DNA of 64,000 nt. It comes from Isoetes taiwanensis. Taxonomy: Eukaryota > Streptophyta > Lycopodiopsida > Isoetales > Isoetaceae. Positions 1 through 64,000 of this stretch are shown in pieces. The stretch is taken from positions 10,144,292 to 10,208,291 of the forward strand of contig JAJEKV010000049.1 of NCBI GenBank assembly GCA_021234155.1, read 5' to 3'. Positions within the stretch are counted from its first letter, which is position 1. Each line of letters begins with the position of its first letter. The position numbers and the translations under genes are program-made. Under the pieces are notes generated by a model. The model worked only from the letters and a program-made list of their open reading frames with translations, made no database searches and had not been told where the DNA came from.

Positions 1-2918
1 CACACTTCCCTTAGCAGATCATTCTTCTTGCGCCCGCTCACAACCTCAAACACCACCACTCCATAGCTGTACACATCAGCCTTCTCCGTTATTGCACCCT
101 CCATCACCCATTCCGGAGCCAAATACCCAGGCGTTCCCCTCATCTTCGTCAGCACTAGACTCTGCTTCCTGTCTACAAGCTTGGAAATCCCAAAGTCTGC
201 AATTTTTGGAAGCAAGTCTGCATCTAGAAGAATATTCTGGGGCTTCAAATCTAGATGTATGATCTTCTCTGCACAGTCTTCATGCAGATATGCTAGTCCT
301 CTTGCAGTTCCAAGGATGATCTCAAACCTCTGTTTCCAGTTTAATGGGGCCTTGTCTCCAAACACCCATCTGTCCAGTGATCCGTTCTTCATGTATTCGT
401 ACATGAGGAGACTTTTCGACGCTGTTGCACAAAACCCTAGCAAGAGCACTAGGTTTTGATGATGGCTTCTTCCAAGAACTGCAATTTCGGTGTAGAATTC
501 TTTACGATCACAGTCGAAACCCCGGAGCTTCTTCGCTGCAACTTCTGTACCATCTTGAAGCTTCCCTCTGTATACTTCTCCAAAACCACCCTCACCAATG
601 CACTGAGTGAAGCTATTAGTGAGTTTTTCTAGCTCTTGATAAGAATATCTTGTTGGAAGCATGGATTTTTAGTGAGCTTTCCAATATGCCAGCCTCTTCC
701 TCAGAGTCTGAAGCCAACATATGTTTCTTTCTTTTCATTATGCACATTGTAAGTAAAAGATAATTAGTACTACAGCTCCTGCACTTCCTCCTGCAACAAA
801 TTTCCAATAGATTGGCTTCCTCTTGCTGACAACCTTGACAAAAGCTATCAAATTATCATCTAATACCTTTTGGACTGTACCAACTGTATTGTTAACCAGG
901 AAACAAGATGCTGCACTAGAGTTGTAAAATGCAGCTTTACAATTACAGTCCAGGCCACACTGATCTCTGCATTCCCTTTTAGAAGTAGCATGCCAAATCG
1001 TGTGATACTTAATGGGAAAGTAATCGTATCCCTTCAATTCTACTAATTCTGAACTACATCTGTCTGCAACAGGTTCACATCCTAGCTGCGGTTGATTCTT
1101 ATCCACTTCTCTGTAACTACTCCCTCCAAAGCATTCTCCGCATGTGCCATTTCTGCAAACACGATACTCACCACATTTCTTCGGCAGTAAACAGGAGTCA
1201 TCCCCGAACTGGGAATACAACAGAACAAAGCTCGAGTTATCATAGTTATATGTATATACTTTGAAGTCACCATTAGGAAGAAGCTAAGAAATGTGACCAA
1301 ACTGACATTTCTGCCCAAATATAGCTTTGGACCACGGGCACTGATTTCACTGCAATCTTCATAACCAGTTTCAACATGGTCCAGGCTAGAATCTAGAGAT
1401 GAAGATTGGTTCTAATTCCAGGTATACCTTATCATTACCGTAACCCACGAGACCCTAAAATTTCCGACAGTTTCAGTAACTTTTTTTCCAGTAACTTCAG
1501 GGGTCTAAGTTTCTGGCGGCGATCTGGTGGCGCCGCTAGAGTTTTCTTGAGGAGCAAAATTTGGGGTCTCTTTGCTCTGCGTGAAGACATCTCTGTTCCA
1601 GGCACGAATCTATTACAAAATGAATCCCTGTTTCAGATCTATAAGCTGTGTAGGGGATGCTCTGCTGAAAAGCCATAACCGGCAGCCAGAAGCTCTGCTC
1701 TGTATGCGAAGCTCGAAAGCCATAACCGGCAGCCAGAAGCCATAGCCAGAAGCTCTGCTCTGTATGCCATAGCCAAAAGCTCTACAAGCCCTAGCGAAAG
1801 CATTCCTCCATTTTTCTTCAGCGAAAAGGTGTGTTTCGTTTCCTACTCCAGCCATAATAGATCTTCCACAAAAAAAATCAAGAGATTACATGGATGAAGA
1901 CGAGAAATAGCAGATTAAAATGGCTTCTTTTGAGCTTTCTGACTGAAAACTTCCTTGGATTCGATAGACTTCTCATCACAGTTCAAGAATAAGGAAATTT
2001 TAGGGTCTCGTGGGTTACGGCGGGAAACTTCGGTCGCAGGGTGTTTCCGGGGGAAACTGGCCTGGCGGCGCCGCCGCTCGCGGCTGCCGCCGCTCTCGGC
2101 GGCGCCGCCAGTTTCCCCTGAAACCCCCTGCTCCCGAAAGTTTCCCCTTCCAAACTGCAAAGTTGGTGGGTAATCGTCGCAAAGAACAGCAAAAATTTGG
2201 CTGGTGGACTTAGTAATTGTAGATAGGTCTTGGTTTCCAGAGGAACTCAAAACCCAATAAGGCTGCGAACCAGCATACATAACCAGTCCACCAGGCTCAA
2301 CTACTAGACTATAATCTCCGACAGAACTGTTTCTATTAGAAGCCCAACTGGTTAACTTCATTCCTGGCCTCAAGTATCTCCTTAAAACTAGAGTATCAGT
2401 AGGATAGTCATAACTTTGCCAAACCATCGCCCCTGATTCTGTTTGTAATACGACATTACCAGTATAGTCTGACATTTCAAGAGAGTAGACCTTATTGCCA
2501 TAAGTATTAGACGACCATACAAGCTGCCCTCTTTCATCTTTGAGTTCTAAATTGCCATCAGATGTGAAATTAAAGCTAGCATTCTCACCAACAGGGTTAT
2601 CCCTGTTTGCAGTCCAGATTATTCTTGCATCGACTTGAATTTTTTCATCGACAGTTTTATTCTCATTGAGTGCAATGACACAGAGAAGGTAAGTTAGGAG
2701 TTAAAGGTGCTATTGACAAACCAGATCTGGTAGTCCAACCAACCTCTATTTGTGGTGAAATTTGCATAGCGACCTGTAAGGGTGCCATCTGTGTTGAGCT
2801 GCACCAGAGTCGAGTTGTTCCAAATCAAACTGCCTGTAAGGTACTGACGAGCCTGAAGGAGAAGGGGTGCCAACGCTAAAACCAGCAGAGCTCCCAGATA
2901 CAGAGCTCGATATGCCAT
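1..2918 (-). pseudogene. S-domain (G-type lectin) receptor-like kinase, copy A, 3' end outside window
   Basis: Same gene as the fuller copy at 31,645-34,893. From right to left on the minus strand it shows a signal peptide and start of the bulb-lectin domain (2,694-2,918), more lectin domain (about 2,200-2,680), an inverted-repeat insertion (1,438-2,147), then a Cys-rich/PAN-like region (738-1,220), a membrane segment and the N-lobe and catalytic loop of a kinase. The last third of the kinase lies beyond the window's left edge. The receptor would sit in the plasma membrane with an extracellular lectin/PAN part. The reading frame is broken relative to copy B at several places, mostly one-base homopolymer changes near 665 and 750 and a missing base near 1,285. 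These may be sequence errors. Unlike copy B, the lectin stretch 2,280-2,350 reads cleanly here, so neither copy is uniformly the better one. The family call is firm; whether it is a functional gene is not. Confidence 0.8.
1438..2147. mobile_element. Inverted-repeat insertion inside receptor-kinase copy A
   Basis: A 28-bp sequence starting CCGTAACCCACGAG at 1,438-1,465 returns inverted at 1,993-2,020. Directly beyond it, 2,021-2,147 folds into a GC-rich hairpin with arms built on GGGAAACTT and GGCGGCGCCGCCG. The block interrupts the lectin-to-PAN coding region of the kinase gene. The interior (1,466-1,992) holds short tandem repeats around 1,670-1,770 and no recognisable transposase. The same block is in copy B (33,401-34,119), so it predates the duplication. 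It is probably a non-autonomous fold-back or MITE-like element; the superfamily is not identified and no target-site duplication was found. Confidence 0.55.
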
Positions 2919-4690
2919 AACTTACTTGAGAGATTGAATTTTGTAGCCCGAATATATCGAATCGACGAGGCGCCCGTTTCCACCATCCTATATGGAAGAC
3001 ACTGGCCCAGGACCAGCCCCACATATTTAATAGAATGTAAAAGGACCAGCCCCACATATTTAATAGAATGTAAAAAGGCTCTGTACTCTAAGCCCAAGCC
3101 TTAAATTAGAACATTGCAATGCCATTGAAGAAGTCTTTGGCCCTTCAAAGAACGGTTGTCCTCTTTTGGCCATGCAAATCAACGGCAAAGCCTTTTGTCC
3201 AATTGGCCAATACCATTATAATTAATAATGAACCAAACCAACCACTAGCATTAAACATAAAACCAAAAATAAAAAAGAAGGGGGAAGAACATGCTTTGTT
3301 GCTTTTCTCCATTCTCACAAACAATCCAGCTCCACATGATCGAATCTCTAAATACTGTGCCGAAGAGATCATGTTTGAAGCAAAGATTTGTTGACCGAGG
3401 AGAACATTTGTTAGCAAAGCACAAAATTATTTTCCATAAATGAATATCCTATGGATTCAAAGAAAATGGATGACCAAACAGAATAGTGGACTGCCAATTT
3501 ATGCAACAATTTTGGGGAAGGGATATATGCATTTCTTGATATTGGGTAAGCATATTCAATTGTAGTAAGATTGTTGAAACAAATCCGTAAGAACACGAAG
3601 ATTTTGTGGGATGCTTGTAGGATGTGTGATTTCTCTATTTTGATGTCTATGATGGTGTGATAGCAGTTCTAATTCTTCCAGCATCTTCTGTAAAAGTGAG
3701 TTTGGACTTTGAAGGAAAACTTGATAAAGGATGATGATCGAAAATCCCTTTTCAGAAAACTCCTGAAACATTGATGTTATTGTTATTATCATCACTTAAT
3801 AACATGACAGACACAGACTATGACATGATCTTTGCTAATTGGATGGATTATAACAATGCCGCATGGTGCTATTATAAACTTCAAGCTAATTAATTTGAAT
3901 TTGTAAATTTCAAGCTAATTATTTTGAATACTAATATGAAGGCTTTTAAGCTTTACACGTGAAGTATATGCGAAGTATTTTTGCTTTTGTATCGAAGATG
4001 TGATTATTTGTTGCAGTTGCAATTCTTTTTAGTGAATGGCCGAGAAAAAATTTAACCCTCAAATGAATGGCATCATGACAAAATTGCCCTTCAACGTGAA
4101 TGGCAATTCCAAAGGTTGCCCTTCAAAAAAAATGGAGATACCACCATTTAATTTTAAGGCTTGCTCTATCTTTGGAGCAAGCAACAGCGGTGCTCATTGG
4201 CGCCCCTGGAACAGCTGCCGGAAAGGTGTTTTGGGAGAAGCCGCCCCGATGAAGGTATTTTGGGAGAAGCCGGCCCGACGAACCTCGGGGGCCGACCTTT
4301 CAGAATGTCGGTGGTTTAATCTCGAAAGTGCAGCGGCGCCAAATGTTGGTCGCCAGTCCGGACCATCGCAGCGCCCGGGACGGATAAGCGAAGACCGCCA
4401 TACCCAGCCTAATGAATGCGGTCTCTACCATTAGAAGCGGCGAGTAGCGGCGTCGGCGAAGCCTTGCCAAAGTGCCGTGCTTTTGTTGAAAATTTGCTCA
4501 TCTCTTTTTGTTGGCAAAGAACGGCAGGTGCAAAGCGGCCCGATTACGCCCAAAATTTGGATTCTCTCAAGCAAAAAGAACGCCATAGCTACACAAAAGA
4601 TGGGGATGACCATTTTCTCATCCCGATTCTCGGGCGGTATATCCCAACAAACATCAATCCACCTCTTATTCTAAAATCGGACTTCTAAAG
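2919..4690. other. Kinase upstream spacer, copy A
   Basis: No gene recognised. The part next to the kinase start holds two tandem copies of a 33-bp unit (3,010-3,075), each containing CACATATTTAATAG, which could be part of the promoter. From 3,077 to about 4,150 it matches copy B almost base for base, apart from homopolymer lengths near 3,255 and 3,285. From about 4,150 to 4,600 the copies suddenly disagree in short clusters around CTG/CAG/CCG sites. Confidence 0.5.
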
Positions 4691-4699
4691 CCCACCTTG

Positions 4700-6600
4700 A
4701 CATTTGCCCAACTTCATCATCCGCTATTGTTGTTGTTCTTTGGCTGGCTGGCTGGCTTTGCCGGTGCTCATGTGAATGGTGTGAAGATGGAAAGCGTGAG
4801 GGCTATGTGAAGGACAAGCTTACGCAGCGGGTAAGAAGAATGGCTTTTGCACCCTAGAAAAATCGATACTTCACCACCTCGATAATTAACAAGGCTTTTG
4901 GTAAAAATTACGTTTCCCTTTTACCATGCGGTTTTGGACATTCTATGCCAATTATGACAGAGATACAATTTCAATCATCTTCTTACCCTCTTCAAAATCA
5001 ATTCTTTTTCAATTTGGGACCAACGAATTTCATCAGATCTTTAGCTCTTATCCCCAATGACATTTTTTTTTTAAAGAGCCCTATACATGCGGCTTAGGTT
5101 TGATCGATTGGAACCTAGAATACATCGACTAGACACGTGCTTGGCGCATTTTAATATCGAGGTCTTCAAGACTTTATACAAACAAGTGCGCACATTTGAC
5201 CTCGTTATAAAATGCACGGGGGCATTTTCACCGATTGTGTTCCAAATCTCAAGTTCTACACTTTAAGAGACATAATTATCTACTTTAAAGGTAAAATGTA
5301 AAATAGATAGTGCAACCCAACAAACATAGTGAAGCCTACAATATTAGAGAAGAAACATAGCTTCTTCGTGGGTAAGGATGATTCTCACGGTTTTACGGCT
5401 TATTGCACCGGGCTTTTACCTCTTGTATGCCTTTTGGTAAAGTCACCTCAAACACGTTCTTCCATGGAGTTTATTTTATGAGTTGCGGCCTTATCATAAT
5501 GCTTCTCCATTCTTAAAGGGATTGTTAGATTCGGCACGATCAAAACTTTATTTCACATCGGTCAAAACTGCTTGTGTGCAGTTGGCTGCACCTTGATTGG
5601 TGGATCCCTCGGTAGACAATCAACCACTTTGCTTTACAAGCGCACCCATTGACTCAAAGGCGTTGGAAAAGTCTTTGGAATCTTAACTATTGCGACATGG
5701 TATGACTCGGGCCAATTGTCCCGACATGGGAGGCTTTTCGGTTAAAAAGTTTCTATTGGGGCGATGGGATAGAGTTCTTTGGCAAAAAGTTGCTGATTTT
5801 CTCTGACCTATTTTGCCACACCAAGAAGATATTTTGGTATGGGTTTGTCATGAAGAAATTAAGGAGTGCAAACTTGTGAACTCTATGTATCGGTTGTTGC
5901 TTGATCTTGATATTCTTCCTCAGATCCTAATAAGTGGTCTCTTCAACTTCCTCCTCTTCAATGGCGAAGGTGTGGTCTTGGGCATGGGACAAGCTACTTC
6001 ATCCCTAAAGTGGCGAGTTCTTTTGGTGGCGATTCTTCATAGGTGTCTTGGGTTAATGTGCTTGTCCATAAGTTTAACCCTAGAATATCAAATCGGTGTC
6101 CGGTATGCAAGCGTGGATCACGAGACCATTGAGCATTGTTTTTTCATGTGTGAACACCTTAGACATGTATGGGCGGTTGTTTTCCCTTTTTCAGGTTTCA
6201 CTAACAAGTCAACAACTTGCTTTTGGCAATTTACCCAAGTACACAGACCCGAGTTACAAGGCGGGCTTTTCATCTAGCGGCCGGGATGGTTGCTTTGGAC
6301 TATCACCGGAAAAGGCGAAGATTGGTAATCTTCAAAGATGCCGGATGTGGCGGATAATCGTGTTCTCCAAGCTCAAGGTTACATTGTAAAAGTCGTATCA
6401 TTGTTCTTCTTGCCCCTCACAAGAGGCGATTGATTTTTGAGGAGTTTTGGATGTGCACTCTTATGCTTAGGCGGGTTGCTTCCTTTCGGTGGGTCTCCGC
6501 TTATCATTTGAGATTTTATTCACTGTCTCTGCATTTATACTTGTATTTGACTCTTTGATTGAATAAAGTCGGCGTCCTTCAACAAAAAAAAAAAAAAAAA
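4700..6600 (+). mobile_element. 3' fragment of an L1-type LINE, copy A
   Basis: Counterpart of 36,865-38,560. Reading frames near 5,940-6,260 recall the Cys/His motif that ends plant L1 ORF2 proteins (a WWRILHRC-like stretch, then IEHCFFMCE). The fragment ends in an A-run at 6,584-6,600, preceded by AATAAAG, as expected for a retroposed 3' end. No endonuclease or main reverse-transcriptase motifs are present, so it is 5'-truncated. The left boundary is not defined. Several frame changes relative to copy B are visible. Confidence 0.55.
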
Positions 6601-7305
6601 CGAAAGCACAAAATCTTGAGAAAAGAAAGCGAAAATCGAAAAAAAAAAAAAAAAGTAATGGTGAAGAAATAACAAAAAAACTAGAAAATGTATTTCTTGA
6701 TGAAGACATCGGAACCAAAACACCTTAAAGGATACAAATTGAAGTAAACAAAGGCAAATCCAGTCAAAATAAAGAAAAAGGTAGAAAAAAAAGAAAAATG
6801 CATAAGAAGCCTAGATAAATATCACGGAGCACTTTTAGTATTGGTGCGCCAACTTGTTCAAGATGATCTTTGAGTGGATTTGCTCTCGCTATGCCTCTAA
6901 TCGCGATCACCAGATCCTCTAGACACCATAGAATAGCAAGTTCGAATGAGGTGTTATGAGACAAGATCGTGCATTCAAATTTCCCTCGTATTGGTGCATT
7001 ATCGGTAGGTCGGTTCTTGCCATGCTTTTAAATTACAATTACTCCCCTATATTAACCGCTTGTCCCGCTCATTTTAATTTGAAAAATTTACCAAAATAAC
7101 TTTAATTGTTGACTTAATTCCCAAAAAACACTTCGTATTTTTGAAATTCTTAAAATGCCCCTTAATTCTTAAGTATTTTTATAAATAGCCCTTTGTATTT
7201 TAAAATCAATTATTTTTCTTCTTTTCAAGAAAGGCCTATGTGGCATTTCGTTCCACTGCTTTCCCGGGCCGTGAAATAGTTTCAAGAAAGCTTGACCCGG
7301 TGATG
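6601..7305. other. AT-rich spacer, copy A
   Basis: No gene seen. A-rich runs at 6,640-6,790 follow the LINE poly-A. The stretch 7,020-7,210 is strongly AT-rich and resembles an intergenic or promoter region before the conserved block that starts at about 7,306. Confidence 0.4.
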
Positions 7306-7740
7306 TTGCTTTGGGAAGTCAGCTTCGCCTCAACTCATTGCCTTCATCTTGGCTGCCTTCAACTCGTCTGCTCTATTTGATCTCAGCGCTGAACCTTGTC
7401 GTGTCGAGTGAACTATGGTGAGTGTTTTTTCAATATGATTGCGGAATGTTATATTTTTATTTCATGCCAATTTTTTCGCACGTTGCACAAACACAAGTTG
7501 ACACTTTGAAGCAATTTTAGAGTGTCCATGTTGCTGCCAACTAGAATTTTTGTTCACGTGGATGCACCTACAATCATTGGATTTGATCGACAGTCACAAA
7601 AAATTAATGGAAATTCCAGCATGTCTCATGTCTTGAGCGGTTATGCCCACGTTGGGGAAGCTATGGCGAAGCTTAAGCGAGCCTCTTCAACCATAAACCT
7701 CCTCCTTCCCCTCCTATTTCTTCTTCTCTTCATAACCCTT
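7306..7740 (+). other. Block identical in both copies; possible first exon, copy A
   Basis: I see no difference over about 435 bp from 39,273-39,707, although both flanks differ heavily. It contains a possible start with a splice donor (ATGGTGAGTG near 7,413) and an open frame from 7,522 that runs into a Leu-rich hydrophobic stretch. The protein is not recognised. The identity suggests a real promoter or first exon, or a region free of whatever causes the differences elsewhere. Confidence 0.35.
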
Positions 7741-10030
7741 CTGCTGTTACCCCGAGCTCCCTTTTCTAGTCTTCTTTTCTTAGATCTCCCAATAATTACA
7801 AACTCCTCGGTTTTGCTTTTTGGTCGTTCTTTTCGGCTGCGCCTCCCTCCATTCAGGTGGTTCTTTCGCGTCCCTTCCAATGGATGATTATGACATGGTC
7901 AATTACGAAAATGGTGCTTGTTTATAGGCGATTTTTGCTAAAAAAGCCAGGGGCCGGATTTGTTTTCTTCTTGAGTTTTGGATAGAAAAGGTGAGAATTC
8001 TCATGGCTTGGGGTTTGAATTTGGCCTTGTTGGAAGCCCACTACGTAGAAATTGGAGGCTCTAATTAGACCCGGTTGGCGAAAAGCCTTGAATGATAGAT
8101 GGCCAAAGGCATAACATGTGTATTCGAGCTTTACGTGGCGACGCGAGGGGATACAAAAAATCTTTGGGTTTCTTGCTTTGCTTGCCGGTATGGCTCTGCT
8201 TTCGGCAGGGGTTTTGGCTTCACATGGCTAAACCCAAGCAAACAAAGCGGGGATCGATGGACTTAATCGAGAATGCAAGCCTTGATGCATTTTGCAATGT
8301 TCAAAACATCCTGATATTCCCCATCGGTTTGGGATCGGCAAGATCATTTGGATCTGAAACAGGCTTGCATCGCGTTGATCTTAATGCACTATGCAGCGAG
8401 GAGGAAAAAAGTGGCACATCCTGCGGCCAAATGAAGATGGCCTGACAGTCTTTCTTTGCTCGAAATTTGTGGGCGTTGTTCCATTGGAAGGCGACAATTT
8501 GAGGAAGTAGAGGAGCTTCAACTCAACCAGGTTTCTCTTAGTAGTAGTTTCCATTTTACATTGCTTTTTGCATTGAGCAATCCACTCTTAAAGTGCGGGA
8601 GACGAAATTTCCCCAATACTACGAAGGGCATATCACCGAGATGCCCTAGTTTTTGCCTAGTTTATCGCCTTAATTTTGTTGTAGGAAATTCGTGCACTGC
8701 TAGCGTGTAGAGTAATCTCTTATGCGGCATGTTTCTATGCTTTAGGTCTGAAGGATATGATTAATTTGTATAGAATAATGATCCGCGAGCCATAGATTTA
8801 CTCTATCATATTACGCATGCCACTTGAGAAGGTTAAGTGCAATACCTTCTTTGTTTTGAGACTCATATGCCACAGTTTTTCTTGAGAATAAATTGAAGTG
8901 AAATATGGCGTGTATAAGCTGGTATGCGGATCTGAGGAAATGCAAGGTGGTATAAAATCATAAAGCGGACCCACCACCATTTTAATATTGTAGAACATGA
9001 ATGGATTAGTTTTACGATAATTTAATAAATTACGACTTTTCCCTTAAAGCACGTTGACATGCGGGACATAATTAGATGTCTATATGATACATTATGTGGG
9101 GCTTAAATTCAAGCATGAACATATCTTTTTTAAGCCATTCTTTGCATTAAATCTTAATACAAGCGCATGCCATGTAAATAAACTTGCCATTAAATGCTTG
9201 GGGACATCAAATCTTGGTGGATTTGCGGAAATTGAGGGATCTTGCATTCCTTGAACTGGTTATGGTTGGTATTTACTACTTTTGTAGTATCACATTAGAG
9301 ATGTAAATTGATCATAGTAAGCTGTTTTAAATTGAATTATGGTTGGTGAAAGGCGATGAGCCATGCCAAGACCAACTGCTTACACGTTAACCCTTGCCTC
9401 ATTACCATTTCTTTTGCTAATGTTGGTGCAGTTCGGGTGCTTGATCTTGCATCTCAATCTCTTTGTATTTTGGATGTTTGGATGCATATTTCACATGGCA
9501 GTACAAGCTAGGCTTTATCTTTGGATGGAAGATTTGGCACATGTAGACAACAACCTAAGCTCTCTCTTGGAGGCTCAACGTTATATTCGAGATTACGCTA
9601 AAAGCTGTATCATTTTACACTTTCTGAAGCAGAGGTACCTATTTCAATTCTCTCTTTATGCTTAAATTGTGCTCTAAATTTTTGAGCACAATAAACAAAA
9701 CATTTGGGTACTGCTTGATGAAGTCTACCTTGACATAATGTTTGTTTTAGGCTATGCGATTTACGGAAGTTTTATCATTTGAAGAATAGCCGGATTTTTC
9801 ACATTTTCTTTGTTGAATAGTCGGATAGAGATAACACATGTAATATTCATAAAGAATATGAGAAAATCACGGTGTGTTTGGATAAATGCCGGATATAATG
9901 GATCAACAGATATTGTAGTTTGAGTTAGTTTGTATTGAATAAAGGATGCATGATACAACAACTACATTATATTACGCTTTGAATATAGAATACAAAGGGC
10001 TTTATGTTCATGGAGTATTGCCGAGGAATT
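7741..10030. other. Low-agreement stretch, copy A
   Basis: Corresponds to about 39,708-41,960. Short open frames exist on both strands but they change between copies and none resembles a family I know. The copies differ in clusters at CTG/CAG/CCG sites, so coding content cannot be judged. Confidence 0.3.
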
Positions 10031-10800
10031 TTTTTTGAATGATGAGCTATGGCGTGTTGGTTAAAAGGCAAAAGTATGCAGGATGCATCAATGGCATGCC
10101 TTTGTTTGGATTGTGATGGCCCGATAGAAACATATACGAGATGGGAGGCATAACTTGCACTATTATGACAAGTTCTTTCAAGCATTTGGTCGCGTCACAG
10201 TTTAGAGATAGGAAAGGGCGGCACCTAAATGGCGCTACCCATGAGGCTTGAATAATTTGGTGTTTGATGTTGAAGTTTTGAAAGTTGCATTGTTAAAAAC
10301 TGTTCGGGGAAGTTACTCGTTATGTATCTCTCAAGAGCAAACGCTTATAGTTGTCCCTTATAACTTAGTTGAACTTTGAAAAGTTCGGATAACAAAACAC
10401 ATGAAGCACAACAAGCTTATAGTTGTCCCTTATAACTTAATTGAACTGAAAAGTTCGGGATAACAAAACACATGAAGCACAACCAATTGAAGTGGCATGT
10501 ATGGACTGATCGAGGAAGAGTTCATTAAAACCTCATATTCTTGCATGGGATTATGACATTGTAATAACAACATTTCCACGACTAAGTGCGGTGGAGCTCG
10601 AGGAAAAACATTGTTTTTGATGCAAATACATTGGTTTAGAATTATTTTAGATGAAGGGCAACACCCCAAATTGTTGCCCCAGCACAACGATTGTAACAAT
10701 GCCTTAATTCCTAGAGCAATTGACAAAGCCCTAAAGTCTGTCATTCCATTCCTGAGCTTAAATTCAAGGCTTGGAATCCATAAGGATCCATTGCGTTTGC
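10030..10800 (+). pseudogene. SNF2-type ATPase fragment, copy A
   Basis: Counterpart of 41,960-42,690. Pieces in different frames match SNF2 helicase motifs: a VVPYNLVE stretch (two copies, because 10,339-10,487 holds a tandem duplication), AWDYDIVITTF followed by PRLSA, and HWFRIILDEG at about 10,630. These are the first motifs of the N-terminal lobe of the Snf2 ATPase; the rest is not seen. The closest relatives by memory are plant F-box/SNF2 proteins. The fragment is broken by frame changes, some possibly sequence errors. Confidence 0.55.
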
Positions 10801-11492
10801 CCATGACATATGATGTATGGAAATCACAGGAGAGCTTATACGAATGAAAATATTACGAGCATATGCAATAGAAGAGCTAATGTGCTATATGAAAAATCTT
10901 AGTTTTAATGTGAGCATGTGCGACACCATGAGCATGGCTAAAAAAACATTTGTGATGCCTGAACAGTTTAATGCTATGAACATCATTAGCAACTTACAAA
11001 AATGCTCAATATGCAAGGTTTTTTATTTTTCATTTCAGAATCTATCAACATTAGCGATGCACCGGAGGTGAAAAGAACTTTATCAAAACCTATAATTCTT
11101 TGTAAAAGTAATCAAACGTGCTTTTGACTAGTTTATTCTTGTTATTTATCAGCGTGGGAGAAGAATGTTATCTATGAACCGCATACTTGAAGCGTCGATT
11201 AGGATTATGTAAAATAAAAGATCTGGAACCCAATGCTAAGTGCCATGGTGTTCCTCTTGGAAACAGTTTTTGTAAAGTATCCATTATAAATTGCAATTAC
11301 GATGATGAGACTCTTCCGCAAAGACATCCTAGTGGCGACATAAATGAGTCTGAGTGTACAAATTTTCTGATAAAACAGAGAAATGTGTATGAAACTAATT
11401 TGGGACTAGGATGATGGTGGAAACAAGTTCAAAGTGGATCAAAACTTCTGCTAGTGAACTGTCACAGGTCTGAATAGGGCTTAAAGTCACGT
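10801..11492. other. Unassigned stretch next to SNF2 fragment, copy A
   Basis: A 75-codon open frame at 11,187-11,414 (begins MKRRLGLCKIKD) is identical in copy B at 43,101-43,328 and could be an exon, but no family is recognised. About 280 bp around it agree exactly between the copies. The rest holds nothing I can name. Confidence 0.3.
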
Positions 11493-12889
11493 GGGTGGAT
11501 TCATGGTATGGTGTCTCAATTTTGCTCATTTTTGCACCACAAAAATAGTCCAAAACATAGTTCAAGATTGTGGTTTGTACACACAAAAATTCAAATCATT
11601 TAGCATTTATGATAGTGCAAAAATAAAATTCCCTCTCTTTGGCATGATATCTTTCTCGAGAATAGGACTTTTTGAATTTGCCACACAAGCCAAATGCCAC
11701 GGAGACCAAAATAACGTGGACCGCCAAAAAATAACCAAAAACACCAAAAAGACCTAAATAGAGACCCCGTAGAATAGCCGGATCTTGTGGATCGTGAGCT
11801 TGTGGATCATAGCCAAAAGCAGATCTTGTGGATCATAGCCACCAAAGCGAGATTGGCGGATCATAGCTTGCCAAATCATGGGAAAAGCTTTTGGGAAAAG
11901 CTTTGCTATATCTTGATCTTACGATTTTTGTTTCCATTGATTTTTGACCTTGTGAAAAGACCTAAATAGAGATTAGCGGGAAGCCTGGCCGGATCTTGTG
12001 GATCATAGCTTGTGGATCATAGCATAAAGATTGTCGGATCATAGCTAGAGCTTGTGGCAAAGCTTTTGTTGTATGTAGTGCCAATTTTGATTGATTTTTT
12101 GACCTTGTGGAGTTGGTTCAATCCTTGGTCTCTTAAATTTCATGGTTGTAGAAATGGAAAAAATGTCTTGAATGATAGTGGATTATCATACGAGGGGATT
12201 TGTTAAAACATGAGGAAAAGTTTGTGGATCCATTAGAGATGCCAAGTATTGGGGACCAAAAGGTGGAGAATAAACAATCCTATAGATTGAGGGCTCTGAA
12301 AAAAGAAAAAGAAAGAGGCTTTTTCTGAGCATTTATAGGGCAATCTATGAGGAAAGAGTCATGTTCAAAATGGGCGGGAGTTAGTCAAGTTATGGGCTGT
12401 AGCATGGTTTTGCATGATGTTAAAGGTAAGGATATAGATTGGTTGAGTTTTTATAAGCATGCTTCAAAAAGAGGTCTTCAATGCTAGAAGAAGATAATAT
12501 ACCCATCAAGAAGATAGTGGGACTAGAAAACACTTGAAACCTATACAAGATTCAGGGCATCTTTGAACCACGATTGGCTTCATCATATTCTAAAACCGTG
12601 GAGTCTAAGAGGCGAAATATGGTAATACAAGTTGTAGTTTTATTTTGTTTAATTTGCATTTTGTCAAATGAGCTTCACGCAACACAATGTGGGTGGTTTC
12701 AGCAAAGTTGGAGATGCAAAAAGGAGATTTTACCTTTGGACATTCGATAGTAAGTACTTTTTGATAAACATTGTAGAGTCTTAATAATCATTGGTTTGTT
12801 CATAGCCTAACTTAACTACGGTTATTGTGGTCATAGTTTTGTGATAGTTTTTTTGTCGAGTTCTTAAATTGTAGTTCTTTAGTAGAATT

Positions 12890-13330
12890 GTGGTTTGGAG
12901 TTCTTAAATTGGAGTTGTGAATTTATATTATTTGTAGTATATAATTGTGATTTAGAGTTTGTGAATTTAGATTGTAGTTTATATATTTGGATTTGTTGTT
13001 TGTGGTTTATGATTTGTGGTTTGGGGTTAATGGATTTGGTTTATGAGTTGGGTGTCTTAGTTTGTGGATTAGTGAATTTTATATTGTGTTCGTAGTTTTG
13101 TGGTTTGTGGTTGCATGTTTTGGTTTTGTGGATTGGGGAATTTTATATTGTGTTTTGTGGTTTGTGGTTTTGCATTTGTCTTTGGTTTGTGGTTTTGCAT
13201 TTGTGATGGTTAAATTGTGGTTAAGGATTTATACTTTTGTGCTTTGTGGATTATATTTTATAGATTGGACCTGAATTATAGTGAGTGGAATATAGATTGT
13301 GGATTGAGCCTTTAATAAAGTTTCTTTAGA
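12890..13330 (+). repeat. TTTGTGGTTT-rich intron, copy A
   Basis: Irregular repeats of TTTGTGG and GTGGTTT run for about 440 bp on the plus strand. They lie inside a probable intron: a good acceptor (TTTCATTACAG) ends it at about 13,381, just before the exon with the coiled coil. Copy B carries the same repeats at 44,780-45,230. Confidence 0.6.
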
Positions 13331-13381
13331 TTGTGGAATATACTTGTATCCCTGTAACTAATTCTTGAATTGTTTCATTAC

Positions 13382-15068
13382 AGTTCCTTCGGTGATGACA
13401 AAATGGAAGGAGTCCACTTGAATTGAAGGTGAAAAGAGGTTGATTGTAGGCTACAACAGGTCATATAACAAATGGAAAGAGTTGAAGAAAACCTTCAAAT
13501 CATTGAGGGAGAAGAAGAGCATTATATGCAAGAAATTGTAGACATCAAATGCTTGATGCAAGGAATGACAAAGGCATTTGCGGTGTGCAGCAACAGGTGG
13601 TAGATATGAAGGAAGCCGAGGTAGTTAAAGTTGTGGCATCATTGGTTGTTGTAGAGGAAGATCTTGATGCTATTGAGAAGAGGAGGCAAGGGACAATGAT
13701 GAGATTGCAAAACTCGGGACCGTGTCTTGAAAGGCTTATTGAAGGCTGCAATGTCCTTGAGAACGGGGATTAAACTAGATCCTTATCTGCGAAGTCTATA
13801 GAAACAAATTTCCTATCGGACTCACTGAGCGTGTATGTCCCTATTGTAGAAGATTCTTGGAATATGATGGGAAGCCAGCGCCCTTTGTTACTACAGAGTG
13901 TAACCATCTTTACCATATTCAATGTTTGGCCTCATTATTAAGGTATGAGCAAAAGTAAATTTTGATCTTAACAATAGTTATATTTTGATCATTAAGCTCT
14001 TTTAAATTGATGTGTATAATTTCTTGTTTTCAGTTATAGGGATAAGTGTTGTAGCCAGTTGTAACGGATCATATCGCCACTTGGATTCTTTGCATTTGGC
14101 GTGAAGAAAGTTGTACACTCATATGGTATGTATAAGTGGTTAAGCAATCAACTTCTTAACATCATTTAATGTTGATGGTTTTGTTGGTTTGTCCTATTAG
14201 ATGTCCATATGAATCCCACATATGCAAGCACAAGTAGAGATAAGGGATATCTATTCTCACGGATAGAAGAGCAAAAGATCCAAGTGGAGAATGCAACACA
14301 ACTGAAATTGAGAAAGAAGAGCACCTTTGGACAATCAGAAAGTGAGAAAACAAGGTAATGTAAAAGTTAATAGTTTGTATTAGAATAACTTATGTTATTT
14401 TTTCATTCTTCTTATGTATCTTCACGCATCACGGGCTTCAAAGTGCGAGTCAAATCTAAATGAAGAGTCAAGTGCTGTGGGCTTCAAATCATGGTCAAAT
14501 CTAAATGAAGAGTCAAGTCAAACATATCTTTGATGCTTCAAATTCGTCAAGTCATTAGATGTCTCCAAAGCTACAATGAACCTTCTCTATTTGGACCTCC
14601 TAGCCCTTCTAGCTTTACCAAGCGGGGGAAGTTTCCCCGCATCCAGAAAACCCACTTTCTAGCTTCAACAAGGAGGATAAGCTCAATAAACCCTCTAGCT
14701 CTACCAAGCAAGCGGAGTCCACCGCATCTGAAAACCGCTTTCTAGCCCGACAATGAGGAGAAGTTCGTTGATAAAAAACCACTTTTGTAGTAGAAGTCAA
14801 AGATTTCATATCTGGTTGGTTTAAGATACTAATTTTATTATTCCTTTGATAGTTCTAATATTATTCATCTTTGAAGCTATAATTTCTTTAGGTATAGATA
14901 CAAGTAGCAAATTGGAAATCGAAACCGAAAATGTCGAAGAGATATCTACTAGAAAAAAAACAAAGGTATTCTTCCTTCACTTTTGTTCCATTACAGTTAG
15001 TAAATTAGTGTACTAATTCTCTAAATATATAGCAATTCTCTTGGCTCAAAATACAATTTGATGATGAC
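13382..15068 (+). pseudogene. Coiled-coil/RING-like part of the element's plus-strand gene, copy A
   Basis: Equivalent to 45,290-46,971. Shows the coiled-coil exon (about 13,440-13,770), the RING-like motif (CPYCRRF, then CNHLYHIQC) at about 13,835-13,940, an intron opening with GTATGAG and closing with TTTTCAG, and downstream Ser/Pro-rich exons. Frame changes relative to copy B are present. The LINE cuts the gene at 15,069; the HAD and protease parts found downstream of the LINE in copy B are absent here. Confidence 0.5.
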
Positions 15069-18000
15069 GAAGATCTCCTGCCGTAATGAAGGCGGCTAGG
15101 GTTAGGATGCATGGCGCCCATCTCGTTATTCTAGCGAGCGGTATGTCTTAATTTTACGTCCCGCGTGGCACAGCCAGAATCTGATCCGCGGTGGGGCTCT
15201 TGCTTCCGATACAGTGTAAAAGAATGGAGTTTCATAAACGAGGTTTCCCGGAGGATTGATCGAAGTATCACGAAGGTGTTAGCAAGAAGAACTTGGAGGA
15301 AGGCGATGTTGGCTACAAAACATCCGGTTGGAAGGATATAGTATGAGGACATCCGTGTCCGAATGGAGAAATGATAGGCCGTTTGATGAGGCTAAGAAAA
15401 AAAAAAAAAGAAAAAGAAGGCAAATGGAAATCTGGCGTGGGGAAGATTCTCCTTGATCATTCAAATGCCGACCAAGAAGGCTTGAAGGATGTAAGGCAGT
15501 CGGAAACAGAAGACGTCCGCATGAGCTGCCGCTATACATAGTGTGGTGGAAAACATCCACAATTTATGCGCATCATCTTACTTCGTCTTCAAGTTTTCAA
15601 CCCCTCGACTCTTCCGGAGAAAGTTATTGCATGCATATTCTTGGAGGTGGTCATTGTGCCGATGTTTTCGCGTGGAGGAAAAACATCTTTACGCCTTCTA
15701 ACTTTTTTGGGGACAAGCTACTTGGGATATGTGTTGTTTGAGTGGTGTGGCTATACACTCTGGTTGTTCTTTCTAATGCCCTTCTTATTTTTGATTGTGG
15801 TGCTATTCTTGTGGCCTTAATGCGGCTGACTCTTTTGATCGAGTTAGTTCTACATCTCTTCCACAACATAATAGTGAAAAGATTCTGAAATAGTTGGGTG
15901 GAAGTTTATGAAACAGTTGGGTCTGTAATATGGTTTGGATAGGCTTTAATTGTGCCGCATTTTTGGTGCCTTGGAATGGTGGGAACACGCTCCGTTTGCA
16001 ATCCCGGTAGTCTGTGTATTCTATTGAATCTCTATGTTAAAAATTGACCCTTAATCATGTTGGGGCGGCATGTAATGAGAAGCATCATGAACTTGCTATA
16101 TCTTAGTCGAGGATATTAATATATCTTCTACGGTTTTGGCAAGTTTTGGTTTGGATAGGCATTAATTGTGCTGCATTTTTGATGCAAGACCGGAATGGTG
16201 GGAAACACGGCTCCCTGTTTTGCAATCTCTTGGTAGTACATTGTATTCTATTGAATCTCTATGTTAAAGAGTCAACCCCTTAATCATGTTGGTAGGCATG
16301 TAATGTGAGAAGCATCATGAGCTGCTATCTTAGTATCGGGGATATTAATATATCTTCTCGGTTTTGGCAAAGTTTCAATGAACACTAGAAAATCTATTGT
16401 CACAATATTCTACATCATCCTTTTAAGCACCAAAATCAAGTTAAGAAGCGTTCTAAAGGGATCACGATTTTTTGGGTTCGAATCAGAATGTCTAGCTTTG
16501 GGCCATGGTTGATAGAGTGACATATGGGAATTCGACCATTGGCAATTAAGGTCGTAATGGGCCTTGTTTGGCGGTTGTTGGGGAGAATGCTTCCAAAAGA
16601 TAAATTGGCAATGGTGGAGGTGATTATATGGGATATCATAAGGGGGCTCACGCACCTTGGTAAATTTCAATCATGTTGGGTAGAATCCAATGAACCCCTT
16701 TTACTCACCATCATTATGGTGGGAAATTAGACACTCATCATTGGGTTAGCATGCTGGGGCTAAAAGGGAACAACACCCTGGATGGCTTTAGTGTCACACA
16801 CAACAAGACAAGAACACAACAAGACAAGCATGAGTCCACATTGCTTTACAATGACAAAGGTGATTATTGGACCGTTAAATGGGGAGGGGGCTTTTGCTAC
16901 ATGGGCCTATCTTTTGCATCACATGGTCTAACCATTTTTCAAAAGTGACACTCATGGCTTACATATTTTATATATGGTTGCAATAAAACACCTACTAGGG
17001 GGTGCCCTAGGCCCTTATTTTAAATATGGTTGCAATAAAACACCTAGGGAGTGCCAGGGATGGGGGCACTTATATGGTTATGCAGGTGGGGGTACTTTGC
17101 CTACAGTTTATATTTAAGATGACATTGGTGTATCTTTTTGGTTGACCTTTGTTGAGACGGGGATCGACGTAGAAAGGGAAAGGAATGTTCGTATTTAAAA
17201 GACACAGTCTTGCGGATAGGTTATTATACTATATACTATGAAAATTGTCTCTGGAACCTCAGGGTATTAAAGCGTCTGAAACGTGGTGGTGGAGTGCTTG
17301 GCCATGCGGCTCTATGATGTGAGATGTTATTCTCTTACAAGAGCATAGACTTGAAGCAAGTTCTATAGGCAAATGGGTGGGTAGCAACTATTCCTCCTTT
17401 AGTTGTGCGGCCGGGGAAACTAAAGGTGGCACACTTTGTATCCTCTGGGAGGCCTTGTTGATCCTACCTTATGCAGAGGGGATAGTGTCTTGAGTGGTGA
17501 CCCTTTGAATCTAATGAGTGCCAATGGGGTCATCAATGTGTATGCATCAAAATAAACACGAAAGGGCGCTATGTGGAAAGAAATTGAAATTTGGATGGAG
17601 TCATCGAGGGATGTCCGCAGAACTGGATTTTAGGGGAGAATCTGAACATGGCCAGATGTTTGGGACCAAAAAATTGGAGTTGCATAGAAATCTATCGAGG
17701 GAGATGAGGATACTTCTTTGGAACTCATTGCTTGATAGTGTAGGTTTAACTTGAACCAGCCTTCCAAATGCTACCTTCTCATGGTGAATATTGAAGGGCA
17801 AGACAGCAGTATATTTGCCTATTATTGATTTTATATGGCCAATAAAGCGGCATGCTTCATGGACAAGTGTTATGTGGAGGGGCTTGCCTTCTCCCCACTC
17901 GATCATGTTTAAAATTATTTCTAGTATCTCCCTAAATGGTGAAATGTCATGCCAAAGATTTAATACTTAGGTAGCTAGGAAAGGAGGCATTTGCAACCTT

Positions 18001-20370
18001 CCGGTGTTATATCCCTCTCTCTAATGATCTTGTCTTCTAGGCATGAGAGAAGCTTTTGGGTTGGCTTCCATTCATGAAGAGCTGGGTTAAAGTGTGGGGA
18101 GCGAGGCCATGGAGTTCAAAGGAAAAGCCCGTGTATAAATCAGGTTGAGAATAGTTCATGAGGACTTATCAGTCCACACAACATTGCTCATGAGAACATT
18201 GTGGTGATTTGGGAGGGAAAGCAAATGTGATTGAGGGAGGAGGAGGGAGGCTAAGAGGAGCGGTTGCTCTAAGAAAAAACTAAATGGTGTCTTAGGAAGA
18301 AACTTGACCATGAGAACTCCAAATTAACTTTTTAGAAATGGGGTGCAAGGTTAGGCGATAACTTGATATCTCATCGATTAAGGATGGCAATTCAAGTGTA
18401 TTGGAGGAACCAGGAAGTCGGATCATTTATTAGAAAGCTTTGAGAATCAATTTAAGGAAGATCCTTTACCTTCCTCTTACCATGCTCGAGATGGCACTTT
18501 GGTTTGTCTAAAGTGGATTGGGGGAAGGTTTTTCGAGAAAGAAATCAGCACATTACATAACATAGAGGGAGATGAGATCTACAAAACCTTATCACTTACG
18601 GCAGGAAAATCTCGGGCGGATATGGTTTCCCTCCAGAATTCTTTGTTGAATTTTTGGGATGTGCTGGGCCGGGACTTCATCAAGGTGTATGTGGAGCATG
18701 GATTTGTCATGTTCTCTACACGGAATCACTAGCTTGGAGGGGTTTATCCTCTTGTTCCTAAAGGTTCCAAGACCTCAAGCCTGGGGAATGGAGCCCTATT
18801 GCACTCCACCAATGTAAATCTATAAAGTAATCATGAAGGTTATTTGCTAACGCGGAAACCAATTTTGAGCAGGGTCATTGGGGCATGAGCAATAAAGCTT
18901 TCTTGCGACAGATACATATTGGATAACTACCTTTACTGACGGGGAAATTATTGCGAGCCTCAAACAAAATTGTGTAATGATCAGGAATGGACTTTTAGAA
19001 AGGCATGTGATTCTCTTAGATGGGAAGGGTTCATTTCCGATCATGTACCATAGGATTTGGGTCCCACTTTATTGATTGTTGGCTGGGGATGAATAACTTA
19101 GCATGGTAGGTCTGGTTAATGGACAACCATCGCTTTTTAAACTCAAGAAGGGATTAGGGGCTGCCCCCTCGCTTACTTGTTCCTCATCATGGCTAACCTT
19201 TTGATAAAGAATGGATTCGGTTAAAGATGTTGGAGGGAATGCGGAAGGGCTTACTTTTCGAAATTTCTGAAAAAGTTAACAATTATGCAATATACGAGAT
19301 GACACCTTCATGTTCCTCGAGATATGATGACAACAGTTTCCACTCATTTAGAGAGATTACGGCGTCCTTTGAGAGTTATATCACGGAATCGGCCCCTTGT
19401 CGAGAATAGTGTCTGGGTTCTAAGACTGAATGAATCCATTTAGTCTGGTAGGGGGTACAGGTTTTCGATTGTGGCAGTGAGAATCGGAGTTCCCCAGGTG
19501 TACAGTGCTTTGAGACAACCTCAAAGGAGCCTCACAGGCTATATTAAGTTAAGCTTCGAAGAAGGTAAGTCCCTATGGTCCCACTGAGGACCTTGGCAAC
19601 ATCTGGGCGTGTGAGTTGCTATCTGATGCTAAGTACCTCTCATATCTATTACTCATGGTGATTGCTGAAAAGGGTTTACAATCAAATGCAAACTATCATC
19701 GGGAAATTCATAAAGGGTGGCATGGCTAAGATTGGCACAGGAGGGCTGATAGGGATAAAAAGGGATGGGGGATTGGGAGCAAGACCCATTCACTTTCGAG
19801 AACACAGGCCACACAGCGACTAAATTTGTTTGGAGAAGTACTACAAGGTGGGTCATCTACTTTATCACCTTTGAAATTTCCCTATCCCTATTGGTTGAAA
19901 CAGGTAAGCTCTTGGGAAAGCCGGCTCTCCCAGGAATGAGTTGGGAGCTTTCTATTTTAACCCAGTACACACAGTGCGTCTCTGTGATGAGAAAAGATTC
20001 TCCAAAGCTGTGTTTGGGGCGTGCAACATCTTTTTCACCCTATATGGATCTCCTAGGGGAAGCGGGTGGTTTCGACTTATTTTGGAATCTTGGGGTATGG
20101 GGGAAGGGAGGCCTACTCGGCCTCTCTCACCCCATCTTCATTAAGTGGAAGGATTGTTGGAATCATAGGTTAGGCATTTGTGGGTCGGAATGGAGATGGA
20201 GTGCATTTGGACTACATTCCGAAGAGTAAAATCCGAGGCCGAGTGAGGTGGCCGTGGGTGCTTCAAGAGATATATCACCCAGAGCGAGGAGTCACCAGCC
20301 TATGCGGAGCGATTGGGACCTTTGAGAATGAAGCGTTTGATGGACATGCAATATAATGTGGCTAGAATCT
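15069..20370 (+). mobile_element. L1-type LINE, copy A, 3' end missing
   Basis: Same insertion as 46,972-53,777, with the same left junction after AATTTGATGATGAC (15,055-15,068). The endonuclease region starts near 17,238 and the reverse transcriptase follows, but dozens of small changes break every long frame. Many replace CTG/CAG by CCG, CGG or a shortened CG form found intact in copy B. Similarity to copy B stops sharply at 20,370 (B 52,371), about 1.4 kb short of the LINE's poly-A. Confidence 0.7.
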
Positions 20371-22110
20371 ATGTACGCCCATCATGGTGCTTTGTGGTCA
20401 TCGGTAGGTCGTAGCATCTGCTTCACTCCTCCGTTAACTTCTTTGCCCGGAAGCATCAACTCCGGTTTGCTGGAACCACGTTCTTCTATATGAAGCTACC
20501 TCGGGGTTTTGATTCCTAAAATGGAATTGGTTGAATCTAGCTTGCATGATCATCGGCTTGTATCATGAACTACTATAGTCGTACCCCAAATTTAACATTA
20601 CGGTTGGAATATTACGAAGCATAGACTCCATATTTTTCTCCATGATCCTCGTTCCGCTAGCATTCGCGGCCTTCTCCTGGAGGTTGCATTTAGCTTTTGA
20701 ACATTCTGGAGTTGTTCTTGGAAGCGGTGTGAAATAGTAATTCTAAACTTCCGTTATGAGTACCAAAGCAAGCGGGTTTTATCTTCAGCGGGACCCCAAT
20801 CGGTAGTGGCTAGTACCTTTTCGAAAAACACTTCAAGAAAATCCACTGGACTGGTCATCGTTGTGTAACTTGGAACATCTTCTTGATGTCTTGAGGGCTT
20901 CTTTACCAATGTACCCTCCAACATGAAGTTCACGGCAAAGTGGTATCAAAATGGTACAAAAAAGCCTCAACAAGATAGCTTGCCCAGTTGATTGCAAACC
21001 ACGTTTATTCAAAGGGCCTCTAACAAGATGACCTTGCAAAAGCAATAATAATGACCTCTAGTGCAATTTACAGATTCCTTTTTGAAAAATTAAATTCTGG
21101 CTTTTTAGAGGTTTTTATTGTGAAAATTGCTTAAAATACTAGGCAGAAGTTTAATATAAGCATTCTTTGATGACAAACACAAAATACAAAGTGCGCTAAA
21201 AAAATATTACACAATAGAACAAGATACAAGAAAAGAAGAGTATATAGAAAAGAAGACTATATAATTTTCAACTTAATTAAACAACACTTTACAAAAATGC
21301 GAGTATCTTGTCTAATATGATAGAAACTTCAAAGATCCAGAGCAACCTCTTTACAAATAAGAGGTTCTTCATCATCTTATTCAACATTTGTAATGGTACC
21401 AGTAATGGCAAAAATAGGTTCTTGCTCCACTAATTCCTCCTATTTCCTCATCTCATCAAGAGGAATCAAGTTAGTGAAACATGCATGTTGATCTGTATTC
21501 CCTGTCAGGCAGTTGAAACTCGGAGCTTGTTGGCTTGGCACTATTATCAACACCATTAGCACCAAGTCTTGGTTCTTATGCTCTGCAAAGAGAAGTAATT
21601 TTTGATCTAATAATAACCAATGAGTCCTAATCAATATCAAATGGCAACACAGTTCTTCAAGCCACAGCCAAACAGTTCTTGTACTATTTCCTGAGTAAGC
21701 CACATTTCCTTAAGCCACTGCCGCATGCAGTAGTACTAGAACTATCCACAGTCAGCCACAGCAAATAAATGCAATCCCCTAATTGGGAGAATATTCAATG
21801 AAAATATTAATTAAACATTAAGAGTTCGTAAGAATTGACAAAAATTGTGACAAATCCTTAGCTTTACAGGAACTGTTGGATGCTGAAAAAACATTTCTAA
21901 TGTCCATTCTTGTTGTTGTAGTTGAGAATGCTCCATCTAGGATCTAACTGCAGTAACCAATGTGGACATCTCCCAAAACGTTAACAAATCTAGCATCTTC
22001 ACCATCACCTATGATAATTATCTTCAATCTGTGCACAAGTTAATAAGACTAAAATTTAGCAATTTTTATAAAGGCATGGGAACAGAAGAGCATGGGCCAG
22101 AGGCTTTAGA
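20371..22110. other. Unassigned spacer after the duplication breakpoint
   Basis: No gene recognised. The minus strand of 20,400-21,050 has protein-like pieces in several frames (for example a stretch with TSPVDFLE), which might be a decayed retroelement coding region, but no diagnostic motif supports a family. From 21,050 to 22,110 it is AT-rich without visible structure. Confidence 0.3.
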
Positions 22111-22122
22111 AAATTGATGATG

Positions 22123-23323
22123 TCTATGAAGTCATAGGCAACTAACATAAAAGTTTATTCCTTGTGGAAGCTGTCTAGACAACATACCTAGGAAAGTAAT
22201 CTGTCTCATATGTCTCATAGACAAGACACAATAAAAATAAAGCTTTCTCTATGCGGTCATGGGAAAAAGTGAAAAAAAAAAAACTGCTTTCTCATGCCAT
22301 CATAGGCAATCTAGATATAAAATTGATCATTGTTTATGAACGCATCAACAAAAAGCCATTAAACTATTATTGCATGTGTATTATGCATTGCCTAGAGCAA
22401 AAAATAAACAAAAAGAAGATGAACTTGAACATAAAATCCTATGATTAAAAAGAAATGTGCCAAAATCAGAGAAAAACGTACAACAATATTACAGAATCTA
22501 ATGCAAAAAAATCCAACAAAGGAGCATTGCAAAGCTTAAAATTTCACAAATACTGGCATAAACAAACAGAAATCAAATCAATTTTGCACAAAGGAAGTAA
22601 AAGTTCATACCTCTTTCTTGCAATGCTCTTTGGTTATGCATGTTCCTTTGAAACATTTACAATATATTGAGACAAGCGAACGGCTCCTTAGGCCCAGTAT
22701 GGTGCTCTGTTGAATCTGTCAAAGTCTGAAAGAAATAAAACAAGTTAGGTCATCTGGGCTAAGCTAAATCTCACAGATTGGAGATGAATAACAGTGGAAC
22801 ATCAAAGTAAGACAGCAGTGCTGATAAAAATAAAACTTATTGAAGAGCCATCCAGATTCTAAAGAACCGATCTACAAAACCGCTCCTGCTCCAGATCTGC
22901 AAAACCGCTCCTCCTCCAGAAAGAACCCTGGGTGCTAGATCTGCAAAACCGCTCCTGCTCCTGACGCTCCAACCACTTCGTTTCAGCTCTCTCCCTATGC
23001 CGTCATAGCAGAACTGGTTTTCAAAAATGCCTTTGCCTATGCCGTCATGGGCAAATCCCATTTCCAATGCAAATCCCTTAAAAAATATCTTTGCCTTAAA
23101 AAATATCTTTGCCTATTGCCTATGCCGTCATATGGGCATGTTTTTTTATTTAGTGCTTTTTGTTTTCTTTCTTCCTTTTCAAAGAAAACGTTGGTCTCTC
23201 CTTATGCCATCATAGGCACAACACATTTTTAAAAGTTATCTTTGCTTACGCCACTATAGGCATGACGATTCTCTTCCTTCCCTTTTTTCAACAAAAATTG
23301 GTTTTTACCTATGCAAGTATAGG
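22123..23323. repeat. Palindromic motif array CTATGCCGTCATAGGC
   Basis: Nine degenerate copies of a near-palindrome, consensus CTATGCCGTCATAGGC, occur at about 22,123, 22,249, 22,291, 22,994, 23,035, 23,119, 23,201, 23,244 and 23,307. The three best (22,994, 23,035, 23,119) share CTATGCCGTCAT. Spacing is irregular and sequence between copies is unrelated. Such clusters are typical of subterminal transposase-binding repeats in plant CACTA (EnSpm) elements, which often use TATGCCG-type motifs. No element ends were found, so the assignment is tentative. Confidence 0.6.
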
Positions 23324-24600
23324 CGTAGATATATTATGTGTTTCTAAATGCATCTACACTTTGCTAGATTTTATTTTATCATGTCTTCTGGTTGTATCAT
23401 TATTTATGTTGTAGCAAGTATGAAAGGCTTTAATCCCCATGGAGAAGATTCATCTCCTCATACAAATGTTTATTTGCTGGAGCATGGTAGATGCTGTATA
23501 CCGGCTTCTCTAAGTAGACTCATCATTGTTGTACTAGCTTTATCTACACCTGAACCACCTCCATTACATACCATACAAACCATACATCCCCTCAAAAATG
23601 AAGAAAAGTTGCAACAACAATTTTTAGATGTCTTGATTGTTGCTCCTGTACATCCTGTTGAGTTTTGTAATTTGAATTTTTTTGTCTAAAACAAGGTGCA
23701 TAGATTTGTGTTATTTTTATTGTACCAATAACATGCTTGACAATCTTGTTTGTGCTTTTTGTAATCATGTTTATAAATAAATGCCATTATGCCTTGCAAG
23801 GAACCTTCATATGAGCTTTTCAAACTTTGGTTCTTATGTCATTTATGTACTCTATATCTTTTTATCTAGTTTTCCAAAAGAAGACAAATTTGTTAAAATT
23901 ATTCTAATAAATAGACCCTTGAAATGGATTTTTTTTTTTTGTTTAATATATCAATTTTCTTCTTTTGACCCCAAAATGGCACCGCCCTCCTAGAAAGTAG
24001 GCCTTCTTTTAAAGTTTGAGGCCAAAACTAGCATATTTTTGGGAAATCTTAGGGAATATTCTTTTATTAGTGCAACTAGTCATTAGTGCATTTGCTAGGT
24101 CACCTTGTTCTCTTTTTTTTTTCAACAATTTGGTGATGTCTTTTCCGTTAAAGGTCGGGAACATCAAATTCACGGCATTCATTCACTTCATCATCATCAT
24201 CTACTTTGTAGAACACATTTTTCAAAACAGGTTCATCCAAAAGAAAACATTGCTATGCACCTATCTGATGCCCCTTTGCTCTTAGCAACCTCATAGTCAT
24301 CATCTGACACAAGGGATATCATTATGAAGATTATACAGGCACTTTTAAACTACATCAAAGAGAAGAACTTTCCCTAACGACCTTTAGGCATTCCATCGTA
24401 TGAAGCCATCAAAAGCATGCATATGAGGCTCTCCTGGAGGGCATATGATGATAGTAGTAAAGAGCTTCTCAGTTGTTAAGCCTATGCAGCTAGTAAAAAA
24501 ATTGTTGTGCTCTTTTTGAGTCATCCCCTCTCCTTTTGCAGACCTGCTATCCAATACAAATAGAGAAATATTACGAGGGCATATTGTTGTATCGGGTAGG
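23324..24600. other. AT-rich spacer
   Basis: No convincing gene or repeat. Short open frames on the plus strand (such as 23,348-23,689) show no recognisable domain. Confidence 0.3.
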
Positions 24601-25560
24601 AGACCTTTATAGCCGATGAGAGACCCGGTTATTGGAGTGCAAGTAAGTCACCACCGGCATCTTCGGGGATGGCAACCTTTCTTCTCTTTCGGCCATCACC
24701 TTATCGATATGGTTTTTAGTATCTTTGTTGGTTCTTTGATTTCTGTTTTTCAGAAAGTCCTTGGACGAAGTATTTCTTGATGTCATCGGCCCGAACCACG
24801 CCATACTTGTCTAGCGGTGGATTCGAACAATGGTATATCACCAGATAGCTTCTGAAGTTCTTGACCAACTGCTACCTTCATAACTCACATGTCCTTTATA
24901 TGAGTGCAATAATCAACAAATGACATTTTATCCTTAACCGAAGAAGCCTTCTTGTACAGAACTTCTTTGTTTATGCATTGATCTAGCAGCCAAGTGGCTT
25001 CATCATCCTGAAGGCCACATGCTTTTCTCATCTCGGTGGTCTTCAAATCAAATATGGAAGTATCTTGAGGAGGCACTCTTCCCATTGCATCTGGTAGTTA
25101 TTTCTGAGCATAAGCATCCCAGAACTCATTCTACTTCGCCTAGACTTCGTCCTTAGCGAAGATGATCCTGTAGGCATCTGTAGGGCTTTTAGAAGATGCT
25201 TCAGACGTCTCCCCAGCTTCCTCTCCACTTTTTTTTCCTGTCTTTTTGGGCCTTGGTTTCTTATCTTGGATAATAGTCTGGGTCAAGGCCTTTCCAATGC
25301 CTTATACTCCTCAGACTTCGTGCCTCCCTGTTTTATTTGCAGCGGTCTTCTATATTAGATGGTGCAGCTATTGGGCTATTATCCAAAATGGCTTGGAGCT
25401 CTACAATTCTCATTCTCGGGTGAGCATCCTCTATTTCAAGCCCCTCCAGAGCATGGCATAACTCCCCATTGAATATGCCTATGCTTGTAGCCATCCTCGA
25501 ACACATCTCACCAAGAACGGTCATATTATGGCGATAAATATCAAGACCTTCACGAAACTA
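24600..25560 (-). pseudogene. Unrecognised, broken minus-strand coding-like region
   Basis: Three adjacent minus-strand open frames (25,524-25,333, 25,228-25,043, 25,085-24,885) have ordinary amino-acid composition, overlap or abut in different frames, and could be remnants of one protein. The last contains DEATWLLDQCINKEVLY. I do not recognise a family. It may belong to a decayed mobile element of the spacer. Confidence 0.25.
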
Positions 25561-25850
25561 TAAGATTGGTATAGGCTATAGCCGCGAAATGTCCTTTTAG
25601 CGCAGGGTTACTTGAGTTGAATCGCGCCCGGGCATGTGTTCAAGCTGCTAAAGCTTCAGGCGTCATTAGAGTTGACGCTAGGCGTGGGAGGTGGGGGCAC
25701 CTCCTCCACCCCCTCGATCATGAGTCCTGACATTACTGAGCGAAAGAGATAATTAATGATCTACAGAAAAGAAAAAAAGACAACAAAATCAGATTTGAAC
25801 TGGAAGAAAACTAGAGATTAAGAGATTAATAGTAGTAACTGTACATTAGT

Positions 25851-26158
25851 GAATTCACGCCAGGCGTGAATTCCCTTAATTTATAATTTAAACTCTTTGA
25901 ATGCACTTTATGCCCATTTGCTAATTCGCGATTGGCGTGTAGGAGATTAATATTAAGAAGACTTGTCATTGTACCCAATTCACGCAAGTTTAAACTCTTT
26001 GAATGCGTTAATAGAATTAGCAGAAGTCTTTGTTGTAAGAGATTAATATTAAAATAAGAAAGCTAGTTATTGTATGCAATTCACACCAGACGTGAATTCG
26101 ACTAATTTGCAATTTAAACATTTTGCACACAAACTTAATTCGCGCCTGGCGTGATTTC
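25851..26158. repeat. Palindromic motif array GAATTCACGCCAGGCGTGAA
   Basis: A 23-bp near-perfect palindrome lies at 25,851-25,873 (arms GAATTCACGCC, centre A). Degenerate copies follow at 25,923-25,939, 25,977-25,985 (half site), 26,078-26,099 and 26,137-26,158. Between them the phrase TTTAAACTCTTTGAATGC recurs, so larger units repeat as well. This is a second, unrelated set of palindromes in the same spacer, again resembling subterminal sites of a DNA transposon. Confidence 0.6.
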
Positions 26159-26220
26159 AAAACTAAAGTTGAGCTCTCTCAAAACTAAGATTGAAAGAGC
26201 GAGAATTCAAAACAATTTTT

Positions 26221-26400
26221 GAAGAAATTAAAGTACAACATTAAAGTGAAAGTAGAAACAAATTACAGAAATTAAGTCTTTATATTATCAGAAAAATATA
26301 TTATAGTTAAAGCAAGTTGAAGAAATTAAAGTACAGCATTTAAGTGAGACTAGAAACAAATTATAAAAGTTAAGTCTTTATATTATCAGAAAATATATTA
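26221..26400. repeat. 98-bp tandem duplication
   Basis: GAAGAAATTAAAGTAC starts at 26,221 and again at 26,319, and the following 80 bases (through TTTATATTATCAGAAAA) match with few changes. Beyond it, phrases with AGGCCTTTT and GATGCCCAGCTC recur at 26,400-26,540. Confidence 0.6.
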
Positions 26401-26579
26401 CATAAGGAGGGCCTTTTATTAGAGTTGCCCAGCTCTTTCATTCAAGATAAAAAACGTTCAAGGCAGTTTAAGGAGATGCCTAGCTCTATTCAAAATCTTA
26501 AGGTGAGGCCTTTTTTGGAGATGCCCAGCTCGGCTTTATGAACAAAAAACTAAATAACAAAAAAAAAAAACTTAGCCCT

Positions 26580-26967
26580 CATCCTCCTCGTCTTCCTATT
26601 CTTCCTCTTCGCTTTCTTCTGCTATCTCCTCAAGGATGACTTCTGCAACATCTTCATCATTGGAGGAGGAGAGGGCATTCATGATAATCTACTTCTTCTC
26701 TTCTTCCAATTCTTCGCGCCACTCCTCATCTGCTTCCTCCATTTCTTCTACTTTTTTGATATCCTTCTCCAGCTCTTCATCAGAATCTACTGGTGTATAG
26801 GGGGACTTAGGGCTGCTAGCGTTGCTACTGAGATTTGGATTTCCTGGGCGAAGCCTGCCCTCAAGAAAGAGCTCCTCGCATTCCTCTGGACTGTGGTGCG
26901 GAAGGTAGCCACAGCGGCATCTGCGGGAGGGGGGAAGGGATTTTGAGATCAATTTCTTGATCTCCAA
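26580..26967 (-). CDS. Acidic C-terminal open frame, unrecognised
   Basis: A minus-strand frame of 92 codons (26,967-26,689) contains CRCGYLPHHSPEECEELF and ends in a strongly acidic Glu-rich tail; Glu codons continue in other frames down to 26,580. Low complexity makes the prediction weak. It could be the end of a gene whose remainder is lost in the spacer. Confidence 0.25.
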
Positions 26968-27029
26968 CCTTCGCCTCTCTCAGGCGGATGGAGGGGGATG
27001 AGGGCATGGCTCACCATGGTCGGAAAGAT

Positions 27030-27437
27030 GTAAGGAAGGAAAAAAAGAAGGAAGGAAGGAAGGATGGGCGCTTGAAGGAAGAAAGGATGGGCGCTTGAAG
27101 GAATGAAGGGTTTCATGCAAGATATAGTAGTTGCATGCAAGATTTTGTATAGCTTAATAGGCGCGGTTGTAATTATGATTCTATCATATCATATACGAAT
27201 GATACCCTATACGAAGTAGCTATCATTAATTATATTGAATTAATTACACCCTATGTTATCATTAATTCTCTAGAATTACCCACACGTCAGCTATACTTAC
27301 AACCTATTTTTGCCTATACTTAATACTCTAGAATTACAACCTATACTTAATTCTTTAGTACTACTTACATACACCCTATGTTATCATTAATTTTGTATAG
27401 TTACCCGCACCTCATCTATACTTACAACCTATTTAAT

Positions 27438-27473
<36 letters not shown>
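27030..27473. repeat. Simple repeats and a 34-base T-run
   Basis: GGAAGGAAGG units and two copies of GGATGGGCGCTTGAAGG lie at 27,035-27,100. From 27,220 to 27,430 variants of CTATACTTACAACCTA and TTATCATTAATT recur several times. A run of 34 T follows at 27,440-27,473, which might be the tail of a minus-strand retroposon, though no coding part was found beside it. Confidence 0.5.
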
Positions 27474-27474
<1 letters not shown>

Positions 27475-27669
27475 AAGTTCCCTTTAATCTATTCTCATAA
27501 TTTACTTTGTCCCCTTTTTGAGCTAATACTAAGAACATTTAAATTTATATAGGTGAAGCATGTGGATCCTAAAAAGGGTAAAAATGTAATGCCTTTCACC
27601 CTCAACATGTATCAACATTGTTACCACATGTTCTTATCACATTGTTACCCCATTGTTAACATTGTTCTT

Positions 27670-30074
27670 GTAGGTCAATGGTGCGGACCACCCAAAGGGT
27701 GTTGAGGCTGAGACTACTAAGCAAATTATCCTCTACAATAGGTTGGATTGGAAGAATAGGAAGGTGAAAGTGAAGCATCAATGCAATAAGGAGCTAGTAG
27801 GTGAAGGAACTATCATACTAGCTGATCCTATCTAAAAATTTGTCAATGATGAAAGGTTATCCTTGTGCCATCTTCTTTTACGAGCCGAGGTTGTGGATGA
27901 CAATTCGATTTTCTTAATGCACCTTCGGGACCACATTTTTCAGAAATGAGGGCACACTCAATGTTGAAACATTATCTAGCAAAGAGGTCCAAGTCAAGTA
28001 GTGATGGTTCATGTGAAGCTATGGCTAAGATAAGGGAATGAAATGTTGTTGGGCTAATTGTGTTGGAAGTTTGAAATTGATGAATTGGTGGAAGCAAGAG
28101 CCACCTTCCAAGAGTATACTTGTGATGAGAGGAGGACTTACATGTACTCCATTCATGAGCTTACACTTCAAGATAAAAAATATCCAAAGAAAAAAAGATA
28201 CCCACTGCTAGGGGCATGGATATGTAAAGTTGCATGGATAAATATTCATGGCATTCCAATTTCATCTTGGCAAAATTGGCACACAAGTCATTAAAAGGGG
28301 AGCAAAATTGCATTACATGGAAATAATGGCATGTTGAGGCCAACTTCTAGGATCCTGGTTGCTAGGAAGGTTTTTGATAAATATGTTGACTTCAATGTTG
28401 AGAATATGCCACATAAAAGTAGGAAAGATCAACAGGGAAAAATAGTTGTCGAGAAGGGATTTCTATACCATTGTACACTGAGAAGAGTATATTGGAGGAA
28501 GTGAATGCTTTGCTTCGAACTAATGGTACACCGCAATATCTCAACCCAGCTTCAGTAGACTATGGAGCAAGCACTTTAAGCATGTCACTATAGACACTCC
28601 GAACAACTTTGCAAAGTGCAACTTGTGTGCTAAGTTGAAAGAGACCAAGCAACCAAGCCAAAGGGCTAAGATAAGGGAGCAAATAAAAGATCACATGACA
28701 GACCAACTATCATGTAGATCCACTTATTGGATGTAGAGAACGTTATCATGTTTGGAACCCAACAACTATGTTTGTATTATACATGACAAGATGGATCAAT
28801 CAAAGACTTGTTTGCCACAAGATAGTTACATACCCAACAAATCAATAGAGCTTATCCTATGCAAGTATCTCTGACAAGTGCAATAGTGCATAGCTCGGTG
28901 CCAATCTATTATGGCCATTTTAGCTTGCAATTGTGGAGTGAGGGTCCTGATTTTCATATCGGAAGTGTGATGAGGTGCTTGAGGAACTATGAGAGTGGTT
29001 ATTCTGGTGACCTCCACGACCCTGGAGGTGGCAGCCAACCACTCTTCAGTGCACTGTTGGATAGAAGTTTACTAAGGCAAGGTTTAGGAAGTCAGGTGCT
29101 TCTGGAGCCTCAAGTTCACGTCCCCAACCTCGAGATCTACCACCAAATTTCCTCCTCCAACTTGACAATTGTGCTGGACAGAATAAAAACAGGTATATGT
29201 TCTCATTCCTATCTTATTTGACAGCTGTGGGTGTCTTTGAAAGAGTGAATTTAGGGTTCTTAATGCCTGGACATACTCATGAGGATGTGGATGCATTGTT
29301 TGGGAAGTATAGTGCACAGTTAAAATCTCAAACTATGACCAATGTTTCTAGACTAATGGAAGTTCTTAGTGAATGCATTTCACTTTCTCCTACAGGGTTG
29401 ATCATACAAGAGGTGCATGATTGGAAGAATTTTATCGAAGGTTATGCTCTTGATATGGAAGGTTCAATACACTGTCTGGGTCATGGGAAATAAGCCAATA
29501 ATGCAATGGAAGATGAGACCTTCAGATGATAAATGGAGGCCAGATGAGGGAGTACCTATATGGCACGAAGATGAAAATGGTAAACCTAAGATTCCCAAGG
29601 GTCAACCAAAAGCTCTTAAGCCTTCTACAAAGGTGGATTCATTGCAAAGCACATTGGACGTCATTTCTGAAGTATTGGAAAAATAACCCTGATGATACCA
29701 ACCTTGTATTGATAGATTATTGGACACATGTACATGAATTATTGGGACAAGTAGACACATCCTCTGATGAACTGAAAGATGGATGGGTACCCAAGTCTAG
29801 GTGGAGAGACTTGATAATACCTAAGGAAGTTGATGATGTGGTTAGTAGTATTCGCAAGTCGATGGCTCCTTCAGCTGCTGAAAAACATTATGTTGGTCCT
29901 AGGAAAAGAAGGCCTAAGTATCTCGGGCTGGAGGATTATGCTCCCAAAGATGACTTGCTTTGCCATCAATTTGCGGAGATATACCCTGTGTGGATGGGTT
30001 ACACCATCTTAGATGTTTGCAAAGAAGTGGGTGACCGCAATGTAAACAAAGTTCGTGTGGAGTGCACCCGTTAA
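27670..30074 (+). pseudogene. DUF7869-like transposase-related gene, decayed
   Basis: Plus-strand pieces in order: a domain starting near 27,675 (HPKGVEAETT, NRLDWKNRKVKV, ELVGEGTII); a piece at 28,058-28,294 with RRTYMYSIHELTL; further bits to 28,500; then a core with LQLDNCAGQNKN (near 29,157-29,190) and PGHTHEDVDALFGKYS (about 29,267-29,313); and a C-terminal part to 30,074. The QLDNCAGQNKN/PGHTHEDVD pair is what I recall from DUF7869-type proteins, which carry an RNase H-like DDE fold and are thought to derive from transposases. Stops and frame changes break it in at least five places. It is a different subtype from the minus-strand gene at 57,494-62,690. No terminal repeats were found. 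Confidence 0.6.
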
Positions 30075-30693
30075 ATGCAGTGGCAGAGGAAGAAAGATAT
30101 AGAGACTGGTGGACAAAAAAATGGAAGAAAAACCCTATTGAAGAGAATGATTAGGTTGAATTAGATACTATTTTGTTTTCATGGACCCCAAAGGTCATCC
30201 CAAGCAAGATTGCTAGGGTTACAATACCTGTGGAAGTGAGGAAGAAAGGGTCACTTCTGAGAAGTAATTGGCATTATGTCACTCCACATACATATGGAAA
30301 ATATTTTCGATTTTTAATGCAATCATGTTATGCTGTTATAAAAAAAAGTCACATTCTTGATGCAAATTCTGAACAGGGAAAAAAGTTGCGATTGCCAAAA
30401 TGCTCCAAAATCCTGAGATAAATCCAATTTCAATGAATGGTGGTTTCAACGTCTTCTCACCGGTATGTTAGACCAATAAATAATGTCTCATGGCCAACAC
30501 ATAAGGTAAGGCTATAAGGAATTTGTGCACCTAAGAATCCTTCTCTGTGTTGTTGTCCCATGAATTGAACTCGCAACTTTAAAAACAATTGACTGAGCTT
30601 TGGATAGACAATGGTACAACCGCATCGTCTTGAAATACCCGTTTGTGGGTTTAATTTTATAGCATGCATGCAAGTTGCTTTTCAGTTGTTTAT

Positions 30694-31030
30694 TGCTTTC
30701 TTTCCTTGTCTTATGTCAACCCAATTGTAAAGAATTTTGGAATATTAGAGATTTGCTCATTGCTTTCTTTCCTTGTCTTATGTCAACCCAATTGTAAAAA
30801 ATGTTGAAATATTAGAGATTTGCTCATTCCTTTCTTTCCTTGTTATGTCAACCCAATTGCAAAGAATGTTGGAATATTAGAGATTTCCTCGAAGATGATG
30901 GGAAAGCGAGGCTTCGAGGGTGGGAAAGCGAGGCAAAATGTAATTGCAAGCAATAATTGTCTCCATTCATATTGAGATTTTTAGAATATTAGCACTGGCA
31001 AAATGTTATTGCAAACAATAATTGTCTCTA
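30694..31030. repeat. Tandem repeats (67 bp x 3, then about 65 bp x 2)
   Basis: TTTCTTTCCTTGTCTTATG-type units start near 30,694, 30,761 and 30,828, each about 67 bp and ending in GAATATTAGAGATTT. A second pair around GCAAAATGT and CAATAATTGTCTC sits at 30,930-31,030. No coding potential. Confidence 0.7.
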
Positions 31031-31644
31031 TTCATATTGAGATTGTTCAAAAATAGTAATGTTGGCAATGGTGGATGGGCAACTGTTGCAAAATGTAATT
31101 CCTTATATTTGTCTACACATTGAGATTTTAATGAATGCAGTGTAGGTAACTATAAGTTCATCAGATTAATCCATCTAGACAACTGTATATTGCCTAATGT
31201 TGGTAGGGGATGGTTGTAATATACCATAACATTTGATAGGAGATAAGAGCAAAAGTAAGAATGGAACGTAGATGACAAATAGTTTGCATAAGTTTGTTGT
31301 AATAAAGCTTTCGGACTGGCCTGAAGTGGAAAAAGTCAGCTTTGTCATTAAATGGGAAGAAATAAATGGGATTCAGCATCCTTTCTAACCGTAGCGACAC
31401 CACAGCATGATAATACCTTATCCACAAATCTCAGCCCTCGGATTGTATAGGATAATGAAATCTAAACTGCCCAATTTAGGGCACGATGTGTTACATACTT
31501 ATACCAAAACCTTATGATATAGGATAGTGATTTCACATTGTCACAATCCATTTATCACGAGCTAAGTATATTTGCGTAATAAAAAATGTGACAAACAATG
31601 TATTTATGTACTTGTGATTACAACAAGCTGTACTTGTTTTGGTG
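31031..31644. other. Spacer downstream of receptor kinase copy B
   Basis: AT-rich with no recognised gene or repeat. It holds the 3' flank of the minus-strand kinase. The left limit of the duplicated segment cannot be placed because copy A is cut by the window edge. Confidence 0.4.
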
Positions 31645-34600
31645 TCAAGTTGCAGAAGAGAGAGATGAAGAGTGAGCAGGAGCGCTAGGATCTGAAATTG
31701 AGCTCTCACTTTCCATGAATCTCGTAAAAGCCATGCTGAGAGGATTACGGATACGAGGACTTAACTTGGGGGGGTCGGGAATGGCAACGACTCCTTCCAA
31801 CATGTGCACCACTTTACTCATTGATGGTCGCATAGAAGGGTCCTCTATAATGCACAAGGAAGCTACTCTTAGTACCCGATCTGCCTCATCCATGTCCAGG
31901 TTATGAGCAACTTTCTCATCAATCAAGCTCTTTTCCTTGCTAATCTCATGGAGATTAGAGCACACTTCCCTTAGCAGATCATTCTTCTTGCGCCCGCTCA
32001 CAACCTCAAACACCACCACTCCATAGCTGTACACATCAGCCTTCTCCGTTATTGCACCCTCCATCACCCATTCCGGAGCCAAATACCCAGGCGTTCCCCT
32101 CATCTTCGTCAGGACTAGACTCTGCTTCCTGTCTACCAGCTTGGAAATCCCAAAGTCTGCAATTTTTGGAAGCAAGTCTGCAGCTAGAAGAATATTCTGG
32201 GGCTTCAAATCTAGATGTATGATCTTCTCTGCACAGTCTTCATGCAGATATGCTAGCCCTCTTGCAGTTCCAAGGATGATCTCAAACCTCTGTTTCCAGT
32301 TTAATGGGGCCTTGTCTCCAAACACCCATCTGTCCAGTGACCCGTTCTTCATGTATTCGTACATGAGGAGACTTTTCGACGCTGTTGCACAAAACCCTAG
32401 CAAGAGCACTAGGTTTTGATGATGGCTTCTTCCAAGAACTGCAATTTCGGTGTAGAATTCTTTACGATCACAGTCGAAACCCCGGAGCTTCTTCGCTGCA
32501 ACTTCTGTACCATCTTGAAGCTTCCCTCTGTATACTTCTCCAAAACCACCCTCACCAATGCACTGAGTGAAGCTATTAGTGAGTTTTTCTAGCTCTTGAT
32601 AAGAATATCTTGTTGGAAGCATGGATTTTAGTGAGCTTTCCAATATGCCAGCCTCTTCCTCAGAGTCTGAAGCCAACATATGTTTCTTTCTTTTCATTAT
32701 GCACATTGTAAGTAAAAAGATAATTAGTACTACAGCTCCTGCACTTCCTCCTGCAACAAATTTCCAATAGATTGGCTTCCTCTTGCTGACAACCTTGACA
32801 AAAGCTATCAAATTATCATCTAATACCTTTTGGACTGTACCAACTGTATTGTTAACCAGGAAACAAGATGCTGCACTAGAGTTGTAAAATGCAGCTTTAC
32901 AATTACAGTCCAGGCCACACTGATCTCTGCATTCCCTTTTAGAAGTAGCATGCCAAATCGTGTGATACTTAATGGGAAAGTAATCGTATCCCTTCAATTC
33001 TACTAATTCTGAACTACATCTGTCTGCAACAGGTTCACATCCTAGCTGCGGTTGATTCTTATCCACTTCTCTGTAACTACTCCCTCCAAAGCATTCTCCG
33101 CATGTGCCATTTCTGCAAACACGATACTCACCACATTTCTTCGGCAGTAAACAGGAGTCATCCCCGAACTGGGAATACAACAGAACAAAGCTCGAGTTAT
33201 CATAGTTATATGTATATACTTTGAAGTCACCATTAGGAAGAAGCTTAAGAAATGTGACCAAACTGACATTTCTGCCCAAATATAGCTTTGGACCACGGGC
33301 ACTGATTTCACTGCAATCTTCATAACCAGTTTCAACATGGTCAGAGCTAGAATCTAGAGATGAAAGATTGGTTCCTAATTCCAGGTATACCTTATCATTA
33401 CCGTAACCCACGAGACCCTAAAATTTCCGACAGTTTCAGTAACTTTTTTTTTCCAGTAACTTCAGGGTCTAAGTTTCTGGCGGCGATCTGGTGGCGCCGC
33501 TAGAGTTTTTCTTGAGGAGCAAAATTTGGGGTCTCTTTGCTCTGCGTGAAGACATCTCTGTTCCAGGCACGAATCTATTACAAAATGAATCCCTGTTTCA
33601 GATCTATAAGCTGTGTAGGGGATGCTCTGCTCCGAAAGCCATAACCGGCAGCCAGAAGCTCTGCTCTGTATGCGAAGCTCCGAAAGCCATAACCGGCAGC
33701 CAGAAGCCATAGCCAGAAGCTCTGCTCTGTATGCCATAGCCAAAAGCTCTACAAGCCCTAGCGAAAGCATTCCTCCATTTTCTTCAGCGAAAAGGTGTGT
33801 TTCGTTTCCTACTCCAGCCATAATAGATCTTCCACAAAAAAAATCAAGAGATTACATGGATGAAGACGAGAAATAGCAGATTAAAATGGCTTCTTTTGAG
33901 CTTTCTGACTGAAAACTTCCTTGGATTCGATAGACTTCTCATCACAGTTCAAGAATAAGGAAATTTTAGGGTCTCGTGGGTTACGGCGGGAAACTTCGGT
34001 CGCAGGGTGTTTCCGGGGGAAACTGGCCTGGCGGCGCCGCCGCTCGCGGCTGCCGCCGCTCTCGGCGGCGCCGCCAGGCCAGTTTCCCCCGGAAACCCCC
34101 TGCTCCCGAAAGTTTCCCCTTCCAAACTGCAAAGTTGGTGGGTAATCGTCGCAAAGAACAGCAAAAATTTGGCTGGTGGACTTAGTAATTGTAGATAGGT
34201 CTTGGTTTCCAGAGGAACTCAAAACCCAATAAGGTCGCGAACCAGCATACATAACCAAATCCACCGTGCTCAACTACTAGACTATAATCTCCCATTTAAC
34301 CAAGCTTCTATTAGAAGCCCAACTGGTTAACTTCATTCCTGGCCTCAAGTATCTCCTTAAAACTAGAGTATCAGTAGGATAGTCATAACTTTGCCAAACC
34401 ATCGCCCCTGATTCTGTTTGTAATACGACATTACCAGTATAGTCTGACATTTCAAGAGAGTAGACCTTATTGCCATAAGTATTAGACGACCATACAAGCT
34501 GCCCTCTTTCATCTTTGAGTTCTAAATTGCCATCAGATGTGAAATTAAAGCTAGCATTCTCACCAACAGGGTTATCCCTGTTTGCAGTCCAGATTATTCT

Positions 34601-34893
34601 TGCATCGACTTGAATTTTTTCATCGACAGTTTTATTCTCATTGAGTGCAATGACACAGAGAAGGTAAGTTAGGAGTTAAAGGTGCTATTGACAAACCAGA
34701 TCTGGTAGTCCAACCAACCTCTATTTGTGGTGAAATTTGCATAGCGACCTGTAAGGGTGCCATCTGTGTTGAGCTGCACCAGAGTCGAGTTGTTCCAAAT
34801 CAAACTGCCTGTAAGGTACTGACGAGCCTGAAGGAGAAGGGGTGCCAACGCTAAAACCAGCAGAGCTCCCAGATACAGAGCTCGATATGCCAT
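31645..34893 (-). CDS. S-domain (G-type lectin) receptor-like serine/threonine kinase, copy B
   Basis: Reading leftwards: a start at 34,893 with a hydrophobic signal peptide (ALYLGALLVLALAPLLLQ); bulb-lectin sequence to about 34,140 (DARIIWTANRDNP, VWQSYDYPTDT); the inverted-repeat insertion at 33,401-34,119; then one 588-codon frame from 33,411 to 31,645. That frame holds a Cys-rich/PAN-like part (about residues 84-215), a membrane helix (about 217-240) and a kinase: glycine loop GEGGFGEV (286-293), catalytic Lys in VAAKK, HLDLKPQN (399-406, Arg of HRD replaced by Leu), DFG (419-421) and GTPGYLAPEW (439-448). The order is that of plant S-domain receptor kinases, which sense extracellular ligands and signal in defence or self-recognition. 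The lectin part changes frame near 34,676, as in copy A, and again near 34,300 in this copy only. The kinase half looks intact, but an uninterrupted receptor is not encoded unless splicing removes the insertion. Confidence 0.8.
33401..34119. mobile_element. Inverted-repeat insertion inside receptor-kinase copy B
   Basis: The 28-bp inverted pair lies at 33,401-33,428 and 33,959-33,986. The adjoining hairpin (33,987-34,119) is better preserved here than in copy A: arms of about 55 bp containing TTTCCGGGGGAAACTGGCC and GGCGGCGCCGCCG pair almost fully around a loop of about 20 bases. An open frame on the minus strand inside (33,821-33,462) is made of repeats such as SRASGCRLWLSE and is not considered a gene. 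The outer arm of the left 28-mer is also kinase coding sequence, so the exact insertion limit is uncertain. Confidence 0.55.
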
Positions 34894-36860
34894 AACTTAC
34901 TTGAGAGATTGAATTTTGTAGCCCGAATATATCGAAGACGAGGCGCCCGTTTCCACCATCCTATATGGAAGACACTGGCCCAGGACCAGCCCCACATATT
35001 TAATAGAATGTAAAAGGACCAGCCCCACATATTTAATAGAATGTAAAAAGGCTCTGTACTCTAAGCCCAAGCCTTAAATTAGAACATTGCAATGCCATTG
35101 AAGAAGTCTTTGGCCCTTCAAAGAACGGTTGTCCTCTTTTGGCCATGCAAATCAACGGCAAAGCCTTTTGTCCAATTGGCCAATACCATTATAATTAATA
35201 ATGAACCAAACCAACCACTAGCATTAAACATAAAAACCAAAAATAAAAAAGAAGGGAAGAACATGCTTTGTTGCTTTTCTCCATTCTCACAAACAATCCA
35301 GCTCCACATGATCGAATCTCTAAATACTGTGCCGAAGAGATCATGTTTGAAGCAAAGATTTGTTGACCGAGGAGAACATTTGTTAGCAAAGCACAAAATT
35401 ATTTTCCATAAATGAATATCCTATGGATTCAAAGAAAATGGATGACCAAACAGAATAGTGGACTGCCAATTTATGCAACAATTTTGGGGAAGGGATATAT
35501 GCATTTCTTGATATTGGGTAAGCATATTCAATTGTAGTAAGATTGTTGAAACAAATCCGTAAGAACACGAAGATTTTGTGGGATGCTTGTAGGATGTGTG
35601 ATTTCTCTATTTTGATGTCTATGATGGTGTGATAGCAGTTCTAATTCTTCCAGCATCTTCTGTAAAAGTGAGTTTGGACTTTGAAGGAAAACTTGATAAA
35701 GGATGATGATCGAAAATCCCTTTTCAGAAAACTCCTGAAACATTGATGTTATTGTTATTATCATCACTTAATAACATGACAGACACAGACTATGACATGA
35801 TCTTTGCTAATTGGATGGATTATAACAATGCCGCATGGTGCTATTATAAACTTCAAGCTAATTAATTTGAATTTGTAAATTTCAAGCTAATTATTTTGAA
35901 TACTAATATGAAGGCTTTTAAGCTTTACACGTGAAGTATATGCGAAGTATTTTTGCTTTTGTATCGAAGATGTGATTATTTGTTGCAGTTGCAATTCTTT
36001 TTAGTGAATGGCCGAGAAAAAATTTAACCCTCAAATGAATGGCATCATGACAAAATTGCCCTTCAACGTGAATGGCAATTCCAAAGGTTGCCCTTCAAAA
36101 AAAATGGAGATACCACCATTTAATTTTAAGGCTTGCTCTATGCTGGAGCAACAGCTGCGCTGGCTCATTGACGTCCTCGGGGCTGCTGCAGAAAGGTGTT
36201 TTGGGAGAAGCCGCCCCGATGAAGGTATTTTGGGAGAAGCCGGCCCGACGAACCTCGGGGGCCACGACCTTTCCGCGTAATCAGTGGTTTAATGCTGAGT
36301 GCAACGAACGCAAATGTTGGGTCCGCCAGGTCACAGACCCTGTTCTGCGCCCGGACCCGGATAGGCAGTACCGCCATACTTGGCACAGAATGCCGGTCTC
36401 TACCATTAGAACGGCAGAGCAGCGTGCCGAGGCAGAAGCCTTGCCAAAGTGCCGTGCTTTTGTTGAAAATTTGCTCATCTCTTTTGTTGGCAAGAACGCC
36501 GTGCAAAACGACCGTTCTGCCCAAAATTTGCCCGTTCTCAAGCAAAGAACGCCATAGCTACACAAAAGATGGGGATGACCATTTTCTCATCCCGATTCTC
36601 GGGCAGGTATATCCCAACAGCATCAATCCACCTCTTATTCTAAAATCAGACTTCTAAAGCCCACCTTCAGCATTTGCCCAACTTCATCATCTGCTATTGT
36701 TGTTGTTGCTGCTGCTGCTGCTGCTCGGGTGCTCATGTGAATGGTGTGAAGATGGAAAACGTGAGGGCTATGTGAAGGACAAGCTTCTGCAACAGGTAAG
36801 AAGAATGGCTTTGCAGCCCTAGAAAAATCTGATACTTCTCAGCCTCTGATAATTAACAAG
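34894..36860. other. Kinase upstream spacer, copy B
   Basis: Two 33-bp tandem units (34,983-35,048) lie about 90 bp upstream of the kinase start. Near identity to copy A runs to about 36,140. A CTG-rich run at 36,708-36,725 reads as GGCTGGCTGG in copy A. No gene recognised. Confidence 0.45.
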
Positions 36861-36864
36861 GCTT

Positions 36865-38560
36865 TTGGTAAAGAATTACGTTTCCCTTTTGTACGGTTTC
36901 AGACATTCTATGCCAATTATGACAGAGATACAATTTCAATCATCTTCTTACCCTCTTCAAAATCGAATTCTTTTTTCAATTTGGGACCAACGAATTTCAT
37001 CACCGTCTTGCGCTCTTATCCCCAGCAGCATTTTTTTTAAAGAGCCCTATACATGCAGCTTCAGTTTGATCCGATTGGAACCTAGAATACATCGACTAGA
37101 CACGTGCTTGGCGCATTTTAATATCGAGGTCTTCAAGACTTTATACAAACAAGTCTGCACATTTGACCCCGTTATAAAATGCACCAGGGGCATTTTCACA
37201 GTTGTGTTCCAAATCTCAAGTTCTACACTTTAAGAGACATAATTATCTACTTTAAAGGTAAAATGTAAAATAGATAGTGCAACCCAACAAACATAGTGAA
37301 GCCTACAATATTAGAGAAGAAACATAACGAAAGCTTCTCGTAGGTAAGGATGATTCTCCTGGTTTACGGCTTATTGCACAGGCTTTTACCTACTGTATGC
37401 CTTTTGGTAAAGTCACACTCAAACCTGTTCTTCCATGGAGTTTATTTTATGAGTTGCGGCCTTATCATAATGCTTCTCCATTCTTAAAGGGATTGTTAGA
37501 TTCCTCGGCACACGTCAAAACTTTATTTCACATCAGTCCCAACCGCCAGGTACGCTTGGTCGCACCTTGTTGGTGGATCCCTCGGTAGACAATCAACCAC
37601 TTTGCTTTACAAATACACCCATTGACTCAAAGACGCTTGGAAAAGTGCGTGGAATCTTAACTATTGCGGCATGGTATGACTCGTGCCAATTGCCGACATG
37701 GGAGGCTTTTTCGCTTAAAGTTTCTATTGGGGCTGATGGGATAGAGTTCTTTGGCAAAAAGTTGCTGATTTTCTCAGCCTATTTTGCCACACCAAGAAGA
37801 TATTTTGGTATGGGTTTGTCATGAAGAAATTAAGGAGTGCAAACTTGTGAACTCTATGTATCGGTTGTTGCTTGATAATCGATATTCTTCCTCCGCCTAA
37901 TAAGTGGTCTCTTCAACTTCCTCCTCTTCAATGGCGTAAGGTGTGGTCTTGGGCATGGGACAAGCTACTTCATCCTAAAGTGGCGCTTCTTTGGTGGCGT
38001 ATTCTTCATAGGTGTGCGGTTAATGTGCTTGTCCATAAGTTTAACCCTAGAATATCAAATCGCGTCCAAGATGCAAGCGTGGATCCAGACCATTGAGCAT
38101 TGTTTTTCATGTGTGAACACCTTAGACATGTATGGAACCGGTTGTTTTCCCTTTTCGTGTTTCACTAACAAGTCAACAACCGCTTTTGGCAATTTACCCA
38201 AGTACCGGACGAAGTTACAAGGCCGTGCTTTTCATCTAGCGCCAGGATGGTTGCTTTGGACTATCTGGAAAAGACGGCGATTGGTAATCTTCAAAGGTCT
38301 GGATGTGGCAGATAATCGTGTTCTCCAAGAAGCTCAAGGTTACATTGTAAAGTCGTATCATTGTTCTTCACTTGCCCCTCACAAGAGGCGATTGATTTTT
38401 GAGGAGTTTTTGGATGTGCACTCTTATGCTTAGGCAGGTTGCTTCACTCGGTGGGTCTCCGCTTATCCGCTGAGATTTTATTCCTGTCTCTGCATTTATA
38501 CTTGTATTTGACTCTTTGATTGAATAAAGTCTGACGTCCTTCAACAAAAAAAAAAAAAAA
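36865..38560 (+). mobile_element. 3' fragment of an L1-type LINE, copy B
   Basis: Plus-strand frames carry the C-terminal part of an L1 ORF2: KVWSWAWDKLLHPKVALLWW then RILHRCAVNVLVHKF at about 37,935-38,045, and the ETIEHCFFMCEHL-type zinc motif at about 38,085-38,120 in a neighbouring frame. The A-run at 38,546-38,560 ends it. Endonuclease and central reverse-transcriptase motifs are missing, so it is 5'-truncated. It is a different copy from the LINE at 46,972. The left boundary is uncertain; I see no target-site duplication. Confidence 0.6.
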
Positions 38561-39272
38561 TAACGAAAGCACAAAATACTGAGAAAGAAACAGAACGAAA
38601 ATACGAAAAAAAAAAGTAATGGTGAAGAAATAACAAAAAACTAGAAAATGTATTTGCTGATGAAGACATCCCAGAACCAAAACACCTTAAAGGATACAAA
38701 TTGAAGTAAACAAAGGCAAATCCGTCAAAATAAAGAAAAAAGGTAGAAAAAGAAAGAAAATGCATAAGAAGCCTAGATAAATATCTGGAGCACTTTTAGT
38801 ATTGGTGCTGCCAACTTGTTCAAGATGATGCTGAGTGGATTTGCTCTCGCTATGCCTCTAATCGCGATCACCAGATCCTCTAGACACCATAGAATAGCAA
38901 GTTCGAATGAGGTGTTATGAGACAAGATCGTGCATTCAAATTTATACGTATTGGTGCATTATCTGAGCCGTCAGATTACTGCCATGCTTTTAAATTACAA
39001 TTACTCCCCTATATTAACCGCTTGTCCCGCTCATTTTAATTTGAAAAATTTACCAAAATAACTTTAATTGTTGACTTAATTCCCAAAAAACACTTCGTAT
39101 TTTTGAAATTCTTAAAATGCCCTTAATTCTTAAGTATTTTCGCAAATAGCCCTTTGTATTTTAAAAATCAATTATTTTTCTTCTTTTCCAAGAAAGGCCT
39201 ATGTGGCACGCTCGTTCCACCTGCTCGGCCGCCAGCGAAATAGTTTCAAGAAAGCTTCAGCCGACTGATCGA

Positions 39273-39707
39273 CTGCTTTGGGAAGTCAGCTTCGCCTCAA
39301 CTCATTGCCTTCATCTTGGCTGCCTTCAACTCGTCTGCTCTATTTGATCTCAGCGCTGAACCTTGTCGTGTCGAGTGAACTATGGTGAGTGTTTTTTCAA
39401 TATGATTGCGGAATGTTATATTTTTATTTCATGCCAATTTTTTCGCACGTTGCACAAACACAAGTTGACACTTTGAAGCAATTTTAGAGTGTCCATGTTG
39501 CTGCCAACTAGAATTTTTGTTCACGTGGATGCACCTACAATCATTGGATTTGATCGACAGTCACAAAAAATTAATGGAAATTCCAGCATGTCTCATGTCT
39601 TGAGCGGTTATGCCCACGTTGGGGAAGCTATGGCGAAGCTTAAGCGAGCCTCTTCAACCATAAACCTCCTCCTTCCCCTCCTATTTCTTCTTCTCTTCAT
39701 AACCCTT
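39273..39707 (+). other. Block identical in both copies; possible first exon, copy B
   Basis: No difference seen from 7,306-7,740. Contains a Cys/Thr/Leu-rich leader-like stretch, ATGGTGAGTG near 39,380 (start codon directly followed by a donor-like GTGAGT), and an open frame from 39,489 (starts MSMLLPTRIFVHVDAPTIIG) running into a Leu-rich segment. Not recognised as any family. CTG and CAG sites inside are the same in both copies. Confidence 0.35.
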
Positions 39708-41960
39708 CTCACATTACCCCCGAGCCCTTTTTCTAGTCTTCTTTTTCTTAGATCTCCCAATAATTACAAACTCCTCGGTTTTGCTTTTGGTCGCTTTTTT
39801 TTCTTGCGCCTCCCCTCCATTCCGTGGTTCTTTTCGCGGTCCCCTTCCAATGGATGATTATGACATGGTCAATTCTGAAAATGGTGCTTTGTTTTATAGA
39901 TCGATTTTGCTAAAAGAAGTCGGGCGGATTGTTTTCTTCTTGAGTTTTGATAGAAAAGGTGAGAATTCTCATGGCTTGGGGTTCAATTTGAGGCTAGGCC
40001 GAAGCCCTTTCAGAAGAAATTGGAGGCTCTAATTAGACCGGGCCAATGAAAGACGCTAATGATAGATGGCCAAAGGCATAACATGTGTATTCGAAGCTTT
40101 ACAGAGCGCACGATACAAAAATGCCGGGTTTCTTGCTTTTGCTTGACAAGTATGGCTCGCCGCCAGGGGTTTTGGCGCCACACATGGCTAAACCCAAGCA
40201 AACAAGGCAGGATCCGATGGACTTAATCGAGAATGCAAGCCTTGATCCGGGCCGCAATGTTCAAAACATCCCCGACATTCCCCATCGGTTTGGGATCCGG
40301 CAAGATCATTTGGATCAACAGTTGCATGCGCTGATCTTAATGCACTATGCAAGCGAGGAAAAAGAGTGGCACATCCTGGCCAAATGAAGATGGCACTAAC
40401 GGCAATCTTTCGCCGCTCCGTAAGCCGCGTGGACGTTGTTCCATTGGAAGTCGACGATTTGAGGAAGTAGAGGAGCTTCAACTCAACCGTGTTTCTCTTA
40501 GTAGTAGTTTCCATTTTACATTGCTTTTGCATTGAGCAATCCACTCTTAAAGTGCCGGGCATCTAAATTTCCCCAATACTGAAGGGCATATGCAGATCGC
40601 TTCTAGTTTTTGCCTAGTTTATCCGCCTTAATTTTGTTGTAGGAAATTAACATTTAATCACCGGTATGTAGAGTAATCTCTTGTACGGCATGTTTCTATG
40701 CTTAGGTACGTAAGGATATGATTAATTTGTATAGAATAATGATCACGAGCCATAGATTTACTCTATCATGTTCGCATGCCACTTGAGAAGGTTAAGTGCA
40801 ATACCTTGTCGCTTTGAGACTCATATGCCACGCTTTTTCTTGAGAATAAATTGAAGTGAAATATGCATGTATAACCGGTATGCACATACGAAATGCAAGG
40901 TGGTATAAAATCATAAACGCATCCCACCACCATTTTAATATTGTAGAACATGAATGGATTCGTTTCGATAATTTAATAAATTCGACTTTTCCTTAAGCAC
41001 GTTGACATGCGTGACATAATTAGATGTCTATATGAATCAAGTATGTGGGGCTTAAATTCAAGCATGAACATATCTTTTAAGCCATTATCGCATTAAATCT
41101 TAATACAACCGCATGCCATGTAAATAAACTTGCCATTAAATGCTTGGGGACATCAAATAATTGGTGGATTTGGCGTAAATTGAGGGATCTTGCATTCCTT
41201 GAACTGGTTATGGTTGGTATTTACTACTTTGTAGTATAATGAGAGATGTAAATTGATCATAGTAACCGCTTTAAATTGAATTATGGTTGGTGAAGGGCGA
41301 TGAGCCATGCCAAGACCATCGCCACCTGCTAACCCTTGCCTCATTACCATTTCTTTGCTAATGTTGGTCCGGTTACAGGTAACCGGGTCTTGCATCTCCA
41401 ATCTTTTGTATTTTGATGTTTGGATGCATATTTCACATGACGAAAATACAAGCTAGTCAGAGGCCGGATGGAAGATTTGGCACATGTAGACAACAACCTA
41501 AGCTCTCTACCGGAGGCTCAACGATATTTCAATTCTCGCTAAACTCAGATCATTTTACACTTTACGAAACAGAGGTACCTATTTCAATTCTCTCTTTATG
41601 CTTAAATTGTGCTCGTAAATGTTTGAGCACAATAAACAAGGCATTTGGGTACACGCAGTTAGGCTATGCCTGATTTCTGGAAGTTTTATCATTTGAAGAA
41701 TAGCACCGTTTTTCACATTTTTGCTGTTGAATAGTCAGATAGAGATAACACATGTAATATTCATAAAGAATATGAGAAAATGCAGGTGTGTTTGGATAAG
41801 TAACGGATATAATGGATCAACAGATATTGTAGTTTACAGTTAGTTTGTATTGAATAAAGGATGCATGATACAACAACTACGTATATTCTGCTTTGAATAT
41901 AGAATACAAAGGGCTTTATGTTCATGGAGTATTGCCGAGGAATTTTTTTTGAATGATGAG
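39708..41960. other. Low-agreement stretch, copy B
   Basis: Nothing recognisable. Short frames such as 39,781-40,032 and 40,085-40,387 are not shared in the same form by copy A. The region alternates between identical stretches and clusters of change at CTG/CAG/CCG sites. Confidence 0.3.
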
Positions 41961-42690
41961 CTATGACGTGTTGGTTAAAAGGCAAAAGTATGCACGGATG
42001 CATCAATGGCATGCAATTGCTTGGATTGACAGTAGAAACTGATAGAAACATACGAGATGGGAGGCATAACTTGCACTATTATGACAAGTTCTTTCAAGCA
42101 TTTGGTCACGTACAGTTTAGAGATAGGAAAGGAGCGGCACCTAAATGGCGCTACCCAACAGGCTTGAATAATTTGGTGTTTGATGTTGAAGTTTTGAAAG
42201 TTGCATTGTTAAAACCTCGCTCGTGAAGTTACTCGTGTATCTCTCAAGAGCAACGCTTTATAGTTGTCCCTTATAACTTAGTTGAACACCTAAAAAGTTC
42301 GATAACAAAACACATGAAGCACAACAACGCTTTATAGTTGTCCCTTATAACTTAATTGAACACCTAAAAAGTTCGTGATAACAAAACACATGAAGCACAA
42401 CCAATTGAAGTGGCATGTATGGACCGATCGAAGAGTTCATTAAAACCTCATATTCTTGCATGGGATTATGACATTGTAATAACAACATTTCCACGACTAA
42501 GTGCGAGTGGAGCTCGAGGAAAACATTGTTTTGATGCAAATACATTGGTTTAGAATTATTTTAGATGAAGGGCAACACCCCAAATTGTTGCCCCAAAGAC
42601 AACGATTGTAACAATGCCTTAATTCCTAGAGCAATTGACAAAGCCCTAAAGTCCGCCATTCCATTCCCCGAAGCTTAAATTCAAGGCTTG
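41960..42690 (+). pseudogene. SNF2-type ATPase fragment, copy B
   Basis: Starts with a frame at 41,963-42,226 (RHNLHYYDKFFQAFGHVQF, WRYPTGLNNLVFDVEVLK), then SNF2 motifs: ALIVVPYNLVEH, partly duplicated by a 74-bp tandem repeat; WHVWTDR; AWDYDIVITTFPRLSA at about 42,455-42,505; and HWFRIILDEG at about 42,544-42,573. These match the first half of the Snf2 ATPase lobe and most resemble plant F-box/SNF2 proteins. In that family PRLSA is followed by Glu-Trp; here both copies carry a shortened CG form just where CAG is expected. The C-terminal helicase lobe is not seen. Broken or misread. Confidence 0.6.
42252..42401 (+). repeat. 74-bp tandem duplication in the SNF2 fragment
   Basis: AACGCTTTATAGTTGTCCC starts at 42,252 and again at 42,326; each unit runs through ACACATGAAGCACAAC. 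Copy A has the same duplication at 10,339-10,487, so it predates the segment duplication. Confidence 0.8.
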
Positions 42691-43402
42691 AATCCATAAG
42701 GATCCATTAACGTTTGCCCATGACATATGATGTATGGAAATCACAGAGAGCTTATACTTAATGAAAATATTACGAGCATATGCAATAGAAGAGCTAATGT
42801 GCTATATGAAAAATCTTAGTTTTAATGTGAGCATGTGCACACCATGAGCATGGCTAAAAAAAACATTTGTGATGCCCCGAACAGCTTTAATGCTATGAAC
42901 ATCATTAGCAACTTACAAAAATGCTCAATATGCAAGGTTTTTTATTTTTCATTTCAGAATCTATCAACATTAACGTGCAGAGGTGAAAGAACTTTATCAA
43001 AACCTATAATTGCTGTAAAAAGTAATCAAACGTGCTTTTGACTAGTTTATTCTTGTTATTTATCAGCGTGGGAGAAGAATGTTATCTATGAACCGCATAC
43101 TTGAAGCGTCGATTAGGATTATGTAAAATAAAAGATCTGGAACCCAATGCTAAGTGCCATGGTGTTCCTCTTGGAAACAGTTTTTGTAAAGTATCCATTA
43201 TAAATTGCAATTACGATGATGAGACTCTTCCGCAAAGACATCCTAGTGGCGACATAAATGAGTCTGAGTGTACAAATTTTCTGATAAAACAGAGAAATGT
43301 GTATGAAACTAATTTGGGACTAGGATGATGGTGGAAACAAGTTCAAAGTGGATCAAAACTTCGCTAGTGAACCGCACGTGTCCTAATAGGGCTTAAAGTC
43401 AC
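42691..43402. other. Unassigned stretch next to SNF2 fragment, copy B
   Basis: Contains the 75-codon frame at 43,101-43,328, identical to 11,187-11,414, with the Cys-containing stretch AKCHGVPLGNSFCKV. Identity between copies over about 280 bp suggests an exon or other preserved block, but no family is recognised. Confidence 0.3.
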
Positions 43403-43434
43403 GGGTGGATTCATGGTATGGTGTCTCAATTTTG
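43403..43434 (+). repeat. Left terminal inverted repeat
   Basis: Opens GGGTGGATTCATGG and ends CAATTTTG. The same sequence stands at 11,493-11,524 in copy A. Flank on the left ends AAAGTCAC (B) or AAAGTCACGT (A). Confidence 0.6.
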
Positions 43435-44239
43435 CTCATTTTGCACCACAAAAATAGTCCAAAACATAGTTCAAGATTGTGGTTTGTACACACAAAAATT
43501 CAAATCATTTAGCATTTATGATAGTGCAAAAATAAAATTCCTCTCTTTGGCATGATATCTTTCTCGAGAATAGGACTTTTGAATTTGCCACACAAGCCAA
43601 ATGCCACGAGACCAAAATAACGTGGACCGCCAAAAATAACCAAAAACACCAAAAGACCTAAATAGAGATCAAGAAGAATAGCCGATCTTGTGGATCGTAG
43701 CTTGGGATCATAGCCAAACAGGATCTTGTGGATCATAGCCACCAAACGTAGATTGGCGGATCATAGCTTGCCAAATCATGGGAAAAGCTTTTGGGAAAAG
43801 CTTTGCTATATGCAAAGGCCGATTTTGTTTCCATTGATTTTTGACCTTGTGAAAAGACCTAAATAGAGATTATGAAGCACAAACTGTGAGATCTTGTGGA
43901 TCATAGCTTGTGGATCATAGCATAAAGATTGTTTGATCATAGCTAGAGCTTGTGGCAAAGCTTTTGTTGTATGTAGTGCCAATTTTGATTGATTTTTGAC
44001 CTTGTGGAGTTGGTTCAATCCTTGGTCTCTTAAATTTCATGGTTGTAGAAATGGAAAAAATGTCTTGAATGATAGTGGATTATCATACAGGATTTGTTAA
44101 AACATGAGGAAAAGTTTGTGGATCCATTAGAGATGCTAAGTATTGGGGACCAAAGGTGGAGAATAAACAATCCTATAGATTGAGGGCTCGAAAAAGAAAA
44201 GAAAGAGGCTTTTCTCGAAAGCATTTATAGGGCAATCTA

Positions 44240-46957
44240 TGAGGAAAGGAGTCATGTTCAAAATGGGCAGTGTTAGTCAAGTTATGGTCGTAGTATGGTT
44301 TTTGCATGATGTTAAAGGTAAGGATATAGATTGGTTGAGTTTTTATAAGCATGCTTCAAAAAAAGAGGTCTTCAATGCTAGAAGAAGATAATATACCCAT
44401 CCAAGAAGATAGTGGGACTAGAAAAGCACCTCAAACCTATACAAGATTCAGCATCAATCGAACCACGATTGGCTTCATCATATTCTAAAACCGTGGAGTC
44501 TAAGAGACGTAAATATGGTAATACAAGTTGTAGTTTTATTTTGTTTAATTTGCATTTTGTCAAATGAGCTTACGCAACACAATGTGGGTGGTTTCAAAGA
44601 AAGTTGGAGATGCAAAAAGAGATTTTTACCTTTGGACATTCCGATAGTAAGTACTTTTTGATAAACATTGTAGAGTCTTAATAATCATTGGTTTGTTCAT
44701 AGCCTAACCTTTCGGTTATTGTGGTCATAGTTTTGTGATAGTTTTTGTCGCCAGCTTAAATTGTAGTTCTTTAGTAGAATTGTGGTTTGGAGTTCTTAAA
44801 TTGGAGTTGTGAATTTATATTATTTGTAGTATATAATTGTGATTTAGAGTTTGTGAATTTAGATTGTAGTTTATATATTTGGATTTGTTGTTTGTGGTTT
44901 ATGATTTGTGGTTTGGGGTTAATGGATTTGGTTTATGAGTTGGGTGTCTTAGTTTGTGGATTGAGTGAATTTTATATTGTGTTCTGTAGTTTGTGGTTTG
45001 TGGTTGCATGTTTTGGTTTGTGGATTGGGGAATTTTATATTGTGTTTTGTGGTTTGTGGTTTTGCATTTGTCTTTGGTTTGTGGTTTTGCATTTGTGATG
45101 GTTAAATTGTGGTTAAGGATTTATACTTTTGTGCTTTGTGGATTATATTTTATAGATTGGACCCGAATTATAGTGAGTGGAATATAGATTGTGGATTGAG
45201 CCTTTAATAAAGTTTCTTTAGATTGTGGAATATACTTGTATCCCCTCGTAACTAATTTACTTGAATTGTTTCATTCTGATTCCTTACTGCGATGACAAAA
45301 TGGAAGGAGTCCACCTAATTGAAGGTGAAAGAGGTTGATTGTAGGCTACAAATGTCATATAACAAATGGAAAGAGTTGAAGAAAACCTTCAAATCATTGA
45401 GGGAGAAGAAGGAGCATTATATGCAAGAAATTGTAGACATCAAATGCTTGATGCAAGGAATGACAAAGGAAGCAACCGGGGTGTGCAAATTGGTAGATAT
45501 GAAGGAAGCCGAGGTAGTTAAAGTTGTGGCATCATTGGTTGTTGTAGAGGAAGATCTTGATGCTATTGAGAAGAGGAGGCAAGGGACAATGATGAGATTG
45601 CAAAACTCGGGCTCGCGGTGTCTTGAAAGGCTTATTGAAGGTCGCAATGTCCTTGAGAACGGATTAAACTAGATCCTTATCTACCCGAGTCTATAGAAAC
45701 AAATTTCCTATCAGACTCACCTGAACGTGTATGTCCCTATTGTAGAAGATTCTTGGAATATGATGGGAAGCCACCGCCTTTTTGTTACCTGAGAGTGTAA
45801 CCATCTTTACCATATTCAATGTTTGGCCTCATTATTAAGGTATGAGCAAAAGTAAATTTTGATCTTAACAATAGTTATATTTTGATCATTAAGCTCTTTA
45901 AATTGATGTGTATAATTTCTTGTTTTCAGTTATAGGGATAAGTGTTGTAGCCCGGTTGTAACCAGATCATATCCGCCACTTGGATTGTTTACATTTGGCG
46001 TGAAGAAAGTTGTACACTCATATGGTATGTATAAGTGGTTAAGCAATCAACTTCTTAACATCATTTAATGTTGATGGTTTTGTTGGTTGTCCTATTAGAT
46101 GTCCATATGAATCCCACATATGCAAGCACAAGTAGAGATAAGGGATATCTATTCTCACGTATAGAAGAGCAAAAGATCCAAGTGGAGAATGCAACACAAC
46201 CCGAAATTGAGAAAGAAGAGCACACCGGACAATCGTAAAGTGAGAAACAAGGTAATGTAAAAGTTAATAGTTTGTATTAGAATAACTTATGTTATTTTTC
46301 ATTCTTCTTGTATCTTCCTCGCATGCAAAGCTTCAAATTGCGGATCAAATCTAAATGAAGAGTCAAGTCAGCGCCAGGCTTCAAATTGCGATCAAATCTA
46401 AATGAAGAGTCAAGTGCAAAGATATATTTGATGCTTCCAAATTTACGCCAAGTGCGTGATGTCTCCAAAAGCTACAATGAACCTTCTCTATTTGGACCTC
46501 CTAGCCCTTCTAGCTTTACCAAGCAGGGAAGTTTCCACCAAGATCCTAAAACCCACTTTCTAGCTTCAACAAGGAGGATAAGCTCAATAAACCCTCTAGC
46601 TCTACCAAGCAAGCTGAGTCCACCGCATCTGAAAACCGCTTAGCTTTCGACAATGAGGAGAAGTTCGTTGCATTAAAAAAACCACTTTTTGTAGTAGAAG
46701 TCAAAGATTTCATATCTGGTTGGTTTAAGATACTAATTTTATTATTCCTTTGATAGTTCTAATATTATTCATACTGAAGCTATAATTTCTTTAGGTATAG
46801 ATACAAGTAGCAAATTGGAAATCGAAACCGAAAATGTCGAAGAGATATCTACTAGAAAAAACAAAGGTATTCTTCCTTCACTTTTGTTCCATTACAGTTA
46901 GTAAATTAGTGTACTAATTCTCTAAATATATAGCAATTCTCTTGGCTCAAGAAATAC
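44240..46957 (+). CDS. Element plus-strand gene, N-terminal part: coiled coil and RING-like motif
   Basis: A possible early exon lies near 44,380-44,512 (MLEEDNIPIQEDSG). After the repeat-rich intron, the exon at 45,319-45,672 encodes a Lys/Glu-rich coiled coil of about 115 residues (KWKELKKTFKSLREKKEHY, VVVEEDLDAIEKRRQG). The next segment (about 45,675-45,838) holds CPYCRRFLEYDGKP and ECNHLYHIQC, the spacing of the first half of a RING-type zinc finger. A clean intron follows (GTATGAG at 45,839, TTTTCAG ending near 45,930), then exons with FTFGVKKVVHSYG, a second intron (GTATGT at about 46,025, CTATTAG near 46,098), and Ser/Pro-rich exons to the LINE at 46,972. The gene resumes beyond the LINE at 53,792. 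A role in ubiquitin or SUMO chemistry can be inferred from the zinc motif plus the downstream protease, but is unproven. Confidence 0.5.
44780..45240 (+). repeat. TTTGTGGTTT-rich intron of the plus-strand gene
   Basis: About 450 bp of irregular TTTGTGG/GTGGTTT repeats between a likely donor (ATATGGTAATAC at about 44,513) and an acceptor near 45,285, where copy A reads TTTCATTACAG. Low-complexity open frames in it (44,787-45,187) are rejected as genes. Confidence 0.6.
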
Positions 46958-47833
46958 AATTTGATGATGACGAAGATCTCCTGCCGTAATGAAGAGCGGC
47001 TAGGGTTAGGGCGGCCGCCATGGCCGCCTCCGTTATTTGCAGAGCAGGGTATGTCTTCTGGTTTTGCGTCCCGTGGCCTGGTAGATACAGTCACGGTGGG
47101 GCTCTTGCTTCCATTCTGTGTAAAAGAATGGAGTTTCATAGACAGGTTTCTCTGGAGGATTCGATCAGAAGTATCTGAAGGTGTTAGCAAGAAGAACTTG
47201 GAGGAAGACGATGTTGGCTACAAAACATCTGATTTGGAAGGATATAGTATGAGGACATCTCCGTGTCGAAATGGAGAAATGATAGGCGCTTGATGAGGCT
47301 AAGAAAAAAAAAAAAAAAAGAAGGCAAATGGGAAATCATTGTGGGGAAGATTCTCCTTGATCATTCAAATGCCGACCAAGAAGGCTTGAAGGATGTAAAG
47401 GCGATCCGGAAAACGAGACGTCCCCGCAGATGAGCCGCCGCTATACATAGTGTGGTGGAAAACATCCACAATTTATCCAGATCATCTTCATTACGCCTTC
47501 CAAGTTTTCAACCCCCACTCTTCGAGAAAGTTGATCTGTGCATGATATTCTTGAGGTGGTCATTGTGTCGATGTTTTATCGTGGAGGAAAAAATCTTTCT
47601 CGCCACCGCCGCTTTGGGGACAAATCATGGATATGTGTTGTTTGAGTGGTGTGGCTATACACTCCCATCGTTCTTTCTAATGCCCTTCTTATTTTGATTG
47701 TGGTGCTATTCTTGTGGTCGAATGCAGCAGCTCTTTTGATCAGGTTAGTTCTACATCTCTTCCACAACATAATAGTGAAAGGTTACGAAATAGTTGGGTG
47801 GGAAGTTTATGAAACAGTTGGGTCCTGTAATAT

Positions 47834-48283
47834 GGTTTGGATAGGCTTTAATTGTGCCTGCATTTTTGGTCTGCACTGGAATGGTGGGAACACGGCTCCT
47901 GTTTTGCAATCTACTGGTAGTCTGTGTATTCTATTGAATCTCTATGTTAAGGAGTCAGCCCTTAATCATGTTGGGCCGGCATGTAATGTGAGAAGCATCA
48001 TGAACTGCTATCTTAGTATCAGGATATTAATATATCTTCTCTGGTTTTGGCAAGTTTTGGTTTGGATAGGCATTAATTGTGCCTGCATTTTTGGTCTGCA
48101 CTGGAATGGTGGGAACACGGCTCCTGTTTTGCAATCTACTGGTAGTCTGTGTATTCTATTGAATCTCTATGTTAAGGAGTCAGCCCTTAATCATGTTGGG
48201 CCGGCATGTAATGTGAGAAGCATCATGAACTGCTATCTTAGTATCAGGATATTAATATATCTTCTCTGGTTTTGGCAAGTTTC
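47834..48283 (+). repeat. Two 225-bp tandem units in the LINE 5' region
   Basis: Units begin with GGTTTGGATAGGC at 47,834 and 48,059 and are nearly identical to the end of the second at about 48,283. Copy A holds the same pair (15,932-16,375). Tandem 5' units recall promoter monomers of some L1 elements in animals. A 252-codon open frame spanning them (47,646-48,404) is a consequence of the repeat and shows no known domain. Confidence 0.75.
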
Positions 48284-49164
48284 AATGAACACTAGAAAAT
48301 CTATTGTCACAATATTCTACATCATCCTTTTAAGCTGCAAAATCAAGTTAAGAAACCGCTCTAAAGGGATCACGCGATTTTTTGGTTCGAATCGTAATGT
48401 CTAGCTTTGGGCCATGGTCAATGGGGCTGACATATGGGAATTCCCACCATTGGCAACAGCTTCCGGTAATGGGCCTTGTTTGGCAGTTGTTGGGGAGGGG
48501 AATGCTTCCAAAGATAAATTGGCAATGGTGGGTGATTATATGGGATATCATAAGGGGGGCTACGCACCTTGGTAAATTTCAATCATGTTGGGTAGAATCC
48601 AATGAACCCCTTTTACTCACCCATCATTATGGTGGGAAATTAGACACTCATCATTGGGTTAGCATGCTGGGGCTAAAGGGAACAACACCCTGGATGGCTT
48701 TAGTGTCACACACAACAAGACAAGAACACAACAAGACAAGCATGAGTCCACATTGCTTTACAATGACAAAGGTGATTATTGGACCGTTAAATGGGGAGGG
48801 GGCTTTTGCTACATGGGCCTATCTTTTGCATCACATGGTCTAACCATTTTCAAAAGTGACACTCATGGCTTACATATTTTATATATGGTTGCAATAAAAC
48901 ACCTAAGGAGTGCTAGGGGTGGTGGGCCACTTATTTTAAGTATGGTTGCAATAAAACACCTAGGGAGTGCTAGGGATGGGGGGCCACTTATATGGTTATG
49001 CAGGTGGGGGGGTACTGCACAGTTTATATTTAAGATGACATTGGTGTATCTTTTGTGGTTGACCTTTGTTGAGACGGGGGATCGACGTAGAAAAGGGAAA
49101 GGGAATGTTCAGATGGTTACAAAGACAACTGCCAGCTTGCCGATAGGTTATTATACTATATACT

Positions 49165-52100
49165 ATGAAAATTGTCTCCTGGAACCTCCGAGGTATTAAA
49201 GGCGTCCTGAAACGTGGTAGAGTGCTTGCAGCCATACGCTCTATGATGGCAGATGTTATTCTCTTACAAGAGCATAGACTTCCTGACTTCGAAGCAAGTT
49301 CTATAGGCAAATGGGTAGGTGGCAACTATTCCTCCTTTAGTTGTGCAGCCAGGGAAACTAAAGGTGGCACCTGTATCCTCTGGAGAGGCCTTGTTCAGAA
49401 GTCCTACTATGCTTCTGGGGATGGTCGATGGCAGGTGGTGACCTTTGAATCTAATGAGTGCCAATGGGGGGTCATCAATGTGTATGCATCAAATAAGCCT
49501 GCAGAAAGGGCCGCTATGTGGAAAGAAATTGAAAGCTGGATAGGTCATCAAGGGGATGTCACCGAAAACTGGATTTTAGGGGGAGATCTGAACATGACCG
49601 ATGTTTGGGACCAAAAAATTGGGTTGCATAGAAATCTATCAGGAGATGAGGATACTTCTTGGAACTCATTGCTTGATAGTGTGGGATTTAACTTGATTCC
49701 GCCTTCCAATGCTACCTTCTCATGGTCGAATAAGCAGAAGGGCCAAGACAGAGTATATTGCCTATTAGACAGATTTTATATGGCCAATAAAACGGCATGC
49801 TTCATGGACAAGTGTTATGTGGAGGGGGAGCTTGCCTTCTCCCACTCTGATCATGTTCCCCAAAGCTTATTTCTAGAAAGTATGCCTACTACTGGAAAGC
49901 GTGGAAATATCCCTTTCAAATTTAATACTTCGTGGCTAGGAAAGGAGGCATTTTGCAAGCCTTTCAGGGTATTTATATCCTCTCTCTCTAATGATCTTAA
50001 TCTTCTAAGCATGAAAGCCTGGGTTGAGAAGCTCAGCCTAATGAAGGCCTGGGTTAAAGTGTGGGGGAAGAGCAGAGCCATGGAGTTCAAAAGGGAAAAG
50101 ACTGATATATATAATCAGTTGAGAATAGTTAAGCAGGACTTATTATCTGATCCACACAACATTGCTAAACAGAACATTGAGGCTGATTTGGAGGGGAAAG
50201 CAAAGGCAATTGAGGAGGAGGAGGCTAGAGGGGCGGCAGTTCGCTCTAAAACTAAATGGTATGCCGAACTTGACCATGAGAACTCCAAGTGCTTTTTTAG
50301 AATGGCTGGTGCAAGGTTAGCTGATAACAGTATCTCATCGATTAAGGATGGCAATTCAAATGTATTGGAGGAACCACAGGAGATCAGATCATTTATTAGA
50401 GAAAGCTTTGAGAATCAATTTAAGGAAGATCCTTTACCTTCCTCTTACCATGCTCAGATGGCACTTTGGTTGTCTAAAGTGGATTGGGGGGGGAAGGTTA
50501 CTCGAGAAGAAAATCAACTTTTATTACATAACATAGAGGGAGATGAGATCTACAAAACCTTATGCTCCCTTGCAGCAGGAAAATCTCCTGGGCCAGATGG
50601 TTTCCCTCCAGAATTCTTTGTTGAATTTTGGGATGTGCTTGGACCGGACTTCATCAGAGCTGTATGTGGAGCATGGTTGTCATGTTCTCTACACCCGTCA
50701 CTAGCAGCAGGGTTTATCACTCTTGTTCCTAAGGTTCCAAGACCTCAAAGCCTCGGGGAATGGAGGCCTATTGCACTCACCAATGTCATCTATAAAGTAA
50801 TCATGAAGGTTATTGCTAACCGCTTGAAACCAATTTTGAACAGGGTCATTGGGCATGAGCAATCAGCTTTCTTGCCAGGCAGATACATATTGGATAACTA
50901 CCTTGCAGCCAGGGAAGGTCTGCATTGGTGCCAGGCCTCCAAACAAAATTGTGTAATGATCAAGATGGACTTTAGAAAGGCATATGATTCTCTTAGATGG
51001 GAAGGGTTGCGCCATCATGTACCATATGGGATTTGAGTCCCACTTTATTCAGTTGGCTTTGGGGATGAATAACTTAGCATCTGCGTCGGTCCTGGTTAAT
51101 GGACAACCATCTGGCCTGCACTATTTAAACTCAAGAAGGGGATTAGACAGGGCTGCCCCCTCGCTCCTTACTTGTTCCTCATCATGGCTAACCTTTTGAC
51201 AAGAATGGTTCAGTTAAAGATGTTGGAGGGGATGGGAAGGGCTTACTTTTCCCGGGTACGAAAAGTTAACAATTATGCAATATGCGTGATGACACCTTCA
51301 TGTTCCTCGATATGATGACAACAGTTTCCACTCATTTCGAGAGATTCGGCGTCCTTTGAGGTTATATCCGAATCGGCCTTAATGCGAATAAGTGTGCGAT
51401 TCTACGGGCTTCGAGATAGTCCCATTGATCCTCTGCGTCGGGGTCCAGGTTTTCCGGTTGTGGCAGTGGGAATCGCTTAAGCTTCCGGTCTTCCCCGGTG
51501 CTTTCGAGACAACCTCAAAGGCCTCCTCGGGCCCCCATATTGGATAAACTCGTAGAAAGAAGGTAAGTCTATGGTCCACAAGGACCTTGGCAACATCCGG
51601 CGTGTGGCGGTTGCTAATGCGGTGCTAGTCTGCCTCTCATATCTATTACTCATCAGCGATGATTGCCCAGAAAGGGGTTTACAATCAAATGCAAACTATC
51701 ATCAGGAAATTCATCTGGGGTGGCATGGCTAAGGTGGCCTGGGAGGAGCTGTGTCGGGATAAAAGGGATGGGGGATTGGGCTGCAAAGACCCATTCACTC
51801 AGGCACAGGCCCTGGCAGCTAAATTTGTTTGGAGAGTACTACAAGGTGAGTCATCTACTTTATCACCTGCTTTGAAATTTATATCCTATTGGTTGAAGCA
51901 AGGTAAGCTCTTGGGAAAGCCAGCTCTCCCCAGAGATGAGTTGGGAGCTTTCTATTTTAGCTTCAAGGTAGCCCCTGGTACGTCTCCTGTGATGAGAAAG
52001 ATTCTCCAAGCGTGGCTGGACGTGCAACATCTTTTCACCCCTATGGATCCTCCTAGGGAAGCAGGTGGTTTCAGCTTATTTTGGAATACTGGGGTATGGG

Positions 52101-52744
52101 GGAGGGAGGGCCTTCCTCTGGCCCTCTCTCACCCCCGCATCTTCATTAAGTGGAAGAGTTGTGGAATCACTAGGTTGCAGCATTTGTGGATGAATGGGAG
52201 ATGGGTCTGTTGGACTACATTCAAGAGTAAAATCCAGAACCCAGGCGAAGGTGACCGTAAGGTGCTACGAGATATCTTAGGCAAGGTCACCAACCTATCT
52301 GGAACAGTGGGACCTTGTGAGGAATGGCGTTTTGATGGACATGCACAATATAATGTGGCTAGAATCTATCGAGGACTATGTGAAGATACTCCTTTGATAG
52401 CCGAGGCAAGGCTTGGGGTGAGCAATGGAGTTGCCAAAGCTGCTTTAGCCAACTCCTGGAAGTCTCTTTGTTCAAGAAAGATACAATTCTTCAGGTGGAC
52501 AACTTTGCAAGGGGGGCTTAGTACAAAGGAAAGTTTATTTAATAAGGGTATTCTGGACAACGATAGGTGTCCACTTGGTTGCCATATCACTGAATCTATT
52601 GAACACCTCTTCTTCTGCCCCCAGATTGCAGAGTTCTGGCACTGGGTTTGCCCCATTATTGGGCTGATGGTACACCATCTGAGGTGGCCAGATTTATTGA
52701 TCATTGATAGGTGCGACGCTCGAAGCCTCTTTAGTGAATATTAG
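49165..52744 (+). CDS. LINE ORF2: AP endonuclease and reverse transcriptase, broken near 51,020-51,660
   Basis: The first long frame (49,165-51,036, 623 codons) opens MKIVSWNLRGIKG and carries the endonuclease motifs QEH, GGDLNMTD and SHSDHVP in the first 230 residues, then the reverse transcriptase: KSPGPDGFPPEFF, LVPKVPRPQ, WRPIALTNVIYK, HEQSAFLPGRYILDN and MDFRKAYDSLRW. The core DDT box (DDTFMFLD, replacing the usual ADD) lies at about 51,285-51,310 in another frame. A final frame (51,659-52,744, 361 codons) holds the thumb and the terminal Cys/His motif (CPLGCHITESIEHLFFCPQI). Several frame changes sit between 51,020 and 51,660, a stretch unusually rich in CG where related proteins suggest CTG or CAG, so some may be sequence error. 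The protein nicks target DNA and copies the LINE RNA. Confidence 0.85.
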
Positions 52745-53791
52745 CGCCATGGGTCATCCGGAAGCACCGATGTGATGTGGCACTAGGTGGCCAAGGGATC
52801 TCCATAATGAAGCTAAAAGAACTCTTTCAACTTCGGAAGGGCAATCGATGGCTATCACATCACAGGGAGGCATGGTATTAACTACAACAAGGATCTTGAC
52901 AGACTTGGATCCTTACAGGGCTTCTACTTTTATTTTAAGTGTCATTGGGCTGATAACGAAGTAAGTGATGACAATGGCTCAGGTATTCTATCTATTCAGA
53001 ATTGAGAATGTTATGTGGACCCAGTAGTGGAACGGAGTTGCTTTCCTCTATAGTACCTACGTTATGGTGAAGATGGGCGACTCCCGATAGTACCCTTAAA
53101 GTAGGGAAGACGAGAAGATGCTCTCTGTAGTACACGTGCTGTGACTCCCGCTACATCGTCTTAAGCTCAGGGTTGCCCTTAAGGCCATATCTGCATAGGC
53201 ATGATTTAGAAGGTGAGGCGAATCATAAGCTTTCTATATTAATTTTGTAGGCGATTACGTTTTGTGACTTGAACTGTTGCATAGAAACTTTGGCGAACCA
53301 TGCCAACGTTATATTAATTCACATACAACTTACAGGATTAAGGAAACCTATTATGTTTAGCAAAATTTGAGTAGTAGTTGATTTTTTGAGTATTCTACTA
53401 TGGTCCACTAGAGCTAGCAAACAATTACTTGATCTACAATGGAACACTTAGATCTATGATCCTAAACACTAGATCCATGGAACTGGAGGCGAAACTCTAG
53501 ATCCGAGCTTAAGAATGCATGGCTAATTTAAGAAAGGCGGGCGGACGAAATGGTAAAACTTTGGCGAAAGAATATAATTTATTTTCAATAGTAACCTATT
53601 CAGCTTTAGTATCTCATTTTTGAAAATATTCAAAATATAGCCATTTGGCTATAAATAGCCCCTTAAGGGCAACCCTGCTTAAGCTGTAATGCTTTCTATT
53701 TACTCCTGAGAGGGTCTCATTGTACATACTATTTTCTATTAATATATATATCTAATCTTACCTCCAAAAAAAAAAAAAATTTGATGATGAC

Positions 53792-54688
53792 AATGTAATG
53801 TCAAATAGCATTTTACCTCAACCACCATCCACAAAACAACCAAGTAAGATACCTGCATTGATTGAGTTAAAAGGTTTCATTTTTTTCCTAGCTTCTTTTT
53901 TGTCTCGTTCTTCCTCAATATTTGACCGTTGTATCTTGTTGTTTTTACTAGTACCTGACAATTCTGATGGAGAGTTCAAAGAGAAGAAAATGGACCTTAT
54001 TATACCTGGAAGTGATTGTGCATCATCTCCAGCCATCAAGAGAATCAGGTTGTCTAAAAAACTATTGATCTTTGATTTCAATGGTGTGCTTGGAAAATTC
54101 TACGAGCAAACTAGTAGGAATGTCATACCAAGGGTGGATCCACCACTAGAACTTTTGTTGCTTTCCAAAACAAAGATGTTGGTATTCAGGAAAGATTTAT
54201 TCGAGTTTCTTGGCTGGTGTATAAACCAGTTTGACATTGCAATATGGGCTGATTTTGATGGTACCATCTTGAACCTGATAACTAAAAAGTTCTTTCCAGA
54301 AGATATAAGGAGTGCATTAATGGTCTAAAGGAACTCACTAGAGCATGCACTAAAGTTAATAAAATCAATATTAACTTCAAGATTCTAGAGAAAGTGTACA
54401 ATCACAAACCTCTTGCAGGATCATATAAAGTGGTCAATACACTCTTGGTTGATGACCATATGTACAAAGGTTACAAAAATGCCCGACACACTATAGTCAC
54501 TCCTATCACCTTCAATCCTGAAGCAAGGCGATCGAGACTATTTTACCAAAGTTTTGAAGCCATGGTTGTTGGGCCTTTCTTCTGCTGATAGTGTTGCTAC
54601 ATATGTACAAGATCATCCAATTAAAAATTGGTTGGATGATATCTCTGAAAAATTTATTGTGGCTATGAAGAAGAAGAACAAGATTTGA
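53792..54688 (+). CDS. Element plus-strand gene, middle part: FCP1-type HAD domain
   Basis: Directly after the LINE's right target-site copy the frame reads NVMSNSILPQPPSTKQP, continuing the sense of the exon before the LINE. Then comes a HAD fold of the FCP1/NLI-interacting type: LLIFDFNGVLGKFYE (first motif, second Asp replaced by Asn as in many plant relatives), FRKDLFEFLGWC, FDIAIWADFDG, and after a frame change near 54,298, YKVVNTLLVDDHMYKGY (the DD motif) and a tail with LKPWLLGLSSADSVATYV ending at 54,688. FCP1-type enzymes dephosphorylate the C-terminal tail of RNA polymerase II or other proteins; with Asn in the first motif this copy may be inactive. About two frame changes are present. 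Confidence 0.6.
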
Positions 54689-54819
54689 TTATTACTAGAA
54701 TCTATAAACTATTTTAGATCTAATTTGTTACAAAACATTGTGTAAGATATCTGAAATCTACTTTGAAATCTAAATGTGTTAAAATGCATTTGTTTCCTTG
54801 GATTGTATTATTTACCTTA

Positions 54820-55750
54820 ATAACAGATTGAGGAAGAGGAGCAGATCCCTAGTAGAATTGCTCGACAACTTTCTACCCATGGTGTATTGCGCCGAGTCCA
54901 ACCCAATCACTATAACGAAAGTAATGTAACGTAGACATATTTGGACAATGAGACACGATGGCTTAATAATACGATCATTGATCTGTTCATGAGGTAAATT
55001 GTTGTATACCTAGGATTGTACTTTCAGTTGTGATCTCTTTATAGCATGGTGTATTTTGCTTAGAAATGGTGTATTTTGCTTAGAAATGAGTGGCTACATT
55101 TGGATGAGGAACGAAGAAAACAAGTATACATATGTCATGCACTAACATATGGATATATAAAAATGAAAAAAGAACTTGTTATATCCAAATTGTTGCTGGG
55201 ATTGGATATGGACCATTGTGCATGTTTGATTATTCCTATGTGCCATAGGAATCATTGGACTGCAGCTGTGATATTGGGTCTTTTAGCCCCTAGCAATTAC
55301 ACTTATCCAGTTATATTGCACTTTGATAGCCTTGGTTGTCAAAGGTATGATTGGACACCTATAAGCAGGTAAGTGGTCAATTTGTGAATTCAAATGTAAA
55401 CTTATTTTAATTATGTAGGAATTGACTTTCCTCTCTTATAACAGGCTAATAGAAGCTTTGGCCAAGCTTTCCCCCGAGCGACCCAATTCAAAGAGAATTT
55501 GCGGTGGTGCCATCTTAGCCCTCATCCTCTCCAATCAAATGGTTATTCATGTGGATTGTATATTTGTATGTTTGCTAAAATCATCATGGAGGAAGATGCT
55601 GCCATACAGAATTGGTTACACTATTCAAACCGATGTTTTACACCACAGGTTGTGTCTAGTATAAGGGATTACTTGATTATTTGTATATGTAATCAAGTTT
55701 TTAGAGATTATGGACATGACTTGCTTATTCAGATTTTGAATATATTGTAA
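54820..55750 (+). CDS. Element plus-strand gene, C-terminal part: Ulp1-type (C48) protease
   Basis: An exon from about 54,825 (EEEEQIPSRIARQL) leads to ETRWLNNTIIDLFMR, the WLND-type start of a Ulp1 domain, ending at a donor near 54,993. The exon at about 55,076-55,368 has the catalytic His in HRNHWTAAVI and Asp in LHFDSLGCQ. After an intron (GTAAGT at 55,369; acceptor choice TTATAACAG or the nearby CTAATAG sets the frame), QSNGYSCGLYICMF supplies Gln and the nucleophilic Cys at about 55,530-55,570. The frame ends at 55,750. With the later acceptor all motifs stay in one frame, so this domain looks complete. Ulp1 enzymes cut SUMO or similar modifiers. Ulp1-like domains are repeatedly carried by plant DNA transposons. 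Confidence 0.7.
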
Positions 55751-55759
55751 ACACAGAAG

Positions 55760-56050
55760 TTTGAATTTATGTAGTAACAAGCCACAAAGAGAATTGGAGT
55801 TTTAGTTTGTGGAGTTTAGAGTTTGGAAGTTTGAGTTTATGTAGTAACAACCCACATAGAGAATTGGAGTTTTAGTTTGTGGAGTTTGTGTTTGTGTAGT
55901 AACAAGTCACAAAAGAGAGAATTTGAGTTTGAGTTTGTGGAGTTTGAGTTTGTGGAGTTTGAGTTTATGTAGTAACAAGCCACAAAGAGAAATGGAGTTT
56001 TGAGAAATGGAGTTTTGAGTTTGTGGTTTGTTTGTTTTTCTTTTTGACGT
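55760..56050 (+). repeat. GAGTTTGTGGAGTTT repeats after the protease gene
   Basis: Four or five variable units containing TATGTAGTAACAAG, CCACAAAGAGAAT and GAGTTTGTGGAGTTT follow the stop codon of the protease frame. They share the TTTGTGG core with the intron repeats of the same element. Confidence 0.7.
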
Positions 56051-56117
56051 TTTGAGTTGTATAGTATAGTTAGTCTGGAGTTTCTTAAGGACACTTTTTT
56101 AAGGACCTCTCTAAGGA

Positions 56118-56345
56118 CTTAGTCTAATGCTGCAAAGTCCCTCAACGGCGATGGGGGCGAACTTAGTCTAATGCTGCAAAGTCCCTCAACGGCGATGGGG
56201 GAAGCGCCCCCACCTCACTCATCCTCACCGTTCGAGGGGAAGCGCCCCCACCTCACCTCACTCATCCTGCTCGAGGGGAAGCGCCCCACCTCACTCATCA
56301 CTCATCGACCTCACTCTCTCGAGGGGGAAGCGCCCCCATCTCACT
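56118..56345. repeat. 44-bp tandem pair and GC-rich GAAGCGCCCCC repeats
   Basis: CTTAGTCTAATGCTGCAAAG starts at 56,118 and 56,162 (44-bp period). Directly after, GGGGAAGCGCCCC followed by ACCTCACTC recurs four times to 56,345. No coding signal. Confidence 0.75.
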
Positions 56346-56578
56346 ACTACCTCACTCACTCACTTTCTTTTTTCTTTTTAGTTGTTGTTTGGGATTTTAT
56401 GCATGGTACCATTTTGGATGTAGATTATACATACCTTTATACATACCTGTAAGCGCCTCCATGTTCCATGTCTCGTCTCGGATGTATTCGGATGTATTCA
56501 CCATCATTGTCCTGTAAATTCAATTGTCAACACATGTATCATTCACAACACCCCCACAAGCATATCATTCACAACAGC

Positions 56579-56858
56579 ATATCATTCACAACAACCCTCT
56601 AAGACCTCTAAGACACTATACTATACACCCTCGAGGTTACACCCTCTAGGAGGCCACCCTAGAGGTTAGATCATGTGAGCCATCATAGTGGGATATCCAC
56701 TCCGACTTTTATTGGGACATATCATTCACAACAACCCTCTAAGACCTCTAAGACACTATACTATACACCCTCGAGGTTACACCCTCTAGGAGGCCACCCT
56801 AGAGGTTAGATCATGTGAGCCATCATAGTGGGATATCCACTCCGACTTTTATTGGGAC
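56579..56858. repeat. 140-bp perfect-looking tandem duplication
   Basis: ATATCATTCACAACAACCC begins at 56,579 and again at 56,719; the 140-bp unit (through CTTTTATTGGGAC) appears identical. It lies in the region between the two convergent genes of the element. Confidence 0.85.
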
Positions 56859-57490
56859 CTATCTCGGCCTCTGCCTTCCGTAAATCTCCGTGCGTTTCCG
56901 TTTAAAGAGAACCCTCGAATTATATCCGATTCGAGGTCGTTAGATCTCGCACCAATGTGGCTCGACTAATTGTAGGGCATCCCCACGCTTTTTCACAGTC
57001 CATCCCCTTGGATGTCTCCAAAGGTTCGTCAACAAGGCCCAATCACATGATACTTAATCACTTCTAGGTGCATCTTATATACACATGCTACTTTTTTTTC
57101 TTTGGCATGTGGGATGTTGGTGTGGGATATTAGGTTTAGGGTTTTTGTATTGGACTACTCTACCATGTAAGACATAGATCCAAAATTATCAAAATTCAAA
57201 CTTAACATCCTTGGATTTGAACCTAACACCTATTCATTCAATATCTATCAAATGAATAAACCAACACACCTTTTAAACATATGTTAGTTATGAATGAAAC
57301 ATTAATAACATAAAAGTCTAAACAATAACATTATCATACAAGCACAGAAAACACAAGTAGAAGAATACAAGATATATCAACTCATCATCATCATCATTAT
57401 CTATTAAAACATCAATACATGAAAATCATCATCACGACAACCCAGATGGCTTTGATCTGTTCATCATCATCATCTGCTCACAACAACAAG
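56859..57490. other. Spacer between the 3' ends of the convergent genes
   Basis: No gene or strong repeat recognised. Probably holds the 3' flank of the minus-strand gene. Confidence 0.4.
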
Positions 57491-57493
57491 TGT

Positions 57494-60400
57494 TCACTCA
57501 CTATCACCATCACCATCAGCATCACCATCACCATCACCATCACCATCACCATCACCATCACCATCACCATCACCATCATCATCATCATCATCTGACAACA
57601 CAGGTGGTAAGTTGGCTCTGATCTGTTCTTCATCCTTAGGATCTAGAAGGTGAAATACAGGATGTCCTTTGATAGCATAATTTCCTTTCATTAGTGGAAT
57701 TCTAACACCACATACTTGTGTAGAGTAAACCTTTGCAGCTCCTTCTTGAGAACATAATTCATAACCTCTCTTTGAACTTGGAATTTTTTTGAAGTAAGTT
57801 CCTTCTAATATACTTTCACCTTTTAAGAACCACGTTCCATTATCTTTGAAGTCTTTTTCCACTACATACTTCTCCCTTGTACATGCAAGCAACCAAAAGT
57901 CATCCCCTTCAGGGTTGTTTTTTGGTGCTGCCACTGCAAAGTAATCTCCACATCTGACCCGGTCAGCAATATTAACACCTCAATATAAGGGCCTTTGTGA
58001 CTTTCTAACCTCAATTGCATCACAAGTAGATGAAGAAGCGGGTTCAATTTCCACCGGTTCCCACTTATTCACATATGCCGTATTCTTCGCATCTATCCCA
58101 ATGTTCATCTAAACAAAAACTACAAAAGCATGAGAATCTTGAACACATGAATTGAGTTGTTGATCCCAAAGTTTGAATCTTGGCATACACTATGAATTTT
58201 TTGAGTATCCTTCACCGTATGTGCTCCCCATTCCTTACGCCTATCGACTTCTCCTGCTTTAACTTCCCAAAAAAATCTTTTAATATCTTTCTTTTTGTTT
58301 TGGTTCCTCTTTAGAAGAAACTGTACCGAGAAAATAACTCCTTGGCGACCTCCACAATATCATGTGCATTCTCTATCTTAGTATCGGGATATAGGAGTTG
58401 GACCATTCTCGATCCATCTCTTTAATTCAGCAGCCTTGCCATCATGTTCTCCCTTTCCGTGGTTTGAACCAAAGTGTTTCAAAACTTTCTTAGGCTCTCC
58501 ACGTTTATCCACACCTCCATGTTCATAGTCGATGTACTCCCATTTCACAACCTCCTCACTCTCTAATTCCTTGGGGCAGATTTCAAACTTCTTTATCCCA
58601 CACTCACTACAAGTACCGTCAAGACAATCCTTACTATAGAATTCATCAATCTCACCCTTCTGGCAAACAATACATTTCCAAAGATCACTGATGTCTGTAA
58701 AAATCTTGCACTCACAAGTACATGACTTTGAGTGCTTCTTCCTGAATTTAGTTAAACAACAAAGTTTAAAATGAAACGCACTTATTTGCTGCAAACGCAC
58801 TTCAAAAGGAATCTTTGAAAGATTCCCTAAAATTCCCTTAAAAAATGCCCTTTTCTTGGTATATTTGTGACAAGTGTGACAATTTGAATATTTTAGGCAC
58901 CATTTTTGGAGGGGAATTTGAACTCAGCTTCCATTCAAAATTGTTTGGTACCATTTTTTGACCCCCTAGTTTGGTTTGAGAAATAGTAATATTTTTAAGG
59001 ACAAAACAAAATAGACATTGAAAAAAAAAAAGGAAAAAGGATAAAGTACAAGCTTAAGAGTGCCCAAAAATGTATTTAGTTCAAAGTTTATAAATTCACT
59101 ACAAAATTATGAACAAAATTGCAAAAAATGCAACACATTTTGATATTGCCTCAATGAAGCAAATATTGTCACCTTAAAGTATGCCTCACACGCGAGGTGA
59201 AGTCGAAGATGCTTGCGCTTTGCTTTATACACTTGCTCTTATTTGCTCCTCCAAACTTGCTATAGACTTATTGGATAATCAAGATGGCCAAAGATGTATC
59301 CAATCTGGACTTTTTAAACTTTGTAATTTATTTGTTCTCTCTAGTCTTTAGTTTCTTCCAAATAAATTTCAAGATGGTATAAATTTATACCTTAATAGAT
59401 AGCAATATGTGGACATAGTATGCTAGAGAGTTAAGAGAACGGTATAAATTTATACACCCGAAGAAGACTTGAGCTGCATAGATTTATACAACAAAAAGAA
59501 CTGAAAAAGATAAATTTATACAAAACAAAAAGGACTCGAGCGGTATAAATTTATACCGCAAGAGGACCCAAGCGGTATAAATTTATACCGCAAGAGGACC
59601 CAAGCGGTATAAATTTATACCGCAAGAGTTTTCTCGGTATAAATTTATACCAAAGATATATATATATGTATATTATATAAATATATAATATATATATAAC
59701 ATATATATTTACATATATATATCAAAAAAAAGAGAAGTCTTATGGTATAAATCTATACCCATGAGACTTCTATGGGTATAAATTTATAACGTTTTTTTTT
59801 TTATATATACAAATATGTGAACGTATATATATTGAATATATATATATATATATATTAACATGTATAAGATGTATATAGATATATATATACATAAAATATG
59901 TAGTCCAGGAGTATAAGTTTATATTGTGCAAAATCTTGTGGGGGTCTTTCTTGCTCCCAAAGGTTTTTTTGCAACTTAATACTTGTTGAAATAACACACT
60001 CAAGGGATAATTTTATGCGCTTTTCTTAGTTTTTAGTTCAAAAAAGTTCTAAAATAGTTCTAAATTCTCGACCTTTGTAATGCAAATGTTAGAGCATAAA
60101 TTAGTCGAATCCGTTGTTATTTTTACTTTTTTTTTCTCTACACACATGCTAACTTCACTTTAAAAGCTCAAAAAATTCTAAAGGCAAAGGACCCCAAAAT
60201 GTTATGGAGACACATGTGTTCAACGAGAAGGAAACTAAATGGTTTGTCCATAGGGGTCGCGAGGAGTAGCAACCCCTCAAAAGTTTACCTATTTCTTTGC
60301 AAAAAACAGGACAAAAAAAGCAAGATAGACAAATACTTCTCTGTGGAGAAATGTGCGAAGGCATTGAACTAATTGGAATCATCAATACAGATGATGGAAT

Positions 60401-62690
60401 TGTCTTTGAAGACTCTCAACATTGACAAGGAGCTTGACTATCTTCTCAACATCACTATATTGTGGATTGGTATTGTGCAAGCCCAAAGACATGATGAATA
60501 CATCTCTCCGAGAACAACAAAGAAGGCCATATAATGTAATCACAGAGCTTCACTACTTCAACTTCTTTTCCTCATGATAAATTTATACTCATTCCGATCG
60601 TGGGTTGGAACTTCAACTAACCTCGCATGATTTCGTGGATGTATTATCATTTGTAATACCATATGATGCAAAACAATAATTTTTCATTCAAGCAGTTTGT
60701 TCAACTGTCTCCCAATGTCTTTTAAGGTCAATTAGGATGTTTAGCCAAAATGGTTGTGAAATAACAAATTTTTTGTCTTCTATAACAGCCAATATAAACG
60801 TTCTAAGGGATAAGATACAAAAGCGTCTAATTTTTTCATATGAGTTTGCCCCATAATAAATCTTTGGCTTTCGTAGTGGTCCTTTTTCCCTCTAAAATGA
60901 GATATTTTTCTTTGTTGTTCTTCTCCTTAATGTTAAGTCTTCCTAAAATGTCTGTTTTCATGAGCAGTTTTATAAATCTTTAGACACAAGATAGTAAAAG
61001 AGTCCTTTTTAGGGGTATTTTAGAATTTTGTAAATTTTTAGAAGGAATCTTTCAAACGCACTTCTTAAATAAGTGCGTTTCATTTTAAACCTTGTTAAAC
61101 CATCCAGCAGCATTTGTAACCTGACATGATGTATGCAACAACAAGTGTTATACTCTGCTAGCTTCACTACAAACCACGGCTTCAAATTTTGAAAAGCTGA
61201 AGCTCCAACTTTGACATTTGGATGTTTTGCTTTGAAAGCTTTATAGAGTTGCATCTAAGAACAAAACAATAGTTGATTATCAATCTCAAACCCCAAACCG
61301 CAAACATGAACCTCAAACTATAATAATGAAATTCCAAACCACAAAATAAAACAATATCCATTAGAAACCTTAAAATCACAATCTAACCTAAAACCACAAT
61401 CCATCAAACCATAATCTAGACCCACAATATAATCCACAACCACAATCACAAGAAAATTGAAACCAAAAACCACATTCCAATCCAAAACCACAATCTAATC
61501 AAAACCATAATCTAGAACCACAATGTAATCTACAACCACAACCAAGTTTAAACCACAATGCAACGAATCACAATATGACTTGAACCACAGTTTAATCTAA
61601 CCACAATGTAATCCAAAACCACAATCTATTCCAACCATAATGCAATCTATCTTGGATCTAAAACTATAATATACTATCTACAATACACAATCTATAATCT
61701 GTTATAGAGGATCTAGAGAAAACTGTGATCAAATCAAGCTTGAAAGAGTAGATAGATAATAGAGTAGTAACTAACTTGGCTTTGCTCTAAGTAATGTGTA
61801 GCATGCTCTTCTCTGATATTTCTTTCAAGTCTCCTAGATTTCACATCCTTTGTGTTTGGAGAGACCCTAGTATTAGAAATCCAAAAATCCCCATGCAAAG
61901 AGCAATGACAGAATCAGAAATGGAATCACATCTTCTTCCCCTTCTATAGTACACCCATTTTCCTGAATTGCAATTTATCTCAAATTTGTCTCTCTTTGCA
62001 GCAGTCAAATTTCTTGGATGAACATCAAGAACTTTTCCCATTTTTCTGTAGCTGCTTTTCTGTGCATTGCCTATTGCCATTGCTAAGCAGCCATACAATC
62101 TAGACTAGTTGATTGCTTCATGATATGGATTGAATCTCTGATATTATCTATTATGGTTGTTTTTGCTTCCACATTCTTCAAGAGATCCCCAACTATCTCT
62201 TCCATAGCTTTATGTTCTAGTACATCAATCAATATTTCTCGTTTAATCTGGAGATTCATTGTTTTTGTTTGCCTCAAGAATGAATTGACGGTGTTTAACA
62301 CTACTCTACTTTTTTTTGCACCACTTTTATCCAACCCATCTTGACCTCCAATCTTCACCAATGCCTCATTAGCTTCTTTTTCTCTTTTTCTCTATCTTTG
62401 TTTCTTCAGACGTTCTTGCTCTGTATCTCTCTTTTTTCTCTTCTTGATATTCTTTATAGTATTGTCCACAATACTAGGATCATGACCGATTGATATATCA
62501 TCTGCATTCTCAAGATTGACACTAGAAATAGTTGCATGTTCTAAACCACAATCTAAAACTTCCCCAGATTGAATTTCTTTCAACAATGATCTCAAACTCA
62601 CTCTAACAAATGGATCTTCATTCTGGATGTTCTGGATTTCTTCATCTGCCATATCTAAGAATACATCTTTCTCCTCCATTTTTCAGAAAT
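57494..62690 (-). CDS. Element minus-strand gene: transposase-like protein lacking its core, split by a hAT-like element
   Basis: Reading leftwards: N-terminal frame from 62,679 (MEEKDVFLDMADEEI) with a basic coiled stretch; one in-frame stop near 62,392, then the frame runs to 62,083; after a frame change, HPRNLTAAKRDKFEI and SPNTKDVKSRRLERN to about 61,780; a repeat-rich intron to an acceptor (TTCTTAG) at about 61,258; LYKAFKAKHPNVKVGASAF and NTCCCIHHVRLQML; the hAT-like element (58,760-61,094); CTCECKIF, WKCIVCQKGE, CLDGTCSECG; HFGSNHGKGEHDG (about 58,450-58,490); and a C-terminal domain with YFAVAAPKNNPEGDDFWLL ending in an Asp-Gly tail at 57,494. The CCxIHH and HGKGxxDG pair matches, from memory, a transposase-like family common in cnidarians and fishes. 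Roughly 150 residues expected between the Cys cluster and HGKG, including the acidic catalytic residues, are absent. Confidence 0.5.
57497..57592. repeat. CACCAT microsatellite coding for Asp-Gly
   Basis: About 14 CACCAT-type units followed by CAT units. On the minus strand they encode the alternating Asp-Gly and poly-Asp tail of the transposase-like gene. Confidence 0.9.
58760..61094. mobile_element. hAT-like non-autonomous DNA transposon
   Basis: Ends are inverted: CAAAGTTTAAAATGAAACGC at 58,760 and, on the other strand, CAAGGTTTAAAATGAAACGC at 61,094, continuing into CACTTATT. Flanks are 8-bp near duplicates, TTAAACAA (58,752-58,759) and TTAAACCA (61,095-61,102). Eight-base duplications and CAAAG/CAAGG ends are hAT features. 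The inside has no transposase. The element interrupts the minus-strand gene within codons for DGL/TKF, with one target copy being the original coding sequence. It carries a palindrome array in its middle. Confidence 0.75.
59376..59790. repeat. Palindromic motif array GGTATAAATTTATACC
   Basis: A perfect 16-bp palindrome occurs at 59,376, 59,542, 59,574, 59,606 and 59,636; near copies at 59,441, 59,744 and 59,775, with weaker ones near 59,475, 59,509 and 59,909. The copies at 59,542, 59,574 and 59,606 belong to 32-bp tandem units with the spacer GCAAGAGGACCCAAGC. The array sits inside the hAT-like element, next to TATATA runs (59,655-59,900). Confidence 0.9.
61270..61690 (-). repeat. AAACCACAA-rich intron of the minus-strand gene
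   Basis: On the minus strand this reads TTTGTGGTTT and TTGTGGTTTTGG again and again, the same motif as the plus-strand gene's intron. It sits just upstream of an acceptor TTCTTAG at about 61,258. Two further AAACCACAAAT copies lie at 62,880-62,911 near the right end. Confidence 0.7.
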
Positions 62691-62956
62691 GTGCTTCACA
62701 CTGTAGACTTACCAAAATAATACTGAGCAAAAGAATGAGGAACAAACTCCCTCTACGTTTCCACCGTTTGAGCATTTGAAAAAATTCCCTCCAGCATTAA
62801 TGAAGTGGTTGGTTATTATTAGAATTACTCATCGGTTACTGGAAAAGGCATCAACGTAATCAATGTTATACAAATTCTCAAACCACAAATGCATTTCTTA
62901 AACCACAAATACAAGCTATACTTTTAAGCTATTTGGGGGGGGGACATGGGGGACAC

Positions 62957-62988
62957 CAAAACTGATCCACTATAGCGTGAATCCACCC
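62957..62988 (-). repeat. Right terminal inverted repeat
   Basis: Read on the minus strand it opens GGGTGGATTCACGC and ends CAGTTTTG, matching the left end at 26 of 32 positions, with the first 11 identical. The right flank begins AAGATAAAA, which does not repeat the left flank. Confidence 0.6.
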
Positions 62989-64000
62989 AAGATAAAATTT
63001 TGGTTTAAATCATAAAAAATACCTCTTCAACAAAGTTGTAGAAATGAAAAATGCTTTGAATGATGTCTGATCATTCTTTTAACAATTTGAGAGGAAATTT
63101 TCATTGATAACAAGGTCAAGTAATCACAATAGAACTGTTAATCATGCTATTCAAGTCGTGAATACAGCAAAAGGACATATAGAAAAATCATTTAAGAAAT
63201 ATTTCAGCCTTAGAAATTTGTCTCATACTGAGGAATGCACAAATGCTTCTAAGATCACTTCAAATCATGTTCAGCATGAATGTAAGAGTCTCTGATAGCA
63301 TCTGGTCCTTCAAGATTTCCTTAGAAACAATCCCCCTGTATATAGTTTTAGCACTAGAGTTGTCCACTGGACCATCTGTGGTCCATGGACTAGATTTTGT
63401 CCATTGTATCTCTGCCACGTAAACCCATATATCTAGAGAAGAGGTTCTCCATTTTGCAATCCACCACCACCTTTTGAATCTTCACTTGGTTCTTTATGAT
63501 CTAGAAGAATTTCATGACCAATGGATTCACGCATATCTTGTGGTAATTGTCCAAACCTCATACAATTTAGTAGTTTTTGTACTAGTCCAGAACTGCATTC
63601 TTCATATTTTCTAGCACAAAGGGGTCCAAACCTTGCTAAAATCAAAAGCTAATGATTTCTTATGATAAACCATATTGATTTGTATGTTCCCAAGTTTTTT
63701 CACTATTATGTGACATTAGATGAAGTCGCCATGCCCAAGTTTGCTCAAAAGAGTTGTTTGAGGGTATGAATTATTTCTCCCTTACTATTGTAAGTTTGGG
63801 CCTAATTTTTATGGTCTTCAGTTGTTGACTCTAAGAGCTATAGTTCGATGTTTTTTTGAAGCATTCATAAGTTATAATAATTCTAAAGAATCTCTTATAC
63901 AGAATTCAAGACAAAAATAAATCTAAAATGATTTAATAAAACTCGTATATCATATTTAAAAGGGTAATAAAAGATGCACGCTATGCACTACAATGCAAGG
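62989..64000. other. Right flank of the large element
   Basis: A minus-strand frame of 70 codons at 63,645-63,433 (starts MILARFGPLCARKYEEC) is not recognised. The phrase GTTGTAGAAATG at about 63,037 and the following bases resemble 44,042-44,075 inside the element, in the same orientation; its meaning is unclear. Otherwise no gene is seen. Confidence 0.3.

Follow-up and report, generated by a model that had tools for sequence, protein, structure and literature searches.

The window, a 64,000-nucleotide stretch of the Isoetes taiwanensis genome, contains at 43403-62988 two convergent genes enclosed by a short inverted repeat, each gene being interrupted by a nested insertion. Gene A lies on the plus strand and ends in a Ulp1-type protease domain, while gene B lies on the minus strand and reads in pieces from 62679 to 57497, so that the convergent arrangement proposed in the first-pass annotation is indeed what is found. 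The same annotation had put the locus at about 10.4 kb without its nested insertions, and the computed length is 10,423 bp. The features are as follows, in order of position.

11493-20372, plus strand: second copy of the element's left half, in a duplicated segment of at least 20.4 kb that ends inside the LINE
43403-43434, plus strand: left terminal inverted repeat; the same end is found again at 11493 in the duplicated copy
43477-43484, plus strand: TTGTGGTT site 74 bp from the left end
44100-55750, plus strand: gene A, approximate span, in open-frame pieces, interrupted by the LINE; its start is not fixed
44780-45114, plus strand: left array, lying within an early intron of gene A: nine TTGTGGTT sites at 1377-1704 bp from the left end
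45319-45669, plus strand: coiled-coil-like segment of gene A, a 117-aa open frame (best Pfam E 0.037, chance level)
45729-45960, plus strand: RING-like zinc finger of gene A, approximate, frame-broken here and open in the duplicated copy at 13779-13955
46972-53779, plus strand: nested LINE (endonuclease and reverse transcriptase), sitting in gene A
54029-54685, plus strand: segment of gene A with what we take to be FCP1/HAD-like motifs
55064-55750, plus strand: Ulp1-type (C48) protease domain of gene A, Peptidase_C48
56021: TTGTGGTT site behind gene A, in gene A sense
57497-62679, minus strand: gene B, approximate span, in pieces, interrupted by the 2.3-kb element
58381-58755, minus strand: cysteine-rich block of gene B, running directly into GSNHGKGEHDG
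58758-61093, no strand assigned: nested 2.3-kb inverted-repeat element with 30-bp arms (97 %), sitting in gene B
61337-61624, minus strand: right array, lying within an intron of gene B: nine TTGTGGTT sites at 1364-1644 bp from the right end
62544-62551, minus strand: TTGTGGTT site inside the first open frame of gene B, 437 bp from the right tip
62881-62908, minus strand: pair of TTGTGGTT sites, one at 80 and one at 100 bp from the right end
62957-62988, minus strand: right terminal inverted repeat, 26/32 against the left, first 11 exact

Both nested insertions are bounded by short direct repeats. The LINE is flanked by 12-bp copies of TTTGATGATGAC at 46960-46971 and 53780-53791, and the 2.3-kb element by GTTAAAC at 58751-58757 and 61094-61100.

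The Ulp1-type protease first assigned to gene A was borne out by several lines of evidence. Peptidase_C48 matched two single unaltered exon frames, one above the cut-off (E 1.1e-4) and one below it (E 0.0051), the read-through frame with X at stops at E 1.2e-7, and hand-joined exons at E 1.8e-12; the nearest solved relative of the domain is SENP2 in the PDB (E 5.6e-5, hand-joined query). The four catalytic residues of C48 (Ulp1/SENP) proteases, His, Asp, Gln and Cys, are all in place in unaltered frames, within NHW, FDS and LQSNGYSCG, and the domain aligns to SENP2. A RING-like segment in gene A has fair support from sequence matches, the corresponding exon of the duplicated copy (13779-13955) resembling several RING families, best among them zf-C3H2C3 in Pfam (E 2.2e-5), with all of these matches falling below curated cut-offs. 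The motifs FDFNGVL and NTLLVDD in gene A are presumably FCP1/HAD-like. For a HAD domain, the joined pieces of this segment matched 0 Pfam families, and PDB and NCBIfam, searched also with longer queries hand-joined across frame breaks, gave nothing or chance-level matches to other proteins (best E 0.024); the predicted fold of the 93-aa HAD-like segment, with a mean pLDDT of 41, was too low for a fold search. Of the RING-like/HAD/Ulp1 protein in the first-pass annotation, the Ulp1 part is confirmed and the RING-like part is supported by the sub-cut-off matches, while the HAD part found no library match.

Read-through frames were compiled from the plus strand of 43403-46977, both strands of 53771-58757 and the minus strand of 61097-62988, and searched at E up to 0.01. 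In those of gene A, Pfam reported Peptidase_C48 only, those of gene B gave 0 Pfam matches, and a MULE transposase domain was found in none.

Gene B contains a stop codon in frame at 62392-62394 and changes frame several times. Its order of TRVSPNTKDV, a CxC/CxxC cluster, GSNHGKGEHDG and CFCSFC is what we take to be that of a widespread unnamed transposase-like family, and its motifs are, we assume, not those of mudrA. The assignment to that family, made at first reading, found no backing in family searches, in which the pieces of gene B returned chance-level matches only (best E 0.037); a predicted fold of the C-terminal 130 aa (pLDDT 35.5) was not used. A pattern expected for the family gave two matches, one in a 21-codon frame and the other with surroundings that, read by eye, bore no resemblance to gene B, and a variant pattern gave 0. 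Among viral contigs, no relatives were found for gene B, the Ulp1 domain, the end pattern or the DUF7869 frame. In the transposase-like family, an acidic catalytic region precedes HGKG, whereas in gene B the cysteine cluster directly adjoins HGKG. If this motif order holds, gene B of the present copy seems to have lost its catalytic core, and this copy is therefore probably not self-mobile.

The 32-bp inverted repeat described in the first-pass annotation is present at precisely 43403 and 62957. Its tip, GGGTGGATTCA, occurs three times in the window: at both ends, and at 11493, which is the left end within the duplicated copy. We compared the repeat with dinucleotide shuffles anchored to 42604-44104 and 62677-64000, zones (about 1.5 and 1.3 kb) lying ahead of the gene starts and picked after the genes had been seen, and 0 of 2000 gave 11 exact bases together with 26/32, the best reaching 25/32. 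When the whole region (22 kb) was shuffled, 2 of 100 shuffles yielded an inverted repeat as good, a marginal result. The real region contains 15 inverted pairs of such quality, 13 of which lie inside the nested 2.3-kb element or along its borders; two run from arm to arm, 43403/62957 and 45054/61462, the latter falling within the TTGTGGTT arrays. A chance origin of the 43403/62957 repeat is unlikely, though possible. A terminal repeat longer than 32 bp was also considered, the alignment continuing to the first TTGTGGTTT site at about 80 bp, but it is not claimed because the similarity past 32 bp is at chance level: 242 of 2000 shuffles scored as high, and so did 105 of 2000 random window pairs.

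No target-site duplication had been seen in the first-pass annotation, and a wider search gave the same result. With the left end shifted by -8 to +5 bases and the right end by -8 to +8, using the left flanks of both copies and accepting exact matches of at least 4 bp, one mismatch from 8 bp and two mismatches from 10 bp, the sole match was an off-set TAAA. Nor was there a 3-bp duplication within 2 bases of the ends, the exact flanks being CAC or CGT versus AAG. The window holds no second copy with both ends, the duplicated copy having the left half only.

The two arms share a short motif. Read in the sense of each gene, TTGTGGTT is the best 8-mer common to both: the gene A arm has 11 occurrences, the gene B arm has 12, and neither has one in antisense. 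The arms as counted omit 199 bp at 56201-56399, which contain 0 TTGTGGTT. The motif occurs once in the nested insertions, within the LINE, and 0 times on both strands of the 35.5 kb outside the element, a count that omits the duplicated left half (11493-20372), which carries 10. The choice of TTGTGGTT was made with the data in view, but the shuffle test took every 8-mer into account: across 400 block shuffles preserving local composition, no shared 8-mer scored higher than 5, versus 11 observed. The two arrays, both of them tandem repeats, hold 18 of the 23 sites, and the remaining five lie outside them. The intron around the left array has a donor GTAAGT at about 44647 and an acceptor ACAG that is clear in copy 1 only; that around the right array has a clear acceptor, TTCTTAG, and a donor whose position is not fixed. 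GC skew is likewise mirrored, at +0.40 in 44-45 kb and -0.33 in 61-62 kb. This shared, oriented and mirror-placed motif is the strongest evidence uniting the two genes and the two ends, and proteins encoded by the element may dock on it.

If a simple T/G-rich repeat had expanded in tandem within two introns, however, the outcome could look like a shared site.

Positions 1-20372 of the window are a second copy of 31961-52369 (90.8 %), which the first-pass annotation overlooked. The duplicated copy carries the left end, the opening part of gene A and the greater part of the LINE, inside which the segment stops; it is therefore uninformative about the right end and about an empty site. Between the two copies we counted 1451 substitutions and 447 indel events, alongside perfect runs of up to 888 bp. 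Difference clusters lie near CG/CHG at a fraction of 0.58, versus 0.20 in a sample of 4000 identical columns; by column type, the fraction near CG/CHG is 0.53 for indels, 0.63 for substitutions and 0.20 for identical columns, and a GC/GNC control is likewise raised about 1.5-fold (0.50 and 0.52 versus 0.32). Differences per CG/CHG site amount to 0.14 in the receptor kinase, 0.20 in 33500-36000, 2.1 in 36001-43000, 2.9 in the element and 3.7 in the LINE. The kinase, matched in the window, is of the S-locus/PAN type.

Most of the differences between the copies look like long-read errors that were left uncorrected at methylated sites. They may also stem from true divergence of methylated DNA, since substitutions are also enriched near CG/CHG (0.63 versus 0.20) and the GC/GNC control is raised. 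The 20-kb duplication itself may be an assembly artefact. We considered reading gene decay from the frameshifts and rejected it, as the copies differ in clusters near CG/CHG beside perfect runs; whichever source is right, the broken reading frames in genes A and B cannot serve as evidence of decay.

We interpret 43403-62988 as one old, damaged copy of a large plant TIR DNA transposon, about 10.4 kb long before the LINE and the 2.3-kb element inserted, and give this reading a probability of roughly 70 %. That the whole is one mobile element had been proposed in the first-pass annotation from the ends and the gene pair; the proposal is now better supported than by the ends alone, because TTGTGGTT is shared, sense-oriented, mirror-placed and absent from the 35.5 kb outside, and it still lacks a target-site duplication. 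We infer that the element would have been mobile as one unit, with gene B as the remnant of a transposase. Against the one-element reading stand the missing target-site duplication, the failure to place gene B in any transposase family in the frames searched, ends that are alike beyond chance only over 32 bp, and a duplicated copy that has just the left half.

A tentative model of how such an element might work can be put together by analogy. Gene A, reading inward from the left end, would encode a protein with coiled-coil, RING-like and Ulp1-type protease parts, and gene B, reading inward from the right end, would be what is left of its transposase-like partner, with the catalytic core seemingly lost. 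A protein encoded by the element would bind the TTGTGGTT arrays, as VANC proteins do in VANDAL elements, and binding there would either bring the ends together or keep the element unsilenced, while the Ulp1 domain might act on SUMO- or ubiquitin-like marks at the arrays. Our best guess is that TTGTGGTT would be bound by the product of gene A or by the transposase that intact relatives encode, two candidates that are not distinguishable here.

CACTA subterminal repeats are binding sites of the transposase itself, and a serious though still tentative option, which we would not favour, is that the locus is one transposon whose arrays would be sites of this kind and not anti-silencing targets. The sites near both tips and the mirror symmetry would suit a role in synapsis, whereas the 18 of 23 sites in intron arrays 1.4-1.7 kb inside, away from the tips, speak against it. 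A more ambitious extension of the model, in which the locus would represent an undescribed non-MULE lineage with an independently evolved VANC-like system, the RING-like/Ulp1 protein of gene A recognising TTGTGGTT in introns of both genes and at both tips and stripping silencing or SUMO marks, we regard as rather doubtful.

It is quite unlikely that the locus brings together two unrelated neighbours, a Ulp1 gene or element to the left of an independent transposon remnant, enclosed by an inverted repeat that arose by chance. The absence of a target-site duplication, the 2 in 100 whole-region shuffles with a repeat as good and the left-half-only content of the duplicated copy would all fit such an origin; against this, the repeats sit just outside both gene starts, and an oriented motif common to both halves is placed in mirror image and found 0 times in the 35.5 kb outside. 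A Ulp1-carrying Mutator-like element (KI-MULE/VANDAL) with a transposase too broken to recognise is very improbable, given that the read-through frames held no MULE transposase match, that gene B's motifs are apparently unlike those of mudrA, and that no duplication of 9-11 bp, the target-site duplication size of Mutator-like elements, was found. What speaks for it are the opposite ULP, the intronic arrays and the missing or degenerate terminal repeats described for those elements in parts of PMC2528002, PMC5735166 and PMC10398659.

We compared the element with known transposons that carry Ulp1 domains or motif arrays, among which the KI-MULE/VANDAL elements are the closest kind. CACTA elements have ends that start with CACTA/G, whereas the present ends start with GGGTGG (tip GGGTGGATTCA), and no Tnp2 match was found in the frames searched; the likeness lies in a DNA transposon with a Ulp1 region, as noted for the CACTA element Cactavine in a section of PMC2528002. 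Ginger1 is, as here, a DNA transposon with Ulp1; it differs, according to the portion of PMC2836005 that treats it, in having Ulp1 fused to an integrase-like transposase, 5' ends TGTNR and a 4-bp duplication, and a table there lists animals. The likeness to VANDAL elements is that oriented short-motif arrays in non-coding parts, introns included, are found in the present element too; it differs in the motif itself, TTGTGGTT here and YAGTATTAY there, and nothing VANC-like was detected in gene A. Passages of PMC5735166 state that VANC21 binds a 9-bp motif that is mainly non-coding and arrayed in one orientation, and that VANDAL tandem repeats lie in VANC and VANB introns and upstream of VANA. 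VANC is described as inducing DNA methylation loss throughout the element in parts of PMC5735166 and PMC10398659, and some Vandal elements are credited with a VANC gene with a Ulp1 domain in part of PMC13317346.

In the open-access collection searched we found nothing on DUF7869, or on HGKG with transposase and DDE, no transposon with 'FCP1 homology domain' and Ulp1, and no title describing the pairing of gene A with gene B. KI-MULE and Kaonashi are Ulp1-carrying Mutator-like elements of Arabidopsis, with similar ones in melon, rice and grapevine. KI-MULEs are non-TIR elements, whereas the present element has 32-bp inverted repeats; its Ulp1 gene differs further in having a RING-like segment and presumed FCP1-like motifs, and the element lacks a MULE domain in the frames searched and a target-site duplication. 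Here too, however, the Ulp1 gene on the plus strand opposes a second gene on the minus strand, as the ULP domain is opposite to mudrA in the KI-MULEs of the relevant section of PMC2528002, and opposite the transposase gene in plant DNA transposons of the KI-MULE/Kaonashi type in parts of PMC2528002 and PMC13317346. Since that layout is known in KI-MULEs, the arrangement alone is not new, and as the frames searched yielded no MULE transposase domain, we do not file the element as a VANDAL or KI element.

Ulp1-type proteases occur in several kinds of DNA transposon, namely MULE, CACTA and Ginger. If our reading is true, an element outside these groups with Ulp1 and mirror arrays would be an independent case, and TTGTGGTT together with gene A would offer a concrete handle on the roles of Ulp1, be it synapsis, SUMO removal or anti-silencing. 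By analogy, then, the present anatomy is the KI-MULE/VANDAL plan with other parts: a Ulp1 gene opposite a second gene, with intronic arrays in both.

A segment of at least 20.4 kb is present twice in the window, at 1-20372 (copy 1) and 31961-52369 (copy 2), with an identity of 90.8 % between the two. The similarity of copy 1 to copy 2 is uneven, being near-perfect in the receptor kinase stretch and as low as 76 % in other 500-bp bins, and the differences cluster at CG and CHG sites. This pattern looks like the product of methylation-linked long-read error or of assembly duplication.

The receptor-kinase gene, at 31645-33417, matches Pkinase (E 2e-48) and PAN_1 (E 1.6e-5), together with a weak match to S-locus glycoprotein. 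Its frame is open over 590 codons in copy 2; copy 1 is truncated where the window begins, and only a 181-codon piece (738-1283) appears among its listed frames.

Between the two copies lies an open frame (29065-29493) that matches DUF7869 (PF25273; E 7.4e-33) and that we take to be transposase-like (DNCAGQNKN, GHTHEDVD). We found no mention of DUF7869 in the open literature searched, and no relative of this frame among the viral contigs searched.

Within the proposed transposon, a stretch lying between the 3' ends of its two convergent genes, A and B (56117-56863), holds a few kinds of repeat: GGGGAAGCGCCCCCACCTCACTCATC-type units follow one another in a short tandem array at 56185-56368, and a 140-bp repeat is present in two nearly identical copies at 56578-56863. 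The 2.3-kb element nested in gene B (58758-61093) has inverted repeats of 30 bp (97 %), is flanked at each side by GTTAAAC, and carries an internal array of GGTATAAATTTATACC palindromes at 59531-59651.
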